The notes beneath the pieces are model-generated. The model searched no databases. It had not been told where the DNA came from and saw nothing but the letters and a program-made list of their open reading frames with translations. Positions 1 to 64,000 of a stretch of DNA of 64,000 nucleotides are shown piece by piece (the stretch's first letter is position 1; each line of letters begins with the position of its first letter). The DNA comes from Beverwykella pulmonaria (lineage: Eukaryota > Ascomycota > Dothideomycetes > Pleosporales > Melanommataceae). The DNA is taken from NCBI GenBank assembly GCA_001599595.1, contig BCHH01000004.1, positions 131,905-195,904 of the forward strand, given 5' to 3'. Both the position numbers and the translations under genes were made by a program.

Positions 1-824
1 TTCCTTACTATCTTGAGATGTACGGTTAGAGAGGTAATAATTACTGCAGAAGCCATGTGCAATCTTGTGGGTAGCAAGGCGGAACAGGATGGGATATTTG
101 GTTACGAACAACAGAAACTTTCCGGGAGAATACGATATCGATTGATAGGACTGGCATAGTAATCCACCTCAATTGGCTAGCTCAATACTTCAAAGGCAGG
201 TCATGAGTCGCGGTAAGCTTTTGATTCTATACCGCCCTAACCCCTGTAATACCACCGTGGATAGAACGCACGATAGTCCTTAAAGATCAACGTTTGGCCA
301 AGATGATAAGGAAGAAGCTTGAAGCAATAAGACTACAGCATTGGATGATTATAGACATTGCTGTAGTACTTTCCAAAGATGAAACTTATCTTTAAGATCC
401 CCCGTTTCCATCCTTATCCTCGCTCCCGGCACCCGGCACCCGGCGCCCACGTAGCCCCTGTAACAATTGGCCCAATGAAGGTGTGAGACCAGTTTGTGGT
501 TAGTTCACGCTCAAGAAAAATCCTCTTGCCGTTTCTCGCTGCATAGGTTAAGGTTAAACTCTAATCAAGGGTTAATGCAACCGGTCGGCAGCCAGCCCGC
601 GGGTCCGTGCGTGAAAGCGGCTAAATCCTGCAAAAATCCCACATACCAAAAACGTTCCTAAACAACAACAGCATACAACGGAGCAATAATGGGATATTTT
701 TGCCTAAAGCTAAAGAGGGATATAGAGCAGGCTCTTCTTTTCCTGTGCTTTGATTTTTTGGCACCTAAGTGTGTGAGCCTTCTTGCGTTCCGCGTTTGAG
801 AAATGGTAGACTAGGCTAAAACCA
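1..824. other. Non-coding stretch, no gene seen
   Basis: I see no convincing coding region here. The only short ORF lacks any recognisable motif and has no splice-compatible partner. Around position 430 there is a short CCCGGCACCCGG-type tandem. The stretch is probably degraded repeat DNA. Confidence 0.5.
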
Positions 825-953
825 TGTACAAGCCCCCCTATGAGCAGGTTTGTAGCGTGAGCCACCGCACGGACAAATTTTGTATGGAACGGGTCGATTG
901 TATGGAAACGCACTGGCACACGCTACAAACCCGGCTTGTACAGCCGCAGCTGA
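825..953. repeat. Imperfect inverted repeat (hairpin)
   Basis: The left arm starts TGTACAAGCC and continues with GGTTTGTAGCGTG. The right arm is its reverse complement, with an extra 12-base insert in the left arm. The two arms enclose about 45 bp. It could be a small foldback or MITE-like remnant. No target-site duplication was recognised. Confidence 0.5.
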
Positions 954-1390
954 CTTATTTGAGAATTACATGCAAAATTGACCAATTAGCCGCGCCAGCT
1001 GAAGAGAATTGGGGTGGCGAAAACGTGACTCTCGGACTGCCGGAGTGTTCAACGTCGTAGACGGTATACCAATAGCAACTCTACCAGCGCCTAAGCTCCA
1101 AGCCTAAAAATCTATTGATGGCAGCACCGGTATAGTCGACATTCACTCACCCCTCACACACCATTTATCATGTCGGCCTTCTAGAACCTTGAAGATCTGT
1201 GTCCAGCGTCGTTCCTAGGGATTGAGAAGATTATATTGAATAAAATGGTCAAGTATGACGAGATAGGATTGTGCTGCTTATTCAAAGTCTGTAATGCTGT
1301 TGAGTTCCTTTCTCTAGCCAAGATGGGATCACCCCTCAAGGAGAAGCAGATATGGGAAGGTGCGTGCTATGAGTTCCTGTATGTAAAGGC

Positions 1391-2275
1391 TGGTTCCGTG
1401 CTAGTCTAGGCAACTCACCTAGCTCTACGTTGTCGCACCCCCTCTCGCAACGCAACATCTTCGTCATCACCCTTTTCCAATGGAAGGTGAAGGGAGTATA
1501 TATATCTTTTCCAAACTGTCTTCGTTGTTGTGGCCTTCGAGAGCAAAGCGACTTCCAGCCAGCTTACCTGGTCTCCATACAGAGAGTTGGTCAGCTATGC
1601 AGGTTTGTAAGCCCAGAGCACCATGCTATCACGTGTATATGTCACTGACTAATCAGCACGTTATATATGTATCAGCTGTACATATCTCTCCCATACACAC
1701 GGATAGCCAACCCTTTACTGTCATAGTATTGACACCGATGATCCCCGTCTTCACTCATACTCTGAGAACTAATCTGCTAGACCTCTATTTGTGATCTTCC
1801 TTACCTGAAGCCTTTCAACCATATTGTAGGATCTTCACATATGGGCAGTACACTAGTTAATATGATTACTTATATCACCAACGGTCGAAACGTGTCTCAA
1901 GTAGATGGCACCTCAATTCTTAGCAAGTATGGGTGTGCCGATTCTGCTCGCTTATAGTAACACAATTGTCAGCTACCTCTGTGAGCAGGGTGTAGACGAA
2001 AGAGTATGAAGATGTGTGTTCTGTGTGAAATATGTACAGCTGATATCCGCATAGAACGACCGTCGTGGAGTCTCATCGATGATTACTTGTTCACTAGATG
2101 AGCTTAGGTCGGAATGATGACGAGCCGCGTCCGCAGGATTTGGTTCGTAGCCGCCACTTGGGTGTAGGCATATTGGAATCGCTTAAAATTGATGTTTTTG
2201 GGGAGATGTACGATGGTTTGTCTGATGCAGTTTCCTAGATTTGTTTAGGTAATGCTATGAGACCCTCTTCGAGGG
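1391..2275 (+). repeat. Dispersed repeat B, copy 1
   Basis: This block is repeated in inverted orientation at 12832-13712. Both copies start from the same boundary (TTCCGTGCTAG) and run for about 880 bp. Differences are mostly C-to-T and G-to-A, and copy 2 is the more AT-rich, which fits RIP. Inside it, from 1606, lies a reverse-oriented relic of the short LTR family seen intact at 40286-40414. Short ORFs are broken and lack domain motifs. It is a relic of a transposable element whose class I cannot name. Confidence 0.75.
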
Positions 2276-2289
2276 GAGAGGAGGTAAAT

Positions 2290-2905
2290 ACATTGTAAAT
2301 TGCGCTCGGGATTACCTGGCAAGCCTTAGACACTAACGCTTGAATGTCCTTGGATGGCACTTCTATGTCCGCTAAGAAGAATGGAGCGAATGATGATATG
2401 TGAGCTCCAGATGCGATGGGAACCGCTGCAACTGCCACATCACTCAACCTATTTGTAAGCAGGAGAGCGGAGGAAAGAGTATCAAGATCTGTCTTCCGTG
2501 TGATGTATTGCGGTGGAGGAAAGGTGTGTGATATGGAAAAATCACAAGGGCAGGAGGGCGACTCGCAGCCATGCAATGTCCGAAGTAGCCATGCACTGAT
2601 GGAGGAGGGAGGTTCAAGAGGAGGTTTGGCAGTAGATTATTGCAATTTCGTTGTATCTAGCTACCAAGCCAAATGAAAGAGATGTAGAATGAAAGACACA
2701 AGAAAATTTGCATGATCTCGTTGGGGTGAGGGTCGTGTGTTCCGTGATCATGATATCCGTGATTGATGATTTGTTGTTCGCCGTATTCGGATACCCATAT
2801 ATATGCCGCGTTGAGTGATGACGAAGCAAGCAGCTAACACAGAAACCAAGACCCGTTCCCTGCACTATGCACCCAAGCCTTCAAACCGTGCCTAAGGCGG
2901 ATTTA
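2290..2905 (-). repeat. Dispersed repeat A, copy 1
   Basis: The reverse strand of the part near 2310-2555 recurs at 24396-24628, and the part near 2520-2900 recurs at 30975-31425. It lies directly beside repeat B copy 1, so A and B may be pieces of one longer element. A 113-codon ORF across it matches no family I recognise and is probably transposon-derived or chance. Confidence 0.65.
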
Positions 2906-2944
2906 AGTAAAGTAGCTCTTCGTTACGGCGCAGTATTTACAGCT

Positions 2945-3008
2945 GATATATGACGGACTAATTAGTCAGTGGCACATCCACATGAAGGTATGGTGTCCTG
3001 GGCTTACA
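2945..3008 (+). repeat. Fragment of short LTR family (3' end)
   Basis: This matches the 3' half of the intact solo LTRs at 7114-7244 and 40286-40414, ending in GGGCTTACA. The 5' end is missing. The bases just downstream (CTATGTCCATAGC) resemble those after the fragment ending at 7960, so they may be internal element sequence next to a left LTR. Confidence 0.65.
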
Positions 3009-3013
3009 CTATG

Positions 3014-4566
3014 TCCATAGCGAAAGATATTAGTGACACTAAGATGCAATCCATGCATGCGGGTCATGCCCCCAAGCTGATTTATTTGACTTATCGGTCC
3101 CTACGGCCTAGAAGCTCAATGTCACCATCACTGAAATACCGTGCAAGGTCCTACGTGCATTACAGACGGCTCGCCCAATCCGTTCGGAACCTAAGTATCC
3201 AGGGAGGAACTTGTATGAAGGGCGGTAGACTTGATGTTATTATTGAGATATCCCTCCGTCAATAACGGGCCCTTAACTAGCAACTCTCCGACTACTCCAA
3301 TTAGCATCAGCCTAGTTGGGTTGGCTAGATCCACGATCCAAGTGCTGCCTCCCATCCACCTCCCTATGATCTTAAGGTCTTCGTGCGGCGTTAAACTGAC
3401 GTAATACGGTTTTAGGCAATGAACTCTGTAGCCCTGTAAATTATGGCTAGGGGGACGTGTGAAGAAGACTAGAGGTGCACTAGCTCGGCAGATGGACTCT
3501 CTACTCCCACTGATATGCGAGTCAGAGTTGGAACCCGATCAGGCAATAGTGTTGCCAAAGTCATTGGAGTCACGCAGAGATCGCTGGCCCACATATGACA
3601 GGTGATCGATGCAAGCTCCTCAAGCCGCTGCGACTTGGACGAAGTACAGACACAGCTCCCAGTCAAAAAAGTGCCACAGATGTCGCCTACATGGACACGA
3701 AAGCTATGGGAGGTATAATAGAAAGTCCTGATCTGCCATCAGACCCGTCGGTGGCGCGATGAAATCGTGTGCTGAGACAGGAAGGTGGCTGCTGGTGCGT
3801 CGGGTTATTTCTGTGCCTGGTTTTGTAGGATCTCTAGTGTCGGGAGAGCGGCTGGTAGATACAGAGAGGATTCCATCGTCACAAATCCACTTTGCCAACG
3901 GAAACATCCGTGGGACAGGTGCAACGTGTAAATCGAGAAAGAGTACGTGCCAAGCGATGAGCCCTGATTGGGTCCACAACAGTTAGATTATATCGTAAAG
4001 CCGCACATGGCTGCTGTGGCACCATAGCCGTTGATGATTTCGAAGGCGCGAACAGTTTATTCCTATGTAGGTCGTGCTCTCGATTCGGGATGAACCAATT
4101 GGCATCTATTGGTGTTGTTCTACGAGGCTCTACTGTGGTTTTCTGAACTTTTGTTCCAAGTGTGGAGATAGTTTCGGCCGGTGGGTCACATGATGTTTGC
4201 TCATATGACTCACTTCTATGTTTGTTATGACTACCTTGGCAGGCTCCTGCCGTGCCTGGTAAGACTCTAGATATTCTTCGGTAGCTCCTCTGTAGAATCA
4301 ATACAACAATCATCTTCCTCTCTATCTACTTCGTCAGATCACGACAGATAGTAGCGTCCGGCTCGAGGGCTATATCAGTTTGGTTGGGTTATGGCAAGGA
4401 AACAATCTTTGGCGCCGACTTTCGGCTTTACGCAAGAGTTGTTGTGATGTTTCGGTGCGTGTGACCTGTTCCGGGTTCCGGGGAAATGCCGCTCGGTACG
4501 AAATGGCCAACCTAATAGCGTCCGTTATGGCAGGTATCAACCGTCTCTCTCCTACCGTTTGGTACC
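3014..4566. other. Gene-free interval
   Basis: Several ORFs of 65-144 codons occur on both strands, but none shows a domain, a signal peptide or consistent splice sites. The interval from 4380 to 4566 is the likely promoter of the next gene. Nothing else supported. Confidence 0.5.
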
Positions 4567-6110
4567 ATGGCTTCTTCCTCTCTTTCCCTCCTCTCCTCAT
4601 ACTCCCTCGATCGAATCCAAGACTGGCTGCGCGCTTCTCCCGACCCAGCACTCACCACATCGCCGCTCTGCACACCGACTCCCCTAAAATCGCCGGGAGC
4701 CACAGCTCTTCGAGTGCTAAAGCGACCCTGTGACGTCTCACCGTGCAATAGCAACCTCCCGCGCAGCTCCAGCCCAAGAAAAAGACGGCGCAAAGAGGAT
4801 GACTGCTTCCTCGGTCAAAGTGCGTCGCGCACTGGCAGCATCGTTCTGTCTGAGTGCACCATCTTGACCGCAACAGGCAGCAAAAAGCGTACTTCTAGCC
4901 CAAGTCGCTATATTACAGAGTTGCGGACCGCTCGACCTTCAATTTCGCTCTCACCTATAACTATGCCCCCAAAGCCACTGTCGGACGACACCATGTCGCG
5001 CCTGCGGCGGTTAAGGAGGCGATTGGGCAGTGCCCTCAAGGGTGGCTACATTCCAGGAGGTCTGAAGGACGCGATTGAGCAGGACCCAGATTTCCGCCTG
5101 TCTGTGTCTATGGAGCCTATTGCTGAAGAGGCCTTCAATTACGAGGATAAGCGTACACTGGCCGACTTTGCCCTTCTCGACATGCTACAACAGGTGAAGA
5201 AGATATTCCAGGGCGCCACTCTCTGCACACACTTCGCGAGAGACGAGCATGCATGGTGCTTTAGTGTCGTCTGGCCACTTATTGAGCTTGCCATTAAGCT
5301 TCACGGCAAGGAAAAGTGGCGGGCTGAGAGCGTGCAAGTCCTACCCTCCCCGTATGCCTTCGCCGCTAAACTCGCAGGCAATCCCAAAGCATAAATCCCC
5401 TGTACCTCTCGCGCATACCCGACCCCTCCGCTCCAAGCAAAGAGCGCCATCTCTTCCGCAAAACTGATTTTTGCTTCTCGTACTCGTACCATCCGCGTTT
5501 CCGCGCACTATATAACCAGCCGGGGGAAGCCAATGCAATAAAGGTTTCCCATACGACGGACGATATCACCTCGCGTACCGTCCTCTTTTCGGGGATCGAG
5601 GTTAAGCCAGAGAATGGCGATCGGAAAGAGGCAGAGCTGCAGATGGGCATCTGGATGGCGGCGAGTTTGCGGAAGAAGATGGAGTTGGCAAGAAGAGCTC
5701 TTTTGGGAACCCCAGTATTGGAAAGCGAGCCTGCGTCTAATTCTAGAGTCAGTCATATTTTGAATCGGACCCAAAACCTCGATATCAATGTAGACAACCC
5801 CTCCAACACAGCCCTCCTGGAGCCCGCCCTAACCATAATCGGCCACGAGCACAAAATCTACTACGCCTGCCCTTCTTCTATCAATGGGGACATCACCATC
5901 CTCGGGCCGGACGAAAATTTCACAAATTTATCAACTCGCTCAGTCCAGGGCATCTTCAAACTCATTAGCTTTTATGCTATCATCTTGGATTATGGATATC
6001 GGGTAGGAATGGATAGTGAGAAAAAAGCAGAGGGGGGATTCTGGGGCGACTATTTGGAGAAGGTTATTAAGGATGTTGGCAGAGCTACTTCAATTCCAGA
6101 TCGTGCATAA
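4567..6110 (+). CDS. PD-(D/E)XK nuclease-like domain protein, possibly frameshifted
   Basis: The N-terminal part (4567 to about 5337) has a basic, Ser/Pro-rich leader with a likely nuclear signal (PRKRRRK), then the segment HAWCFSVVWPLIELAIKLHG. The C-terminal part runs from about 5382 in another frame, with NPLYLSRIP, KTDFCFSYSYH, FSGIEVKPENGD and KEAELQMGIWMAASLRKK. This order matches a large fungal family annotated as PD-(D/E)XK nuclease-like; the E-x-K of GIEVK and the downstream AELQ fit the core motif. The join is unresolved. The natural intron (338-377 within the 5 kb line) leaves the frame off by one. A 38-bp GTATGC...AAAG intron (5352-5389) restores the frame but adds a few residues. 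It may be a recently frameshifted gene. The cellular role is unknown. Confidence 0.65.
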
Positions 6111-6519
6111 AGTTATGGTCTTCGCTATAAAGTGCGCCGATCAGCATGGAATACAATGCCGTTAATTAGCATCATTTGATCGGCACGGATGTTCGCAAGT
6201 GGGGTAGCGAGAATAGTTTGGTAAAGCTGTGATTAGGTGGCAAAAGCAGTTCGGACTTGTGGTGCTGGTGCTTCATTTGTGGGCGAAGTGAGTCAGAGAG
6301 GTTATTAGGGGCATTTCGAGCTCTAAATCTCTTTTGTTGTCTTATTCAGTTCTTCTGGTTGTTATTTTAGGCTTGTATTCATTGCACAGGCTCTGGTAGG
6401 CAACGTTGTGTTATAAAGTTTCAAGAATGAAAGTTTGAGAACACAGAGAATCTCCCAAAATTAAGAAAGGCTCCGTGGATGAGGAAGACAAGGTTAACAA
6501 AGAAGTAGATGAGAACTTC
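6111..6519. other. Intergenic, nothing recognised
   Basis: This lies between the nuclease-like gene and the transcription-factor relic. No zinc-cluster motif or promoter element could be recognised. Confidence 0.5.
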
Positions 6520-7349
6520 GCTGCGTACTGCACACGGTTGATTCCTGCATTTATCCATGGGGCATCTCGAGCGACTGCACTGCGTTATCGCCTCTCGGAT
6601 CCTAGAGCGCAACGAATCCAACCCAAACTTCCATGGCGTCGTGCTCACGCGAACCCTTGACTTCGAGCTGCAGAGAGCGGCCAGAAGCCTCCCCAGTAAA
6701 TAGTGGTTGGCACTGAACCTGGTGGCCGCCTCGACCAACTCGGAAGTTTTGTTCTGGGACACGTTTGTGCAGGCACTCCGCTACAACCTCCTTAAATAGC
6801 TCCATATGCTTTACATGCTACGCTCCTTGTCGACCGAGCACAAACACGAGTACTCCCGAATAACTTGCGTGAATGCCTCGCAAGAAATACTTTTACGCTT
6901 CATCGCACTACGCAGCTTTAACCCGATCGCCTACAGCTGCCGCACCGTTGACTTCCTCGCCCTCGTGACCGCCACGACCTTGCTTCTAGCCCACCAAGAC
7001 AGCCACCACTCGGACGCGGAGAATCTCCTAGTTCACCAGTATCTCAGCGATTGGACGATGATTGAGCAGGCGCAGGAGAACATGGAAGAGGTCAACTGTC
7101 TTAATTTGGATGCTGTAAGCTGGAGGATGGAGGAAAAGGTGTCAATATGTGTATTGTATGTGATGTATGTACAGCTGATATATATATGACGGACTGATTA
7201 GTCAGTGGCATATCCACGTGACATGATGGTGTCCTGGGCTTACAGATGCACTGAGTGCACAAAGCGCCAACTTGCTGCGCTTGCTGTTAGCTCTTAATAT
7301 TGAGACTGCAGAAGGCCATCCATATGGTGCTAGAAGAGTCAGCGTCTAA
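6520..7349 (+). pseudogene. Fungal transcription factor C-terminal half, broken by stops and a solo LTR
   Basis: One frame gives ERLHCVIASRILERNE, LDFELQRAARSLPSK, WLALNLVAASTNSEVLFWDT, then MLYMLRSLSTEHKHEYSRIT, LLLAHQDSHHSDAENLLVHQ and EQAQENMEEVNC. This is the pattern of the regulatory half of Zn2Cys6 transcription factors. Two TAG codons interrupt it (6701-6703, 6797-6799). Each sits where TGG or CAG would be expected, so both look like RIP transitions. At 7114 a 131-bp solo LTR is inserted. If it and one GATGC duplication are ignored, the frame continues for 34 codons to TAA at 7347. The DNA-binding half was not found upstream, so the copy is also 5'-truncated. Confidence 0.8.
7114..7244 (+). 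mobile_element. Solo LTR, short family, with 5-bp target duplication
   Basis: It starts TGTAAGCTGG and ends CTGGGCTTACA, giving TG...CA ends with a TGTAAGC/GCTTACA inverted terminus. It is flanked on both sides by GATGC (7109-7113 and 7245-7249). It is 131 bp long and about 90 per cent similar by eye to the reverse-strand copy at 40286-40414. No internal retrotransposon domain lies beside it, so it is a solo LTR (or a TRIM-like element). It interrupts the transcription-factor pseudogene. Confidence 0.9.
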
Positions 7350-7530
7350 GAAGCAGGGTCTGAAGCGTTGCTACAGGATCCAGATAAAGATGCTGTTTTA
7401 AACATACATATTTCCTACTTTGGAATTTTAAAGATTTCCTGCAAGGTTTGACGGTACTGCTCGTCGCGCTCGCTACAAGTAACATGAATCCGCGACGCGT
7501 GTGTCATTCACAGCAGCGCACCGCGCTCAG

Positions 7531-7691
7531 AGCATGCTCGGCTAGCGCCCGGACCATACCCCGTCGTATATAGTATCGATCCCCTTAGAGCCTTTTCACT
7601 CTCCATCTTAGTGTAGCATGGAATAGAGCCAACTTATCCTATCATTGCATCCACCGCATCCACGATAGTGAAGACCGCTCCCACTACCACA
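7531..7691 (+). repeat. 3' part of long LTR family (degraded)
   Basis: It matches the second half of the solo LTR at 30388-30726: GCATGCTCGG, the TATATAG box, the TCTTAGTGTA segment and the GATAGTGAAGACC end. It has lost the 5' part. Confidence 0.65.
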
Positions 7692-7892
7692 CAAGGGCAT
7701 AAGCAAGAAGGTTCCGAAATTGCAAGCTATGACAGGTTATGATAGCAGAGAGCTGAAAGCGGGTTGTATTACAAGTAGTTAGGTGCCGAGTAGAGGTGAC
7801 CTGGCTGTGTGTTTATATTCATAGTACAGCGCGATAAGACCTTAACGCCAAATATACAAGGGCATGTAACGAGGCAGAATAGTCGTCACAAT

Positions 7893-7960
7893 GATATAAA
7901 TGTGACGGACTGATTAGACGGTGGCACACCCACGTGACGTTATGGTGTCCTGAGCTTACG
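7893..7960 (+). repeat. Fragment of short LTR family
   Basis: It carries GACGGACTGATTAG, CCACGTGACG and TATGGTGTCCTG, ending GAGCTTACG. It is diverged and 5'-truncated. The sequence after it resembles that after the fragment ending at 3008. Confidence 0.6.
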
Positions 7961-8334
7961 CTATCCATAAGCCAAAGATATTCTCGCCGATGCTTGCGCT
8001 ACATTAAGCAGATTCTGACTGCTCTCAAAACGAAGCATATAATTGCAAGTACAAGTAGTGGGACATTCTAAATTGCGTGTTAGACTGCTTTCCCCAGGGT
8101 GCTACATCGGGAATTCGGTTAAATTTTCCAAACCATGTACTAACCATGGTTAACCAGCTCAGTTGACCCAAACTAGAGTCTCGCTAAATTCTCTTGGCGC
8201 TGCAGACCCCTGTACAAAATTTTCTCAATTTAAGGGGGTGACCGCCTAACTTTCAACAGAGTCTTTTCTGCCAACTGACTTCCTATTTTAGGTAGCTGAC
8301 AGCTGGCCATAGGTTAACTGCTTCACAACATATT

Positions 8335-9310
8335 CACAACATGTTCTAACAAAACTATATTGCTTTACAGAGCTGCGACTACAAAGAATACTTGATAGAG
8401 CTTAATAATATACTAGAGCCTACCGTTAAAGCTGCAATATAGGATAAGCAACTTATCTACGCAGGAAATGCAGAGGGTCTTGTAAGCATGTTGTAAATGT
8501 CTTCTTAATATGTTGTTAACATGTTTACAAAGTCTGTGCTAGGGAACAGACGCCTACAACCTTGTAAATATGTTCTTGTCAGATTGTAGCACTATTTCGG
8601 CTACAAGAATAATGTGGTCACGTTGTGAGATGAAAGAATGATGATGATTGATGAATTGATTGATTGATTGTCGTGTCGCGTCCCAGCCATCGTGTTCCTG
8701 GCTGGGTTTTATTTCTCGCTTAACCCCATGCGCTTAGTCCTATTTCGTTGATCTGTTGCAGGCCCATTTAAGCACATTTCGCCCAATACCACGACTAATA
8801 CCCGTCCATCTGACAGTTCTAAACATGTTATAAACATCTTAAGAATGTCTTAAGAACGTCTTGAGCAAACTATTTTAAACATGTTGTAAACACGTTCTAA
8901 AATAGTTGGGAACCTGTTAATAATTGTAAGGAAATAGAAGAGGCTCAAATAATAAGCATTGTATTCCTATCTAGCGACAGAAGGAAGCATGAAGAAGAAC
9001 AAGGAGGGCAGAGGCCGGCAGAGTTTATAAGGTCCTGCCAAGGCTTCAGACGAAGGATCCGAGGCGAGCCGAAGGATCCACATAACCAGGGCCCAGCCCT
9101 TAACAATAATATAAATGTATTTGCTCTAGTGTATAGATATATTTACTGTTCTACACACAAATTAATCTAAGTATTAGTTATTTATACTTTGTAGTTGTAG
9201 TGGCGTAGTAGTAGTGCAGAACCTTTTCTCTATCTTACTATGTTCTTAACATGTTTAGAACATATTTACAAGTTCTTTAAGTCCTTTTAATTAACATGTT
9301 TTGAACACGT
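8335..9310. repeat. Dispersed AACATGTT palindromes
   Basis: At least seven copies of ACATGTT or AACATGTT occur (near 8338, 8487, 8518, 8823, 8877, 9246 and 9293). They are often followed by GTAAAC or TAGAAC. They have no fixed period. They may be subterminal transposase sites or remains of a degraded array. Confidence 0.5.
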
Positions 9311-9342
9311 TGAGAACATAATAGCATAATGTTCTTTCTTAT

Positions 9343-9490
9343 TTACATCGGCAAAATGTAAATTAGAATCTGGTTGCTGTGGTTAACCATGGTTAACCAT
9401 GGTTAGCTGGGTTAGTGAGATTTGGTGGTTAGTGAGATTACGAGAGCCTCATTTGGCGGGTCGCGATTACTGTGATTAGCTGTGGTTACC
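9343..9490 (+). repeat. Terminus-like segment shared with 25040-25165
   Basis: It starts ACATCGGCAAAATG, followed by GTTAACCATGGTTAACC. It is the reverse complement of the sequence ending at 25165 over about 140 bp. The ACATCGG start is shared with the 3.28-kb element, which suggests related inverted-repeat elements, one nested in the other. Confidence 0.6.
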
Positions 9491-9881
9491 ACGAGCAATC
9501 TATACAGGTATCTAGTTACCCTGATTACCCAGGTTAACTTTATTTGTTATTATAGTATGTATTACTTTAGTAGTAAATTCTCTACATTAGGGAAAGGTTT
9601 ATATTAGGTTTCAGAGCTTTGTATTAAAAACGTATATATTGTTCTATTACACATGCCACTTTAATCCACGCTTGCCTTACACGAGCACCCAACGCCCCTA
9701 ATGCCCCCTAATGCCCCCCAACGCCCAACACTGTGACGGTGCTGCTCGGCAGTGTAGGGGGCCAGGTGCTCGAGGAGCCAATGTAGTGCCAGAAGAATAC
9801 TTATGAATTTGATACCGAGTCTCGGAGGTTTGGAACCTCAGCTATATACATGGAATGTGCTTAGTCACCCCGATCAGAGGT

Positions 9882-10292
9882 TCCGAGGTCTGTGGCCTCC
9901 CGAGGTCTGTGGCCTCCCGAGGTCTGTGGCCTCCCGAGGTCTGTGGCCTCCCGAGGTATGTGGCCACCCAAGGTCTGTTGCCTCCCGAGGTATGTGGCCA
10001 CCCAAGGTCTGTTGCCTCCCGAGGTATGTGGCCACCCAAGGTCTGTTGCCTCTCGAGGTATGTGGCCACCCAAGGTCTGTGGCCTCCCGAGGTATGTGGC
10101 CACCCAAGGTCTGTGGCCTCCCGAGGTATGTGGCCACCCAAGGTCTGTGGCCTCCCGAGGTATGTGGCCTCCCAAGGTCTGTGGCCTCCCGAGGTATGTG
10201 GCCACCCAAGGTCTGTGGCCTCCCGAGGTATGTGGCCACCCAAGGTCTGTGGCCTCCCGAGGTCTGCGGCCTCCCGAGGTCTGTGGCCTCTT
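9882..10292. repeat. 17-bp minisatellite
   Basis: There are about 24 units of 17 bp, GAGGTCTGTGGCCTCCC and the variant GAGGTATGTGGCCACCC, partly alternating to form a 34-bp higher-order unit. Each unit is itself a short imperfect palindrome (GAGG...CCTC). Since 17 is not a multiple of 3 and the unit lacks stops, long ORFs appear in several frames on both strands. None should be taken as a gene. A diverged 60-bp block (TCTCGGAGGTT to CCGAGG) flanks the array on both sides, at about 9820-9885 and 10295-10363. Confidence 0.9.
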
Positions 10293-10404
10293 TCATCTCG
10301 GAGGTTGGGAACCTTAGCCATATATGTGAAATGTGCTTAGTCACCCCGACCTGAGGTTCCGAGGTTCACCAACCGAGTATTCCTGAGGTCTGTAGCCTCT
10401 TACA

Positions 10405-10435
10405 GGCAGCTCGACCACACATCACATGAACACGT
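10405..10435 (+). repeat. Fragment of long LTR family (5' end)
   Basis: GGCAGCTCGACCACACATCA and the following ATGAACACG match the first 50 bases of the long LTR family, as seen at 30388-30726 (reverse) and 13888-14184. Confidence 0.5.
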
Positions 10436-10892
10436 GTCTGAGACGATGGTGGCAGGGGCGTAAGCGAAACGGAAACGGAAACGGAGCGGACAACCAGGCA
10501 GGGCCTTAACTTTTGTCTAGGTGTATGCTTGCTGTGTGACACCTTATTAGCCGTGTTCTAAACAAGACGTATTGTTTCTGCGGTCTCCTTAACTTACGTG
10601 CTCTATAATTGCCGCGTTTACCTAAGTAGTGTGCTTCTGCTGCGCGCCTGCCTTGTTACAAGAGGCTATTTGTAGCAGAGGATAAAGGTTCAATTAAATA
10701 TTAGATACAATCTTAGGTGCAATAAATTATTATACAAAACGTTGCGTAAGGAGCTCAACTAGAGGTCCTTCACGTTTAAATAAATACTTAGCATGGTTCG
10801 TGCATCAGGGGTCTAGTTCGTGCGCGGGCTAAGCCCAGTTAGGACTTAGTTTAGTATTTTAGGTTAGGTCAGGTTGGCTAGTTGCTGAGCTT

Positions 10893-10955
10893 GTCGCACT
10901 GTAAGTCACAGTACAGTGCCAACGGTTGTCACCGTTAGTGTACTGTGAGTCAGAA
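10893..10955. repeat. Strong hairpin
   Basis: GTCACAGTACAGTGCCAACGG is followed after TTGTCA by the near-perfect complement CCGTTAGTGTACTGTGAG. The stem is about 20 bp with a 6-base loop. It lies in transposon-derived DNA; no RNA function is implied. Confidence 0.6.
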
Positions 10956-11048
10956 TGGGATGATGTGCGCAAAGGGTATTAGTCAGTATTGTGCGCAAGT
11001 TTGGGTGTGTGAAGTACTGTGCTGCGGAGTACAGTACTTGTTAGGACT

Positions 11049-11152
11049 GTCGTTCAGGACCGTTGTTCAGGACCGTCGTTCAGGACCGTCGTTCAGGACT
11101 GTTCAGGACTGTCGTTCGGGGCCGTCGTTCAGGATCATCATTCAGGATTGGT
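11049..11152 (+). repeat. Tandem repeat, about 14-bp unit
   Basis: Seven imperfect units of GTCGTTCAGGACC/T occur. Confidence 0.75.
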
Positions 11153-11245
11153 GTCGCGGTGGTTACTGTGACACAGTGTCATCTTCTCCAAGGTCATACT
11201 CTCTAAGCCTGAATGATTTGAGACACAAACAAAAGGTTTCTACAA

Positions 11246-11330
11246 TTTGTATAGTTTGTATATGGTTTGTATGGCTTGTATAGTTTGTATGGCTTGTATG
11301 GTTTGTATGGTTTGTATGGTTAGTGTGGTA
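11246..11330 (+). repeat. Tandem repeat, about 10-bp unit
   Basis: Imperfect units of TTTGTATGGC occur about eight times, directly before the right terminus of the 3.28-kb element. Confidence 0.7.
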
Positions 11331-12366
11331 ACCGGTGGTCAACCATGGTTAGTACATGGTTTGGAAAATTTAACCGAATTCCCGATGTATACTATTATCT
11401 AAACTGCAAATTTGTCTACAACTAGCAGAAGCTTGCTAAGTACCTTGTACGCTTAGTATAAGGTCTACTGTGCAATTAGAACGTCTTTATAAGTAACAAT
11501 TGCGCTTACTAAGGACTTGAGCGCTTTGAACATGTTGTGATTTAATTGGAGGTGAGTTGAAGAGTGACGGAGAAGGTGAGGAGGCGAGCAGGTGGAGGAG
11601 TCATCTTAGTTATTGTGGGGAAGTCCGTGCGACGCTAAATTTGGCGAGGCTCTAGTGTGGGTCAGATGAGCTGTAGTCTCGGTTAACCACTGGTTACCAG
11701 ACAAACCATGTACTGTACCCTCCGAACAACAAGCTCGGCAACTAACTAATCTAACCTGGAATGTACACGAATCAAACACCTGACGCACAAAACAGACCCC
11801 TAACGCACAAACCATACTATAATAAGTACTTATTAAACACGTAGGACCTCTGGTTGAGCTCCTACCGCAACGTCTTGTAATATTGTACCTGAGATTGTAT
11901 CTCTAGCCTTCAATAGCCAATTAAGCCCCAATTACAGACTACTAATAGCCTCTTGTAGCAACACTAACAGGCAGGCGCGCAACAGGAGCATACTTAGGTT
12001 CTAGACACAGCAATTATAGAGCACGTAAGTTAAGGAGACCTATTGTACTGTAAGCAAGAGTATAACACAGCTAATGTACACAGCATAAGGCATTACACAG
12101 TGAACCTGAACAGACAGGAATTGCCAGGACGTTAATTCTGGGCGACTTGGGCAGCGACGAATAGCAGCGTTGAACAGCAGGCAGAATAGTTGTACCGCGG
12201 TTATGGTAGACGTTGAGACCGTTAGGAGTATTTGGACAACATTGAGGGCATTAGGTGGCATATTAGCGTGGAAGGCTTGTAGCATGAGCGTGGCAGGGAC
12301 TAAGTTGTCAAGACGTTGCACTACACCACAACGCCATGACAACGAAAAGGAACATGTGTACAGAAC

Positions 12367-12392
12367 AATATATATATATATATATATATATT
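12367..12392. repeat. AT dinucleotide microsatellite
   Basis: A run of (AT)n of about 24 bases. Confidence 0.85.
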
Positions 12393-12684
12393 TGTGACAC
12401 GAAGTCCTAAAACTATGATAACAAGTAAAGTTAACCTAAGTAATCAGGGTAACCAGATACTGTCGCCCTTGCCTTCTCGAGACGGCGGGACGACAGCGTC
12501 GGGTGACGAGGCGTACGATTCTGGGAAATCAAGAAGGACCTCATATTGAAGGGTGTCGGGCTGTGGCTAGGAGAGAGAGTTGAGTTTATTATGGAGATTT
12601 GACGAATCCGGCATCAAATCTCCACAGCTTATCACCGGCGCCCTTGGCAGGTCTCATCTCCAGCCTCAACACCAATAAAAAGTC

Positions 12685-12831
12685 TGTATAGGCCAGTTAC
12701 TGCAGTAACTACAGCCTCGTCCATCAGTCAGTTACGGAGGGGGGTCCCCTTACTGACCGACTGCCCAGGAATCCGACTGTTAGTAACAGTAACTAACAGT
12801 CGGACCGACTATTGGGAACGATGACTCTCAC
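12685..12831 (+). repeat. Fragment of another element, truncating repeat B copy 2
   Basis: CCAGTTACTGCAGTAACTACA and CGGAGGGGGGTCCC resemble the reverse strand of 24629-24745. CCGACTGTTAGTAACAG is followed by its reverse complement, forming a palindrome. It ends exactly where repeat B copy 2 begins, so it probably truncated that copy. Confidence 0.5.
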
Positions 12832-13712
12832 CTCGAAGAGGGTCTCATAGCATTACCTAAACAAATCTAGGAAACTGCATTAGACAAACCATCGTACATC
12901 TCCCCAAAAACATCAATCTTAAGCGAGTCCAATATGCCTACACCCAAGTGGCGGCTACAAACCAAATCCTGCGGACACGGCTTATTATTATTCCCAACCT
13001 AAGCTCATCTAGTAAACAAGTAATTATTAATAAGACTCTACAACAGTTGTTCTATGCGGATATTAGCTGTACATATTTTACACAGAACACACATCTTTAT
13101 ACTCTTTTGTCTACACCCTGCTCACAGAGGTAGCTGACAGTTGTGTTATTATAAGTAAACAGGATTAGCACGCTCATACTTGCTAAGAATTAAGGTGCCA
13201 TCTACTTAAGACACATTTTAACCATTAGTAATATAAGAAATTATGTTAACTAGTGTACTGCCTATATGTAAAGATCCTACAATATAGTTAAAAAGCTTTA
13301 GGTAAAGAAGATTACAAATAGAGGTCTAGCAGATTAGTTCTTGGAGTATAAGTAAAGTCAGGGATTACTAGTGCCAATACTATAATAGTAAAGGGTTGGC
13401 TATCTGTGTGTATGGGAGAGATATGTACAGCTAATACATATATAACGTGCTGATTAGTTAGTGGCATATACATGTGATGGCATGGTGCTCTGGGCTTACA
13501 AAACTGCATAGCTAACCAACTCTCTGTACAGAGACTACATAAGCTGGCTGGAAGTCTCTTTGCTCTTAAAGGCCACAACAACGAAGACAGTTTGGAAAAT
13601 ATATATATACTCCCTTTCCTTTCCATTGGAAAAGGGTGATGACGAAGATGTTGCGTTGCGAGAGGGGGTGCGACCACGTCGAGCTAGGTGAGTTGCTTAG
13701 ACTAGCACGGAA
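12832..13712 (-). repeat. Dispersed repeat B, copy 2 (inverted)
   Basis: This is the reverse complement of 1391-2275. It is the more AT-rich copy, with C-to-T and G-to-A substitutions typical of RIP. Its reverse strand includes the same diverged short-LTR relic (about 13430-13503). Confidence 0.75.
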
Positions 13713-13887
13713 TGTCACGAGCAACCTTCCCCTCCGGGCCATCCTCGGCCAGCCTTCGGCCAGGTCTCGGACCAGTCACGTGCCGATATGTACATAGTTA
13801 CCCTCCGACTCCTGAGTATTCCTGAAGGATTCGTCTTGAATACACTTTATACCCATATTTCGATCTCCTGCCGACAGTCTCCTTACA

Positions 13888-14184
13888 TGCTCGGCAGCTC
13901 GACCACACATCACATGAACACGAGTCAGATGAGGCGGTGGCGTCCCTTCAACTCCACCACGCACACTCAGCTCGACCACGTCGGGCGACGTACGCGCGTC
14001 ACGCCATGCCACACTATCAGGACATGCTCGGTCGGGCTGCGCCCGGACCACACCCTTCTGTATATAGGATCGTTCTCCCTGAGAACCTCTTCTCGCTCTA
14101 TCTTAGTGTACTTGAAATACAGCCTACTTATCCCTTCATTTGCCTTGCGCATCCACGATGGTGAAGACCGTGCTCGTCATCACA
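13888..14184 (+). repeat. Long LTR family copy
   Basis: It aligns to the solo LTR at 30388-30726 (reverse): CAGCTCGACCACACATCACA, TGCTCGGTCGGGC, CTGTATATAGGATCGTTCTC, TATCTTAGTGTACTTGAAAT, ending GTCATCACA. The TATATA box and following region look like a fungal LTR promoter. The 5' edge and target duplication are not clear. Confidence 0.7.
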
Positions 14185-14189
14185 CTAAC

Positions 14190-15124
14190 CACGTTTTCAG
14201 CTGCTTATAGGTAAGCCCTTCTTAAAACAACCCTACTAGCTCCTCCTGGAATGGCTAAAGTTTAATTGCGCGACGACCAGCTACGTACGTAAGCCTATAT
14301 CCAAAGGAATAGTTTATTTACTTACGCGGAATTATTAAAATTATGGCTACGTGGTAATAAAGAGGTTACCAGTTGCACAACGCTTAAAAAAATTTTTTGA
14401 TGTGTGCGGGGCTCGTATAATTGTTGCACGAAACCCAACAACAGTCCACCGTAATTGTTAGTTTTTCAATATCCTTTCGTACCAGGCCTATAGGTATCAA
14501 TTCAATCCTGGGTATTCGTTATCACTCATGCTGTGAGGCAAACACCGGCAGGGAACAGAACGAAGGGATGGATCAGGAGTGAACAAGCTTGATTCATCAG
14601 AGTCGAGACGAATCCTTGAGGATACTCAGAGGACCCGGAGAAGCTATATATATGATGTGTCACGTGACCTGTAAACACACGACCCGATAAGCCTCCGAGG
14701 GGCCACCGCAGGAGGCCTCCCGGGAAACAGAAGTATCCCTCACACATGCACTCCCATATGCCTTCGGTAGTGATTCGCACCCGAATCGGATAGTTCTGAT
14801 AACCTGCGCCGTTACACACATATCGCGTCATTCACTCACATTAGCCGGGCCCCTGCACCAGCCCCCTCAAACATCTATACTCAACTCGCGCTTGAAACCT
14901 TCGCCTTGCCGTCACAGGCTGTACAGTTCAATACCTGAAAAAGAGGGACATCGATACAACTGGAATTTCGGATGCGGTTCCAGCACAGGTGACCAACCAA
15001 TGGCGGCAAGTACTGGCAACCTCACCCAACAGAGATATCATTCCCGTCAACCTGTCCCTAGGTGACTAGATAAGTGTTTTATCTAGTCTAGCTATTATAA
15101 GGCACCCATTGACAATAATAAGCT
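14190..15124. other. Gene-free interval
   Basis: No supported gene. It separates repeat DNA from the FAD monooxygenase and contains that gene's terminator region. Confidence 0.5.
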
Positions 15125-16527
15125 TTACTCTGCGCTAGACAAGCGTTGCCGAAGTGCCTCTAGACCTTTAGCCTTCTGGTCCTTCTGATCCATGCCATGG
15201 ATATACATCCACTTTTCACCCAGGGCTCCTCGCATCTTCTCCACATCTAGGCCGATGTCTACACCCTTCCCGCAGAGGATCTGGCCTACAGCACAACTAG
15301 ACTCCACAATCTGCTGTGCTCTAGGTCTGCGAATCTCATCGTAGGCTTCAAAGGCCGCGCCAAGCTGGCTAGGTTTTTCGATGGCTCCAAGGACAGCGTC
15401 TAGGATCATGGCATCCTCAATAGCCTGGCCAGCACCAGATCCCTGCCAAGGAGTCATCGCGTGCGCTGCGTCACCGACTATGCAGACGCGATTCTTAGTG
15501 TATGTCGGACAGGCTTCAAGATGATGCGACTGCGGGTACGCTTTCAAGTCCGAATTCTCAAGGAGGAGCTATCTTCATTAGCAGAATGCACGTGCGGTCC
15601 GCGCGGATCTTACCTCAATCAGCCCATCCTTAATGGGAGAATTCGTCCAGTGTGCGAAGGCATCTTGGAGTCGCTCGCGAGTAAGTTTCTCTTTCCACTC
15701 TTCTTCATTCCATCCGTTCTCCGTAATAATGCTCGCTACGCACTGGACCGTCTTTCCACCATCCAAAACATCATGCATAAAAAAGCCACCATCGCCGACC
15801 CACCCATATTGCCGCTCATCTCCAGTCTTGATCAGATCCTCACCCAGAATAGCCCTGGCCGTCTCGACTGGAACCAAGGCTCTGCAGTCCCAGAATCCTC
15901 CAAACTGCGCCTTTTTACCTGGTTGGTCTTGACCGAGGATGTGCGTACGAGTGTAGCCCCGCACGCCGTCCGCGCCAATCAAGGCGTCACAGCTAAACTG
16001 TGTATTGTCATCCCAGTCCAGAGTTAGATCACCAGCAGGATTTTCTGTTATCTTCTTGAGACGCTTGCTGGTGTGCATCTTCTCACGTGGAACTAATGCA
16101 AGAAGTTCAGCAAGAAGAGCAGCGCGATGGACGACTTTGCCCTGTTGTTCAGACGCTAGATCAATGATCACAGTTCCAGCTCCAGGGCCCGATGACTGGA
16201 TATGAAAGATTTAGCGCTCATAATTCTCACGAGATCGACCTCCAAGCCGGTGGAGGCGAAAATGATACTCACAATGACTAATCGACTAGAATTCATTTGC
16301 ACAGCTCCAGCTTTATCTAGACATTCTGCCACCAATTTTCCAATTTCAGAAAGAGCGCTCTGCGCGTTCTGTGCAAGGCCAACTGCAGCGCCCCTTTCAG
16401 AGAATTCTGGTGCAGATTCGAAGATGTCGACATTGAGATGGGGGTGCTTGAGGAGTGCATTCATCAAAGTTGCACCCGCGAGGCCGCCACCTACAATGGC
16501 AACGTGCGTCTTAGGTGATTGTACCAT
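15125..16527 (-). CDS. FAD-dependent monooxygenase (salicylate hydroxylase-like)
   Basis: There are three exons: 16527-16273, 16195-15614 and 15568-15125. The introns of 77 and 45 bp are GT-AG, and the product is 426 residues, normal for class A flavoprotein monooxygenases. The N-terminal Rossmann motif is HVAIVGGGLAGATLM (residues 8-22), followed by the usual acidic DIFESAPEFSERGAAVGL. The middle has IGADGVRGYTR and the late FAD motif is CIVGDAAHAMTPWQGSGAGQ. Such enzymes hydroxylate aromatic or polyketide substrates using NAD(P)H and O2; this substrate cannot be told. It lies about 0.8 kb from the UstYa gene on the same strand, so a tailoring role for the peptide pathway is possible but not shown. 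No frameshift or stop was seen. Confidence 0.88.
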
Positions 16528-17324
16528 TCTTTCAGTGCTTGCCTGCTTTTCCTATGCAAAATTTCAGTTACTCCCCCTTATGATTTGCGAGGAACGGGCC
16601 TTGTATTTTTGCGAAGTCGTTGTTTTCGAGCGAAGATTCAGTTGCTCGTGGTAAGATAAACACAAGGGGAGATCCTTTGAAGTTCTAGCTTAACTAAATG
16701 CACACGTACAGGCAAAGGCAGCGCAGCTCCACCCCAATTTCACTCGGTCCCTGAGCTCAACCAGTAAGTAAGCTGCATGCAGGCGTAGTGGCGCGGGTCT
16801 TATCCCGCAAGTCTGCAGGCAAATGCGGGCGGTCGAGCACCTTTCCGTAAAACTAATTTCGCTCGGTCTCCAAACTCAATTGCAAGGCAGCAGATAAGCG
16901 TAAAATGTCCCATATTACTACATGTAAGCAGAGCGGCACGGGTCTCGTCCCTACGCCCGCATAAGTATACGTCCAAATTAGGAAATGCGGCGTTGCGCCA
17001 ATGCGGCGTTGCGCCAATGCGGCGTAGACCAAGCTAAGATGAAGTGGCAGTCTTTGGCATATCAGCGATCTAACCAAGGATCCAACCGTTTTGGAGAAAT
17101 CATTGCATCCTCAATGTCAGGCCATATTGCGGCGTGGCGCAAGATACATTAAATTACTATCCAAAATCTCTATTTGCGCCTCTCATTACAGTCCAGACTT
17201 TTCACATATGCACCGGCTAATTAGGCCCTTGTTGTTGCTTACACTGCAGGATTGTTAACTTCAGTGTTGTTACACGCACTGGGGCTGATATGGTTCCAGT
17301 CTTGAAGCCAACCCATTTGATGTA
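16528..17324. other. Intergenic with a short tandem repeat
   Basis: The only notable structure is about 2.5 units of TGCGGCGTTGCGCCAA (16983-17028). Nearby sequences at 16720-16880 contain two diverged copies of a CACTCGGTC/GCTCGGTCTC-type segment. No gene seen. Confidence 0.5.
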
Positions 17325-18380
17325 CTATTGAATGTCATCTTTCCCGCCCGCATCAGGTCTGGTGACATTCGCGTCCTTAGGAATCATGCGACCGATACTC
17401 CAGTCATAAAATCTATCCCATACCATGCATGATCGTTGCGCATTCGTCTTCGTCCCCGGTTTTTCTCGTGGAGGATCATGCCAAAAGAACGTATACAAGC
17501 TCACGTCACCTGTGCACATGACGGAGAGCCGCAGTGCTTCAATGCAGTGATCTCTTCAAGTCAGCAATGAAGATTTCTAGATGGAGAAAATGATGAATGA
17601 AATGCCTACCTATATGTCCAAGCAGATATCTCTCCTGCGATTTAGTGACGTTAGGATAGTAAGTGTCTTTGTAAATGAAGAGTCGAATTTGCCTCTAGAG
17701 TATTTCGGTCAGAGATATATATCTTGGTGTTGTTATGGGATATCAAACAGGGACTTACCAGACAATGCACGTCATGAAACACTCGTGTCGACGCCAGATA
17801 ACTGCCATCTTCTAGTTGCACTGAGTCCTCCACTGATTCGCCAGCCGCAACAATCTCTTCTTTCGATACATTGAAGAACATAGCTGAGCATATAAGTGTC
17901 AGTTGACTGTTTTCGTCTACATATGGGTATAACCTTACGCCGTGTCAATTCGTCCCAAGCACGATTGTTTGCCAAGCTGGGTGGTCCTGAATACTCAGTA
18001 TGGTGGTTGCGCTCGTGAGGCCAGGTAGAAGTAATCTCATGCGCAATGGCCTTGTGTGCGGGAGCTAGCCAGCTTCAGTTACTTACTATCACGATGGGGA
18101 AACTACTCAAGAACCACTTACAAACAGTGGAATACTCCATCGCTCCGGACGGCGCTCCACGCCGCAGTAGAAGCACAAATAGTAGAGTGATCATGCTAAC
18201 GTGCAACAAAAAGTAGTATATAGTGACTAAAAGGCTGCGTGTATGCCGTCGCGGGCAGCGTAATTGGGGTTGTGGAATTTCATGATAGAAGCTGTCAGCG
18301 TCCGACACATGGCGATGACAATCTGAATCGTGATGTCCGAGAAGAAACGGCTCGGAGATAGTATCGAGATATTCTTTCAT
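17325..18380 (-). CDS. UstYa/DUF3328-family oxidase (RiPP tailoring)
   Basis: There are five exons: 18380-18122, 18064-17939, 17883-17759, 17694-17610 and 17551-17325. All introns are GT-AG (55-64 bp), giving 273 residues in frame. An N-terminal cytosolic stretch is followed by one membrane segment (about 50-72). After SPAHKAIAHEI, WDELTRPMFFNVS and GSYLASTRVF come the two family signature motifs: HDVHC (165-169) and HIDHC (197-201), followed by IEALRLSVMCTGD. In ustiloxin, phomopsin and asperipin pathways these proteins catalyse oxidative cyclisation of secreted core peptides. The gene is divergent from a Kex2-type repeat precursor 0.65 kb away. The start was chosen as the first ATG that gives a typical N-terminus before the membrane helix; upstream in-frame sequence has only TTG. 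Its precise reaction is inferred, not shown. Confidence 0.9.
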
Positions 18381-19035
18381 TCTGGCTTCTGGTATCGATT
18401 GTGGAACTTGGTGATGAAGGTTGGTATGAGGGTTCTCAGGCAGGATATTTGGGCCTTGCCTCCATGCAATGAATGTCCGCGATGCATACACAGCCTTCAA
18501 TCCCTGTCATACGTAATGAAAGGGAGACATATTGGTGCAGGGGTTTTCATGGATAACGGACAGTACCGAGCGGTTAGATATGGAAGCACGGCTGCATGAC
18601 TGTGATTAAGCTACATATGTTATGTTTCTCGATGTCTTTCTGCGGCACGGTTAACGGGTTTTATCGACATGAGCGAGGGTGGTACGCAGATATTTGCATA
18701 TGTTATTCAGGAAATCAATCTGCGGAGACCGACCACTGGACCCGTCAGCTAAGGTCCGCCTATGAACTGTGGTCTCACAATATGCAATCCAAGTATATTG
18801 AAGAATTTTGGACCCCATGTTTGCAGGAAGAAGTCCACATACATCCATGAACCCCGGAATGGCCGACGTTGTGCCTCAATCTGTTTAATCTATGTATGTG
18901 AATGGTCCCACGTTTACACTACTATAAATATGTCTATCTTCCTCAGATATCAGAGGCGTTTTCACCATCAAGCCTGAATATCTTGCAGTGTTGCACTTCC
19001 GGAACTCGCCAAAATAACTCTTTCATTCACACACG
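18381..19035. promoter_or_regulatory. Divergent promoter between UstYa gene and peptide precursor
   Basis: The two starts face away from each other across 655 bp with no other supported gene. A TATAAATA box at 18923-18930 lies 106 bp upstream of the precursor ATG. A shared bidirectional promoter is common for fungal cluster genes and suggests co-regulation. Confidence 0.55.
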
Positions 19036-19371
19036 ATGCTCCAAACACTCAGTATTGCTCTCCTCGGCTGGAGCTGCACCTTGCTTCCCGTTGTAAACAG
19101 TGTGCCCATTCAAGGTGTGTGCAAAATATGTGCCACGAGGTACCTCTAGCGACCTGCACTGACATAGTAACTCTAAGGCTTCAACCTTCCTCGCGATGGT
19201 GCTGCCCAGCTTCACGCACCCAAACCCGCAGGCGTTGATAACGTCGCTCGTTTCTTCCGTAGGGAAGAGAATGTTCCACAGGGTGTCGACACGGTGGCCA
19301 AGTTCTTTCGCCGTGAGGAGCCTGTCCCTGAGGGTCTGGATACGGTGGCAAAGTTCTTTCACAAGGATTAA
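19036..19371 (+). CDS. Secreted repeat precursor peptide with Kex2-type sites (putative RiPP precursor)
   Basis: There are two exons, 19036-19114 and 19178-19371. The 63-bp intron is GTGTGT...CTAAG with a CTGAC branch site. The product is 90 residues. Residues 1-22 form a signal peptide (hydrophobic core ALLGWSCTLLPVV, cleavage likely before VPIQ). After a short leader come three repeats of 17 residues starting at Gly45, Gly62 and Gly79. The first two read GVDNVARFFRREENVPQ and GVDTVAKFFRREEPVPE; the last stops at GLDTVAKFFHKD. Arg-Arg pairs at 54-55 and 71-72 are classical Kex2 targets. Signal peptide, tandem near-identical units and dibasic sites are the hallmarks of dikaritin/KEP precursors. 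The divergent UstYa gene supports that reading. The mature product, and whether the FF pair is cross-linked, are unknown. The repeat matches no core I recognise. A secreted peptide without modification is the alternative. Confidence 0.82.
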
Positions 19372-20453
19372 ATATGCTCCACCAGTTTGATGGAGGATTT
19401 GTCAAGTGGCGAAAGTATCTCCTTGGGTCTAAGATGGACTCCGAATCCATGAGATCAGGTTTTCAAAAAAATTTAAATTTTCAAATCACAGGATGAGAAC
19501 TACAGTCTTCTTTATGATGAACGTATTGTCAGAAAATAATTTGTTGCAACGTGTTCTACCTTTTTCGCTCCTTGGTACACAAATAATCGGCTCCACCTAT
19601 CAGCTTCACGGCAGCGTCCGTTGAGTTCAATAATAGCCATTATCTTCAGGCTTGCTTTCGTTTGCAAGTACTGTAGGGGAGTTTTTTTTATCTCTCATAG
19701 GAAGCCCGCTAGCTTCATTCTTCAACAATTAAAATGCCAGTGTCGCGGTATGATTGTCAACGACAAACTACTCCGGTACTTGGGAGCTGTTCATATACTC
19801 GATATCTGTCACCAAATATAATCAGTTATCACGTGACTCCTTAGAGTCTTTGTGCATAGCTCGTTCGTCTCCATTATTCCTACAATCAACTCACGGTCAT
19901 TCACCTCAACTTATTACTTCTTTGCAATATCTAAGCTCGGATTGCCAGCGCAGTGTAGCAAATCTCTTGAAAAAAGACCACCTCATGGGACACGCCACTC
20001 TCCCGCACGAGCAGGTTTAGGTTGGCTGTTGAGTGTCTGAACAGAAACCCAATGCTGTGGGAAGCAATATCGCCTACGGAGTCCGAAGCCATAATGCAGG
20101 CACCTTTGCGTTTTACGCGGCGTTAACTTCTAGCACTTCACAGGGTTGGCCTTGCCGAAGGTGTGTGGGGCGGGGCCCTGAGTATCCATCACAATGGTAT
20201 GTGGTATAAGGGGTGGGCGCCTGCGATAAGCATAATTTTCGAATTTAACTGGTTGGTTTGATAAGGGAAGGATGTGCAATAGAGGCGTAGCAACGCGCAA
20301 GTCCGTGAACAACACATTTATCTGTCGTGTAAGGAAAAGCTCTGCCTTTACGCACTTCCCACCATCTTCTCAAATATATCATCTTTCGGGGCCGTTTTTC
20401 ATTACATTCTACTTACCCACTTTGTACCCAATCTGAAAGCCGTTTGCCTCACT
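19372..20453. other. Intergenic, nothing recognised
   Basis: This contains the precursor 3' region and the promoter of the downstream membrane protein. Short ORFs lack support. Confidence 0.5.
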
Positions 20454-21827
20454 ATGTCATCCTCCTCAAAAGAACTATACTACCAGCTTGCCAGCCACAA
20501 CCTGGCCGTGGCAATCGCTCTTCCTATCCTTGACATCGTCGCGGTTGCACTTCGAGTATATGCGAGACAGAGGCAGAAACTACCCTTGAAGTTGGACGAT
20601 TGGTTCATGATTCCAGCGCTCGTGAGACACTATCCCTCAAAGCCTGACTCTTTTTCTCCCTAAAAGCCGCTGACAGGGTTTCACCAGATCTTCACACTAG
20701 GTGCGAGTGCTGCAATGATTGTTGGTACGTAAATGGAGCATTAATTACATCAGACAATGATTAACCAAGACGTAGGTATCTCTATGCATGCGGAAGGCCA
20801 TCCTGTTCCACATCCCTCAGCGGACGGGATAATAAATTCATCTCTTACACCTCAAGAAGCTGTGGCTCTCACCTCGAAGGTCGTAGAACACATACCCCAT
20901 TGATTTCAGACTGCTGACTGGCCGCAGGTTGAGTACGCGATACTTTTACTCGTAACGGCCGGTTTATACTGCGTTAAAATGAGTCTACTATGCTTTTATG
21001 AACGTATCTTCTGCGTTCACAAGTTGAATAGTCTCAGATTCATTATATACGGAGCCATGACCTTCGTTACTTTATGGGGCTTGGGTTTCTGGTTTGCCCA
21101 ATTATTCGCTTGTGGGACGAACTTCAGCGCCTTTTGGGGTTCCCCCATCGAACTAGCTACCAAATGCACGCAGACATTGAAGCTGGAATACGCATTCTCA
21201 ATTACTGACTTCGCGCTCGATTGCGTGATCTTCATTATTCCAATTCCTCAAGTAAGTGAGATAGCATCCAATACGGTTTTGCGTCTGACAGGACATAGTT
21301 GTGCACCCTTCGGCTTCAGACAGCAAGAAAGATAGCGGTGATGATCATTTTCATGATAGGAGCTGGGTGAGTCAAAAGCCCTAAAATGGGCGCGCCAATA
21401 ACTGACCTAGAAACCTTGAAATATAGTGCTGTTGCTGCCTCGGTAACCCGTCTAGCGCTCGTGGCTCAAGTTGTTCAGAGTAGGTTACATGTTCATGTTA
21501 GGAAGGATAGATACTAACTATAGAGCAGAGGGGTTTGATCCGAGAGAAGACGAGGACCGTAAGTCGTTCCCTCACATCCTCCGGTTACGGATCGATAAGC
21601 TTACTCACTATACAGTTGTGATCACAGGAATGATGTACTGGCTATTAGTTGAACTCTCCCTAGGCCTTCTTGCAGCATGTCTGCCCACAATTCGCGTCCT
21701 ATTCGCCGGATTCTCTGCCGAATCCATCATCAAGAGCATCAGAAGTGCTATTTCCCTGCACTCAATGAAGTCGCACTCAAGCCATGAGCAAATTCCCGAC
21801 CACGGAGAAGTAGCAAGTCGATCGTAA
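20454..21827 (+). CDS. Fungal rhodopsin-domain integral membrane protein (PTH11-like topology)
   Basis: There are eight exons: 20454-20621, 20688-20724, 20776-20879, 20928-21251, 21299-21366, 21427-21479, 21529-21558 and 21628-21827. They add to 984 nt in frame, 327 residues. Segments include NLAVAIALPILDIVAVALRV then KLDDWFMIPAL, YAILLLVTAGLYCVKMSLLC, FYERIF, FALDCVIFIIPIPQ, ARKIAVMIIFMIGAGA, and YWLLVELSLGLLAACLPTIR. This is the pattern of the large fungal family of seven-helix proteins with a conserved (D)DWF/M motif. Members are often near secondary-metabolite or effector genes and some are GPCR-like. No ligand can be assigned. One donor (GTCGTA) is weak, and the 30-nt exon 7 deserves RNA support. 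Confidence 0.82.
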
Positions 21828-22776
21828 CTTTGACGACAGTATATAAAAGTTGGATTGCTGTAGTTGCGGCCATGGTTTTCTCTAGGGTTAGTTTTCGCAT
21901 GGGATTTCCTTGGTTGAAGTTCCCTTGGTGTCCCGTAAGGGATGCATGGGTATCATCGGCACGGTCATGAAGTCTTGAGATTGCCCAGCATGCCGAGTCT
22001 TGTGGGCCGATTCATATCTGAAATCCCTGGATTTTTCACGACTCCTAATGATGCTAGCATGCTTCATTTCTATTTTGCTCTCTTAGATTTTCGTCATATC
22101 AGCCTAGCTCGTTCTCAAATGGATGTTTGTATTATTCTATTTACAGTTAGGCTGCCAAGCACCTCATCTACTTCAATTCTCTCAGCCTCATCACATCCAC
22201 ACATCCACCTCATGTGAGCTCATCTCATCAAGCCTCTCACGCGACGCTTGATCGACGATTTGAATCACCCACCCGCCGTCCCTTTTAGCATTGTTTTTTG
22301 TTTTTGTTTTTTAGATAGCATCTCCCAGCTTCGTCTCGGTCTCCGTTCAGGCGGATCAACACCTCACTGATTGATAGAGAAGCTCTACTATCTCTACTCT
22401 GATAGGCCTGTCTTGCTAAGCTCACGGCAAGCTTCAAGGCAAGCACAACGCTCACGGGGCCTATCACGAGCCTGAGTACGAGCCTGAGCCTATCTGTCAA
22501 TTACGTGAGGCGAGACGAGCTCTGGCCCCCAATACAAGCGTTCTATAACCAAACTACCTACTTCCTGCAGGCCGGAGTGATAAATAGATTCTCGCTTCCA
22601 AAGGAATATCGGGGAAAGTTTCGCGTCGCGTTTCAGGACTTCAATCCCTAACATGCGTGTGCCACGAGCGTTCCACGCCCCCAACGTTGCCAATGTCGCA
22701 ATCCCAAGTCGCGATATTGCACGAGCACCCAACGCCCCCAATATTTTCCCAATGCCCTTAATGTTTTCCTAATAAC
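21828..22776. other. Intergenic with transposon-like repeat DNA
   Basis: A T-rich run lies at 22288-22310. Around 22390-22480 several CTCACGGCAAGCTTCAAGGC-like direct repeats occur. Near 22675-22770 the imperfect motif CACCCAACGCCCCCAATG repeats and resembles 9680-9730. It is probably the 5' flank of the transposase relic that follows. Confidence 0.45.
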
Positions 22777-23689
22777 GTGTTCCACCACCGAGCGCATCAC
22801 CCCCGCACCAAAACGTACTGTGAGCGACAATACAATAAAATGCAACCACGACCACCCACTGTATCAACTCCAAATAAAACTAGAATCACTATTGCTATTA
22901 AAGCTACGAAATCCACCCCGCATTTATCAAAACAAGCTGCTGCGCGCGCCTACTTAGTTCCTCAAGCGACCCTAAGCTATCAGAGCAATGGACAAGCTTC
23001 ACGACGTGATTGCCAGCCCAACTGCAGGAATCTTACACCGCTAGAAGAGGAAACAATAGTAGAGCGCATACTTGACCTAGATTCAAGAGGGTTTCCACCG
23101 TCAAAGGGCCTGCTACAAGATATAGCCAACAGCCTGCGCAACCACTAAGGGCTACCGCTAGTTAGCATTAACTAGCTGGACCGTTTTATGTTTTGTTCTA
23201 TACTAGGTTAGGCCGCCAAGCTTTTCAGCAGAGTTCCAGAGTCGATCCCAGATGCCTCAGAGCCTCAACCATCAACTATCAGCAACCTCATCAAGCAATC
23301 AATTCAGCCCCAGATTGTACAATTCTGCGATACATTGTTTTGCACACCAACACAAAAACAAGATGCTAGTCCACACATCCTGCGGGGGCAGCCTAGCTAC
23401 AATTGCGAACAGCCAGATCGAACCTCTCTTGAAAACAGACGTCGCCGCCCTTAAGCTTAAAGTTGAAGCAGTAAAGCTCACTGTGGAGCTCAGAACAATT
23501 GCGCACAATGAAGAGATGCAGGCCCTCGCCCTTGCCGCAGCCAAGGCAGCTGCTACGGCTGTACCAACCGCCTTACCAGGCAGTAACGCCATAGACGAGT
23601 CTGGTGAGCAATTCTCCCCTCAAGTTCTCACTACTATCACACAGTTCCCAGGCTTACAAGCGCGGGATATCAACGCCATCCTAAGTTAG
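22777..23689 (+). pseudogene. pogo/Tc5-like transposase relic (HTH part)
   Basis: The first ORF contains PRPPTVSTPNK, SKQAAARAYLVPQATL and LTPLEEETIVERILDLDSRG, FPPSKGLLQDIANSL. That is the HTH-psq/CENP-B-type DNA-binding N-terminus of pogo/Fot-class fungal transposases. A stop at 23146 breaks it. A second reading frame from 23252 lacks the DDE catalytic core and may be the C-terminal coiled part of the same element. Dead copy. Confidence 0.7.
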
Positions 23690-23799
23690 AAATTTGACGC
23701 AATAAACCTCCCCTAACTCCGCCTTGGGGTAGGAGCTCCCGCGGAGGAACTCCGCCATACCACCCATCTTAATCTGTTGATGAGCCAGCTTGTTGTCAC

Positions 23800-24400
23800 A
23801 AGTGGAACTTGGAAGCCTTTGGCGAATCTTTGGGAAAGAAAGGAGCCATCAAGGCGCAGTATGGTTACTTTCTCCACGATGACCTCTCCGCCTTTGATGC
23901 TTCCTTCTTCTCCATGTCCAAGTCTGAATTAGAAAGAGCAGACCCNCAACAACGCAAGATTCTAGAAATTACCCGCGAGTGCTTGGAGTTAGAAAAGATT
24001 TTCTCTTCTTTTTTGATCTAGTGCGCTAACTTTGAAGTTAACAGAGAGCTGGGGAGACCAACTGGCGAGGACGACAAATCGGCTGCTTCGTCGGGACCTT
24101 CGGTGAAGACTGGCTACACCAGCAATCAGCCGACAAAACACAATTTACAGGAGCCTTCTCTGGGTCAAGCGATCTGCTGATCGCCAACCGTGTGTCGTAT
24201 GAGTTCGATTTCCGCGGCCCCTTAGAGGTGATCAAGACCGGATGCTCAGCATCCCTCATCGCGCTCCACAACGCTGTCCGGTCGATCCAAAACGGAGACT
24301 GCGAGGCTGCCGTCGTCGCCGGAACCAGTTTGATTATGGGCCCGTATCTGACTGCGACTATGTCACACCAGGGTATACTTTCACCCGAGGGTTCCTGCCC
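23800..24400 (+). pseudogene. Polyketide synthase ketosynthase-domain fragment
   Basis: Joined frames read GAIKAQYGYFLHDDLSAFDA, ADPQQRKILEITRECLE, then after a probable intron with CTAAC branch site (about 23990-24043) GETNWRGRQIGCFVGTFGED, DLLIANRVSYEFDFRGPLEV, IKTGCSASLIALHNAVRSIQ and GDCEAAVVAGTSLIMGP. This is the N-terminal half of a type I highly reducing ketosynthase with the active-site cysteine in GCSASL. It lacks the start of the domain and everything after LSPEGSC, where repeat A copy 2 begins. One undetermined base is at 23945. The intron donor is not consensus. It is a truncated relic. Confidence 0.82.
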
Positions 24401-24628
24401 TTGTGATTTTCCACATCACACACCTTTCCTCCACCTCAATACATCACACAGAAGACAGATCTTGATACTCTTTCCTCCGCTCTCCTGCTTAACATAGGTT
24501 GAGTGATCTGGCAGTTGCAGCGGTTCCCATCGCATGGAGCTCACATATCATCATTCGCTTCATTCTTCTTAGCGGACATAGAAGTGCCATCCAAGGACAT
24601 TCAAGCGTTAGTGTCTAAGGCTTGCCAG
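24396..24628 (+). repeat. Dispersed repeat A, copy 2
   Basis: It is the reverse complement of about 2305-2555 with few differences (for example ATCTTGATACTC, GCGGACATAGAAGTGCCATC). Its left edge abuts the ketosynthase fragment. At 24628 (GCCAGGTAA) it is interrupted by the element that follows. Confidence 0.75.
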
Positions 24629-25165
24629 GTAAGCCGACCGACCGACTGATGGGGGGACAGGGGGGTACCGTAACTAAGGGCTGCCGTAACGGCTTACTAC
24701 ATAATAGCTCCGTAACTGAAGGGTGTAGTTACTGGGGTAACTGGAGTCGAAAACCCCAAATTTTTGTCCATATCCTCAAATATCCCTCTAGCAGAGATGT
24801 GAGCTATAAGCTCGTTTAGGTCCCGCACCCAATATCCCACCCACGACGCGAGCAGGGGCTTGTTGGCGTAGTGTATATTGCCCCATTCCACTGGGAACTC
24901 AACGCCATTGTTCTGGTCCACTTTGCGGGGGAAGGCTTTCAAGAGCGACTCGGCTAAAGCCTTGAGCGTTGAGGGCGTCGGGCCCGACGAAACAATGGAG
25001 GAGGACATAGAGGGTGTCGGCGAGAGTATAGATTGCTCCTGATAATCATAGCTAATCACGGTAATCGCGACCCGCCAAATAAGGCTCTTGTAATCTCACT
25101 AACCTAGCTAACCATGGTTAACCACAGTAACCAGATGCTAATTTACATTTTGCCGATGTACTACC
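24629..25165 (-). mobile_element. Fragment of inverted-repeat element with ACATCGGCAAAATG terminus
   Basis: The reverse strand starts ACATCGGCAAAATG and matches 9343-9490 for about 140 bp. The other side resembles 12688-12760. In between, a reverse-strand reading frame (about 25008-24697 from its first ATG) encodes SSGPTPSTLKALAESLLKAF and VEWGNIHYANKPLLASWVGY. I do not recognise this protein; it may be an element-encoded protein. No complete copy is visible. Confidence 0.5.
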
Positions 25166-26654
25166 ATACTAAGCAACCAAGTTTTTGAATAGAAGGGAAT
25201 GTAGCCGGAAATACAACAAACCTTGCAAGTAAAATCCCTGGAGAAAATACCGCAAATAGATTGAAATATTGAGGAACTTTGTAGAATTTAATGATCAAAT
25301 CATTGTATCGAGTTTTCTTAGAAAGCGTCTCTTCTACCGGAGAGGTTTTAGAGACTGAATCCTTTGTGGATTTGGAGGTGCCTGTCCTTCCTCCACTAAT
25401 TTGGTGGACACGCCTCCAGGGAGTGCTAGGAGACTCCCCATATCAAGTGCAGTAGCAAAAGAACTAGAGAACGAGATAGTCGAAAAATACCAGCAAGCAC
25501 ACGGACTATCAACGTGGGAGCGAAGGAGTAATGACGACGAAGCGACTACCCTAGCTCCTATTGTTTTCTTGTCTACGCTATTATCTCTACCACTTTGCTG
25601 GCATGGACATCTGTAAGTATATGGGACCTTCAATTCAAGCCCTATTATAAGTTTGCCTTCTTTCTTTGATGCTTGATGCATGCTGTTGACGGAAACCAGC
25701 ACTAGTAAACCCCGTTGTCCAAAACGAGATCCAGAAATTTCATGCCGATGTTGTCATGATATTCTACCAAGAGCCGTCATAGTAGTACAAAAAAGCCTGG
25801 GAGAACCTGCTTGCGCGTGAGCACCCCTTCGGTTCTTGTGGGACTGCATGCCAACTGCGAAAGCCATGCACATGTCCGCAACCAAACACGAGCTAGAGAA
25901 GTCCAATGACAACCTGCGGAGCGTTTAGTGTTGGTGATGCCTGTTGAAGGAAGAAAGGGCTAAGGCCGATGGACCGAGGGAGACTATCTGGCAGCTCTGT
26001 ATATTACGAGTTGCATTGTCTAGTAAGCAAACACTGCTTTCTGCGCGGGCGCGCAACATATGCAAGCTGACAGTCATACGTCAGCGTCGCATCTACTGGC
26101 ATTTCTACCCTGAGTTTTATTTTGTGAATATGACCAGCGAGTTGATGGGGGAGGGGCGCGGACACGCGAGTAAATTTCTCTAAACCGCCGGAATCTTCAC
26201 GCATGGTACTTTCAGGGCACTTCATAAACGCTATCCGGCAATCCTTGGTGTGGCAACCAAAGAATAGCTCCAGCACGTAGCTTTTTAGATTAAAGATGTC
26301 CTGGGGTGCTAGGGGGGCGCAATGTGTTTTATTGCGGCGCGGGTGCGGCGTGCGACATGGTGTTCGAGGAATTGAAGATATTTTTTTCACCCAATGGTGG
26401 TCACCGGTTACGTTAAGACGTTAGTTGAAAGTCCAGACACCCCTGCCCAGGCGATGCTCCATCACTATCCGAATTTGACGTGCGTGATTGGCCACTGCCC
26501 CAGAATATATCGCCTTCCCAGAACAAGACCCAGGCACAAAGCCACTGCAACTGCTTTGTCTTACCTTCGCCGCAAACATCGATCTTCATCATTCTAGTAC
26601 GTCCTGAAGTATGCGCAACGGCTCCTTCGGGCCTTGACTTGCACCTTAACAACT
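25166..26654. other. Gene-free interval
   Basis: ORFs at 25401-25616 and 26004-26390 have no domain signature, and their starts do not join to plausible exons. The last 200 bp are probably the promoter of the acetyltransferase. Confidence 0.45.
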
Positions 26655-27439
26655 ATGCCTTTCGAGGTTTCCCTGGCCACCGACGATGACTTTGCGCGCT
26701 TCATTCCTCCACTGTTCGGCGTCATGGGTGCGGGTGGCTTTGTCGCTGCGCTGTGGCCCGATAACCAGACAGAGGAGGGGCAGAAACGTGCAATAGAGAG
26801 ATTCATGACTGAGAAGTAAGCTTCAAATCGCTATGGAAGCGATCACCACTGACTTCAGCGGCAGGGATGTCCGTCTAGGCGTCAGCTGGGTCAAAGTAGT
26901 AGACACCTCGACAACCGAAGCAGATGGAAAGCCAAAAATTGTGGGTATCGCGCAATGGACTATCTTTGAGCCTGGAAATAAGTACCCCGAAGTGCCAGAG
27001 CTTGCGCCGGACGGGACCTGGCCGAATGACCTAGATAAGGAATATGCTATCCAAATATGGGAGAGCTACATTCGACCCCGCCGAAAGATGCTCCAAGAAT
27101 CAACAGGGCCTGTAATGAGTAAGCAATGCTTATTAAATTCAGAGATCGTTTAGGATTACTAATAGACTGACCTAGACAGGTCTACAAATCCTCTGCATCT
27201 GGCCAGCGTATTGGAGACAAGGGGCGGGAGGTATGTTGGTGAAATGGGGATGCAATCTAGCCGATCAGATTAATGCAACTTGTGTGGTAGAGTCGTCAGG
27301 ATCCGGCCAACGACTTTATAAGAGATGGGGCTTTGAGCTGCAGGAGGACTTTGCATTGGAAGCTGATGAAAAGTTTAGTGATCGAAAGAACAAGGGTAGG
27401 GTACGTTTCATGGTGAGGCTTAATGCACGAAAACAGTGA
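26655..27439 (+). CDS. GNAT-family N-acetyltransferase
   Basis: There are three exons: 26655-26815, 26859-27118 and 27180-27439. The 43- and 61-bp GT-AG introns (TACTAAT branch in the second) give 226 residues without interruption. It starts MPFEVSLATDDDFARFIPPL, then SWVKVVDTSTTE, VGIAQWTIFEPG (beta-strand 4 region), and, across intron 2, LCIWPAYWRQGAGGMLVKWG. The Arg-Gln-Gly-Ala-Gly-Gly loop is the acetyl-CoA pyrophosphate site (Q/RxxGxG/A). It ends LYKRWGFELQEDF, typical of the GNAT fold. The acceptor substrate is unknown. It lies between transposon relics but appears intact. Confidence 0.85.
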
Positions 27440-28040
27440 ACTGCTTAGAAAGCCTAGAATACTAGGCCGGGTAGATCTCTGCAAAAGGGTTGATGAACGG
27501 TTTATATAATTATTAGTGAATAGGTGATATAAGAAATCATACAATTCCCCCTTTCAAGGGCATGCGTAGTGGTCAGAATATAAAGACAGCCCCTTCGGCT
27601 CTTTGTATCCTTCTAGTCTTATCTAGGAACATCTTTCTTTACTATCTGTCGTTTCAAGTATCAATACTTCTTCCACGAGCGGGAGCTTCCGAAGCGAATC
27701 CATTAGCAAGCTTCTCTATTGCCTCTAAGGACACTAATCGAGCCCTACCTAGTTATTATGTCGTGGAATTTCTAATACTGAAGTATCTTTTTTATTTTTT
27801 TATTTTATCCATTTGCCGTCTAGTACCAGCCCTAGCCGGAGCCATGCAGACAAACGCCAAGGAGAAACTTATTGTTGTGGGGTAAAGGTGTGATATGGAA
27901 ATCAGGAGCCACTTAGTGCCAATAGCATTTGATGTCTAGCCCTTCTATAAGGTTGTATAGATCCAACTGGGTACTGATTCAGGTGGGAACCACGTAGTCT
28001 ATAGAAAGTGGCCCTTAAAAATAATAAAGCAGCGTAGCCT
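27440..28040. other. Possible retroelement leader, no gene
   Basis: A TATATAA box (27500) and an ATAAAGACAGCCCCTTCGG segment (27578) look like an LTR promoter. The 107-codon ORF after it has two hydrophobic runs but no known domain. I cannot define LTR edges. Confidence 0.3.
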
Positions 28041-28690
28041 CTAGCTAGTAGCTGATACACACTCAATTATCGAGACCCATTTGCGATTCTCTGGAGACTT
28101 AACATAAGACTTCTTTTTTGATAATCTAGCAAGGACCCTCATGCTGGTACATACTCCCAGGGCACATCCTGTCTCATCCATGTTGTACACATCTTTCATA
28201 GGTATGTTAAGCCGCTGTCGAGTGGCCTCAAAGAGCTCTCGGGACGCGCGGACCTGCTCAGGTGTAGCTGCCTCGGCTCTTTGAGCCTCAATATTCTTAC
28301 CAAATACAGATGCAACGCCAGAGCTTGCCGACAGTATTATGATCGCCATTCATTCGTAGGATTCGATTGGCCATTTCTCGAGCTCTGGCGTGTGAGGGAG
28401 GACTGACGCGCGCGTCCTCTTCGAGTATCCATTGAAATAGGAATTCATCTTGTTCAGGGCTCAGCCGCTGCCGATGTTGATGAATGGTAATGCTATTCGT
28501 CACACCCTTCAATCGATCCTGAACGTGCTTCGAGGGATTCCATACGCCTTAGCAGCAACTCTCTGGCTCTTGTAAACGCCTGCATGGAAATCCCGGATAG
28601 CTGGCCAATCACAACTTCTTTAACATCCATAGTGAGGTGATAAATGGTGTTGAATTGATAGGAACATGTTTTGGTGGGGTGGCTAGAAAC
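28041..28690 (-). pseudogene. pogo/Tc5-like DDE transposase relic
   Basis: Reverse-strand pieces in several frames read in order QLSGISMQAFTRARELLLRR, GVTNSITIHQHRQRLSPEQD, EFLFQWILEEDARVSPPSHA, VASVFGKNIEAQRAEAATPE and PMKDVYNMDETGCALGVC. The HTH region followed by the first DDE aspartate motif (YNMDETG) identifies a Tc1/mariner-superfamily pogo-type transposase. Frameshifts occur near 28510 and 28340, and the copy ends before the second catalytic aspartate. It is on the same strand as, and just downstream of, the membrane-protein gene. Confidence 0.8.
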
Positions 28691-28769
28691 CATATGTGGC
28701 CAGAAACTATATAGCCAATCTTAACAGAAGAGAAATGTCCTTATAAACTATAAAGATATTTTATACTAT

Positions 28770-30282
28770 TTAATTGAGCTGACACTTTAGCACCCTATCC
28801 GATAACTGAGAGCTTAAGAATGAAAATAGCACCGAAAAAAAGGAAAGAAAAACAAGAGAAATGAAAGTGACTATCACATTAGGCCATAGCTTCCAGCTTA
28901 TTTCGTACCATTTTTGACTTCGCCACGCAGTACTATTATGAGTTGACAAGGCAAAATCAGCCGACATAAAATAGCCAAGAACGCTCATGAAGCAGATAAA
29001 ACAAAAAGTGAACAATATAAATTTGAACTGTGGTGTTGAAAAGAATATTTCATGAAGGGCCTCTTGAGCATTTGTGGTCGAGTTGCCGGTGTCGGTTTCC
29101 TGGGAGCTATCGGCCACATCGTGCTCCCCACTTATAGTTTCGCCGTTTTCTGAACCAAATTGCTGGAAATAGTAGGTTGTAACACTATATAATGGAGCGA
29201 GTAGAAGTAAAATAGGCAGAATCTGCCCAAAGTTCCACTTGTTCAGCTCTCTCGCGACGCAAGGAGGAAGGAGTTTGAATCGCGGGACAAAAAGCTGAAA
29301 AGAACTCCAAGCGAGGTTCACGCCAATGAGAAATTGAACAAAAGCCCACGATCCCAAAACTTCGGAAATAGCAAGAACGAGCATGTAGATTCCAATGATG
29401 GCCCGATGTTTAACTTTCTTGCTTAATATTCTGGAGGCTGCATCCGGACGCGTTCGTTCAAGAGCTTGTTTGAGGGAATGAAGCGGACACGGAATAAAAT
29501 GGTGGACAAATTTGGGGACTCTAGGGAACAACATTGCAGATTGCCAAACATGACTAATGATGAGTAGAGCATAAGCAAATACGCCCTGTGGCACGAGCCT
29601 TTTTCGCTCATGTGCAGCATCCCAGTGCTCCTCCACTTTTTCCGTGAGACCCCAACAGCTGTTAGCATCGAGGCAGAATCCTATGTCGTACACTGTGTGA
29701 TCGGCCCAATTGTATTCTGTCGTAGGATATATGGCGATGCACATCATAACCAGCAAGGCCAGCATATTGAACAATCTGAAAGCGCGAAGGCGAGGCCTCT
29801 CCCGGAAAAAAGTTCGGAGTATGCTTAATGTTGACAAGTGCATGTTGGTTCCCATCCAAGCGAGATATATAACTGTTTGAAAGTCGAAAACAGTATACTC
29901 TTTCATATGACCAAGAGCAGCCCCAAGAACACCCAAGGCGGTCACCATTTGTTGCTCACTCACGACTGAAACTCCTCTTTGGAAGTCTTTGACCAATCGG
30001 GGTGCGAATCCATGTTTGATGAATTTCTTTTCGAAGTTGCTCAAAAGGTCGGGGGGTACGCACCCCAGAATGTAGAAAATGATGCCGAGGAAGAAGGAAA
30101 TATATGCAGCCGCTGAGAAGGCTACGACAACCTAAGAAAAACCATTATTTCAGAATCTAACTTAAGAGTCTTAAAGCACTCACACCAATTCCACTGATGT
30201 CAGCATCTGGTATTGGGAACGTCTTATCAAAAGCGAAGAACGTGTTTCCAGTACATTTAATATCGGCTTCGCTTGGCATCAT
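28770..30282 (-). CDS. Fungal multi-pass membrane protein, function unknown
   Basis: There are two exons, 30282-30184 and 30131-28770 (52-bp GT-AG intron), giving 486 residues. The start gives MMPSEADIKCTGNTFFAFDK, followed by GVVVAFSAAAYISFFLGIIF. Later segments include FDFQTVIYLAWMGTNMHLST, LRAFRLFNMLALLVMMCIAI, GVFAYALLIISHVWQSAMLF, IGIYMLVLAISEVLGSWAFV, GQILPILLLLAPLYSVTTYY and WPNVIVTFISLVFLSFFSVL. I count about eight hydrophobic segments. The pattern is familiar from uncharacterised fungal integral membrane proteins. An extracytosolic loop carries several NxS/T sites (GNSTTN). No transport motif is recognisable. Confidence 0.8.
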
Positions 30283-30387
30283 GAGTGGAGAACGTGTCGA
30301 CAAGGTGCGATGATTTGTATACTGTGACCTCATCTTATCTTAGTGCTATCGGACATAAGTTCATTCATCAGATATACATTACAGCTT

Positions 30388-30726
30388 GTGATGACGAGCA
30401 GGTCTTCACTATCGTGGATGCCGAAGGCAAATGAAAGGATAAGTTGACTCTATTTCAAGTACACTAAGATAGAGAGAGAAGAGGTACTCAGGGAGAACGG
30501 TCCTATATACAGAAGGGTACGGTCCGGGCCGCGGCCGACCGAGCATGTCCGGAGAGAGTGGCATGGCGTAGCGTGCACACGCCGTCCGACGTGGTTGAGC
30601 CGAGCGTGCGCTACCGTCACATCTGATGCATGTTCCTTTGATGCGTGGTTGAGCTCATCGCCTGTTGCCCCTACCTCTGGTACGTGTTCATGTGATGTGT
30701 GGTCGAGCTGGCGAGCAGCCGTCACA
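30388..30726 (-). mobile_element. Solo LTR, long family, with 5-bp target duplication
   Basis: On the reverse strand it begins TGTGACGGCTGCTCGCC and ends GCTCGTCATCACA, so TG...CA. Both sides carry CAGCT (30383-30387 and 30727-30731). It is 339 bp long. It has a TATATAGG promoter box on the reverse strand. Related copies lie at 7531-7691, 10405-10435, 13888-14184 and, weakly, 32025-32105. Confidence 0.88.
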
Positions 30727-30787
30727 CAGCTACCCCGTCACCCTGCTAGATAAACCTTATCCATCCACGTATTGATTCTTGTCTATA

Positions 30788-31950
30788 GCACCGCATAATC
30801 TGATATAAATCAGTTTACCTAGGCTCAAGGGGGGAAGCTGGTCCACCAATTAGATGGCTGCTCGTGAGGCTGTTTATTTGGGGATATTTGTCTTGGCCAT
30901 AAAAAAAGCTTGGGTGCTTAAGGATGACCGTATACCCCTCTTTGTGTACGTAGCTGGGGTCGTAATGCGCCGTAGCAAAGTGCTACTTTGCGCGAATGCA
31001 CTACTAGCACGGGTTGAAGGTTTGGATGCATGGTGCAGGGAACAGGTTCTGGTTTCTCTGTCAGCTGCATGTTTCGTCATCACTCAACGCGGCATATATA
31101 TGGGGATCCGAACACGACGCCTATCAACCATCATCGAGACAGACCATGATCACACGAACATCAATCACGGAACAGACGACCCTCACCTCAACGAGATCAC
31201 GAACATTTTTCTTCTATCTTTCATGACAGTTCACACCTTCTTCTTTTATTTGGTTTGGTAGCTAGATACAACAAAATTGCAAACAGTCTACTGCCAAACC
31301 TCCACCTTGATTCTTCTCCCTCCTTTAGTGCATTGCTGCTTCGGACATCGCATGGCTGCGAGCCGACCTCCTACCCCCGTGTGATATTTCTTATCACGCA
31401 CCCTTTCCTCCACCGCAGTAAGTTCATCCTCCTCTCATATAATGCCTCGGGGCCGTTTTAGAGTAGATCATAACATCTGGGTTGATAACTCTCCTGCTAC
31501 AGCTTCTGTTCCTTCTCTAACTACCCTCTTGAGTGTAGCTAAAGTGTGGTCTAAGTGTCTCCTCTTTGTAAGAGAGAGCCCTACGCGTATTCTATATACA
31601 GCAAAGGCATCAGGGTAAGATGGTTGACGACAGATAATTTGATCGAGCTTGAACGCTTCAAAGCATTAACTGTTTGGGAAGTCTTTGGTGGCGACTACAG
31701 TGTGTCAGTGACAAGTATATCAGTAGAGACAGTAATAAACGGCCCCAGGAACTTACAGACAAGCTCACAGTCTCCTGTACCGGTAGTAGCCATGGTTAAC
31801 GCAAAACCACAGTTACACGCAGGTAGATGGATTGACGTTAATTCCCCGCGATTACAAGCATTAAACGGCCCCACGAGCAGCCATATAATTGGTGGACCAG
31901 CTTCCCCCTTTGAGTCTAGGTAAACTCACTTATACCAGATTATGCGGTAC
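30788..31950. mobile_element. 1.16-kb element with about 84-bp inverted termini, carrying repeat A
   Basis: 30788-30872 is the reverse complement of 31866-31950 with scattered mismatches, mostly transitions (both arms carry ACCGCATAATCTG, GGGGGAAGCTGGTCCACCAA and GGCTGCTCGTG). A copy of repeat A lies inside at 30975-31425. After it, a 58-codon ORF (31442) starts MPRGRFRVDHNIWVDNSPAT, and another at 31555 runs into the right arm; neither is recognised. I could not find a convincing target duplication. Confidence 0.65.
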
Positions 31951-32024
31951 ACTGTGGGTATGCGTAGTGGCGCACATTCAGCTCAAACACTATCACATTG
32001 GCAGCCGCACCATGGCCTAATCTT

Positions 32025-32105
32025 CAGGCATGCTCTATCAGCTCGCGCCTAGACCATGCCTCCCACTGTATACAGGATCGTTCCCCCTCCGTATGCCCTG
32101 CGTCT
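32025..32105 (+). repeat. Weak fragment of long LTR family
   Basis: GCATGCTC, TAGACCATGCC and CTGTATACAGGATCGTTCCC resemble the central part of the long LTR. It is strongly diverged. Confidence 0.4.
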
Positions 32106-32733
32106 TGCCTAACTACGATTCCAGCAGCATCTAGTGCCTGTAAACTCCTCTCCCAATTTTTAACTTCGCCATCATCCACGAATTTCTCGCCAACTAGTCT
32201 CGCCCTACCCACCATACCCTAACCGAAAACGTGCCCGCAGTCCATTCCCACTAGCACCACAACCCAGGCGCGTCAACCGCTACAGTCTACGCGCGCGAAT
32301 ACGAACTTTCGCTCGCCACGGAAGAAAAAATAGGACAAAACAATGGCCTCCAACAGTGCTAAGGTCCCTCCCTTGAGGCCCCTGCAAAACGGGCTTTGAC
32401 GCCATGGCTTGTAAATACCTCATCTCGCTGCATTATCAAGACAAAATGTACTAGAAAGAAGGCTTCCTTGCTCCTTGTGTCGAGGCCAGCTCTTCCTTTC
32501 TCTAATATAACAAATGATTAGGTCAATGTTCGTCGTACGTCCTGTAACTTAGTACTTCTTGTAGGACATACTCCTGTTTAGGTATCGCAAAGGCTAGCAT
32601 ATATAGCAGAGTAACGATGGGATAATAGGATCTTTTTGACTGCTCACTACAATTAATTGTCTGCGCTGCGATAAGTGGACCTGTGCAGTATTGCCTCCCA
32701 CATTGGTGTGTGCCCAGTGTGGACTTTCACGTT

Positions 32734-33518
32734 CAGAGTTGGCATCAAGTAAGCCAAGTAAGCTTCCTCTCGGAAGCTTACTTACTTGGTAAAACGCGTA
32801 GTTTGAAGCTTGATTGACTTACTTGATAGGCAAAATCAAGAAGCTTGCTTGATAGGCTTGCAAGCGCTTGTTGCACGTGATCTAATTACATGAAAAATTC
32901 CCTCCATGCCTCCAAATCCAGCTCTGTACGGACCTTTTGGCTGGCAATGGAGGCTTACAAAGGCCAGGGACGCGCTTCCAGTCAAGCCCTTGAAAATCGT
33001 CGGGGTCCTCCGGCCAAGAATCCTCCGTGGAGATGTTGAGGGTTGTGTTTACAGAGCCTGCGTCTGTAGCAGCGTCGTCGCAGGCTTCTATGGTCGCGTC
33101 GGCTGCGCCGTCACGTAACTCGGCATCCTGAGATGCAACTTTCTGGGAGAAAACGGTGGATAGGCTGCTGTTCATGCTGGCCGATTGTGGGCGTCTTTTT
33201 GCTGACTAATTGGCTGGCGCGGCCTTTCTAGCCAATAGGAGGGCTAGGATTTCTCAACACCAAAAAATTATCGTGAGAATTCTCACGATACCAAAATCGT
33301 TGTATCACGTTTTTGAACGATCTAGGGCATATCTGCAACTCCAAAATTTTTTATGAGTGTACCAAAGTATCCAGCTTTTATCAAGCTATCAAGTAAGCTT
33401 TCAATTGAAAGCTTGGTTGCTTGATAAAGTCAAAATCCAGAGCTTGATTGACTTGCTTGCTTACGTTATCAAGTAAACAAGTAAGTACTTGATAACGGCT
33501 TACTTGTTGACAACTCTG
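32734..33518 (-). mobile_element. hAT element, 785 bp, non-autonomous, with 8-bp target duplication
   Basis: The ends are CAGAGTTGGCATCAAGTAAG and the inverted equivalent CTTACTTGTTGACAACTCTG, with two mismatches in 22. TTCACGTT occurs on both sides (32726-32733 and 33519-33526), which is the 8-bp duplication of hAT elements. Subterminal regions hold many TCAAGTAAGC/CTTGATTGACTT motifs. The reverse-strand ORF 33175-32882 starts MNSSLSTVFSQKVASQ and ends with KRSVQSWIWRHGGNF, the start of a BED-finger hAT transposase. The rest of the transposase is deleted. Confidence 0.9.
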
Positions 33519-33526
33519 TTCACGTT

Positions 33527-33974
33527 GATGCTTGGGTTGTGTATTTTAGAGAGTTACTCAACCACAGAGATTTTTCCCTGCATAAGGAAGCTTACAACCG
33601 CTTTCCTTACTTACGTTGCGGCATTATTATTTTGAAAAAATTTGTTGTAGCAAGAAAAAACATTCTTGTAAGTACTGAACAGTAGTCACATATCTATGCT
33701 CAAAGAAATGATGTGACAATAGAATGAATTGACTATCGATATAGAAGGGAGAAATCCCATTAGATAGAGAAGAGACAATCGCAAAGACCAAGCCAGCCAT
33801 ACTTGTACCGTTGACATACTACATATTCGTACATCTAATGAGAACAACTAATCTGCGTCTAAGAAGATCTCTACTAAGGCGTAAAAGGGGGGCTAGCGGA
33901 TACAGCCGTATTGATTAGGGCAAAGCTGATCCTCTTACTTTCTGCCTTCACAGGTATGCCACCTGTGCAGCCCT
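33527..33974. other. 3' flank of RVT gene
   Basis: AT-rich with no supported gene. It lies between the hAT element and the RVT stop codon. Confidence 0.5.
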
Positions 33975-36674
33975 CTAGCCTTGCCAGCGAACCTTCTCGC
34001 TCTTCAAGACATCAACCAGGCCAACAGGAAGCAGGTCGCGGTCTCCTAGCTGCAATCCTTGGCCACCAAAGCGCTGCTTCAAATCCCCAGCATAAAGGTT
34101 AAAGATCCACCGCCAATACGGTGTCTCCTTGATGTTACTACCAGCCAGCGCGTCGACGACATTCACTGAGCTCTCTATCCACTCCTCGGGCGGACACTCG
34201 AGAAGATTCGTGTATGCTGTTCGAAGATGAACCGAGACCTCTTCTCTATACCTTGTGAACTCGGCAAAGCTCATGAAGGGTTCATCGGCCTCGGTTTCCA
34301 TCCCAGATTCGGCGCTGGCTGAGGGAGCGTACCTCATTCTTTTTGCCGGCCTGGATTCACCAGACTCCCACGACTCTTTCTGACGCTGGTACTGTTCCTG
34401 CTCCTCCTCAAATGCCCGCTCAATGCGCTCACCCGCATTTCTAAAAGACTTCTTGTACGTTGCGAAGGCGCTGATGAGCGGATTGCGCAATCCAAGACCA
34501 CCAAGCTCCACCGGAAAGTAAAAGAAGCCATCGGGTACAGTGTCATCAGTACCAAACCGCTCTTTGAGCATAAGGCGCAGGTGATCCGTCACGTTTGCTG
34601 TGCCTGTGACTGCAAATAGGCTGCGTTGTATGTGTTCAAATGTTGCGATGACCATGTCATTGTGTTGACGGCCGAGGCAGTTTGCTGGTTGTCCGAAATT
34701 GGTCGAAAAGAAGCGGCTGACGTAGCTATTCCATGCTTGAACCCAGGCCATGACACTGCGACACGCTCCAAGTTGCCGGCGTAGCTCCTCGATGTGCTCG
34801 TCTACTTGGGCGCGGTCAATGATCCAGCGACCAGCCTCTGGCTCCAATACCAAGAAGCCCCATTTGATCTTGCCCTGTGGCAGTGCGGGCGCAAGGGGTC
34901 GAGCCTTTTCCTTGTTCGCAACGATCAGAGCTGCTCCAGTCTTGTCGTCATTGAGTTGCAGACCCAAGACAGCGGCAAATTCCTGTATGGCATTCCAGGC
35001 TTGAATGCACGTTGATTCTTGTCCCCAAAACCACAAGTCATCGTGGAAGCGATAAATGTTGGCGCCCTGTGTCCGCCTATTGACCGCAAAATCAAGGCAG
35101 AAGAGCACTGCTTCACTGAGGGCATCACTGAGGATGTGGGACATGGGGATGCCGCATTTGCGGACTTGAACCTCACCCCCTGGGCCGTCCTGCGCAAAAA
35201 CCACAGGAGACTCAAGGAACTTCTTGAAAAAGCGCAACCACTTTCCAGGAACACCAAAGAATTTGAGCACTGCAAAAATGGTGTCATGAGGCAGCGAAGG
35301 CCCAAACCATTTGAAGTCCGATTGAAGGACGAGAAATTCGCCGTAGACTTTCGTATTAAGCAGGAGCTCGGTCGTTAACAGACGCAGCATGGACTGCTTC
35401 GTTTCCAAGAGCGAGTTCAACGATGCACGGCGACTTATATTCTGACCCTCGGTACTATAGTCGCGATAGTCCTCAAATGCATCGTTCGGCAACTGCGTCA
35501 TGAAGTAGTCCTTCTGGTACTTCTCGCGCCTATGATTGCGGACTGTGGCAACATTGCGTGTGCTTCGGGGGAAGAAGTGTTCCCGGCGGTCACGCGCCTT
35601 TTTGCTCATCGATTGATACGGCGTCTGGAGCCATGCACCAGAGTGGTAAAAGGTAGTGAAGGCCTTCTTGAGGGCAACAGCCCACGTTGTCCCGATAAAG
35701 TGCAGAAGAATTGCTTGGTGAGTTTCCTCGTCCATATAAACTCGGTACTTCCCGTTAAGTTGTCGCCTCATATGGAGCGGTACTGGAGATGGGTCCCACT
35801 GCCACGTATCGAGCCCATCCAGATCCATGTTCAGCACATCCACCAGCTCCGTCAACACGGCCGGCTGGTTTTCGAGATCAGCAAGCGCCTCCCGCTTCTT
35901 ACCTACGAGGAGATCTGATTGAATCACGCCCCGGATGCATGATTTAAGCATATCAACCGTGAAGTGATGCTCATATTGCCACTGATGAATCTTGGGCCCG
36001 TCTTTCCGCTTTGGCGCCTGCAGATCCGACTTGAAGTCCATGACATGCTTCATTGAGTCTCGCAGATTTTGGAGAGGCGACTTTTTGATCTTTTTTGCTT
36101 GCAACGTGGTGCCAAATATGTCATTTAGATAGGCCTCGATTTTGCCTTGGTCCACCTTCTTCTCAGTAAATGCATAATTCTCCCATTCCTGGCGCTGCTC
36201 GTGCATCTCCTTACGGCCCAAGGCATCAAAGCCGTCGCTCATTTCGGCATCTGAGTCACTGCCTGAAGGACTGCCACTCGAAGTTGCGGGGACGGGGTTG
36301 GGGTGTTTGATCCATTCAATGACGAGGGCTCCGAACAAGGCTGCATACTCGTACTTGACGCTGGCAATGTCCAATTCGTGCTCAAGCTTCGCTTGCCAGT
36401 CACGAAGAAGAGTGGCCGAAACTGAGGGGTCGTGCTTTGCTTGGTGAACAAAGCGTTCCAAATTGGCCAAGGAAAGGTCGGACGACTTGGGTGTGATGCC
36501 ATGGAGCTCGAAGCCTTCGAGTAAAGCTTCAATTTTGAGTCTGGGATCAGGCGCCGAAGCCACCTTGGCAAGGATTGACTTCTTGTCCGCCTCGAAATTT
36601 TGGCGGTTGGCAGCAAGTCTGTTTAGTTTACGCTCCGTGACGTGATGAAGCGTCGAAAGAGCAGGTGTTGCCAT
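33975..36674 (-). CDS. rvt: RVT, reverse transcriptase-related cellular gene
   Basis: This is an intronless reading frame of 899 residues from ATG (MATPALSTLHHVTERKLNRL); five upstream in-frame codons start only at TTG. The RT core lies centrally: motif A around Asp453 (VLQSDFKWFGPSLPHD), motif B CGIPMSHILSDALSEAVLF (507-525), motif C FHDDLWFWG with Asp545/Asp546, motif D LQLNDDKTGA with Lys578, and motif E IKWGFLVL (603-610). Long N- and C-terminal domains, a basic linker and no integrase, RNase H, endonuclease or flanking LTRs match the rvt family, single-copy domesticated RTs kept in many fungi and some other lineages. The known Neurospora homologue polymerises nucleotides, but its biological role is unsettled. 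All catalytic aspartates are present and no stop or frameshift is seen, so it should be active. The family call comes from the HDDLWFWG motif and architecture. Confidence 0.88.
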   Translation of the reverse strand: MATPALSTLHHVTERKLNRLAANRQNFEADKKSILAKVASAPDPRLKIEALLEGFELHGITPKSSDLSLANLERFVHQAKHDPSVSATLLRDWQAKLEHELDIASVKYEYAALFGALVIEWIKHPNPVPATSSGSPSGSDSDAEMSDGFDALGRKEMHEQRQEWENYAFTEKKVDQGKIEAYLNDIFGTTLQAKKIKKSPLQNLRDSMKHVMDFKSDLQAPKRKDGPKIHQWQYEHHFTVDMLKSCIRGVIQSDLLVGKKREALADLENQPAVLTELVDVLNMDLDGLDTWQWDPSPVPLHMRRQLNGKYRVYMDEETHQAILLHFIGTTWAVALKKAFTTFYHSGAWLQTPYQSMSKKARDRREHFFPRSTRNVATVRNHRREKYQKDYFMTQLPNDAFEDYRDYSTEGQNISRRASLNSLLETKQSMLRLLTTELLLNTKVYGEFLVLQSDFKWFGPSLPHDTIFAVLKFFGVPGKWLRFFKKFLESPVVFAQDGPGGEVQVRKCGIPMSHILSDALSEAVLFCLDFAVNRRTQGANIYRFHDDLWFWGQESTCIQAWNAIQEFAAVLGLQLNDDKTGAALIVANKEKARPLAPALPQGKIKWGFLVLEPEAGRWIIDRAQVDEHIEELRRQLGACRSVMAWVQAWNSYVSRFFSTNFGQPANCLGRQHNDMVIATFEHIQRSLFAVTGTANVTDHLRLMLKERFGTDDTVPDGFFYFPVELGGLGLRNPLISAFATYKKSFRNAGERIERAFEEEQEQYQRQKESWESGESRPAKRMRYAPSASAESGMETEADEPFMSFAEFTRYREEVSVHLRTAYTNLLECPPEEWIESSVNVVDALAGSNIKETPYWRWIFNLYAGDLKQRFGGQGLQLGDRDLLPVGLVDVLKSEKVRWQG

Positions 36675-37158
36675 CTTATCGCGTGTCAAGTGCTGGAATG
36701 CCGACGAGTAATTGCTGAATGGAAAAGACTTGGAAAATCTGTCGGCACCTTTGATGGCGGGACACCGAGTCCAGATATGCAGTTTAGGTGAGAGGATGAG
36801 GTGTAGAGGCGAGGCCTGAACAGCGCCGACATTGCAACGCCATGGACAGTCCTCATATATGTTTTGGCGCCTTGATGGATGCTTCCAGGCAGCATGTCAC
36901 GTGTACGCCCTAGCATTTGACAAAGGGCTGAAGGGCGTTGGAATTGGTATGATGGAAAAAGGGCAGAAGGGAAAGAAGTTTGTTGGTGGTGGTTGCCTGC
37001 TCTCGTCCACATCTGTGCTAGCCTTTTCCTATTCCTGTTAGCGCATGATTCCATATACTCCATCTCGTTGCTCTTAGCTTTTTAAGCCTGAATGGCATGT
37101 AGAGAGCTTGCAGGAAATTTTTCATTCATTTTCTTCATTCTTCATAGCAACATTACAA
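36675..37158. other. Intergenic between RVT start and GH76 stop
   Basis: This is promoter sequence for RVT on the reverse strand. A poly-purine stretch lies at 36950-36985. No gene supported. Confidence 0.5.
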
Positions 37159-38361
37159 TTAACCCTCCCACCACACCCTCCCAGCCACACTCCTCTTGAT
37201 CCCCCTGACCCTCCTTGTACTCTTCAACGCCCCAATCATCCCCTGCGCCGCCACAGCCTCCCCCCTCGCCCTAACGGCCGCATCCATTATCTCTAAATCG
37301 TTGAATTGATCCATGACTCCCAACGCTGCAGACCATGTACTCTGCACCTTCGCTGCATTCGTTCCCATTATTCCCGAAATGGTTGCTTGTACATCCGGCA
37401 AGATCGCAGCAGACGCGCCCATCCACCGCGCCAACGCGCCTTTAAACGACACTTGATCCGTGTTGCACGTCCCTTGGTCCGCACACGCTGCCTCGAACAA
37501 TGCGCCATCTCTTAAAAAGGTGCGTTGCGCAGAGGCGACAAGACCTTGCGTCCGCGCGATCCAAGTCGCATCCCCGGTGTGACTGGCCATGACTGCGCTC
37601 CCGTGCAAGAAGACTCCAACGTTATAGCTCCACTGGTCATGATTAACATCTATGCACCCGTTATCACCCTTCGTATCATCCGTGCCATCATACACATTAA
37701 AGTCGGCATCGATTAATCCTACACTCTCGACCCACGCATAACTCTTCTCCGCCCAAGAAAGCGCATCAGCGTCGTTGGTGAGTTTGGCGAGGCGAGCCGC
37801 CAGCTGGAAGAAGAGGCCGTTTGCAATGGAGGACTTGTAATGGTATCCGTCTGTTCCGTCGCCGACGTTGATTTTCCACTTCATGCCGCCGTTGCATTTG
37901 GTTGTGTCCCAACGTGCCTTTTGCTCGTTGAAGACGTTTTGTGCCAGAGCGAGATACGAGGGCGCACCCGCGGGGACTGCGGCACCAATTTCCGCAGCAG
38001 TGAGTGCCGCGAGCGCCCACCATGCTTGATCATCGTTTCCTGTAGCATCGGGGGTCATGAAGTCGTTGGTTGCTGTGGCTTGATTCAGCAGTGTGCCTGT
38101 CAAAAGGTTTTGATATTGCTCGTCTCCTGTCGCCAAGCCATAATTCAGAAGAGCGTCGATTGATGAACCAGATTCCCACCACCAATATGGCTGGGGCAGA
38201 AGAGCGAGGCTTGGATTTGGGTATGTTGCTTTCAGTGCAGCAGCTATCTGGGCTGCGGAGGCAACCATGGATGCTGTTGTGGGAACATCTTCGGCAAAAA
38301 CGGACTGAGTATTGGGATAGAATGCTGCTATCGCAGCGGCGAGGTATGGCGGCAGGCGCAT
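37159..38361 (-). CDS. GH76 family alpha-1,6-mannanase (Dfg5/Dcw1-like)
   Basis: A single exon of 400 residues starts at MRLPPYLAAAIAAF, a signal peptide that probably ends near VFAEDV. Family landmarks are PYWWWESGSSIDALLNYGLA (58-77), the catalytic Asp-Asp of GNDDQAWWALAALTAAE (Asp110/Asp111), CNGGMKWKI, YKSSIANGLFFQLAARLA, HDQWSYNVGVFLHGSAVM and FKGALARWMG. The enzymes act on alpha-1,6-mannan; Dfg5/Dcw1 members help attach GPI proteins to the wall. The C-terminus has no clear GPI signal (it ends RVWWEG), so the protein may be secreted. An upstream TTG-initiated extension was rejected in favour of the ATG. Confidence 0.9.
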   Translation of the reverse strand: MRLPPYLAAAIAAFYPNTQSVFAEDVPTTASMVASAAQIAAALKATYPNPSLALLPQPYWWWESGSSIDALLNYGLATGDEQYQNLLTGTLLNQATATNDFMTPDATGNDDQAWWALAALTAAEIGAAVPAGAPSYLALAQNVFNEQKARWDTTKCNGGMKWKINVGDGTDGYHYKSSIANGLFFQLAARLAKLTNDADALSWAEKSYAWVESVGLIDADFNVYDGTDDTKGDNGCIDVNHDQWSYNVGVFLHGSAVMASHTGDATWIARTQGLVASAQRTFLRDGALFEAACADQGTCNTDQVSFKGALARWMGASAAILPDVQATISGIMGTNAAKVQSTWSAALGVMDQFNDLEIMDAAVRARGEAVAAQGMIGALKSTRRVRGIKRSVAGRVWWEG

Positions 38362-38934
38362 TTTAAAGAGCGTGGTGGGATGGATCAAATATGGTTGGGT
38401 GTAGGTGCGCTCAGCGAATGACTAGAAGACAACAATAGGCTCAATGAAGCAGGTAGGCTCTGAGAGTATATCAAAAGAATGACGGCAATTATAAAAACGA
38501 AATTATACAACTCGCAAAGAGAGAAATTGAAAAGAATGACAAGACAGACAAAAGGGGAGTGATGCTCGTCCCCGAATATAAGAAGCCCATATCAGCGCTC
38601 AACAGGACCTCTTTGCCCCAATCTACTCGAGAATTAGCATAAATAGATTTGATCCACTCTTCAAACATTTTGCCATGAGAACGCAGTGTTCATCGCGTTG
38701 CTCATCTCGTGCCTGCGAATTGATGGTGTTGATTCGAAACGACAGGGGGTAAGTTCAGGGGAAGGGTGTACTCGCCGCCACAACCCTGCACTTCCTGAAA
38801 CCATGACGAAGGATATTCAGCGACCGTCATTGGCCCGCGTAAAGAAAAGTCCCATGTCGTCAGTTGTGGAATTAGATTGTATCCTTATCTGCCCGCATAA
38901 TCAAGAGTCCTGCAGCCGTCGATCATCGAATTAG
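38362..38934. other. Intergenic, upstream of GH76
   Basis: Promoter-side sequence. An 82-codon ORF at 38686 has no domain and is probably chance. Confidence 0.45.
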
Positions 38935-39475
38935 AAAGGACAACGTCGACGCCCCATTTTCGAACGCATCGCACAATCTGTCTGTGGGTAATTCCCAAAA
39001 CTGATCAGCATTCATGCCGAAATCTCCCACAAGGTAAACAGCTCCCTGTAATAACTCGCCATATTCGCTAGGTATCGATCACCCATCTCCAAGCCCTGTT
39101 GAAGAAGAATTCGGTGTCTTCAGGGGTACTTGCATTTTGGCGGGCCGGAACAACCTCAGAAACGTTTAACCTATTGACGAGTTTAACGATGCCGTTACGG
39201 AAAATCCTCCTGAAATTAACAATGACTTGCTGTAGGTATTCAGCTACCCGTGAACTTGGGTGCCGAAGTCTTTGACGGTGGTTGGAGTTCCATCGCTGTT
39301 TTCAACTAGATAGTCAGGCGCGCGATATCAATCCTCCTCTAGGACATAATCGAAGTTCCCTCTTTCCTCACAATCCCTGTTGCGGATCTCCACACGGCTC
39401 AGCGATGGTTGAGCAACAGAGTCAGACGCAATGAGATGGGAGAAGAAGGAATTGTGCTCCACAGTACCTTTTGTC
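38935..39475 (-). pseudogene. Degraded reading frame, unknown fungal protein
   Basis: The reverse strand keeps long stop-poor stretches in shifting frames: HLIASDSVAQPSLSRVEIRN, ERGNFDYVLEED, NSDGTPTTVKDFGTQVHG, then LEMGDRYLANMASYYRELFT and LWEISA before TGA. A single-base loss separates EFFFNR from the last part, and TGA/TAG codons replace likely Arg/Gln codons. It looks like a decayed conserved protein; I cannot name the family. Confidence 0.5.
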
Positions 39476-40285
39476 CGGGCTATCGTCGTCCTAGAATGTC
39501 TTGCAAATCACCAAACACGTTCCACTACAGGATAAAAAGAGGCCCTTCCTGACACGTTCTGGCTTGGTGTTTGCTAGAAGATTCAATATAGTTTTGTTTG
39601 CAGTGGCTCATTCTAGATTAAGAGCGGAAACAGATATTGACGCGTAGTACAGCCTAGAGAAGTGGCGCGGTGGGGCGGTTGCTATATAAAGTGACACAGG
39701 TGTGATATAGGATACGGTGTATTTAAATATGCCCACTCCTCCTACTATCCTCCCACGTGCCTCCCTTGCCCGCTTCTTTCTCCTCAACTCTTCCCTATCC
39801 GCACTCCATACAACCATTTGCCTTTCGGCTTCGGCACATGCATGATTTCCAAATACGCTTTCACTGCCTCCATATGACTTAATCTGTAGTTCAAAGGGTT
39901 TAAACACGTCTCTAGTGTGTTGAATGGGAGGCAGCGGCCGATATGCGCCACATCCCGGAGGTACATTCGAAGCGCTCCTTCGTTTTCGGAGTCACTGTTT
40001 TCGTAGCCGTTGCAGTAACCGGGAATTTACGCTTGCGCTTAACGGTGGTGAGGTCTGAATGCATGATGTTTGTACAGCAGAGTCGGTTCCCGCTTGACAT
40101 GCTTCCGGTCTTCGGATCATTCTAGCTAGTGAGTGACTGCGAGTATATATGCTTGATGAGAGCTTATATAATATAACACTCATGCCACACGTGATAGGAT
40201 AGCCGTGTTGGCTGACAAAGTTCGACTTGTTGAAGTGTTAGGTACGGTTGAACTTGCTTTGTGTAGAGACCATGTCTAAATATCA
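39476..40285. other. Mostly non-coding; possible small reverse-strand ORFs
   Basis: Two overlapping reverse-strand ORFs occur. One is 40100-39912, rich in Lys/Thr; the other is 39966-39784, containing LPFNTLETCLNPLNYRLSHM. They might be exons of one small protein, but no clean splice junction was found. Confidence 0.3.
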
Positions 40286-40414
40286 TGTAAGCCCAGGACA
40301 CCATAATGTCACGTGGATATGCCACTGACTAATCAGTCCGTTATATATATCAGCTGTACATACTTCACATACAATACACATCTTGATACCTTTTCCTCCA
40401 CACTTCAGCTTACA
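40286..40414 (-). mobile_element. Solo LTR, short family, with 5-bp target duplication
   Basis: On the plus strand it reads TGTAAGCCCAGGACACCATA through to CTTCAGCTTACA. TATCA stands on both sides (40281-40285 and 40415-40419). It is 129 bp long, the reverse-orientation sibling of 7114-7244. It is the only repeat in the otherwise gene-dense right half. Confidence 0.92.
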
Positions 40415-40735
40415 TATCATATATAAATCCTGACACGGAAAGTAGAATGAAAGTTCATCACGAACAAGCCGGCCATATACGGAAATGGGCCTTTTCAGCA
40501 TGAGCGAAGATAAGACGAACTCGTTCTCCAAAAGGTCACCGTATCCGCTAAATGGATTCCACCTTGGAACTAGATGGCGGTAGACGACCGGAGAGATAAG
40601 ATTATATAGTCAAGAGGGCACATGTAATCATTGATAGAAACTCTAGATCTGGGTCTATTCTATATTCATGTCTATACTCAACGCCCACCAAAGTGCCAAC
40701 TTCCCTGACACCTGCTCGCTCACTTCTCTACCACC

Positions 40736-42305
40736 CTACTTCGCTTCCCCATTGACTTTTCTCTCGCCCATGAAACCCTCGGCCAACTCCACCAATCCAT
40801 CATACAAAGCCTTCAAATACTTCTCCTCGGCATTTTCCGTCGCGCTGACGACTCTGATTGCATACACGCCATCCAGCACTCCACTCGTGAGGAAGAATTC
40901 GCCCTTACGGTTCACCGCCTCATACACCTCCTTCGTAAGTGCATTCCCAGCCAACAAGTCCTGCGCTTCCGTAGCACCCTCCACCTTCTTAGAATTCACA
41001 ACGAACGTGGTGAGGCCAAACGCTGGGCCGGTGACCACAGTGAAGATATCTTCTCTTGATTTGAGGAGGCTGTGGAAGTACTCTCCCAACTTGATGTGAT
41101 TGCGGATGAACTTTCTGAGGCCATTGACACCATAAGTCCTCAGCACAAACCAGACCTTCAAACTCCTGAACCTGCGTCCAAGCGGAATCTGCCAGTCTCT
41201 ATAATCTGTCACCAACCCGCCTTCCGAGAACTCGTTGCGCAAGTAGCTCGGCACGATACTAAACGTATCGATCAGATCCTTCCGCCTTTTAATGTAAAAC
41301 GCAGAGCAGTCAAAGTTGACAAGCAGCCACTTGTGCAGATTGAAGTTGAAGGAGTCGAACGCTTCTATCGGTTTGCACAGATGCTGGTACTCGGGGCAGA
41401 CGAGCGCGGAGCCCGCGTATGCCGCGTCGACGTGGATCCAGATATCTGGAAACTCCTTCACAAGCTCGGCGATGCCGGTGAGATCGTCGATGGCGCATGT
41501 GGCTGTCGAGCCGAGGGTGGCAGTGTAGTAGAATGGCTCTAGACCCTTTGCCCTACATTCCTCGATTGTCTTCCGTAGCGCTGCGGCAGTGACAGCGAAG
41601 CCGGCGGATTGGGGAGCGGGCACAGCGCGGAAACGGGTGCCGGCAATGATGGCGGCTTTCTGTGTGGACGAGTGAGCATGTTCGGAGCCCAGAGCCACGA
41701 GTTTCCCGCGCATTTCAGCCATCTTGTCGAGCTTTTCTTCGCCTTCGGGCATGTCGGCGAGACGGCGGCGGAGGATGCGCTCACGTGCTGCGACGACGGC
41801 GGTCACCACGACTTCACTCGCCGTCCCCTGAATGATGCCGCCTCCTTCTCCATGACTGAGATAGCAATCTGGCAAGTTGATTAATTTAGCCACCCAATCC
41901 ATGACAATAGTCTCCAGTTCCGTAACGGCGGGCGAGCATATCCAGTTGAACGCCGCAGCGTTGAACGCGCCGGAGTACATGTCGCCGAGCATGCCAGGAA
42001 ACGAGCCATTGCAAGGGTAGAAGGCCATGAATTTGGGAGACTGCCAGTGCGTGAGCCCCGGCATGATGACACGATCGATGTCGGACTGGATGGTGCTCCA
42101 TTCTTCGCCCTCTTCTGGCGCGGAGTTTGGAAGCAGCGGGCGCAGGTAGCCGGGGGAGATGGAGGGGAGGACATTTCGTTCAGCTATCGTGTCGTGGTAT
42201 TTGATGACTGGGACGCCTCAGTTTTAGTTCAAGTTGAAAAGATGGGGCTCATGTACTGTCTTCAATGGCAGTGTGGGCTGCTTCTCGAAATTGTGAAGAA
42301 TCCAT
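40736..42305 (-). CDS. Pyridoxal-phosphate aromatic-L-amino-acid decarboxylase
   Basis: There are two exons, 42305-42257 and 42207-40736 (49-bp GT-AG intron), giving 506 residues. The start is MDSSQFREAAHTAIEDIIKY; the family's N-terminal SPGYLRPLLPNSAPEEGEEW follows. Then come LTHWQSPKFMAFYPCNGSFP, GGGIIQGTASEVVVTAVVAA (phosphate-binding), EHAHSS, WIHVDAAYAGSALVCPEY with the PLP-pyridine aspartate, and FNFNLHKWLLVNFDCSAFYI, where Lys309 would form the Schiff base. Group II decarboxylases act on tryptophan, tyrosine, DOPA or related substrates. The exact substrate cannot be read from the sequence. The gene is complete. Confidence 0.93.
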
Positions 42306-42714
42306 TGGTGCGGGGTATAAGTGCTCGAACGGAAAGAAGTCTATTTTTTTGGGCACGTTTCTGAGAATTGAATTGTAGTGAAGAAAGATCGGATGCCTAA
42401 GGAAGATCAATTGAGGTGAGATTTGGGGAATGATGTTGATGTATGATGTTGGTAGTGGCGCTCTAATTCCGCACTACTACTCGTTTGAGATTAGTGTAAC
42501 TCCGAGCGGAATTGCGGGCACACAAATTCTTCTCCGGACTGATCCCTCCGGACTGATTGTCGTACAATTCGAAGGGCATCGGTAGGGCGTGCAGGGGGGG
42601 GGAAGGTGGTAGACGTATTGTAATCTTGACATCCTGTTCTATCTATGGACACACTTACGCGACAGATACGTCTCCTGCTCACACATGCTTGCTAAGAGGA
42701 ATAGAATGATGAGC
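42306..42714. other. Intergenic
   Basis: This is the promoter of the decarboxylase (reverse strand) and the 3' side of bre2. A G-run occurs at 42594-42601. Confidence 0.5.
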
Positions 42715-44484
42715 TCAATATCTCTTCCCCACCTCGATTCCCACATTCTCATCCGGGTTCACAAAACCTCTCGCCCTCGGCGTAGACTTGCCGGCTGCGT
42801 GCTCCAATGCCTCGCCCTTGTACTCCCACCCGCCGTCCTGCGAGAAGAAGTCCACCTCGTCGATGATGTCCCAAACAACATCCTCGGCAATCTGCTCTTT
42901 GTATCGCTCACCCAAGGCACGCAATTTCCTGCCTTCAGGAATATGCGGTTCGGCTGTAGTGCCGGACATGTGCGTGTCTTTCTCCAGTTGTTTGATCATA
43001 TCGTCTGGCGGAAACCAGAAGTCGGGGCCGAAGTTGACCTGTGCGACACCGCCATTGAAAGCAGAGATGGCTGGAAGATAGCCCACCATGCCGTCGTCGA
43101 ACCCTGTCCTTGCGCCATTCTTCACAGCTTCGATGGATGGAACGCTGGCCGGTGGAAGAAAGGCTAGTATATTTTCAAAGGCAATGCCCACTTCTTTTCC
43201 ATTCTTGTACACCTTAATATGCGAGTGTGGCAGCGATCTCAAGCTGACCTCATCATGGTTCGGAGATGGGTAGATCTTGGGGACTGGCCCGCGGTCGTGG
43301 TATGACTCCACGGCCTTGGTGACTTGGTAGTCGAGCTGTTCGAAGTAGAAGTTGCCCTTGTAGGGAACGGGAATGCGATCGCGGATAATATCGAGGGGCT
43401 TTTCTAGATTCAGCGGATCGCGTGGCGAGAGGGCCGTGTCGAAGCCATCGCCAATATCCACAGCAGGGTTGTAGATGCCCTCGACGACTTTGCGATGCAG
43501 AGACAGGGACGGAAGCTGGATCTCCAAGCCAATGACGTCGCCCTCATGGACATTTTGATCGGTAACGTATTCGACGGGCATCGGTTTTCCATGGGGCGGC
43601 CTCGCCTTCATGTGCTTACTTTTTGCGCCCTTGGCGAGTGGCTTGAATATCTTGGAGGCTCTCGACCGATGCAATGCCTCGAACCGGACATCGGTCACGG
43701 CGTAGCTGTAGCCGTCGAAGCCAACAGGTCCGTCTAGGGGCGCTTCCCGGCGCGCCCATCCCATTCGAATGTGAGGACCAGGTTTCGTCTCGTTTATTTT
43801 GGCGTCAGCGGGCGCGTCTGGGCCTTGGGCGGGTAGTCCTTTCAGGATCCTGACTTCGTAGTACATGCGGCCCTCGCGCGCTACCACATTTCCTCTCCCC
43901 ATGCGCCACCCCTTCTCCTGCGTCACAATGGTGGCGCTATCGTCGAAGTGGAACCACTTGTCCGTGTCCTCATGGCTCATGCGCGGGCCGTACGGTTTGG
44001 AGTCACTTTGTCGGTAGAATTGCTTGTGCCGAAACAGCGGATCGGCCACGCAATGGGTATACTTGTAGCCCCTCTTGTTCCACGCGTGGTCCTGCGGCTT
44101 CTTCAGCTCTGTCCGGCCATCTGGTGCGTAGAGAGGGCTTGGCTCGTGGGGCGTGAAGAGGCCGTCCTTGGGCGCGTCGTAGTCGGAATACTTGGGCTCA
44201 GGAATCGAGTAGCGCATGGGCGAGTCTGCTGAGACACGTTCCTTCTTTTGCTTGGGATTCGGCGTGCTTGCGCGCGTATTCGCTGAAGCTTCACGCTTCT
44301 TCAGCGTCTCCCGTTTTTCTCTCTGCTCGCGCGGGGGAGCTCGCGGTCGGGCGCGTGCCGCTCCATCGGGGTTTGGATTGAGCGGCGAGGACACGGCGGG
44401 CGCATGGTCTTCTTCGAGCGGTCGGCGCAGCAGAGGGTTGGCAGAGGGCGTGTTGGAGCGCGAGTGGGGTTGCGATTCAGCCAT
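42715..44484 (-). CDS. bre2: COMPASS complex SPRY-domain subunit Bre2/CclA (Ash2-like)
   Basis: A single exon of 589 residues. The N-terminal 130 residues are disordered and rich in Arg/Pro/Ser. The SPRY domain begins near KGWRMGRGNVVAREGRMYYE (about 190) and includes PHIRMGWARREAPLDGPVGF, DGYSYAVTDV, YVTDQNVHEGDVIGLEI and, late, YKNGKEVGIAFENILAFLPP. This order is that of Bre2 in yeast and CclA in Aspergillus. The protein is a core part of the Set1/COMPASS histone H3K4 methyltransferase in the nucleus. In filamentous fungi CclA loss derepresses secondary-metabolite clusters. The C-terminus, ending VGIEVGKRY, resembles the Sdc1-binding tail. The gene is divergent from enp1. Confidence 0.93.
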   Translation of the reverse strand: MAESQPHSRSNTPSANPLLRRPLEEDHAPAVSSPLNPNPDGAARARPRAPPREQREKRETLKKREASANTRASTPNPKQKKERVSADSPMRYSIPEPKYSDYDAPKDGLFTPHEPSPLYAPDGRTELKKPQDHAWNKRGYKYTHCVADPLFRHKQFYRQSDSKPYGPRMSHEDTDKWFHFDDSATIVTQEKGWRMGRGNVVAREGRMYYEVRILKGLPAQGPDAPADAKINETKPGPHIRMGWARREAPLDGPVGFDGYSYAVTDVRFEALHRSRASKIFKPLAKGAKSKHMKARPPHGKPMPVEYVTDQNVHEGDVIGLEIQLPSLSLHRKVVEGIYNPAVDIGDGFDTALSPRDPLNLEKPLDIIRDRIPVPYKGNFYFEQLDYQVTKAVESYHDRGPVPKIYPSPNHDEVSLRSLPHSHIKVYKNGKEVGIAFENILAFLPPASVPSIEAVKNGARTGFDDGMVGYLPAISAFNGGVAQVNFGPDFWFPPDDMIKQLEKDTHMSGTTAEPHIPEGRKLRALGERYKEQIAEDVVWDIIDEVDFFSQDGGWEYKGEALEHAAGKSTPRARGFVNPDENVGIEVGKRY

Positions 44485-44686
44485 GGTGGATGCGGATGAG
44501 GTTGAGGGCCCCCGGAGCTTCTGCTTGACGCGAAGTCAGTCGATGTACGGCCGGCTAAACCTGCCGCCGACGACCGCGAAAAATTGCCTGCGCAAAAGTG
44601 GCGGCCACAATTTTTGTCCCGCCAGAGTCGACATCGCATTCACCACCAACCCCTCCCTCTCTCCAACCACACACACCTAATTCACG
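44485..44686. promoter_or_regulatory. Bidirectional promoter bre2/enp1
   Basis: Only 202 bp separate the two start codons on opposite strands. A pyrimidine-rich stretch (44650-44675) precedes enp1. Confidence 0.6.
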
Positions 44687-46153
44687 ATGCCGAAGAACCC
44701 CAAATCCCCCGGCGGTCGCGAGGCGCAGCGCCACAACCCGCTCACGGAAGACTACGTCCCCTCGAACCCGTGGAAGCAAAAGTCGGCGAAGCGGCAGAAG
44801 CAGGCTCGCAGCGAGGAGGATGGCGACCGCTTTGTGGACAGCAAGAGCTCCAGGAAAATTTTGGACATAGGGAGAGATCTGGCTGAAGAGGACGAGAGGG
44901 AGAACCAGGCACGACGGCCGCCGGTCGCAAACCCCGCATTCGACTTCGAGACGCGGCTGGGCGAGGACGATACGGAGGAGCCTACGGCACAATACGACGA
45001 CGACGAGGCGTGGGGCGACGACGACGACGAGGTGGAGGAGATTGAAATTGACCCGAGCGACCTGGCGACGTTCAACAAATTCATTCCCACAGACGACAAT
45101 CCCATTGTGTGGCCGGGCGAAGAAGCGGCACCTGAAGGCCCAGGCACAGATCTCGCCGCCATGATCCTCGAGAAGATTGCCGCCCACGAGTCTGGGAACC
45201 CACAACCGGAAATCTACGGCGGAGGGGCCCCGGAAGACGCCATTGAGCTCCCCGCCAAGGTAGTCGAGGTCTACTCCAAGATAGGCCTCATCATGTCGCG
45301 CTACAAATCCGGAAAGCTCCCCAAGCCATTCAAGATTCTCCCCACAATTCCCGCCTGGGAGACGCTGGTCGCAATCACACGGCCCGACTCCTGGACCCCC
45401 AACTCGGTGTACGCCGCGACGAGACTCTTCATCTCCTCCAACCCTCAGACGGCACAACAATTCCTCAACACGATCCTCCTCCCCGCCGTGCAAGACGACA
45501 TTCGCCAAACCCACAAGCTCAACATCCATCTCTACAACTCGCTAAAGAAGGCCCTGTACAAACCGTCGTCCTTCTTCAAGGGAATCGTCTTTCCCATGCT
45601 GGCCGATGGCACCTGCACTCAGCGCGAAGCCACCATCGTCGCATCCGTCGTCACCAAAGTCAGTGTGCCCGTGCTGCACTCCGCCGCCGCTTTGCACCGC
45701 CTATGCGAGCTCGCCGCCGAGCAAATGTCGAGCGATCCCGACGCCGCAGGCCCAGTCAACATATTCATCAAAGCGCTGCTGGAGAAGAAGTACGCACTCC
45801 CATACAAGGTCGTGGACGCGCTGGTCTTCCACTTTCTGCGGTTCCGTGCGGCGGGCGCCAGCAGCGCAGATGTAATGGATACTGAATCTGTGGCTGGCGA
45901 TCTCGGAGGCGGGGGTAAGTTGCCAGTCATCTGGCATCAGTGCCTCTTGGCGTTTGCGCAGAGGTATAGAAACGACGTGACCGAGGACCAGAGAGAGGCG
46001 CTGCTCGATCTACTGCTGACGAGAGGACACCGAACAATCAGCCCGGAAGTGAGGAGGGAGTTGCTCGAGGGTAGAGGCCGTGGTGTTGTATTAGAGCCTC
46101 CCCCGATTGGCGTGGATGGTGACGATACAATGGTCATGGTGGTTGACGAGTAG
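44687..46153 (+). CDS. enp1: Bystin/Enp1, 40S ribosome biogenesis factor
   Basis: A single exon of 488 residues starting MPKNPKSPGGREAQRHNPLT. The N-terminal third is charged with an acidic run (DDDEAWGDDDDEVEEIEIDP near 105-124). The bystin domain covers about residues 180-465: KVVEVYSKIGLIMSRYKSGK, PKPFKILPTIPAWETLVAIT, SVYAATRLFISSNPQTAQQF, SLKKALYKPSSFFKGIVFPM, LADGTCTQREATIVASVVTK and LPVIWHQCLLAFAQRYRND. Enp1 is essential in yeast for 20S pre-rRNA processing and 40S export; it acts in the nucleolus and early cytosolic pre-40S particles. Length and motifs are complete. Confidence 0.95.
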   Translation: MPKNPKSPGGREAQRHNPLTEDYVPSNPWKQKSAKRQKQARSEEDGDRFVDSKSSRKILDIGRDLAEEDERENQARRPPVANPAFDFETRLGEDDTEEPTAQYDDDEAWGDDDDEVEEIEIDPSDLATFNKFIPTDDNPIVWPGEEAAPEGPGTDLAAMILEKIAAHESGNPQPEIYGGGAPEDAIELPAKVVEVYSKIGLIMSRYKSGKLPKPFKILPTIPAWETLVAITRPDSWTPNSVYAATRLFISSNPQTAQQFLNTILLPAVQDDIRQTHKLNIHLYNSLKKALYKPSSFFKGIVFPMLADGTCTQREATIVASVVTKVSVPVLHSAAALHRLCELAAEQMSSDPDAAGPVNIFIKALLEKKYALPYKVVDALVFHFLRFRAAGASSADVMDTESVAGDLGGGGKLPVIWHQCLLAFAQRYRNDVTEDQREALLDLLLTRGHRTISPEVRRELLEGRGRGVVLEPPPIGVDGDDTMVMVVDE

Positions 46154-46488
46154 ACCTGGTGAGCTGGTGTGATGCGGAACGAATTGATACCACGACCACT
46201 AGCGACGAAAGGTTTGGGGATATGGCACCGTTCATGGCGCAGGTTAGATATCACTGGGACTAGATCTGGAAAAGTATGGCTTCGAGTATTTCCCACTCGC
46301 TCGGCTCATATGGGTGACGACCATCGTCTCTTTGCATCCCAACAACTCACGACCCAGCAATCTGGGGCATTTGCATACTTGAAGTCGATATTTCATTCCT
46401 ACCTCTGGGGTCGTTAACGTCCATATTCACCTACTAGTTCCCACCATTCTTCCCAAATCCACTGACGACCAAATCCCCTTACTACTTC
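46154..46488. terminator. Convergent 3' region of enp1 and AA9 gene
   Basis: The two genes end toward each other across 335 bp. No gene lies between. Poly(A) signals could not be fixed with confidence. Confidence 0.4.
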
Positions 46489-47311
46489 CTACCCCTCCCA
46501 CACCGCCGGCCCCGGCGCCGTATAACTCGTCGGGACTGGATAATAACTCCACCTGAGTCCGGGATCGCTACTCTTATACGCGCCAGGGAACGCGACCAGC
46601 GGTCCTGGTGTCCCATTTCCACCGTCGGTGACCTTGACCTGCGCACAGGAAAGATAGATTTGCGCGCCGCCCACGTTCTGCGCCTGGTGCAGCGCGATGG
46701 ACTCTACGCGGATGAGATATGTTCCTGTGGGTACGGCGGCGGGGATTGTGAAGGATACTTTAGACTGCTCTGGAGAAGGGAGAAGGGAGTTAGTAAGGAG
46801 GGATTGGAGGGAGGAAAGAAACTTACTATATGCCGGCCACGTTTCGGTCCCACTCCCCAGCGCGCCCCCCGCGCCCTTCACTGCACTAATACTCCCCACC
46901 TTGAACCAGACGTTTCCTGCAGCCTCCCACGTATTCACGTTTGCGCCCTCGGGCACGCGTGCCATGTAGAACTGGACGGGTCCAAAATGGCTGACTTCGG
47001 CATTCGCGACAAAGCCCAAAACTTGGCCGGCTGCAACCGTCGCGGTGCCAGTCCCGGCTTTGTTCTGGAAACACCGCATGTCGGCGGAGGAGACGTCGGT
47101 CACGCCAAAATTGGCTTGGTAATTCTTCGTTTGTCGGATCGATGTCCATTCTGCGGCTTCCGGGGTCCCGTTTAGGATGAGCTTAGAGAAGCGGTCTGGG
47201 GGAAATGGTTAGGAGAGATCGAGTGACGATAGCTTAGGGGGAGGAGGTGGACTTACAGTGTGCTTGGACCGTGGAGGCCAACAGCAGGAAAGCGGCGGTT
47301 GGGAACAGCAT
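46489..47311 (-). CDS. AA9 lytic polysaccharide monooxygenase
   Basis: There are three exons: 47311-47257, 47195-46827 and 46769-46489. Introns of 61 and 57 bp are GT-AG; the product is 234 residues. The signal peptide MLFPTAAFLLLASTVQA ends exactly before His18, which becomes the N-terminal copper-binding histidine of the mature enzyme (HYRFSKLILNG). A second copper ligand is in AEVSHFGPVQFYMARV, and the axial Gln/Tyr region is SIALHQAQNVGGAQIYLSCA. WFKVGSISAV and GTYLIRVESIA are typical AA9 segments. It oxidatively cleaves cellulose or related glucans outside the cell. There is no carbohydrate-binding module. An ATG further upstream was rejected because it would bury the signal peptide. Confidence 0.93.
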
Positions 47312-48240
47312 CGTAAACGTTCGTATCAACGACGTCAGAAAGACGAGAAACGAAAACACCAGAAAATGGGTGATCGAAATGCAGAAAAGAGCAGATATAC
47401 CACACCAATACACGGGTACCTCCCGCAACGGCTCCGCAATCTGTACAGCGCCACGCGAGACGAACTACCGAAATCCCATATCCCCTTGAAATTCTACAAT
47501 ACTAGCCATGGATTGCGCCAATGTCTGCGCCCACTCGATGTGTTAATTTTATATGCGGCACTCACCATCTGCCGAATCGAGTCACGCGCCGTCGCGGAAA
47601 TGAAGTGTATAGTATCCTGATATTTACCATCCGCAAACCCGGGCTTACCCCGGATTATCAAGTTAGACAGAACCCACCCAATTCGTGCTAGAAGGCGGCC
47701 AAACTGAATTGCATGTCGGTAGGATGACATTGCTACCGAATGGGTCTTGAGTTGGGGGGGTTGGAAAAGAATGAACAAAGGTGATCGTGATGCGAGAGGG
47801 ACGAAAATACCAGACAGTTCAGATGGTATGCGGGTCGATCCAGCAGTGACCCATTTACTAGTTCGCAAATATATCATATATGATACGTCTTGATTGAATG
47901 TTCTCGAAATTGTACATGCTTTCTAAAATCTAACATTGGTACAAAGAACGGAAAATCTATCGCGCCGCTGGTAGCAAAAGTGAACCGCTGAACTCCAAGC
48001 CCGAGTTGGGAAAACGTCGACTGATCGAACCAAGAACCGAAAGAAAGCATTGGATATTACAGTTTGACTACAGACGTGATGGTAGAGTCGGGAAGCTAGG
48101 AGTACAGGGCCTGCATTGTGTAGAGCAGGAGGTGGTATATATACGTCGAGAAGGACAGAGGGACGCATGGATGTCAGACTTTTGGATGGAACCCGAGTGA
48201 TGAAAGAACGAAAGGCCGTGGAAAGTGCGGTATACCAGGC
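47312..48240. other. Intergenic
   Basis: This is the promoter of the AA9 gene plus the 3' region of the NADH dehydrogenase. ATATATCATATATGAT (47871-47886) is a small palindrome. No supported gene. Confidence 0.5.
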
Positions 48241-50052
48241 TTACACTCGCGACACGTCACGACCGAAGACCTTGGACTTGACCCAGTCGACGCACACCAG
48301 GATTCGGTTGCGCGTGCTGAAGCACATGCTCACATACGCGCTCCTCCAGAAGAAGTAGGTGAGGGTGCCGCCCGTCGCGAAGTTGCCCACGAACCAGGGG
48401 ATATCGGCCACAGCCTTGTCGGATCCAATGTATGCCAAGGATCCGTTGTGAGTGTACTCGAAAGGACTGATCTGCTTGACCCTCCGCAGGCTCTTCTGCA
48501 GATTCTTAATTTCTTCAAAGACCTTGTCGCGGGCTTCCTTGCTGGGGGCCCTTTCCTGCGCTACAGAAAGCTCACTCAGCTTCTCCTGGATCTCGGTGGT
48601 CTTGGCCAATTGGTTGAACATGCGTGCAAGCCATGCGCCTTCCTGCGCAGCGACTTGTGCGGTTGGGGCGTAGTTGGCGACGGCGCAGTCACCCACTGCC
48701 CACACATTCTCGGTGCCCTTGACCACGAGGTATTCGTTTACGGCGAGGCCACGGCGCGAGTCGGCCTGGGCTGGAAGCTGGTTGATGAGGTCCTTGACGA
48801 CGGGACGAAGTGCGTTGCCGGTAGCCCAGACGAGGAGACCGTATGGAATCTTCTCCAGCACCTTCCTGCCATCGGGGCTGACGGACTCGGCCTCGATGAA
48901 CTTTTCAGTCACCCTCTTCACCATGGTCTTGGTCCGGATGGTGATGGTCTCCTCCTTGAACGTCTTTTCCGTGTAGTCGATCAACTGCTTCGAGAACATG
49001 GGCAGGACGTTGGGCAGAGCTTCCACCAGCGTAACCTTGAAGTTGTCTGTGATGTCGGGAATCCACTTTTTCAGGTCCGAGTTGAAGAAGTCCTGCAGTT
49101 CGCCAGCGAACTCCACGCCGGTGGGTCCACCACCCACGACGACCATGTGCAGCAGGCGCTTGACTTCCTCGGGATCCTGGTCCTTGAAGGTCGATGTCTC
49201 GCAGCAGTCCATGATGCGATTGCGAATGCGCTGGGCATCGCCAACCTCCTTCAAGAAAAGACCGTGTTCGCGCACGCCAGGAATGCCTGCCTGGTTAGAT
49301 TCGTCCCGCTGACAGAAATGGTCCGTGACTCACCAAAAGTCGCATTCTCGGCGCCGACACCCACGACCAGCATGTCGAAGGGAACCTGCGTTGTGTGGAC
49401 ATCACCCTTGATGTCCGAATCGTCGCTAATGTATACGATGCGCTTCTCGTAGTCGATCTTGTTGGCCTCGGCTTCGTAGTACTTGACCGACGCCTTTTTG
49501 TGGCGCAAGAAGTTTCGAATGGGCTCCATGATGGAGCGGTGCTCAATGGTGCCGACGGTGCACGACGGAAGCAAGGGCGTGAAGAGGAAGTAGTTGCGTG
49601 GAGAGACGACGACGACGTTGTAGTTCTCCGTGTCGAGCTTCTTGAGCAGCGAGACGGCGCCCCAGCCGGTTCCTGCACATGTCAATGAGAGCGCATGGGG
49701 GGTGGTTCGAAAAGGGCTACCTACCCAGAATGACCAGCGTCTTCTTGCTGGGGTCTGGCGGCGGCTGGTCGTCGGGGTTGCGCATTTCCCAGATGCCATA
49801 GCCCACATATCCAACCCCAGCCACGGCCGCGAGTTTGGTGAGTCGCCACGTCCAGCGGAAGAAGCCAGCGCGCTTCTTCGGCTTCACCGCCAACTTGGCC
49901 GCCTCAGTCGACTGCCGCCGGATGGATTGGCGCAGTACAATGTGCTGGAAAATGGGGCGCGACGCCCATTGCGCTCTGCTCGCGATGGGCGACGGACGGG
50001 CGAGCTTCGCGAGCATATTGGCCGCAGCGAATGGCCGCATGTTGGGTGCCAT
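48241..50052 (-). CDS. Mitochondrial alternative (type II) NADH dehydrogenase
   Basis: There are three exons: 50052-49725, 49672-49334 and 49286-48241 (52- and 47-bp GT-AG introns), giving 570 residues. The N-terminus MAPNMRPFAAANMLAKLARP is a mitochondrial presequence, followed by one membrane segment (KLAAVAGVGYVGYGIWEM). The FAD motif TLVILGTGWGAVSLLKKL spans intron 1, and NYFLFTPLLPSCTVGTIEHR follows. The NADH motif is HMVVVGGGPTGVEFAGEL. NVWAVGDCAVA and the C-terminal membrane anchor SAYVSMCFSTRNRILVCVDW are classical. No EF-hand insertion is present. It passes electrons from NADH to ubiquinone without pumping protons. The membrane segment after the presequence suggests an external (NDE) enzyme, but sidedness is inferred. 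Confidence 0.93.
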
Positions 50053-50888
50053 TGCAATGTGAGGAGGCACGAAGGGCCACCGGGAGAGAGGAATGGAGGT
50101 TGGGGAGGATGGTGGTGAGGATGGTTGAGGTTGAGGTTGAGCGTCGCGGAAGCTGATCAATTTTCTAGCGATGACGAGCAGCTAGAGATAAGGAGCTCAA
50201 CCCTTGGGGCTTGGCGGTCTCCCACGCGCTATTTTCTTTTCGGCGATCCCAAACCTCCACGCACTCGGACTTGCTGCAAATTTTCGCGTCATCCAGAGCG
50301 CGCGAAATATTTCCATCGCAAATACTCCCTTTCCTTCACCGCAATGGCTCTCAGCTTTCGCGCCCGCCGACTCCCTCGCGGCTGGCTGATCGGACCGAGC
50401 CGGCACGAGCATCATGAGTCTAGCGATGGTGGCACACTTTGTGCGGGCACTAGAGAACTGCTCAGGGACCGCCAAAGGGCGAAAGGCCCAACACAAAACA
50501 CCCTCTTGCCCGGTCACGACCATCTCTCCCACAGCGAGGGAGATGCAGCATGAAACCATCATTTGCTTCAATCCCCTCGAGACGGGCTCGAGGTCAGACA
50601 TGAGGCCGGCGAATGGCACAACGTTGTCGACCATCGCAGCGCGCCTCCAGCAAGTGCACAGATGAGTGAAGTTATCCAGAAAAAAAAACCACCCAACTCG
50701 TGTCCAGATCTGGCTCTAGGACAAAACTGACACTCTTCCGCTACGCCGTTCCTAGTCTCGGCCAGGAGGCAGTACCAAGATTCCGACTGTTTGGGGCACA
50801 CGGTTCCTCTTTGCACGAGTCAATCATAGATCGGGGACGCTAAGGAGAGTGCCATTGCTCTATTCTTCACTTTATGCCGACACGCTCT
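50053..50888. other. Intergenic
   Basis: This is the promoter of the NADH dehydrogenase on the reverse strand. ORFs of 80-145 codons on both strands have no recognisable features. Confidence 0.5.
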
Positions 50889-51958
50889 TCACTTGCCAGA
50901 GTATTGCTTGATCACAAACCTCCTCTCTCCTGTATACCCCACCTTCTCCATCCACTCCTGCACGCTCTTCACGCGGTCAGGTATCACTCTATCCAATAGC
51001 CCATAGTCCGTCCTCAGCAAGCCCTTGTTGTCCGCAGATCTCTGATACAAGTTCCACCAGTTACTGAAATTCTGCTCTACTGTCAACAGCGTGGGATCAT
51101 CGGGATTGTTCCCTTCGTACTGCGACCCCATCTTGTAAGTCGCCGGACCGGGGGGGCTTTCCGTCATCCACTGCTCTACCGAAACCGATTCGTAGCGGGC
51201 GGGCTGGCCAGTGACTTTCGTGAAGGCGGCTACGAGGTCCTGTCCCGACGCATGCTCAACCGATATCTTGAGATTCAGGCCGGCAGATTGCTCGGGCGTG
51301 TCCAACAACCATTTCACCGCCTTCCCAATATCATCAAGATGCACAAACGGGACCGCGCCGTCCTTCAGCGGGTACCGGAACACCCACGTCCCATCCTCCT
51401 CCTTCGTGGGCCTCAGCAACTCATGCAACATCTCGATGTACGGCCCAGTGGTCAGAACACTCCACTTCATCAGGCTCTGCGGTTTCGATTTCATCCAATC
51501 TGTAACCCTGCTCTTGCCCTCATAGTGGCCGACTCGACACGCTTCGTCGTACCCAGATAGCGCCAGCGCGTCTTCGAGTGCAGACCACACGTAGTGCTTG
51601 ACGCCGCTTTGGACGGCAATGTCGAAGATGCGCATGCCCCAAAAGACTTCGGCGCGGATGCCGAGCGCGAAGCTGTTGGTGTTCACGAAGGCTAGGTCCA
51701 CGCCTTGGAACGCTTTGCGCAGGTCGGCTTCATTAGAGGCATCCCCCGTTGCAATGCTGACGTTGGGGAGGGCCAGGAGTTCTTTTGCGTGTTCTGAGTC
51801 AGGCGTCCTGGTTAAGACACGAACAGCGTACTGTGGGTCGCTTGAAAGAGCTAGAAAGTGTCAGTCGAAGAAGAGTAGGTGGGGGGGAAGCGGTTACCTT
51901 CCACGATGGGGATTCCTTGAGCACCGGCTCCGCCAATCACAAGTACAGTTTGCGGCAT
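50889..51958 (-). CDS. NmrA-like NAD(P)-binding protein
   Basis: There are two exons, 51958-51898 and 51850-50889 (47-bp GT-AG intron), giving 340 residues. The first exon encodes MPQTVLVIGGAGAQGIPIVE, the GxxGxxG nucleotide-binding motif. Later come YAVRVLTRTPDS, ADLRKAFQGVDLAFVNTNSF, VKHYVWSALEDA, VTDWMKSKPQSLMKWSVLTT and VPFVHLDDIGKAVKWLLDTP. This is the atypical short-chain dehydrogenase (NmrA/HSCARG) fold. Some members are redox-sensing regulators and others are enzymes; the role here is unknown. It is divergent from the DUF427 gene. Confidence 0.88.
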
Positions 51959-52724
51959 TGTGAAGACTATTTTGAGTGTTTTGATTCTGGGGATCGTTCA
52001 AAGATGGGTGATAGATTTTTGAGCTCGGTGATTGTTCGAGGTCTTGGACGAGATTCAAACTGTGTGTTGACTCTCATTCCTCCGACGCCCACGTCCTCTT
52101 TTATAGCTACATCTCCCTCCTCCACATAGTCGCCCAAAAGTAATCATCCCTCTTCTACCACTGCCGTTGACCGCGTAATCCCGATAATCTGAATCCTTCA
52201 TTGTTCAAGGCGAAAATCGCATGCCGTGGCATGGTGTTGCAGCTTCAAAAGTATCAGTAAGCGTCTTCAATTCCCTCGGGTGGCCGTTAATGTTTAGACG
52301 ACGTTCAGGGGTGGCGCCGGGATCAGTAATACGGCTGAGCGGGGATGCTGATTGGCTGAGTCGCAGGCACACCGCTGGTGTTGGGGATTCTCTCGGAGAG
52401 GTTTTTAATCATTGCGTGCGTGCTGCATAGCATGATTCAAGTTTCTTGAAGCGCATGGCTTCTTAGCATAATCGCCCATTGTTGACAGTAGTCCTTAAGG
52501 AGACCAGACCAGGGGGGAGCGAGGGCCAATGACGCCATACATTCACACTCAGCACCCCCGCTTTGCCTCTTATCGATAAGAGCTCTAGCTCACAAAACCC
52601 CGCTTCACGCAACATGCAATTACTAACCCTCTCAATTCGCTCCTACAGTCTACACAGTTCTGTTTTCTTAGTCTCCATTGATTTCTACCAGACTTCACCT
52701 TAGGATTACTTCCCGCACTAGTTC
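51959..52724. promoter_or_regulatory. Divergent intergenic region NmrA-like/DUF427
   Basis: 766 bp without a supported gene between two outward-facing starts. CTTATCGATAAG (52569-52580) is a perfect palindrome containing GATA cores on both strands. It could bind a GATA factor, but this is speculative. Confidence 0.4.
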
Positions 52725-53085
52725 ATGTCCACAATGCCCCACGCAACCGCAACTGTAAACGGTCACACGGTCGCCGAAACCGATTCGTACGAGCTCGTCG
52801 AGGGGAACATCTACGTACCTCTCCCCATCCAGACTCCTCATCAACCACTAACAATCACCATAGTTCCCACCCTCCTCCCTCAAAGAATCCTTCTTCACGC
52901 CCTCGTCCACGACGACCGTATGTCCGTACAAAGGCACGGCGTCCTACTATACCATCACGACGAATAAAACAGAGACCAAGGACGCCGCGTGGGTGTATGA
53001 GGATCCGAAGAAGGAGTTTGAGAAGATTAAGGGGTTTGTTGCGTTTTATAAGAGTAAGCCGGGGGTTGAAGTATCGAGCTCGTGA
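52725..53085 (+). CDS. DUF427-domain protein
   Basis: There are two exons, 52725-52814 and 52864-53085; the 49-bp intron is GTACCT...CATAG. The product is 103 residues. The order ATATVNGHTVAETDSYELVE, GNIYFPPSSLKESFFTPSST, TTVCPYKGTASYYTITTN, KDAAWVYEDPKKEFEKIKGF and VAFYKSKPGVEV is that of DUF427, a small beta-rich fold. Read unspliced, the frame ends early and wrongly. Its function is not established. Confidence 0.9.
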
Positions 53086-53520
53086 GATTAAGGGTCCGTA
53101 TGGAGGAGATGGTGGGTTGAAAAGAATGTTGGACATGGACGGAACTTGTTGGAGAAGACATTTGCGTATGAATTCTTGGAATGTTGCAAAGATTTGTTTC
53201 TATTGAGGATCCACTAAGATCGCTACTCACATCGTCCTTTTCAGTCTGCCTAAGAGCCGAGTGCCCAAATTGCAAAGTTTCAAAATTTCCATACAAAGGA
53301 CCAGAGCTCGTAGTTATATCGTAGTTATATCGTGGTTGTGGGTGTGGTTTGCACTAGTCGATAATGATGACGTGCACGATGCGTCTTTGACCTGAGCACG
53401 CGAATGGGATGGTATTCTTAAGAAGTCGATAGCTACAACTGCATTATGAATAATTAGTACCTTTCAACTCTAGGTTTTACCCATTTAATTCAAGCCTTTT
53501 TATCTCAGCTTACCTCCAAC
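53086..53520. other. Intergenic
   Basis: Nothing recognised apart from a short direct repeat CGTAGTTATAT (53311-53330). Confidence 0.5.
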
Positions 53521-54230
53521 ATGGGCAACGCACAATCTACAATCCTCACACCGCCCTCGTTCGTCTATGACTTCGTAGTATAGCAGCGCGGCATGTTTTC
53601 GTCGCCGAACACGCTCGACATCCACACGAAAAACCTCGCTGCTTTCTCACCTCAACCTTTCTTCATTGCAGGATTTTTTGCTCCTCAGCAAGTGCTCCAG
53701 CTGCTTTGGCTGTGGAGGCTGTGGGAGGGGGACGGGACTGTGCAAGAAAGACAGGTGATGGAGAAGTTTGGATTCGTGTATGTGTTAGGTAATCTCTGGC
53801 CTTACTCGCCTGCGAAACTATACTGCCGGTGGTAGCCTGGATGTTCTTCTGGAACTGCAACGACCTTGTTACGAGCAACCTCTTCGTCATCCGTCAACAT
53901 CGCGACCATGCTCCCGCCACTCGACACGCGCTCTACCCCAACTTCCTCACGCACGTCGTCGCAAAGACGTTTGCAGGTATCGGAGTGCTGGATCTTCTTC
54001 ACAACACCTCCGCGGCGCACTTCCGCGATGTGCCTCCGAGCGATCTCGCCCAGGTGGGTACCTGTGTTGGATTCGCAGCGGAAGCTAGCGTGAGCGACTG
54101 GATCTTTGGAGGATGGATAGTATACGATCTCGTGGCGCTGAGCATGGGGCAGCATGGCGGACGAGCAAGATGGCTCGGAGGATATGCTGCAATAACGGCT
54201 AGTATAGCTGGGTTGAGGAACTGGCTCTAG
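53521..54230 (+). pseudogene. Fungal membrane protein gene with an in-frame stop
   Basis: The exons 53521-53788 and 53836-54230 (47-bp GT-AG intron) give a 220-codon frame starting MGNAQSTILTPPSFVYDFVV. It then meets TAG at codon 21 (53581), where a Trp codon seems likely. It continues FSSPNTLDIHTKNLAAFSPQ, PFFIAGFFAPQQVLQLLWLW, AWMFFWNCNDLVTSNLF, THVVAKTFAGIGVLDLLHNT and SDWIFGGWIVYDLVALSMGQ. Between about 53885 and 53945 another frame (SVNIATMLPPLDTRSTPTSS) looks more natural, suggesting two compensating indels. Translation from Met at 53593 could still give a shortened protein. It resembles uncharacterised fungal multi-pass proteins. Confidence 0.65.
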
Positions 54231-55603
54231 AAGGTACTGAGCTGTACTTTGTTTGCGGATTGGTTGTCGCTTATGGCTTGCAGTCCGACTTCGAAGCCTG
54301 AGGATGGGTAGATGGAAGCACTTTTTGCGATGCACGACTGAGTTTGGGTGTCCTTGCTGGACGTTGGGCTCCAAGTCGTGCAACAGACCACTCTCATCGT
54401 GTGCGTTTTGGTCATGTTCTGCATTCCCCACGTCTGAGGAGAACTTGCGGGACCGATGAGCGGATTTAGACCATGGGTGAAAGGATCAGCCTTGCTCTCC
54501 AAAGGCCTACTGTTTCTGCCAGCAGGTCATGGCAAAGACTAATGTTGTTCACGCTGGAGGAGCCAACGAACGTGTGGTGCCCGGTATGAAGGGCCGACCG
54601 TGAGGTGTGGAGTGTGGATTGTGGTGCAAAGGTCGTCGCGTGACGCAGATGCATTACGTTTCTGGCGCTGCGCTTCTCATCTACTTATATCTACTCCACG
54701 ATGCTTAACGATGTCGAGGATCGCCAGAGGCCAATGGCAGAGCGATGAGGCCCTCGACCAAAATGCCGCGTCGTCTGTCGTTCGGCATGTCACGCGCCTG
54801 CCCCATGGGCGCTAGCCGCGGCAGGTGTCGCGTGCTGAATAAAGGCTACACCACACCCGATAAGCTTTCGTTATCTCGCCCTCCCACACGCCCAACGACG
54901 AGCCCTCGGACAGCCGCCAATCTGGGGCCAGAGAGCCATGGGACGCCCGCTCTATCTCGATCGGGATATCCGAGCCCGCCGCCGGGGGATCGCCGTGCAT
55001 CCTGGATATGGCTCCCGCCGCCCTCTGACGCTGGTGTTGATGACCCTCAGCAGCGCTACCCTCCAGCCCGTACCGTCTCGGTCATTACATTGCGCCTGTT
55101 CTTCTTCGCGTCTGACATAGCGACTCTTGTGCTGCCCTCTTTGGGGTGCCTGTTGTGCTGTACCTGTTCCCGCTTCAACGCTCCAACGCTTCAACGCTGT
55201 ACAGCCCGAGATACAGATCCACATCAACGGCAGGGTGTCAAGAGCCTTTCATCGCACATACCGACTTTGGACATCCTTGGCCAACATTGAAGGAGATCAA
55301 AACGCAAAGCTCGACGCTCCCGGTCCCACGTCAGCTGAAGTCTGCGCTTTGAGGCTGCCACTGCGCCCTCGTGGCTGCGTCGCCGAACCACTCACCAGCT
55401 GAGCGCGACACCTGATCCGGCAACCCTCGCTAGCACTGCAAAGCCATTCGGGTCGTACATAAGACAAAGGGAAAAAGTAAAAGAGAGCCTAGAAAACGCT
55501 CATCTCTATATTCACACGTTGCCAGCGTCAGGATCAGTGTCCTTTTTATACCTACCGCCTCGCGCGTCGCTTACGAGAACGCCATCTCTGCGCCTATGAC
55601 AAC
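54231..55603. other. Intergenic, GC-rich
   Basis: A 181-codon plus-strand ORF (54745-55290) is compositionally simple (Pro/Arg/Ser) with no domain and probably reflects GC-rich promoter DNA of the next gene. Confidence 0.5.
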
Positions 55604-57121
55604 ATGCCACCCTACCTATCACCGCTGCACATAGCAGCACCGATGTTGCCGGACCGCTGCGAGCCTTCAAACGACTTCCTCTACCACGTCTCCGCTACCT
55701 TCCACACCTGCATCCCCACGAACCTCGCCCTCCTATCTACAGTCCTCGGAATCTGTAGCATCCTCTCCTGGCTGTTCGCACAGCTCCCGCAAATCTTCAA
55801 GAACCACCAACTGAAGTCGACGTCGGGGCTCAGTATATTCTTCTTAACGGAATGGATGTTGGGCGATCTGTCGAACCTGCTGGGTTCTCTGTTCACAAGG
55901 CAGGCCAAGTGGCAGGTCATTATCGCTGGCTATTACGTGTCGGTCGACTGTGCATTGGTGGCCCAGTGGATCTGGTACGAGCTTTTGAAGCACGGAAGGC
56001 CGCTGCGGCCTATTTGGGGACGCTTCAGTGGCGAGGACAGCAACGAGGGTGGTAATGGAGGCATGCATGCAGTGTGGGACGGCGTTAGTGTCAGCGAAAG
56101 CGGCTCCAGCACGCCCACGACTCCCACAGCTCTGAATCAATCTACCCTGGACAAGAAAGACATGCCTCTGCAAAGTCCAGGACGCAATATCCCACATCGC
56201 ACCAACCCCATGGATGCCTTCCGGATACCCAACTTTGCCAGATCTCCAAGTTCTACCAAAGAATCCTCGAGCATGCTCGGCACCCCTCCGCTTGGTTCCA
56301 CCCCAAACCGAACAGTCCAGCGTCTCGCAAGCTCTAGTTCCCCCATGCCCTCGCCAAAGACAGTTCTGTACATCTCGCTCATCATTGCCGTGCTCTCCAA
56401 CACCTCTACCGCAACTGCTATCAGCCCCTTTGCTCCCGCACCCTACAACTCTCTCCGCATCGCCTCAGACGTCGAAGCTTCCCCATCCGCCTCCGAAGTC
56501 GCCGGCAAGATCCTCTCCTGGATGAGCACCTTTCTTTACCTCGGCTCGCGACTCCCGCAGCTCTACAAGAACCATGTCAGGAAATCTACCGCCGGACTCA
56601 GTTCCTCGCTTTTCGCAGCGGCCTTCTTCGGGAACCTCTTTTACTCGACCTCTCTCTTCACCAACCCTTGTGCTTGGCACGAGTACGCACCAGGCGAGGG
56701 TGCAGGGTGGGTCGATGCTGAGGGTAGCGTACGCTCCGACTGGATCCTCCGTGCAACACCCTTCTTCCTTGGCGCTGCGGGTGTACTGATCATGGACGCC
56801 GCAGTCGGCTTCCAGTTCTGGTACTTCGGCGACAACGAGCCCCGCGGACGGCCAAAAGCTCGCGACGAGGAAGTCATTGTTGTCGTCAACAATGAGGGAA
56901 ATAGGCGGAAGAGAAGATTCCGCTGGCGACGCGTCAACGGTTGGATGAGGGGCTGGGTTCCAGCTGTGAGTGTTGCGGGCACGCCGAGCTTAAGCCGGGC
57001 TGCGACCCCTGCCGAGACGCCGAGAGGTGGGAGTCCGAGGCCGGATGAATTGAGGGGAGCATTAGATGAGGCGAGGGCGTTGCTGGGGACGAGCCCTAGA
57101 AGCTATGGAGGGACTTTGTAA
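55604..57121 (+). CDS. PQ-loop repeat vacuolar amino-acid transporter (Ypq/PQLC2-like)
   Basis: A single exon of 505 residues. The first PQ-loop is SWLFAQLPQIFKNHQLKSTS (about 55-74), followed by GLSIFFLTEWMLGDLSNLLG. The second is GSRLPQLYKNHVRKSTAGLS (about 312-331), followed by FGNLFYSTSLF. A long Ser/Thr/Pro-rich cytosolic linker (about 145-250) separates the halves, as in fungal Ypq proteins. A final helix FLGAAGVLIMDAAVGFQFWY and a basic tail follow. Such proteins export cationic amino acids from the vacuole. Substrate is inferred from the family. Confidence 0.9.
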   Translation: MPPYLSPLHIAAPMLPDRCEPSNDFLYHVSATFHTCIPTNLALLSTVLGICSILSWLFAQLPQIFKNHQLKSTSGLSIFFLTEWMLGDLSNLLGSLFTRQAKWQVIIAGYYVSVDCALVAQWIWYELLKHGRPLRPIWGRFSGEDSNEGGNGGMHAVWDGVSVSESGSSTPTTPTALNQSTLDKKDMPLQSPGRNIPHRTNPMDAFRIPNFARSPSSTKESSSMLGTPPLGSTPNRTVQRLASSSSPMPSPKTVLYISLIIAVLSNTSTATAISPFAPAPYNSLRIASDVEASPSASEVAGKILSWMSTFLYLGSRLPQLYKNHVRKSTAGLSSSLFAAAFFGNLFYSTSLFTNPCAWHEYAPGEGAGWVDAEGSVRSDWILRATPFFLGAAGVLIMDAAVGFQFWYFGDNEPRGRPKARDEEVIVVVNNEGNRRKRRFRWRRVNGWMRGWVPAVSVAGTPSLSRAATPAETPRGGSPRPDELRGALDEARALLGTSPRSYGGTL

Positions 57122-57869
57122 GATTCTGATGTTTACACATTGTTAATTCATGGGTGGCGTTGCATTTGCATTGCATTGCATTGGATCGGTTAGATTGGTT
57201 ATAGGGACGAGAGCATCTGCATTTTCCCTTGCTGGTTGAGTATTGTTATTGTCATCCTTATTGCATTTCCCCTCCTATCCAAACCCATAAAGTTTATTTT
57301 CCTTCGCATGCCTTTTATCTTTGAGTTGCATATGGCATGATAGACCGTACGAAATGTAATCAGTACTTGTAGTCAGAGCAGCTCGTTTTCACTACCAAAC
57401 ATTTGATCCTGTGCGCAATTCCACTCAGATGCCTAAGCAACCATGCTGAGCTTGCAAAACACGTGTTGTGTCTGCCACACAGGTCTTGCGTTAAACTTAT
57501 TGCATGCAATCACCATTATCACGTCGAGGTGCCCATCATCGTCATGCTAGTCTGTGCTTCGTTGTGCCTTCCGTCCAACTTCACTTCGAATTCTCCATAC
57601 CTCATCACCAACTTTAAGATTTAGGGGTAAATGTTGTATTGCCACAGCCAGTGACTGAATCAGTACTGCCAATACATGTTAGCGACAACTGCAAAGTGGG
57701 CAATGATACCTTCATTGTGCTCCTGTTTTGCTTGGTCCGCGGGTTCCGTTTTAAACCACTCACGCCAATTGAGAGTAGAAGTTTCAGGTATGTCTTAGCC
57801 AAAGATGCGGCAGGGATCTCATCTCTGCCTGCAAGGCCCTACCAGGCGACTGTGGTTGGAACGAGTTGA
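57122..57869. other. Intergenic
   Basis: A TTGCATTGCATTGCATTGGA short tandem lies at 57165-57184. No supported gene. Confidence 0.45.
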
Positions 57870-58740
57870 GCAAACTCTCCTCGGCTGAAATAGAGACATC
57901 GCTCGATGTCGTCAGCACCCTAGGTCACGGCTTTATAGGTCTAGTTGACGAAAAGGGCCAAATGTCGATCAAACATGTTTCGTTCGGAAAAGAGTTTTTC
58001 TCCTACCGTTCAAGAAGAAAAGATTCTCAAGATTGTGAGGGAGGAAGCCAAAGTGGTGGAGGGCTTCACACATACGCACATTGGACACATCAATGACACG
58101 TACGAGCACACTCCGAAATCGGGCATGCTAAGCTTCTCTCTTTCTCATACTTTCGGTAGGGGAAGGCGACTTAACTCGCTTCTTGCACAAGACCAACGAG
58201 TCCTGGACGTCTCTTGTCGAGGCCAGAATGTGGCTCACACGCTGGTTCTCGTGCTTGACATCGGCGTTGAGCTACATCCATGTCCAAGGTATCCGGCACT
58301 AAAATATCAAGCCTTCGAATATAGTCCATCTCCAAGATCACATATTCTTCACGGATTTCAGCTCCTCAAGTCGGTTCGATCCGGGATCGACAACGTCCAC
58401 GGCGAATCCCACTCGTGCTTCAGCACAGTACAGTGCTCATTCCACGACCATTACAAATCGCAAATAGCCAATCCTCTCAGCGTCGCCGCAATAGTCGTTG
58501 GTATTACCGTCCCATCCTTACAATGTACAAGGCTTCTCCTCGATGACTTGGAGAGGATCAAAGAGTTATTAAAAGAGGTGTTGGTGGCGTGTAGTTACAC
58601 TACAAGACACCAGGTGGAACTCGATTTAGTGGAACGAGATCTAGCGAGGCCCTTGTTTACGGAGACTGTTTTGGCACTCTTAACTACAAGACACCCACGT
58701 GTTCAAAGTCTCAAACGATGACACGGCGGTGTACAAGATT
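57870..58740 (+). pseudogene. Decayed fungal protein kinase
   Basis: The reading frame shifts several times, but kinase order is kept: SSAEIETSLDVVSTLGHGFI (glycine loop), EEKILKIVREEAKVVEGFTH and THIGHI, MWLTRWFSCLTSALSYIHVQ, then GIRH followed by TAA in place of Glu/Asp and NIKPSNI, and FFTDFSSSSRFDPGSTTSTA for the DFG region. Many stops follow. The Asp of the catalytic loop and the glycine of DFG are lost. It lies tail to tail with an intact SRPK gene but belongs to a different kinase group. Confidence 0.7.
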
Positions 58741-58754
58741 CGGGAGATTCGTAT

Positions 58755-60357
58755 TTAGGCATATTTGAGAGCTCTTATGCTCAGTCCTGAAACTTCGTTT
58801 GACAACCATGGTTCATTCAGCAACTCCTTCGGCGTCTTCCTCTCGCTTGGCTCATACTTCAGCATAGCTTCTAGAAATGCCCCAAACTGTTCGTAGTCAT
58901 TTACCGACATAGAGGTGTTTTTAGTTTGCGTAAGAAGATCTCGCAGTGAGTACGGATATAACTGCTTGATGTGCAACAAATTACCTGAAGGGTAAGGTTA
59001 GAAACGTTACAAGGTGATTTGGACTCGAGACACTTGCCATTTTCGTCAAAATACTTGCACGAAAACTTTCCTCTCTTTCGAACAGACGCCGGAATAGGAC
59101 CGAACAGTTCAATCATTTGAGCTATTTGATCTTCTTCGGCTGTCCAGACATCTTTCGGTCCGGATCTGCCTCGGAACAGCACTCTGCCCTGAATGAGTTC
59201 GTATATCTGCTCTTCGTGAGTAGGAGAGCTAACGATAGTTTGGGAGACGTACAACGCAAGCGAACCCCCACACATCAACACTATCATCCCATGGAGCGCC
59301 AAGAAAAACCTCAGGAGCACGAAGGGACGGTGGTTGTATCCAGTCGGTCAAGTGGTTGTCTTTCCAGGAGGCTGTATACAATGGATTAATTAAGTGTTCT
59401 AAGATGAAAGAAAAGGAGGTGAGTTACGAGCACTTACCAACGCCAAAGTCAGTGATCCTGATGTTGAGCTTCGAGGAGTCGGAGACTGAATCATTCACTA
59501 TTGACTGCGATATCAGACTAGAATTTTCCGGCTGATCGATGTTGGCTTGTTCCAATCTGATAAGATGGTCTTTAACGGCGTCATTAACATCCGGAATTTC
59601 GATTAGAATGTTATCAGGCTTGATATCTGCCGAGTAGTATCAGATATTAGTTCCACGAGAAGTAATGCTTAAAGAGCATACCTGTATGGATGACTCCACA
59701 GGAACCATGAAGCCAATCAAGGACATGCAGAACCTGTTCGGCAATTTGTCTTCCCAGGTGTACCGGGAGCCGTTTATTCGGAAAGCATTGTTGCAAATTG
59801 AAAACGCTCTGCCCCATGAGCTCTAGAACAAGACACAAATGGTTCCCATTCGGTCCTTCATGAACAAAACTGTTCAACAGGTGGACAACATGTTTGTAGC
59901 CTGGATGGCTGGGATTAGTTCGACTTATGTGTTGGAGGATGTCGAGTTCGTACACCGGTTTTAAGCTTCCATATGAATTGGCAGTCAAAATTTTCAACGC
60001 AACATGGCAGGGTGATTGGGAGCTGCTCATATTACTAGAATGAACCAGGCGAACACTGACGAAAACTTACGTCAAATCTTTGGCAAGCCAGACAGTAGAG
60101 TACACGCCGTAGCCGAGTTTGGAAATGATTTGGTATCTGTTGTTGAAGAGTTCCCCAAGGTGAACTGGATGATAGCCACCAGGACAGTAGTTTTCAGGTT
60201 TCTCTTCGGACGTCACAGAAGACGAGTTACGAGTCGTATGAGCATTACGAGGAATCAACCAAGAGAATGAAGAACGAATTGTTTCCATTTTTAGACGGTG
60301 AAGTCGAGAGGGGAGGTAACTCTGCATGCGCGAGAGACGTTGAGGGTATCGTAGCAT
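58755..60357 (-). CDS. SRPK-type serine/threonine protein kinase
   Basis: There are six exons: 60357-60071, 60034-59682, 59626-59438, 59371-59253, 59206-59038 and 58984-58755, totalling 448 residues in frame. The introns are 36, 55, 66, 46 and 53 bp. The last has a GC donor (GCAAGT...CAG) and the first is unusually short. Kinase motifs are GYGVYSTVWLAKD, HVALKILTANS, VIHTDIKPDNIL (HxD), ITDFGVASW (DFG) and APEVFLGAPWDDSVDVWGF. The HTDIKPDN loop and the APWD segment are typical of SR-protein kinases. It starts MLRYPQRLSRMQ, since the longer frame begins only at TTG. A spacer insert lies between the HxD and DFG parts, as in SRPKs. Substrates are unknown. Confidence 0.9.
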
Positions 60358-62083
60358 TTGTTGCGGGGTTGTCAATGGCGACGTGCTCGAGGACCAAATT
60401 TCCAATCTTCTGAGATCAGGGTGAGTACGCCATCGGCGGCTAATGTTTATTTTGAGATGGAGTTGACAGGCTTGAAGCGGAATTTCACGCGGCTACGCGC
60501 GCCGCACAGGATATAAATCTTGCCAAGGCCTGGCTGAGCAGCGAGTGAGCCGAAGTTGAGCCGAACGTAATTTTGCTTACAAACCGTGGATACGGCGCTA
60601 ATCAAAAGAGGAAGTGGGAGGAGGTCAATCGGTCGATAATATTTACACCACAATACGCTGCACCTCGCCAGAACTCTCGATATTGCGAAATTTTCAAATG
60701 TTCAAGATTCTTCATTTTACCATTTTCTAATTCAATTTGTGTAGCATTCAATGGTGGTCATTAACATTCACACGACTCCTACCCTTCAACCTCATTGAGT
60801 TATGGAGGATTGAAAGGAGGTGTAAGTTTCGCGATTGTGGTGTCGGTGGGTTGCCAAGAATCCATGCTGGGAGACTTTTGTCCTCCAACCACGCACCTAG
60901 CGCCTGGCTAATAAATAAACTAGATCCTGCTCCTGCGCCAATGATATTTGATCCTGCACCAGCGATCCTCTATCGTAATTTGAGACCAACAATCTCTGCG
61001 ACAATATACGGAAGCTCATGTACAGTTCCCCGTAGGAAGGTCTCTGGCTGGCCAAAGCAGCTCTCACGGGCCAGAAATCTTCATTTCCGCGATCTCACGA
61101 GCCATATTCAGCCCTAAATCCTACAATTCATTCATCAGAGATCCCGACAAATGCCTCATCAATTGATCAACCCCTCTGCCACGTGATTGCCCCATGTTGA
61201 CAGGCCGGGGGTGCCGGCATAAAGGTGACAGCTCTTGGTGGTACGACTGCTTTCTTGTTTCTATCCTGGGTATGTGTAAGACTTCTGTTCGTTAAGATTA
61301 CTAATTTAGTTTAAGCTTAATGTAAGCATAAACGTCGCGCACGGTCGCGAAACGAGAGAAGGATTCGAACTGCGGGTGGCTGCAACACGCGTGGTCTCTA
61401 CCTTTAAGACAGCCCCTTAAAGATCGCCAATTTTCCAAGCTTAACTAGAGTAGGGCAAGGGCGCACAGGTATTGCCAGGCTTGCTATATCGAATTAGAAG
61501 GAGAAGCATCATGAATTCTGTGCAGTTTGAAATGAGATATATTGTTGCATAAGGAAATCTCGAAAGATGATCTCTAAAACACTTCCGGATTCCTTACACT
61601 CGCAAAATTTAACGCATAAACCATTCTTTACACGATCATCTACTGTATTGGCGCTTTTGCGGAGGATTCGTTCCTTCGTCTAAGCCTTAGCACGGGTCAC
61701 TGGCGTACCTCTCAGAGCAGGTGATTGGCTAAATTCCCTGTTGTTAATCGTTTACAGGCCTTACAGATCTTTGCAGGCTACTCACGGCTTTAAAAAATAT
61801 ACTCCTCTTATTTCCTTTACGAGCTGCAATAGGGAGAGGCGTCAAGTATGCCTGCCCATTGGCCCTAACGCCAAAACAAAGCACACTAGCCGTCCATTTT
61901 GTAAGGGGACCAGAACCACAACCCCAGTCCTGTACGGTGCAGCAATCCGCCAGGAACGGTGGTGTCAGGCAGTCGACAACCACTCACATATAACAGAAAT
62001 CCTTTGTTTGGGGAACTTTTCATATAAGTAATCTTCTTTTGAGGCATAGATGCAAGCACTCAAGCCTAACATTTACTTTCAAG
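60358..62083. other. Intergenic, no gene supported
   Basis: This is a 1.7-kb gap between two divergent genes. A tRNA-like GGATTCGAAC segment (61361-61370, read on the reverse strand) does not fold into a tRNA. Short ORFs at 60737 and 61741 have no motifs. Confidence 0.5.
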
Positions 62084-64000
62084 ATGAAATTATCCACTCT
62101 TTTTTTCCAATCGTCATTCATTTTTCCCGCTTTGATTGTTCATGCCGTCGGTCAAGATTTCACAGTCCAAGCAGAGAAGCTGGTAGAATGGAACAGCTGC
62201 ACCGATAAACAGAAGCAAGAGGTTAGAGATGCGTGGGATGAAGCCATAGACATTGCATATGTTTCTAGTGGCAAGCTCGAATGGACTTTTCAAGCAGCAA
62301 GAGAATTTCTTGGAAATGAGAAAAAGAACGCACCTTATCAAGACACTATCAAAGGTAGAATAAATTTCCCAGAAAATATATGTTGGGCAATTCTGACGGT
62401 TAAATAGCTGTTCTCAACAACGCACACACATTTAAACGATCATATTGGTGGAATCCCTCGAATTGGAAAGCTTGGAAAACAGCCATACGCTGCGACGACT
62501 TCGACGGGACTTGTAAAAAGTATCCAACCGCTGCAGCATACACCATTAACCCAGGAAAGAGAGATGACCCAAAAAAGAAGGAAGTGACGAAAGACACGAT
62601 TGTTATCTGCCCAAAAGTATGGAAGGATAAGCCAACATGTGCAGCAGCTCTCGCAGAATTTGGAAGGCACACAAATCCTTCTAACAACCTTAATGACTTC
62701 CAGTGCAGAGGTAAGCTCACTTTTTATGTTGACAATTACTTTCCTATACTAAGTAACGTGCTAATTGGGGATTATCAATAGGTTATGTTATATTGCATGA
62801 GCTGTTTCACTTAGATTCTTTATCAAATATATCAAATGGTGGTCACATCAAGGACATTGATATCCGCTACCAGTCTGGCTTCGATCCTGTAGTAAGGTGG
62901 TATCCGGCATATACACCAACCCGAACAAAGGTTCTGGCTCTTTGGCCAAATGATGATTTGGGAAAATACATTGTCACAAACGGTAAGGCAGTACTTGTTT
63001 AACAACGACCACCGAGACGCAACTTGCTAATTGGATCATAGCTGATAACCTGGCTCAATACTCGCTCGCACGGTGGGTACAGATAAACCAGAGAATGTAA
63101 GTGCTGATGAATCGTGTTCTTGATCAAGATTACAGTTCTTATAAATATCTAGATATCCTCATCAGCCAAGGCCGGACGGCGTCCCTGACACTACTTATAC
63201 CCCGAGATTCTTTATCGAAAGCGACGATCCCGTCACCATAGACCCTCCTGCGCAGACTGGTATGCCAACATCAACCGAGCCACCCCCTGATCAAATTCTT
63301 GACTGCAACAACAAGGGGCAAATGGAATGGGCCACCGCGCCTTCAATATCTCAACCATTCGCTCAGAGCACAATCGAAAAATTCTGCAACAACATCAACA
63401 GCAAGAACATTGACGGGTTTGACGTGCCAGATGCCACTGGGACAAAGCTCTTTCTAGGAGCCCTCGCTCAAACTGACGATGCTTCGTGTACTGTGTTGAG
63501 AAAGAGAGCGGTATCACCAACCGAATGTAAAGAACAGCTTGGCAAAGTTATCAATGGTTGTGATACAAGCTCAATGAGTAGGAAGTTTGGCGGAATAAGT
63601 GCCACCAAATGCACGGCCTGGATCGTGCACATCAGCGGCCCTCGGGCCGCTGTAAAACAACCAGATGCACCGTGGTCATGTTCTCTATTGGTTGAGAATG
63701 ATTCCTTGGGCTGCGCTTGCACGGATGGTAAAGTGTACCCTATTGTTGATGAAGCTTGTCCCTATGACAAGGCGCCTACGGACCCTCCATCCTCGACACC
63801 AGGACCAGATCCTCGACCATCAATACCTGTTATACTGCCATCAATGCCTGTTGTAATGCCATTGCCGTCCTCAATATCGACTCCTCAAACAACACCGCCT
63901 GCTTCGGCTGCAGGCCAGCAAATTGCGGTGGCGTCATACATTCACCCCCTCGCTGACTCGGCCGCCTGGACTCGGTTGATTGGATACCCAAAGGACAAGG
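62084..64000 (+). CDS. Secreted zinc metallopeptidase (HExxH), truncated by window edge
   Basis: The exons are 62084-62354, 62408-62710, 62782-62982, 63042-63096 and 63153 onward, open to the right edge; all four introns are GT-AG and frames agree. The start gives a signal peptide (MKLSTLFFQSSFIFPALIVH, cleavage near AVGQ). The zinc motif HELFH lies in GYVILHELFHLDSLSN, with GGHIKDIDIRY downstream, as in zincin-type peptidases. Further on comes a second part with many cysteines (LDCNNKGQMEWATAP, ECKEQLGKVINGCDTSSM, CSLLVENDSLGCACTDG). Then a Pro/Ser/Thr-rich linker (PSSTPGPDPRPSIPVILPSM) begins, typical of secreted or wall-anchored fungal proteins. Which zincin family it belongs to, and the C-terminus, cannot be judged from this window. 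Confidence 0.8.

Follow-up and report, generated by a model that had tools for sequence, protein, structure and literature searches.

A stretch of 64,000 nucleotides from Beverwykella pulmonaria, hereafter the window (C4:131905-195904), carries an UstYa/DUF3328 oxidase gene and, divergent from it, a gene for a small Kex2-type repeat precursor. We consider it likely that the two form a small KEP/UstYa-type RiPP locus making a Kex2-processed, UstYa-modified peptide. This reading is favored because the oxidase matches PF11807 and has both HXXHC motifs, because the precursor has units spaced by 17 residues, two Arg-Arg sites and constraint on the units, because the genes are divergent neighbors, and because dibasic repeat precursors occur at seven of the 16 further UstYa loci read in this genome. 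The probable product is a small modified peptide whose sequence has not been reported.

The oxidase and precursor genes

The segment 17325-19371 runs exactly from the UstYa stop codon through the precursor stop codon. The UstYa/DUF3328 gene (17325-18380, minus strand) is intact, and our spliced model joined five exons (18380-18122, 18064-17939, 17883-17759, 17694-17610 and 17551-17325) into a protein of 273 aa. The introns measure 57, 55, 64 and 58 nt, with donors GTAAGT, GTAAGG, GTAAGT and GTAGGC and acceptors TAG, CAG, TAG and GAG. AAG and GAG are less usual as intron acceptors than TAG or CAG. The first-pass annotation had described five cleanly splicing exons, which holds for three of the four introns and not for the last, with its GAG acceptor. 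It had also reported two HXXHC motifs, and both are present: HDVHC at residue 165 and HIDHC at residue 197, the second being created by the last exon join and depending on the GAG acceptor. The DUF3328 HMM check that it had proposed gave a clear match of the spliced protein to PF11807 in Pfam (E=1.5e-38, residues 46-252, 133.3 bits against a cut-off of 25). The one strongly hydrophobic stretch, near residues 50-72 (19-residue mean hydropathy of 2.33 from residue 54), was taken as a membrane helix and would lie upstream of both motifs.

Among 360 candidates from the protein database, two proteins were homologues of the window UstYa, one from Polyplosphaeria fusca and one from Hypoxylon texense, with 61% and 39% identity, respectively, in a three-sequence alignment. 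The four His and two Cys of the motifs were invariant across the three sequences. The annotated P. fusca homologue has two extra residues within the second motif, at the position of the window gene's last splice junction, and as annotated it would not be a strict HXXHC protein. A sequence search up to an E of 1 found no solved structure of an UstYa relative.

The 655-bp gap described earlier between the divergent genes was confirmed at 18381-19035; its role as a shared promoter is presumed from the layout, as is joint expression of the two genes. A single plus-strand TATAAA lies in this gap at 18923, on the precursor side. The precursor gene (19036-19371, plus strand) starts with an ATG at 19036 and encodes 90 aa in two exons, 19036-19114 and 19178-19371. 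The predicted 63-nt intron (19115-19177, plus strand) has a GTGTGT donor, a CTGAC branch-like site and an AAG acceptor. Since the repeat frame contains a stop codon just upstream of exon 2 and exon 2 has no in-frame ATG, the peptide needs this 63-nt splice, which would use the AAG acceptor. Exon 1 translates to MLQTLSIALLGWSCTLLPVVNSVPIQG, a signal-peptide-like start, and the N-terminus is hydrophobic, with a 15-residue mean of up to 1.63 on hydropathy as the sole measure; it may function as a signal peptide.

Three units follow, with cores beginning at residues 45, 62 and 79, a period of exactly 17. On the plus strand, the core of unit 1 is GVDNVARFF (19231-19257), followed by the RR of RREEN (19258-19272); that of unit 2 is GVDTVAKFF (19282-19308), followed by the RR of RREEP (19309-19323); and that of unit 3 is GLDTVAKFF (19333-19359), followed by HKD and the stop codon with no RR or KR behind it. 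All three cores share Gly, Asp, Val-Ala and Phe-Phe, plus an Arg or Lys preceding the Phe pair. In units 1 and 2 the dibasic site follows this pair immediately, and none of the three units contains Tyr. The secretory 90-residue precursor with Arg-Arg sites described in the first-pass annotation therefore stands in its length, its signal-peptide-like start and its three units, with only two RR sites, behind units 1 and 2, and a third unit that extends to the C-terminus. A fungal Kex2 site is KR or RR, less often KK, and ascomycete alpha-type pheromones place an STE13 X-Ala/X-Pro spacer directly behind it (both from an excerpt of PMC6339444). The window spacers behind RR read EENVPQ and EEPVPE; their first pair is EE, and V-P and E-P-V-P lie one residue out of the STE13 register.

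No precursor match was found in the protein database, where one candidate was scored. This absence is weak evidence: the search needs shared 5-residue words, and small genes may be unannotated, although many Pleosporales proteins are included. No second copy of the precursor was found elsewhere in the genome. The strings DTVAKFF, TVAKFF and NVARFF were absent from the literature searched, and VAKFF appeared, among the matches listed, only in papers on milk proteins and lactoferrin. Because KEP types are mostly unique at least at the genus level (PMC7329392), an unseen precursor sequence is expected.

Genomic setting and other UstYa loci

A FAD-dependent monooxygenase gene (15125-16527, minus strand; PF01494, E=9.3e-23) lies 0.8 kb downstream of UstYa in the same direction; its hand-spliced model has the ATG at 16527 and the last ORF end at 15125. 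This enzyme is a possible tailoring enzyme of the pathway. A fungal rhodopsin domain gene (20454-21827, plus strand, ends read by eye; PF20684, E=8.1e-17 on the piece 20904-21332) is probably outside the pathway. Six-frame scans of 6001-15002 and 22001-31992 at an E of 0.001, which short-exon genes may escape, revealed no peptidase, transporter, tyrosinase, methyltransferase or P450. The scans returned ketoacyl-synthase remains, Tc5/pogo-like transposase pieces and a DUF3565 hit below the cut-off (20.5 bits against 25). The ketoacyl-synthase match (23803-24398, plus strand) falls in two different frames and was the sole polyketide synthase domain detected in 22001-31992; considered as a polyketide partner for UstYa, it was rejected and treated as a relic.

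The gene pair sits amid few recognizable domains and some mobile-element remains. At 27906-28461 (minus strand) we observed two weak Pfam matches, to DDE_1 (slightly over the cut-off) and to a Tc5-type DNA-binding domain (slightly under it), which appear to be the remains of a pogo-like transposase. An inverted repeat pair at 30790-31948 (87 nt, 91% complementary, 985 nt apart) may represent the terminal repeats of a small mobile element, and a 973-aa open frame at 33978-36896 (minus strand), with a reverse transcriptase match (PF00078, 29.9 bits against a cut-off of 29.6), is possibly a non-LTR element. A PDDEXK_12 gene lies further left, at 4.5-6.1 kb. Ten ORFs were sampled beyond 37 kb: five were above the Pfam cut-off (GH76, decarboxylase, bystin, NmrA-like and PQ-loop), one was weakly below it (lectin) and four were unmatched. 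The decarboxylase (40739-42217) shares 91% identity with a Pleomassaria siparia protein and 86% with a Melanomma pulvis-pyrius protein, and both alignments cover 97% of the query. Both species are placed in Pleosporales.

We searched the genome (45.6 Mb, 31 contigs) and obtained 58 exon-level PF11807 matches, window gene included, which were grouped by eye into 31 loci, again including that of the window. Sixteen of the 30 other loci were read, 10 over 20 kb and 6 over 6 kb, and seven of these 16, a fraction of the loci read and not a genome-wide count, have dibasic repeat precursors. They comprise L012 (NPADILG-KR, four units), L014 (three units with ETRIYYK and KR sites), L022 (GLYAENG-KR, five units), L026 (PAWVWAS-KR, at least four units), L027 on the minus strand (AYPESY-KR, 14 near-identical copies), L034 (HHKGKG-KK, at least seven units) and L036 (QFGYNVPAG...EKR, about four units). 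The L026 and L034 precursors run into N stretches, and that of L036 is split over two overlapping frames, so that the gene may be broken, spliced or misassembled. The cores of the seven hold Tyr, Trp or di-His. The window locus is of a weaker kind, because KR sites occur in all but one of the seven, and all but one likewise contain at least four units.

The dibasic-repeat scan behind these assignments, run at 4/7 identity, gave 27 rows in 310,000 bases, with the rest of the window and L037 as the non-UstYa control. Rows accepted by inspection were those of L012, L014, L022, L026, L027 (minus), L034 (two), L036 (two) and the window precursor; those set aside were L023, L024 (two), L028 (two), L029, the L027 plus frame, a second L026 frame, three other L034 frames and six other window rows. 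When the 27 loci L011-L037 were searched by tblastn with the precursor, none of the seven precursors contained a match; the top-scoring hit, at L033 (E 0.032, 25.8 bits), covered 23 residues of the signal-peptide region with a stop inside. The best-scoring UstYa match in the same loci was at L031, with 29% identity over 173 aa, and by this measure the window UstYa would not be a close paralogue of any gene in them.

The pairing of UstYa with a precursor is thus routine in this genome and in print. Dikaritin-type pathways are recognized by a DUF3328 gene with a Kex2-type repeat precursor next to it (PMC7329392; PMC9632046, in excerpt), and the pairing proposed for the window was borne out, with both gene structures holding. 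A survey of 1461 strains counted 1758 KEP genes with a DUF3328 neighbor (PMC7329392), nine dikaritin clusters are given for Venturia inaequalis in the excerpt of PMC9632046, and DUF3328 is described as the class-defining enzyme of dikaritin RiPPs, beside a multi-core precursor, in an excerpt of PMC12048977.

Selection on the units and competing readings

None of 60 order-2 Markov simulations of the window gave an ORF in which two [KR]R sites follow heptads that agree at 5/7 positions, the only identity at which this null was run. The real window contains two such ORFs at 5/7, the precursor and a DNA-level tandem repeat at 11045-11203, and the repeat pattern alone is therefore no proof. In six-frame scans, short tandem DNA repeats of this kind can pass for a dibasic repeat peptide, and such scans need a substitution test. 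Between units 1 and 2 (17 codons), 13 changes are synonymous and 9 nonsynonymous, with a pS of 1.07 and a pN of 0.23; a pS above 1 indicates saturation. The values were 0.98 and 0.24 for units 1 and 3 (11 codons), and 0.51 and 0.08 for units 2 and 3, which show only 6 differences. When equal numbers of changes were placed at random, none of 20,000 trials preserved as many residues for units 1 and 2 (over 17 and over 11 codons); the fraction that did so was 0.00075 for units 1 and 3 and 0.042 for units 2 and 3. This pattern fits selection on the repeated peptide and is unlike a fresh DNA duplication. A decayed gene, or a gene on the antisense strand, would leave the repeat frame without a working plus-strand gene, and we regard this as the least probable of the readings considered. 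It would accommodate the AAG acceptor of the precursor intron, and an antisense ORF of 124 aa (19027-19401) scored 0.17 in codon usage against 0.18 for the plus frame, a difference too small to separate the strands, so codon usage was dropped as a strand test. The long antisense ORF nevertheless shows the opposite substitution pattern, with residues altered more often than silent positions (pN 0.53 and pS 0.24 for units 1 and 2), by which the synonymous-change test eliminates it; the same test does not discriminate against a 48-aa antisense ORF, whose frame yields a ratio similar to that of the precursor. The plus strand in turn has the signal-peptide-like exon 1, an upstream TATA box and a frame open to the stop, and silent changes occur at both Arg codons of an RR site.

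If the repeat gene works on the plus strand, its product could be a linear secreted peptide, a signal or an effector, that is processed by Kex2 and left untouched by the neighboring UstYa. We find this unlikely. In its favor, a nearby DUF3328 gene is absent for 78% of the surveyed KEPs (6120 of 7878; PMC7329392), and the lack of Tyr in the units points the same way. Yet the precursor is the immediate divergent neighbor of UstYa, and DUF3328 genes accumulate at KEP genes with their maximum at the next position (PMC7329392); KEPs annotated as pheromones, moreover, have no DUF3328 neighbors, with three exceptions. Since Tyr occurs in 65.6% of the repeats of DUF3328-accompanied KEPs (PMC7329392), a core without it belongs to the minority without being a contradiction. 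It is more improbable still that UstYa acts on a non-peptide or non-ribosomal substrate, together with the FAD monooxygenase or formerly in a lost polyketide pathway, with the repeat gene unrelated. DUF3328 enzymes do act outside RiPPs, as in the non-ribosomal cyclochlorotine pathway (excerpt of PMC12435403), and the window offers the tandem FAD gene and the ketoacyl-synthase match; but this match is the split, solitary relic described above, the repeat gene lies closer to UstYa, in divergent orientation, and precursors accompany seven of the 16 other UstYa loci read. What counts against the RiPP locus itself is that there are only three units and two RR sites, no Tyr, no peptidase, transporter, tyrosinase or methyltransferase in the scanned flanks, no precursor homologue or second copy, AAG and GAG acceptors, and a similar ratio in the short antisense frame.

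A possible route to a Tyr-free product

In the RiPP reading that we prefer, the precursor would enter the secretory pathway, Kex2 would cut behind each Arg-Arg and the Arg residues would be trimmed, leaving units that end in ...V-A-K/R-F-F. A membrane-anchored UstYa, as a two-copper oxidase facing the organelle lumen, would then oxidize the core, with possible tailoring of the product by the neighboring FAD monooxygenase. The relative CctR is described in an excerpt of PMC12435403 as a DUF3328 hydroxylase, a membrane-associated homodimer with a binuclear copper center bound by HXXHC pairs; it localizes to the Golgi, endosomes and vacuoles, and its catalytic domain is proposed to face the lumen. 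By analogy, an UstYa enzyme so located would be well placed to modify a secretory precursor that Kex2 has processed.

Ustiloxins, phomopsins and asperipin-2a close via Tyr (PMC7329392), whereas victorin closes via the side chain of a C-terminal Phe and an internal Leu (PMC9233826). As the window core has no Tyr, Tyr-ether chemistry cannot apply, and because victorin uses its C-terminal Phe, the Phe pair is most likely the site of oxidation by analogy. It would be joined to, or oxidized with, a neighboring side chain in a victorin-like manner rather than through an ustiloxin-type Tyr ether. The cyclic or cross-linked product put forward in the first-pass annotation is overstated as a conclusion, since DUF3328 proteins also hydroxylate and chlorinate (excerpts of PMC12435403 and PMC12048977) and all units lack Tyr. 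A more specific version, a minimal Tyr-free dikaritin pathway in which the single divergent UstYa joins Phe-Phe to the neighboring Val or Lys/Arg side chain, is a tentative proposal and rather unlikely; such a cross-link by the UstYa family was not found described in the literature searched.

The victorin producer belongs to Pleosporales, and victorin is, by analogy, the closest published precedent that we found for the window core. Its multi-core precursor is thought to be Kex2-processed and its closure uses the C-terminal Phe (PMC9233826), a likeness to the window by description only; victorin is chlorinated and its cluster encodes peptidases, whereas the scanned window flanks hold no peptidase domain. 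The ustiloxin and phomopsin pathways (PMC7329392, PMC9233826) share with the window locus a secreted multi-core precursor, dibasic sites and an UstYa/DUF3328 oxidase. Their cores, in contrast, cyclize through Tyr with a tyrosinase and further genes, and the window has neither Tyr nor such a domain in the scanned flanks. Accordingly, the Tyr-containing core of that subtype is absent from the window precursor, while the dikaritin trait of a DUF3328 enzyme beside a multi-core precursor is found at the locus, with the precursor as putative substrate. The asperipin-2a pathway resembles it in having a single DUF3328 enzyme (PMC7329392) and, according to an excerpt of PMC12048977, no peptidase gene, but its product is linked through Tyr side chains (PMC9233826), which the window units lack. 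KEPs are defined by a signal peptide and at least three tandem repeats of at least 8 aa between KR, KK, RK or RR sites (PMC7329392). The window precursor is like KEPs (PMC7329392; PMC6339444, in excerpt) in its signal-peptide-like start, its three repeats of at least 8 aa and its RR sites, and unlike them in that its third unit reaches the C-terminus with no Kex2 site behind it.

The window pair is one more member of a class known as common and diverse in fungi, distinguished by an unusual core that has no Tyr and ends in Phe-Phe. With two genes, perhaps three, the locus is small enough to test. Together with the seven other repeat-precursor UstYa loci of this genome, it provides a natural set, with cores holding Tyr, Trp, di-His or Phe, for matching enzymes to peptides. 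If the product is real, a substrate without Tyr would be added for the copper oxidases of this family, the reaction range of which is still being worked out.
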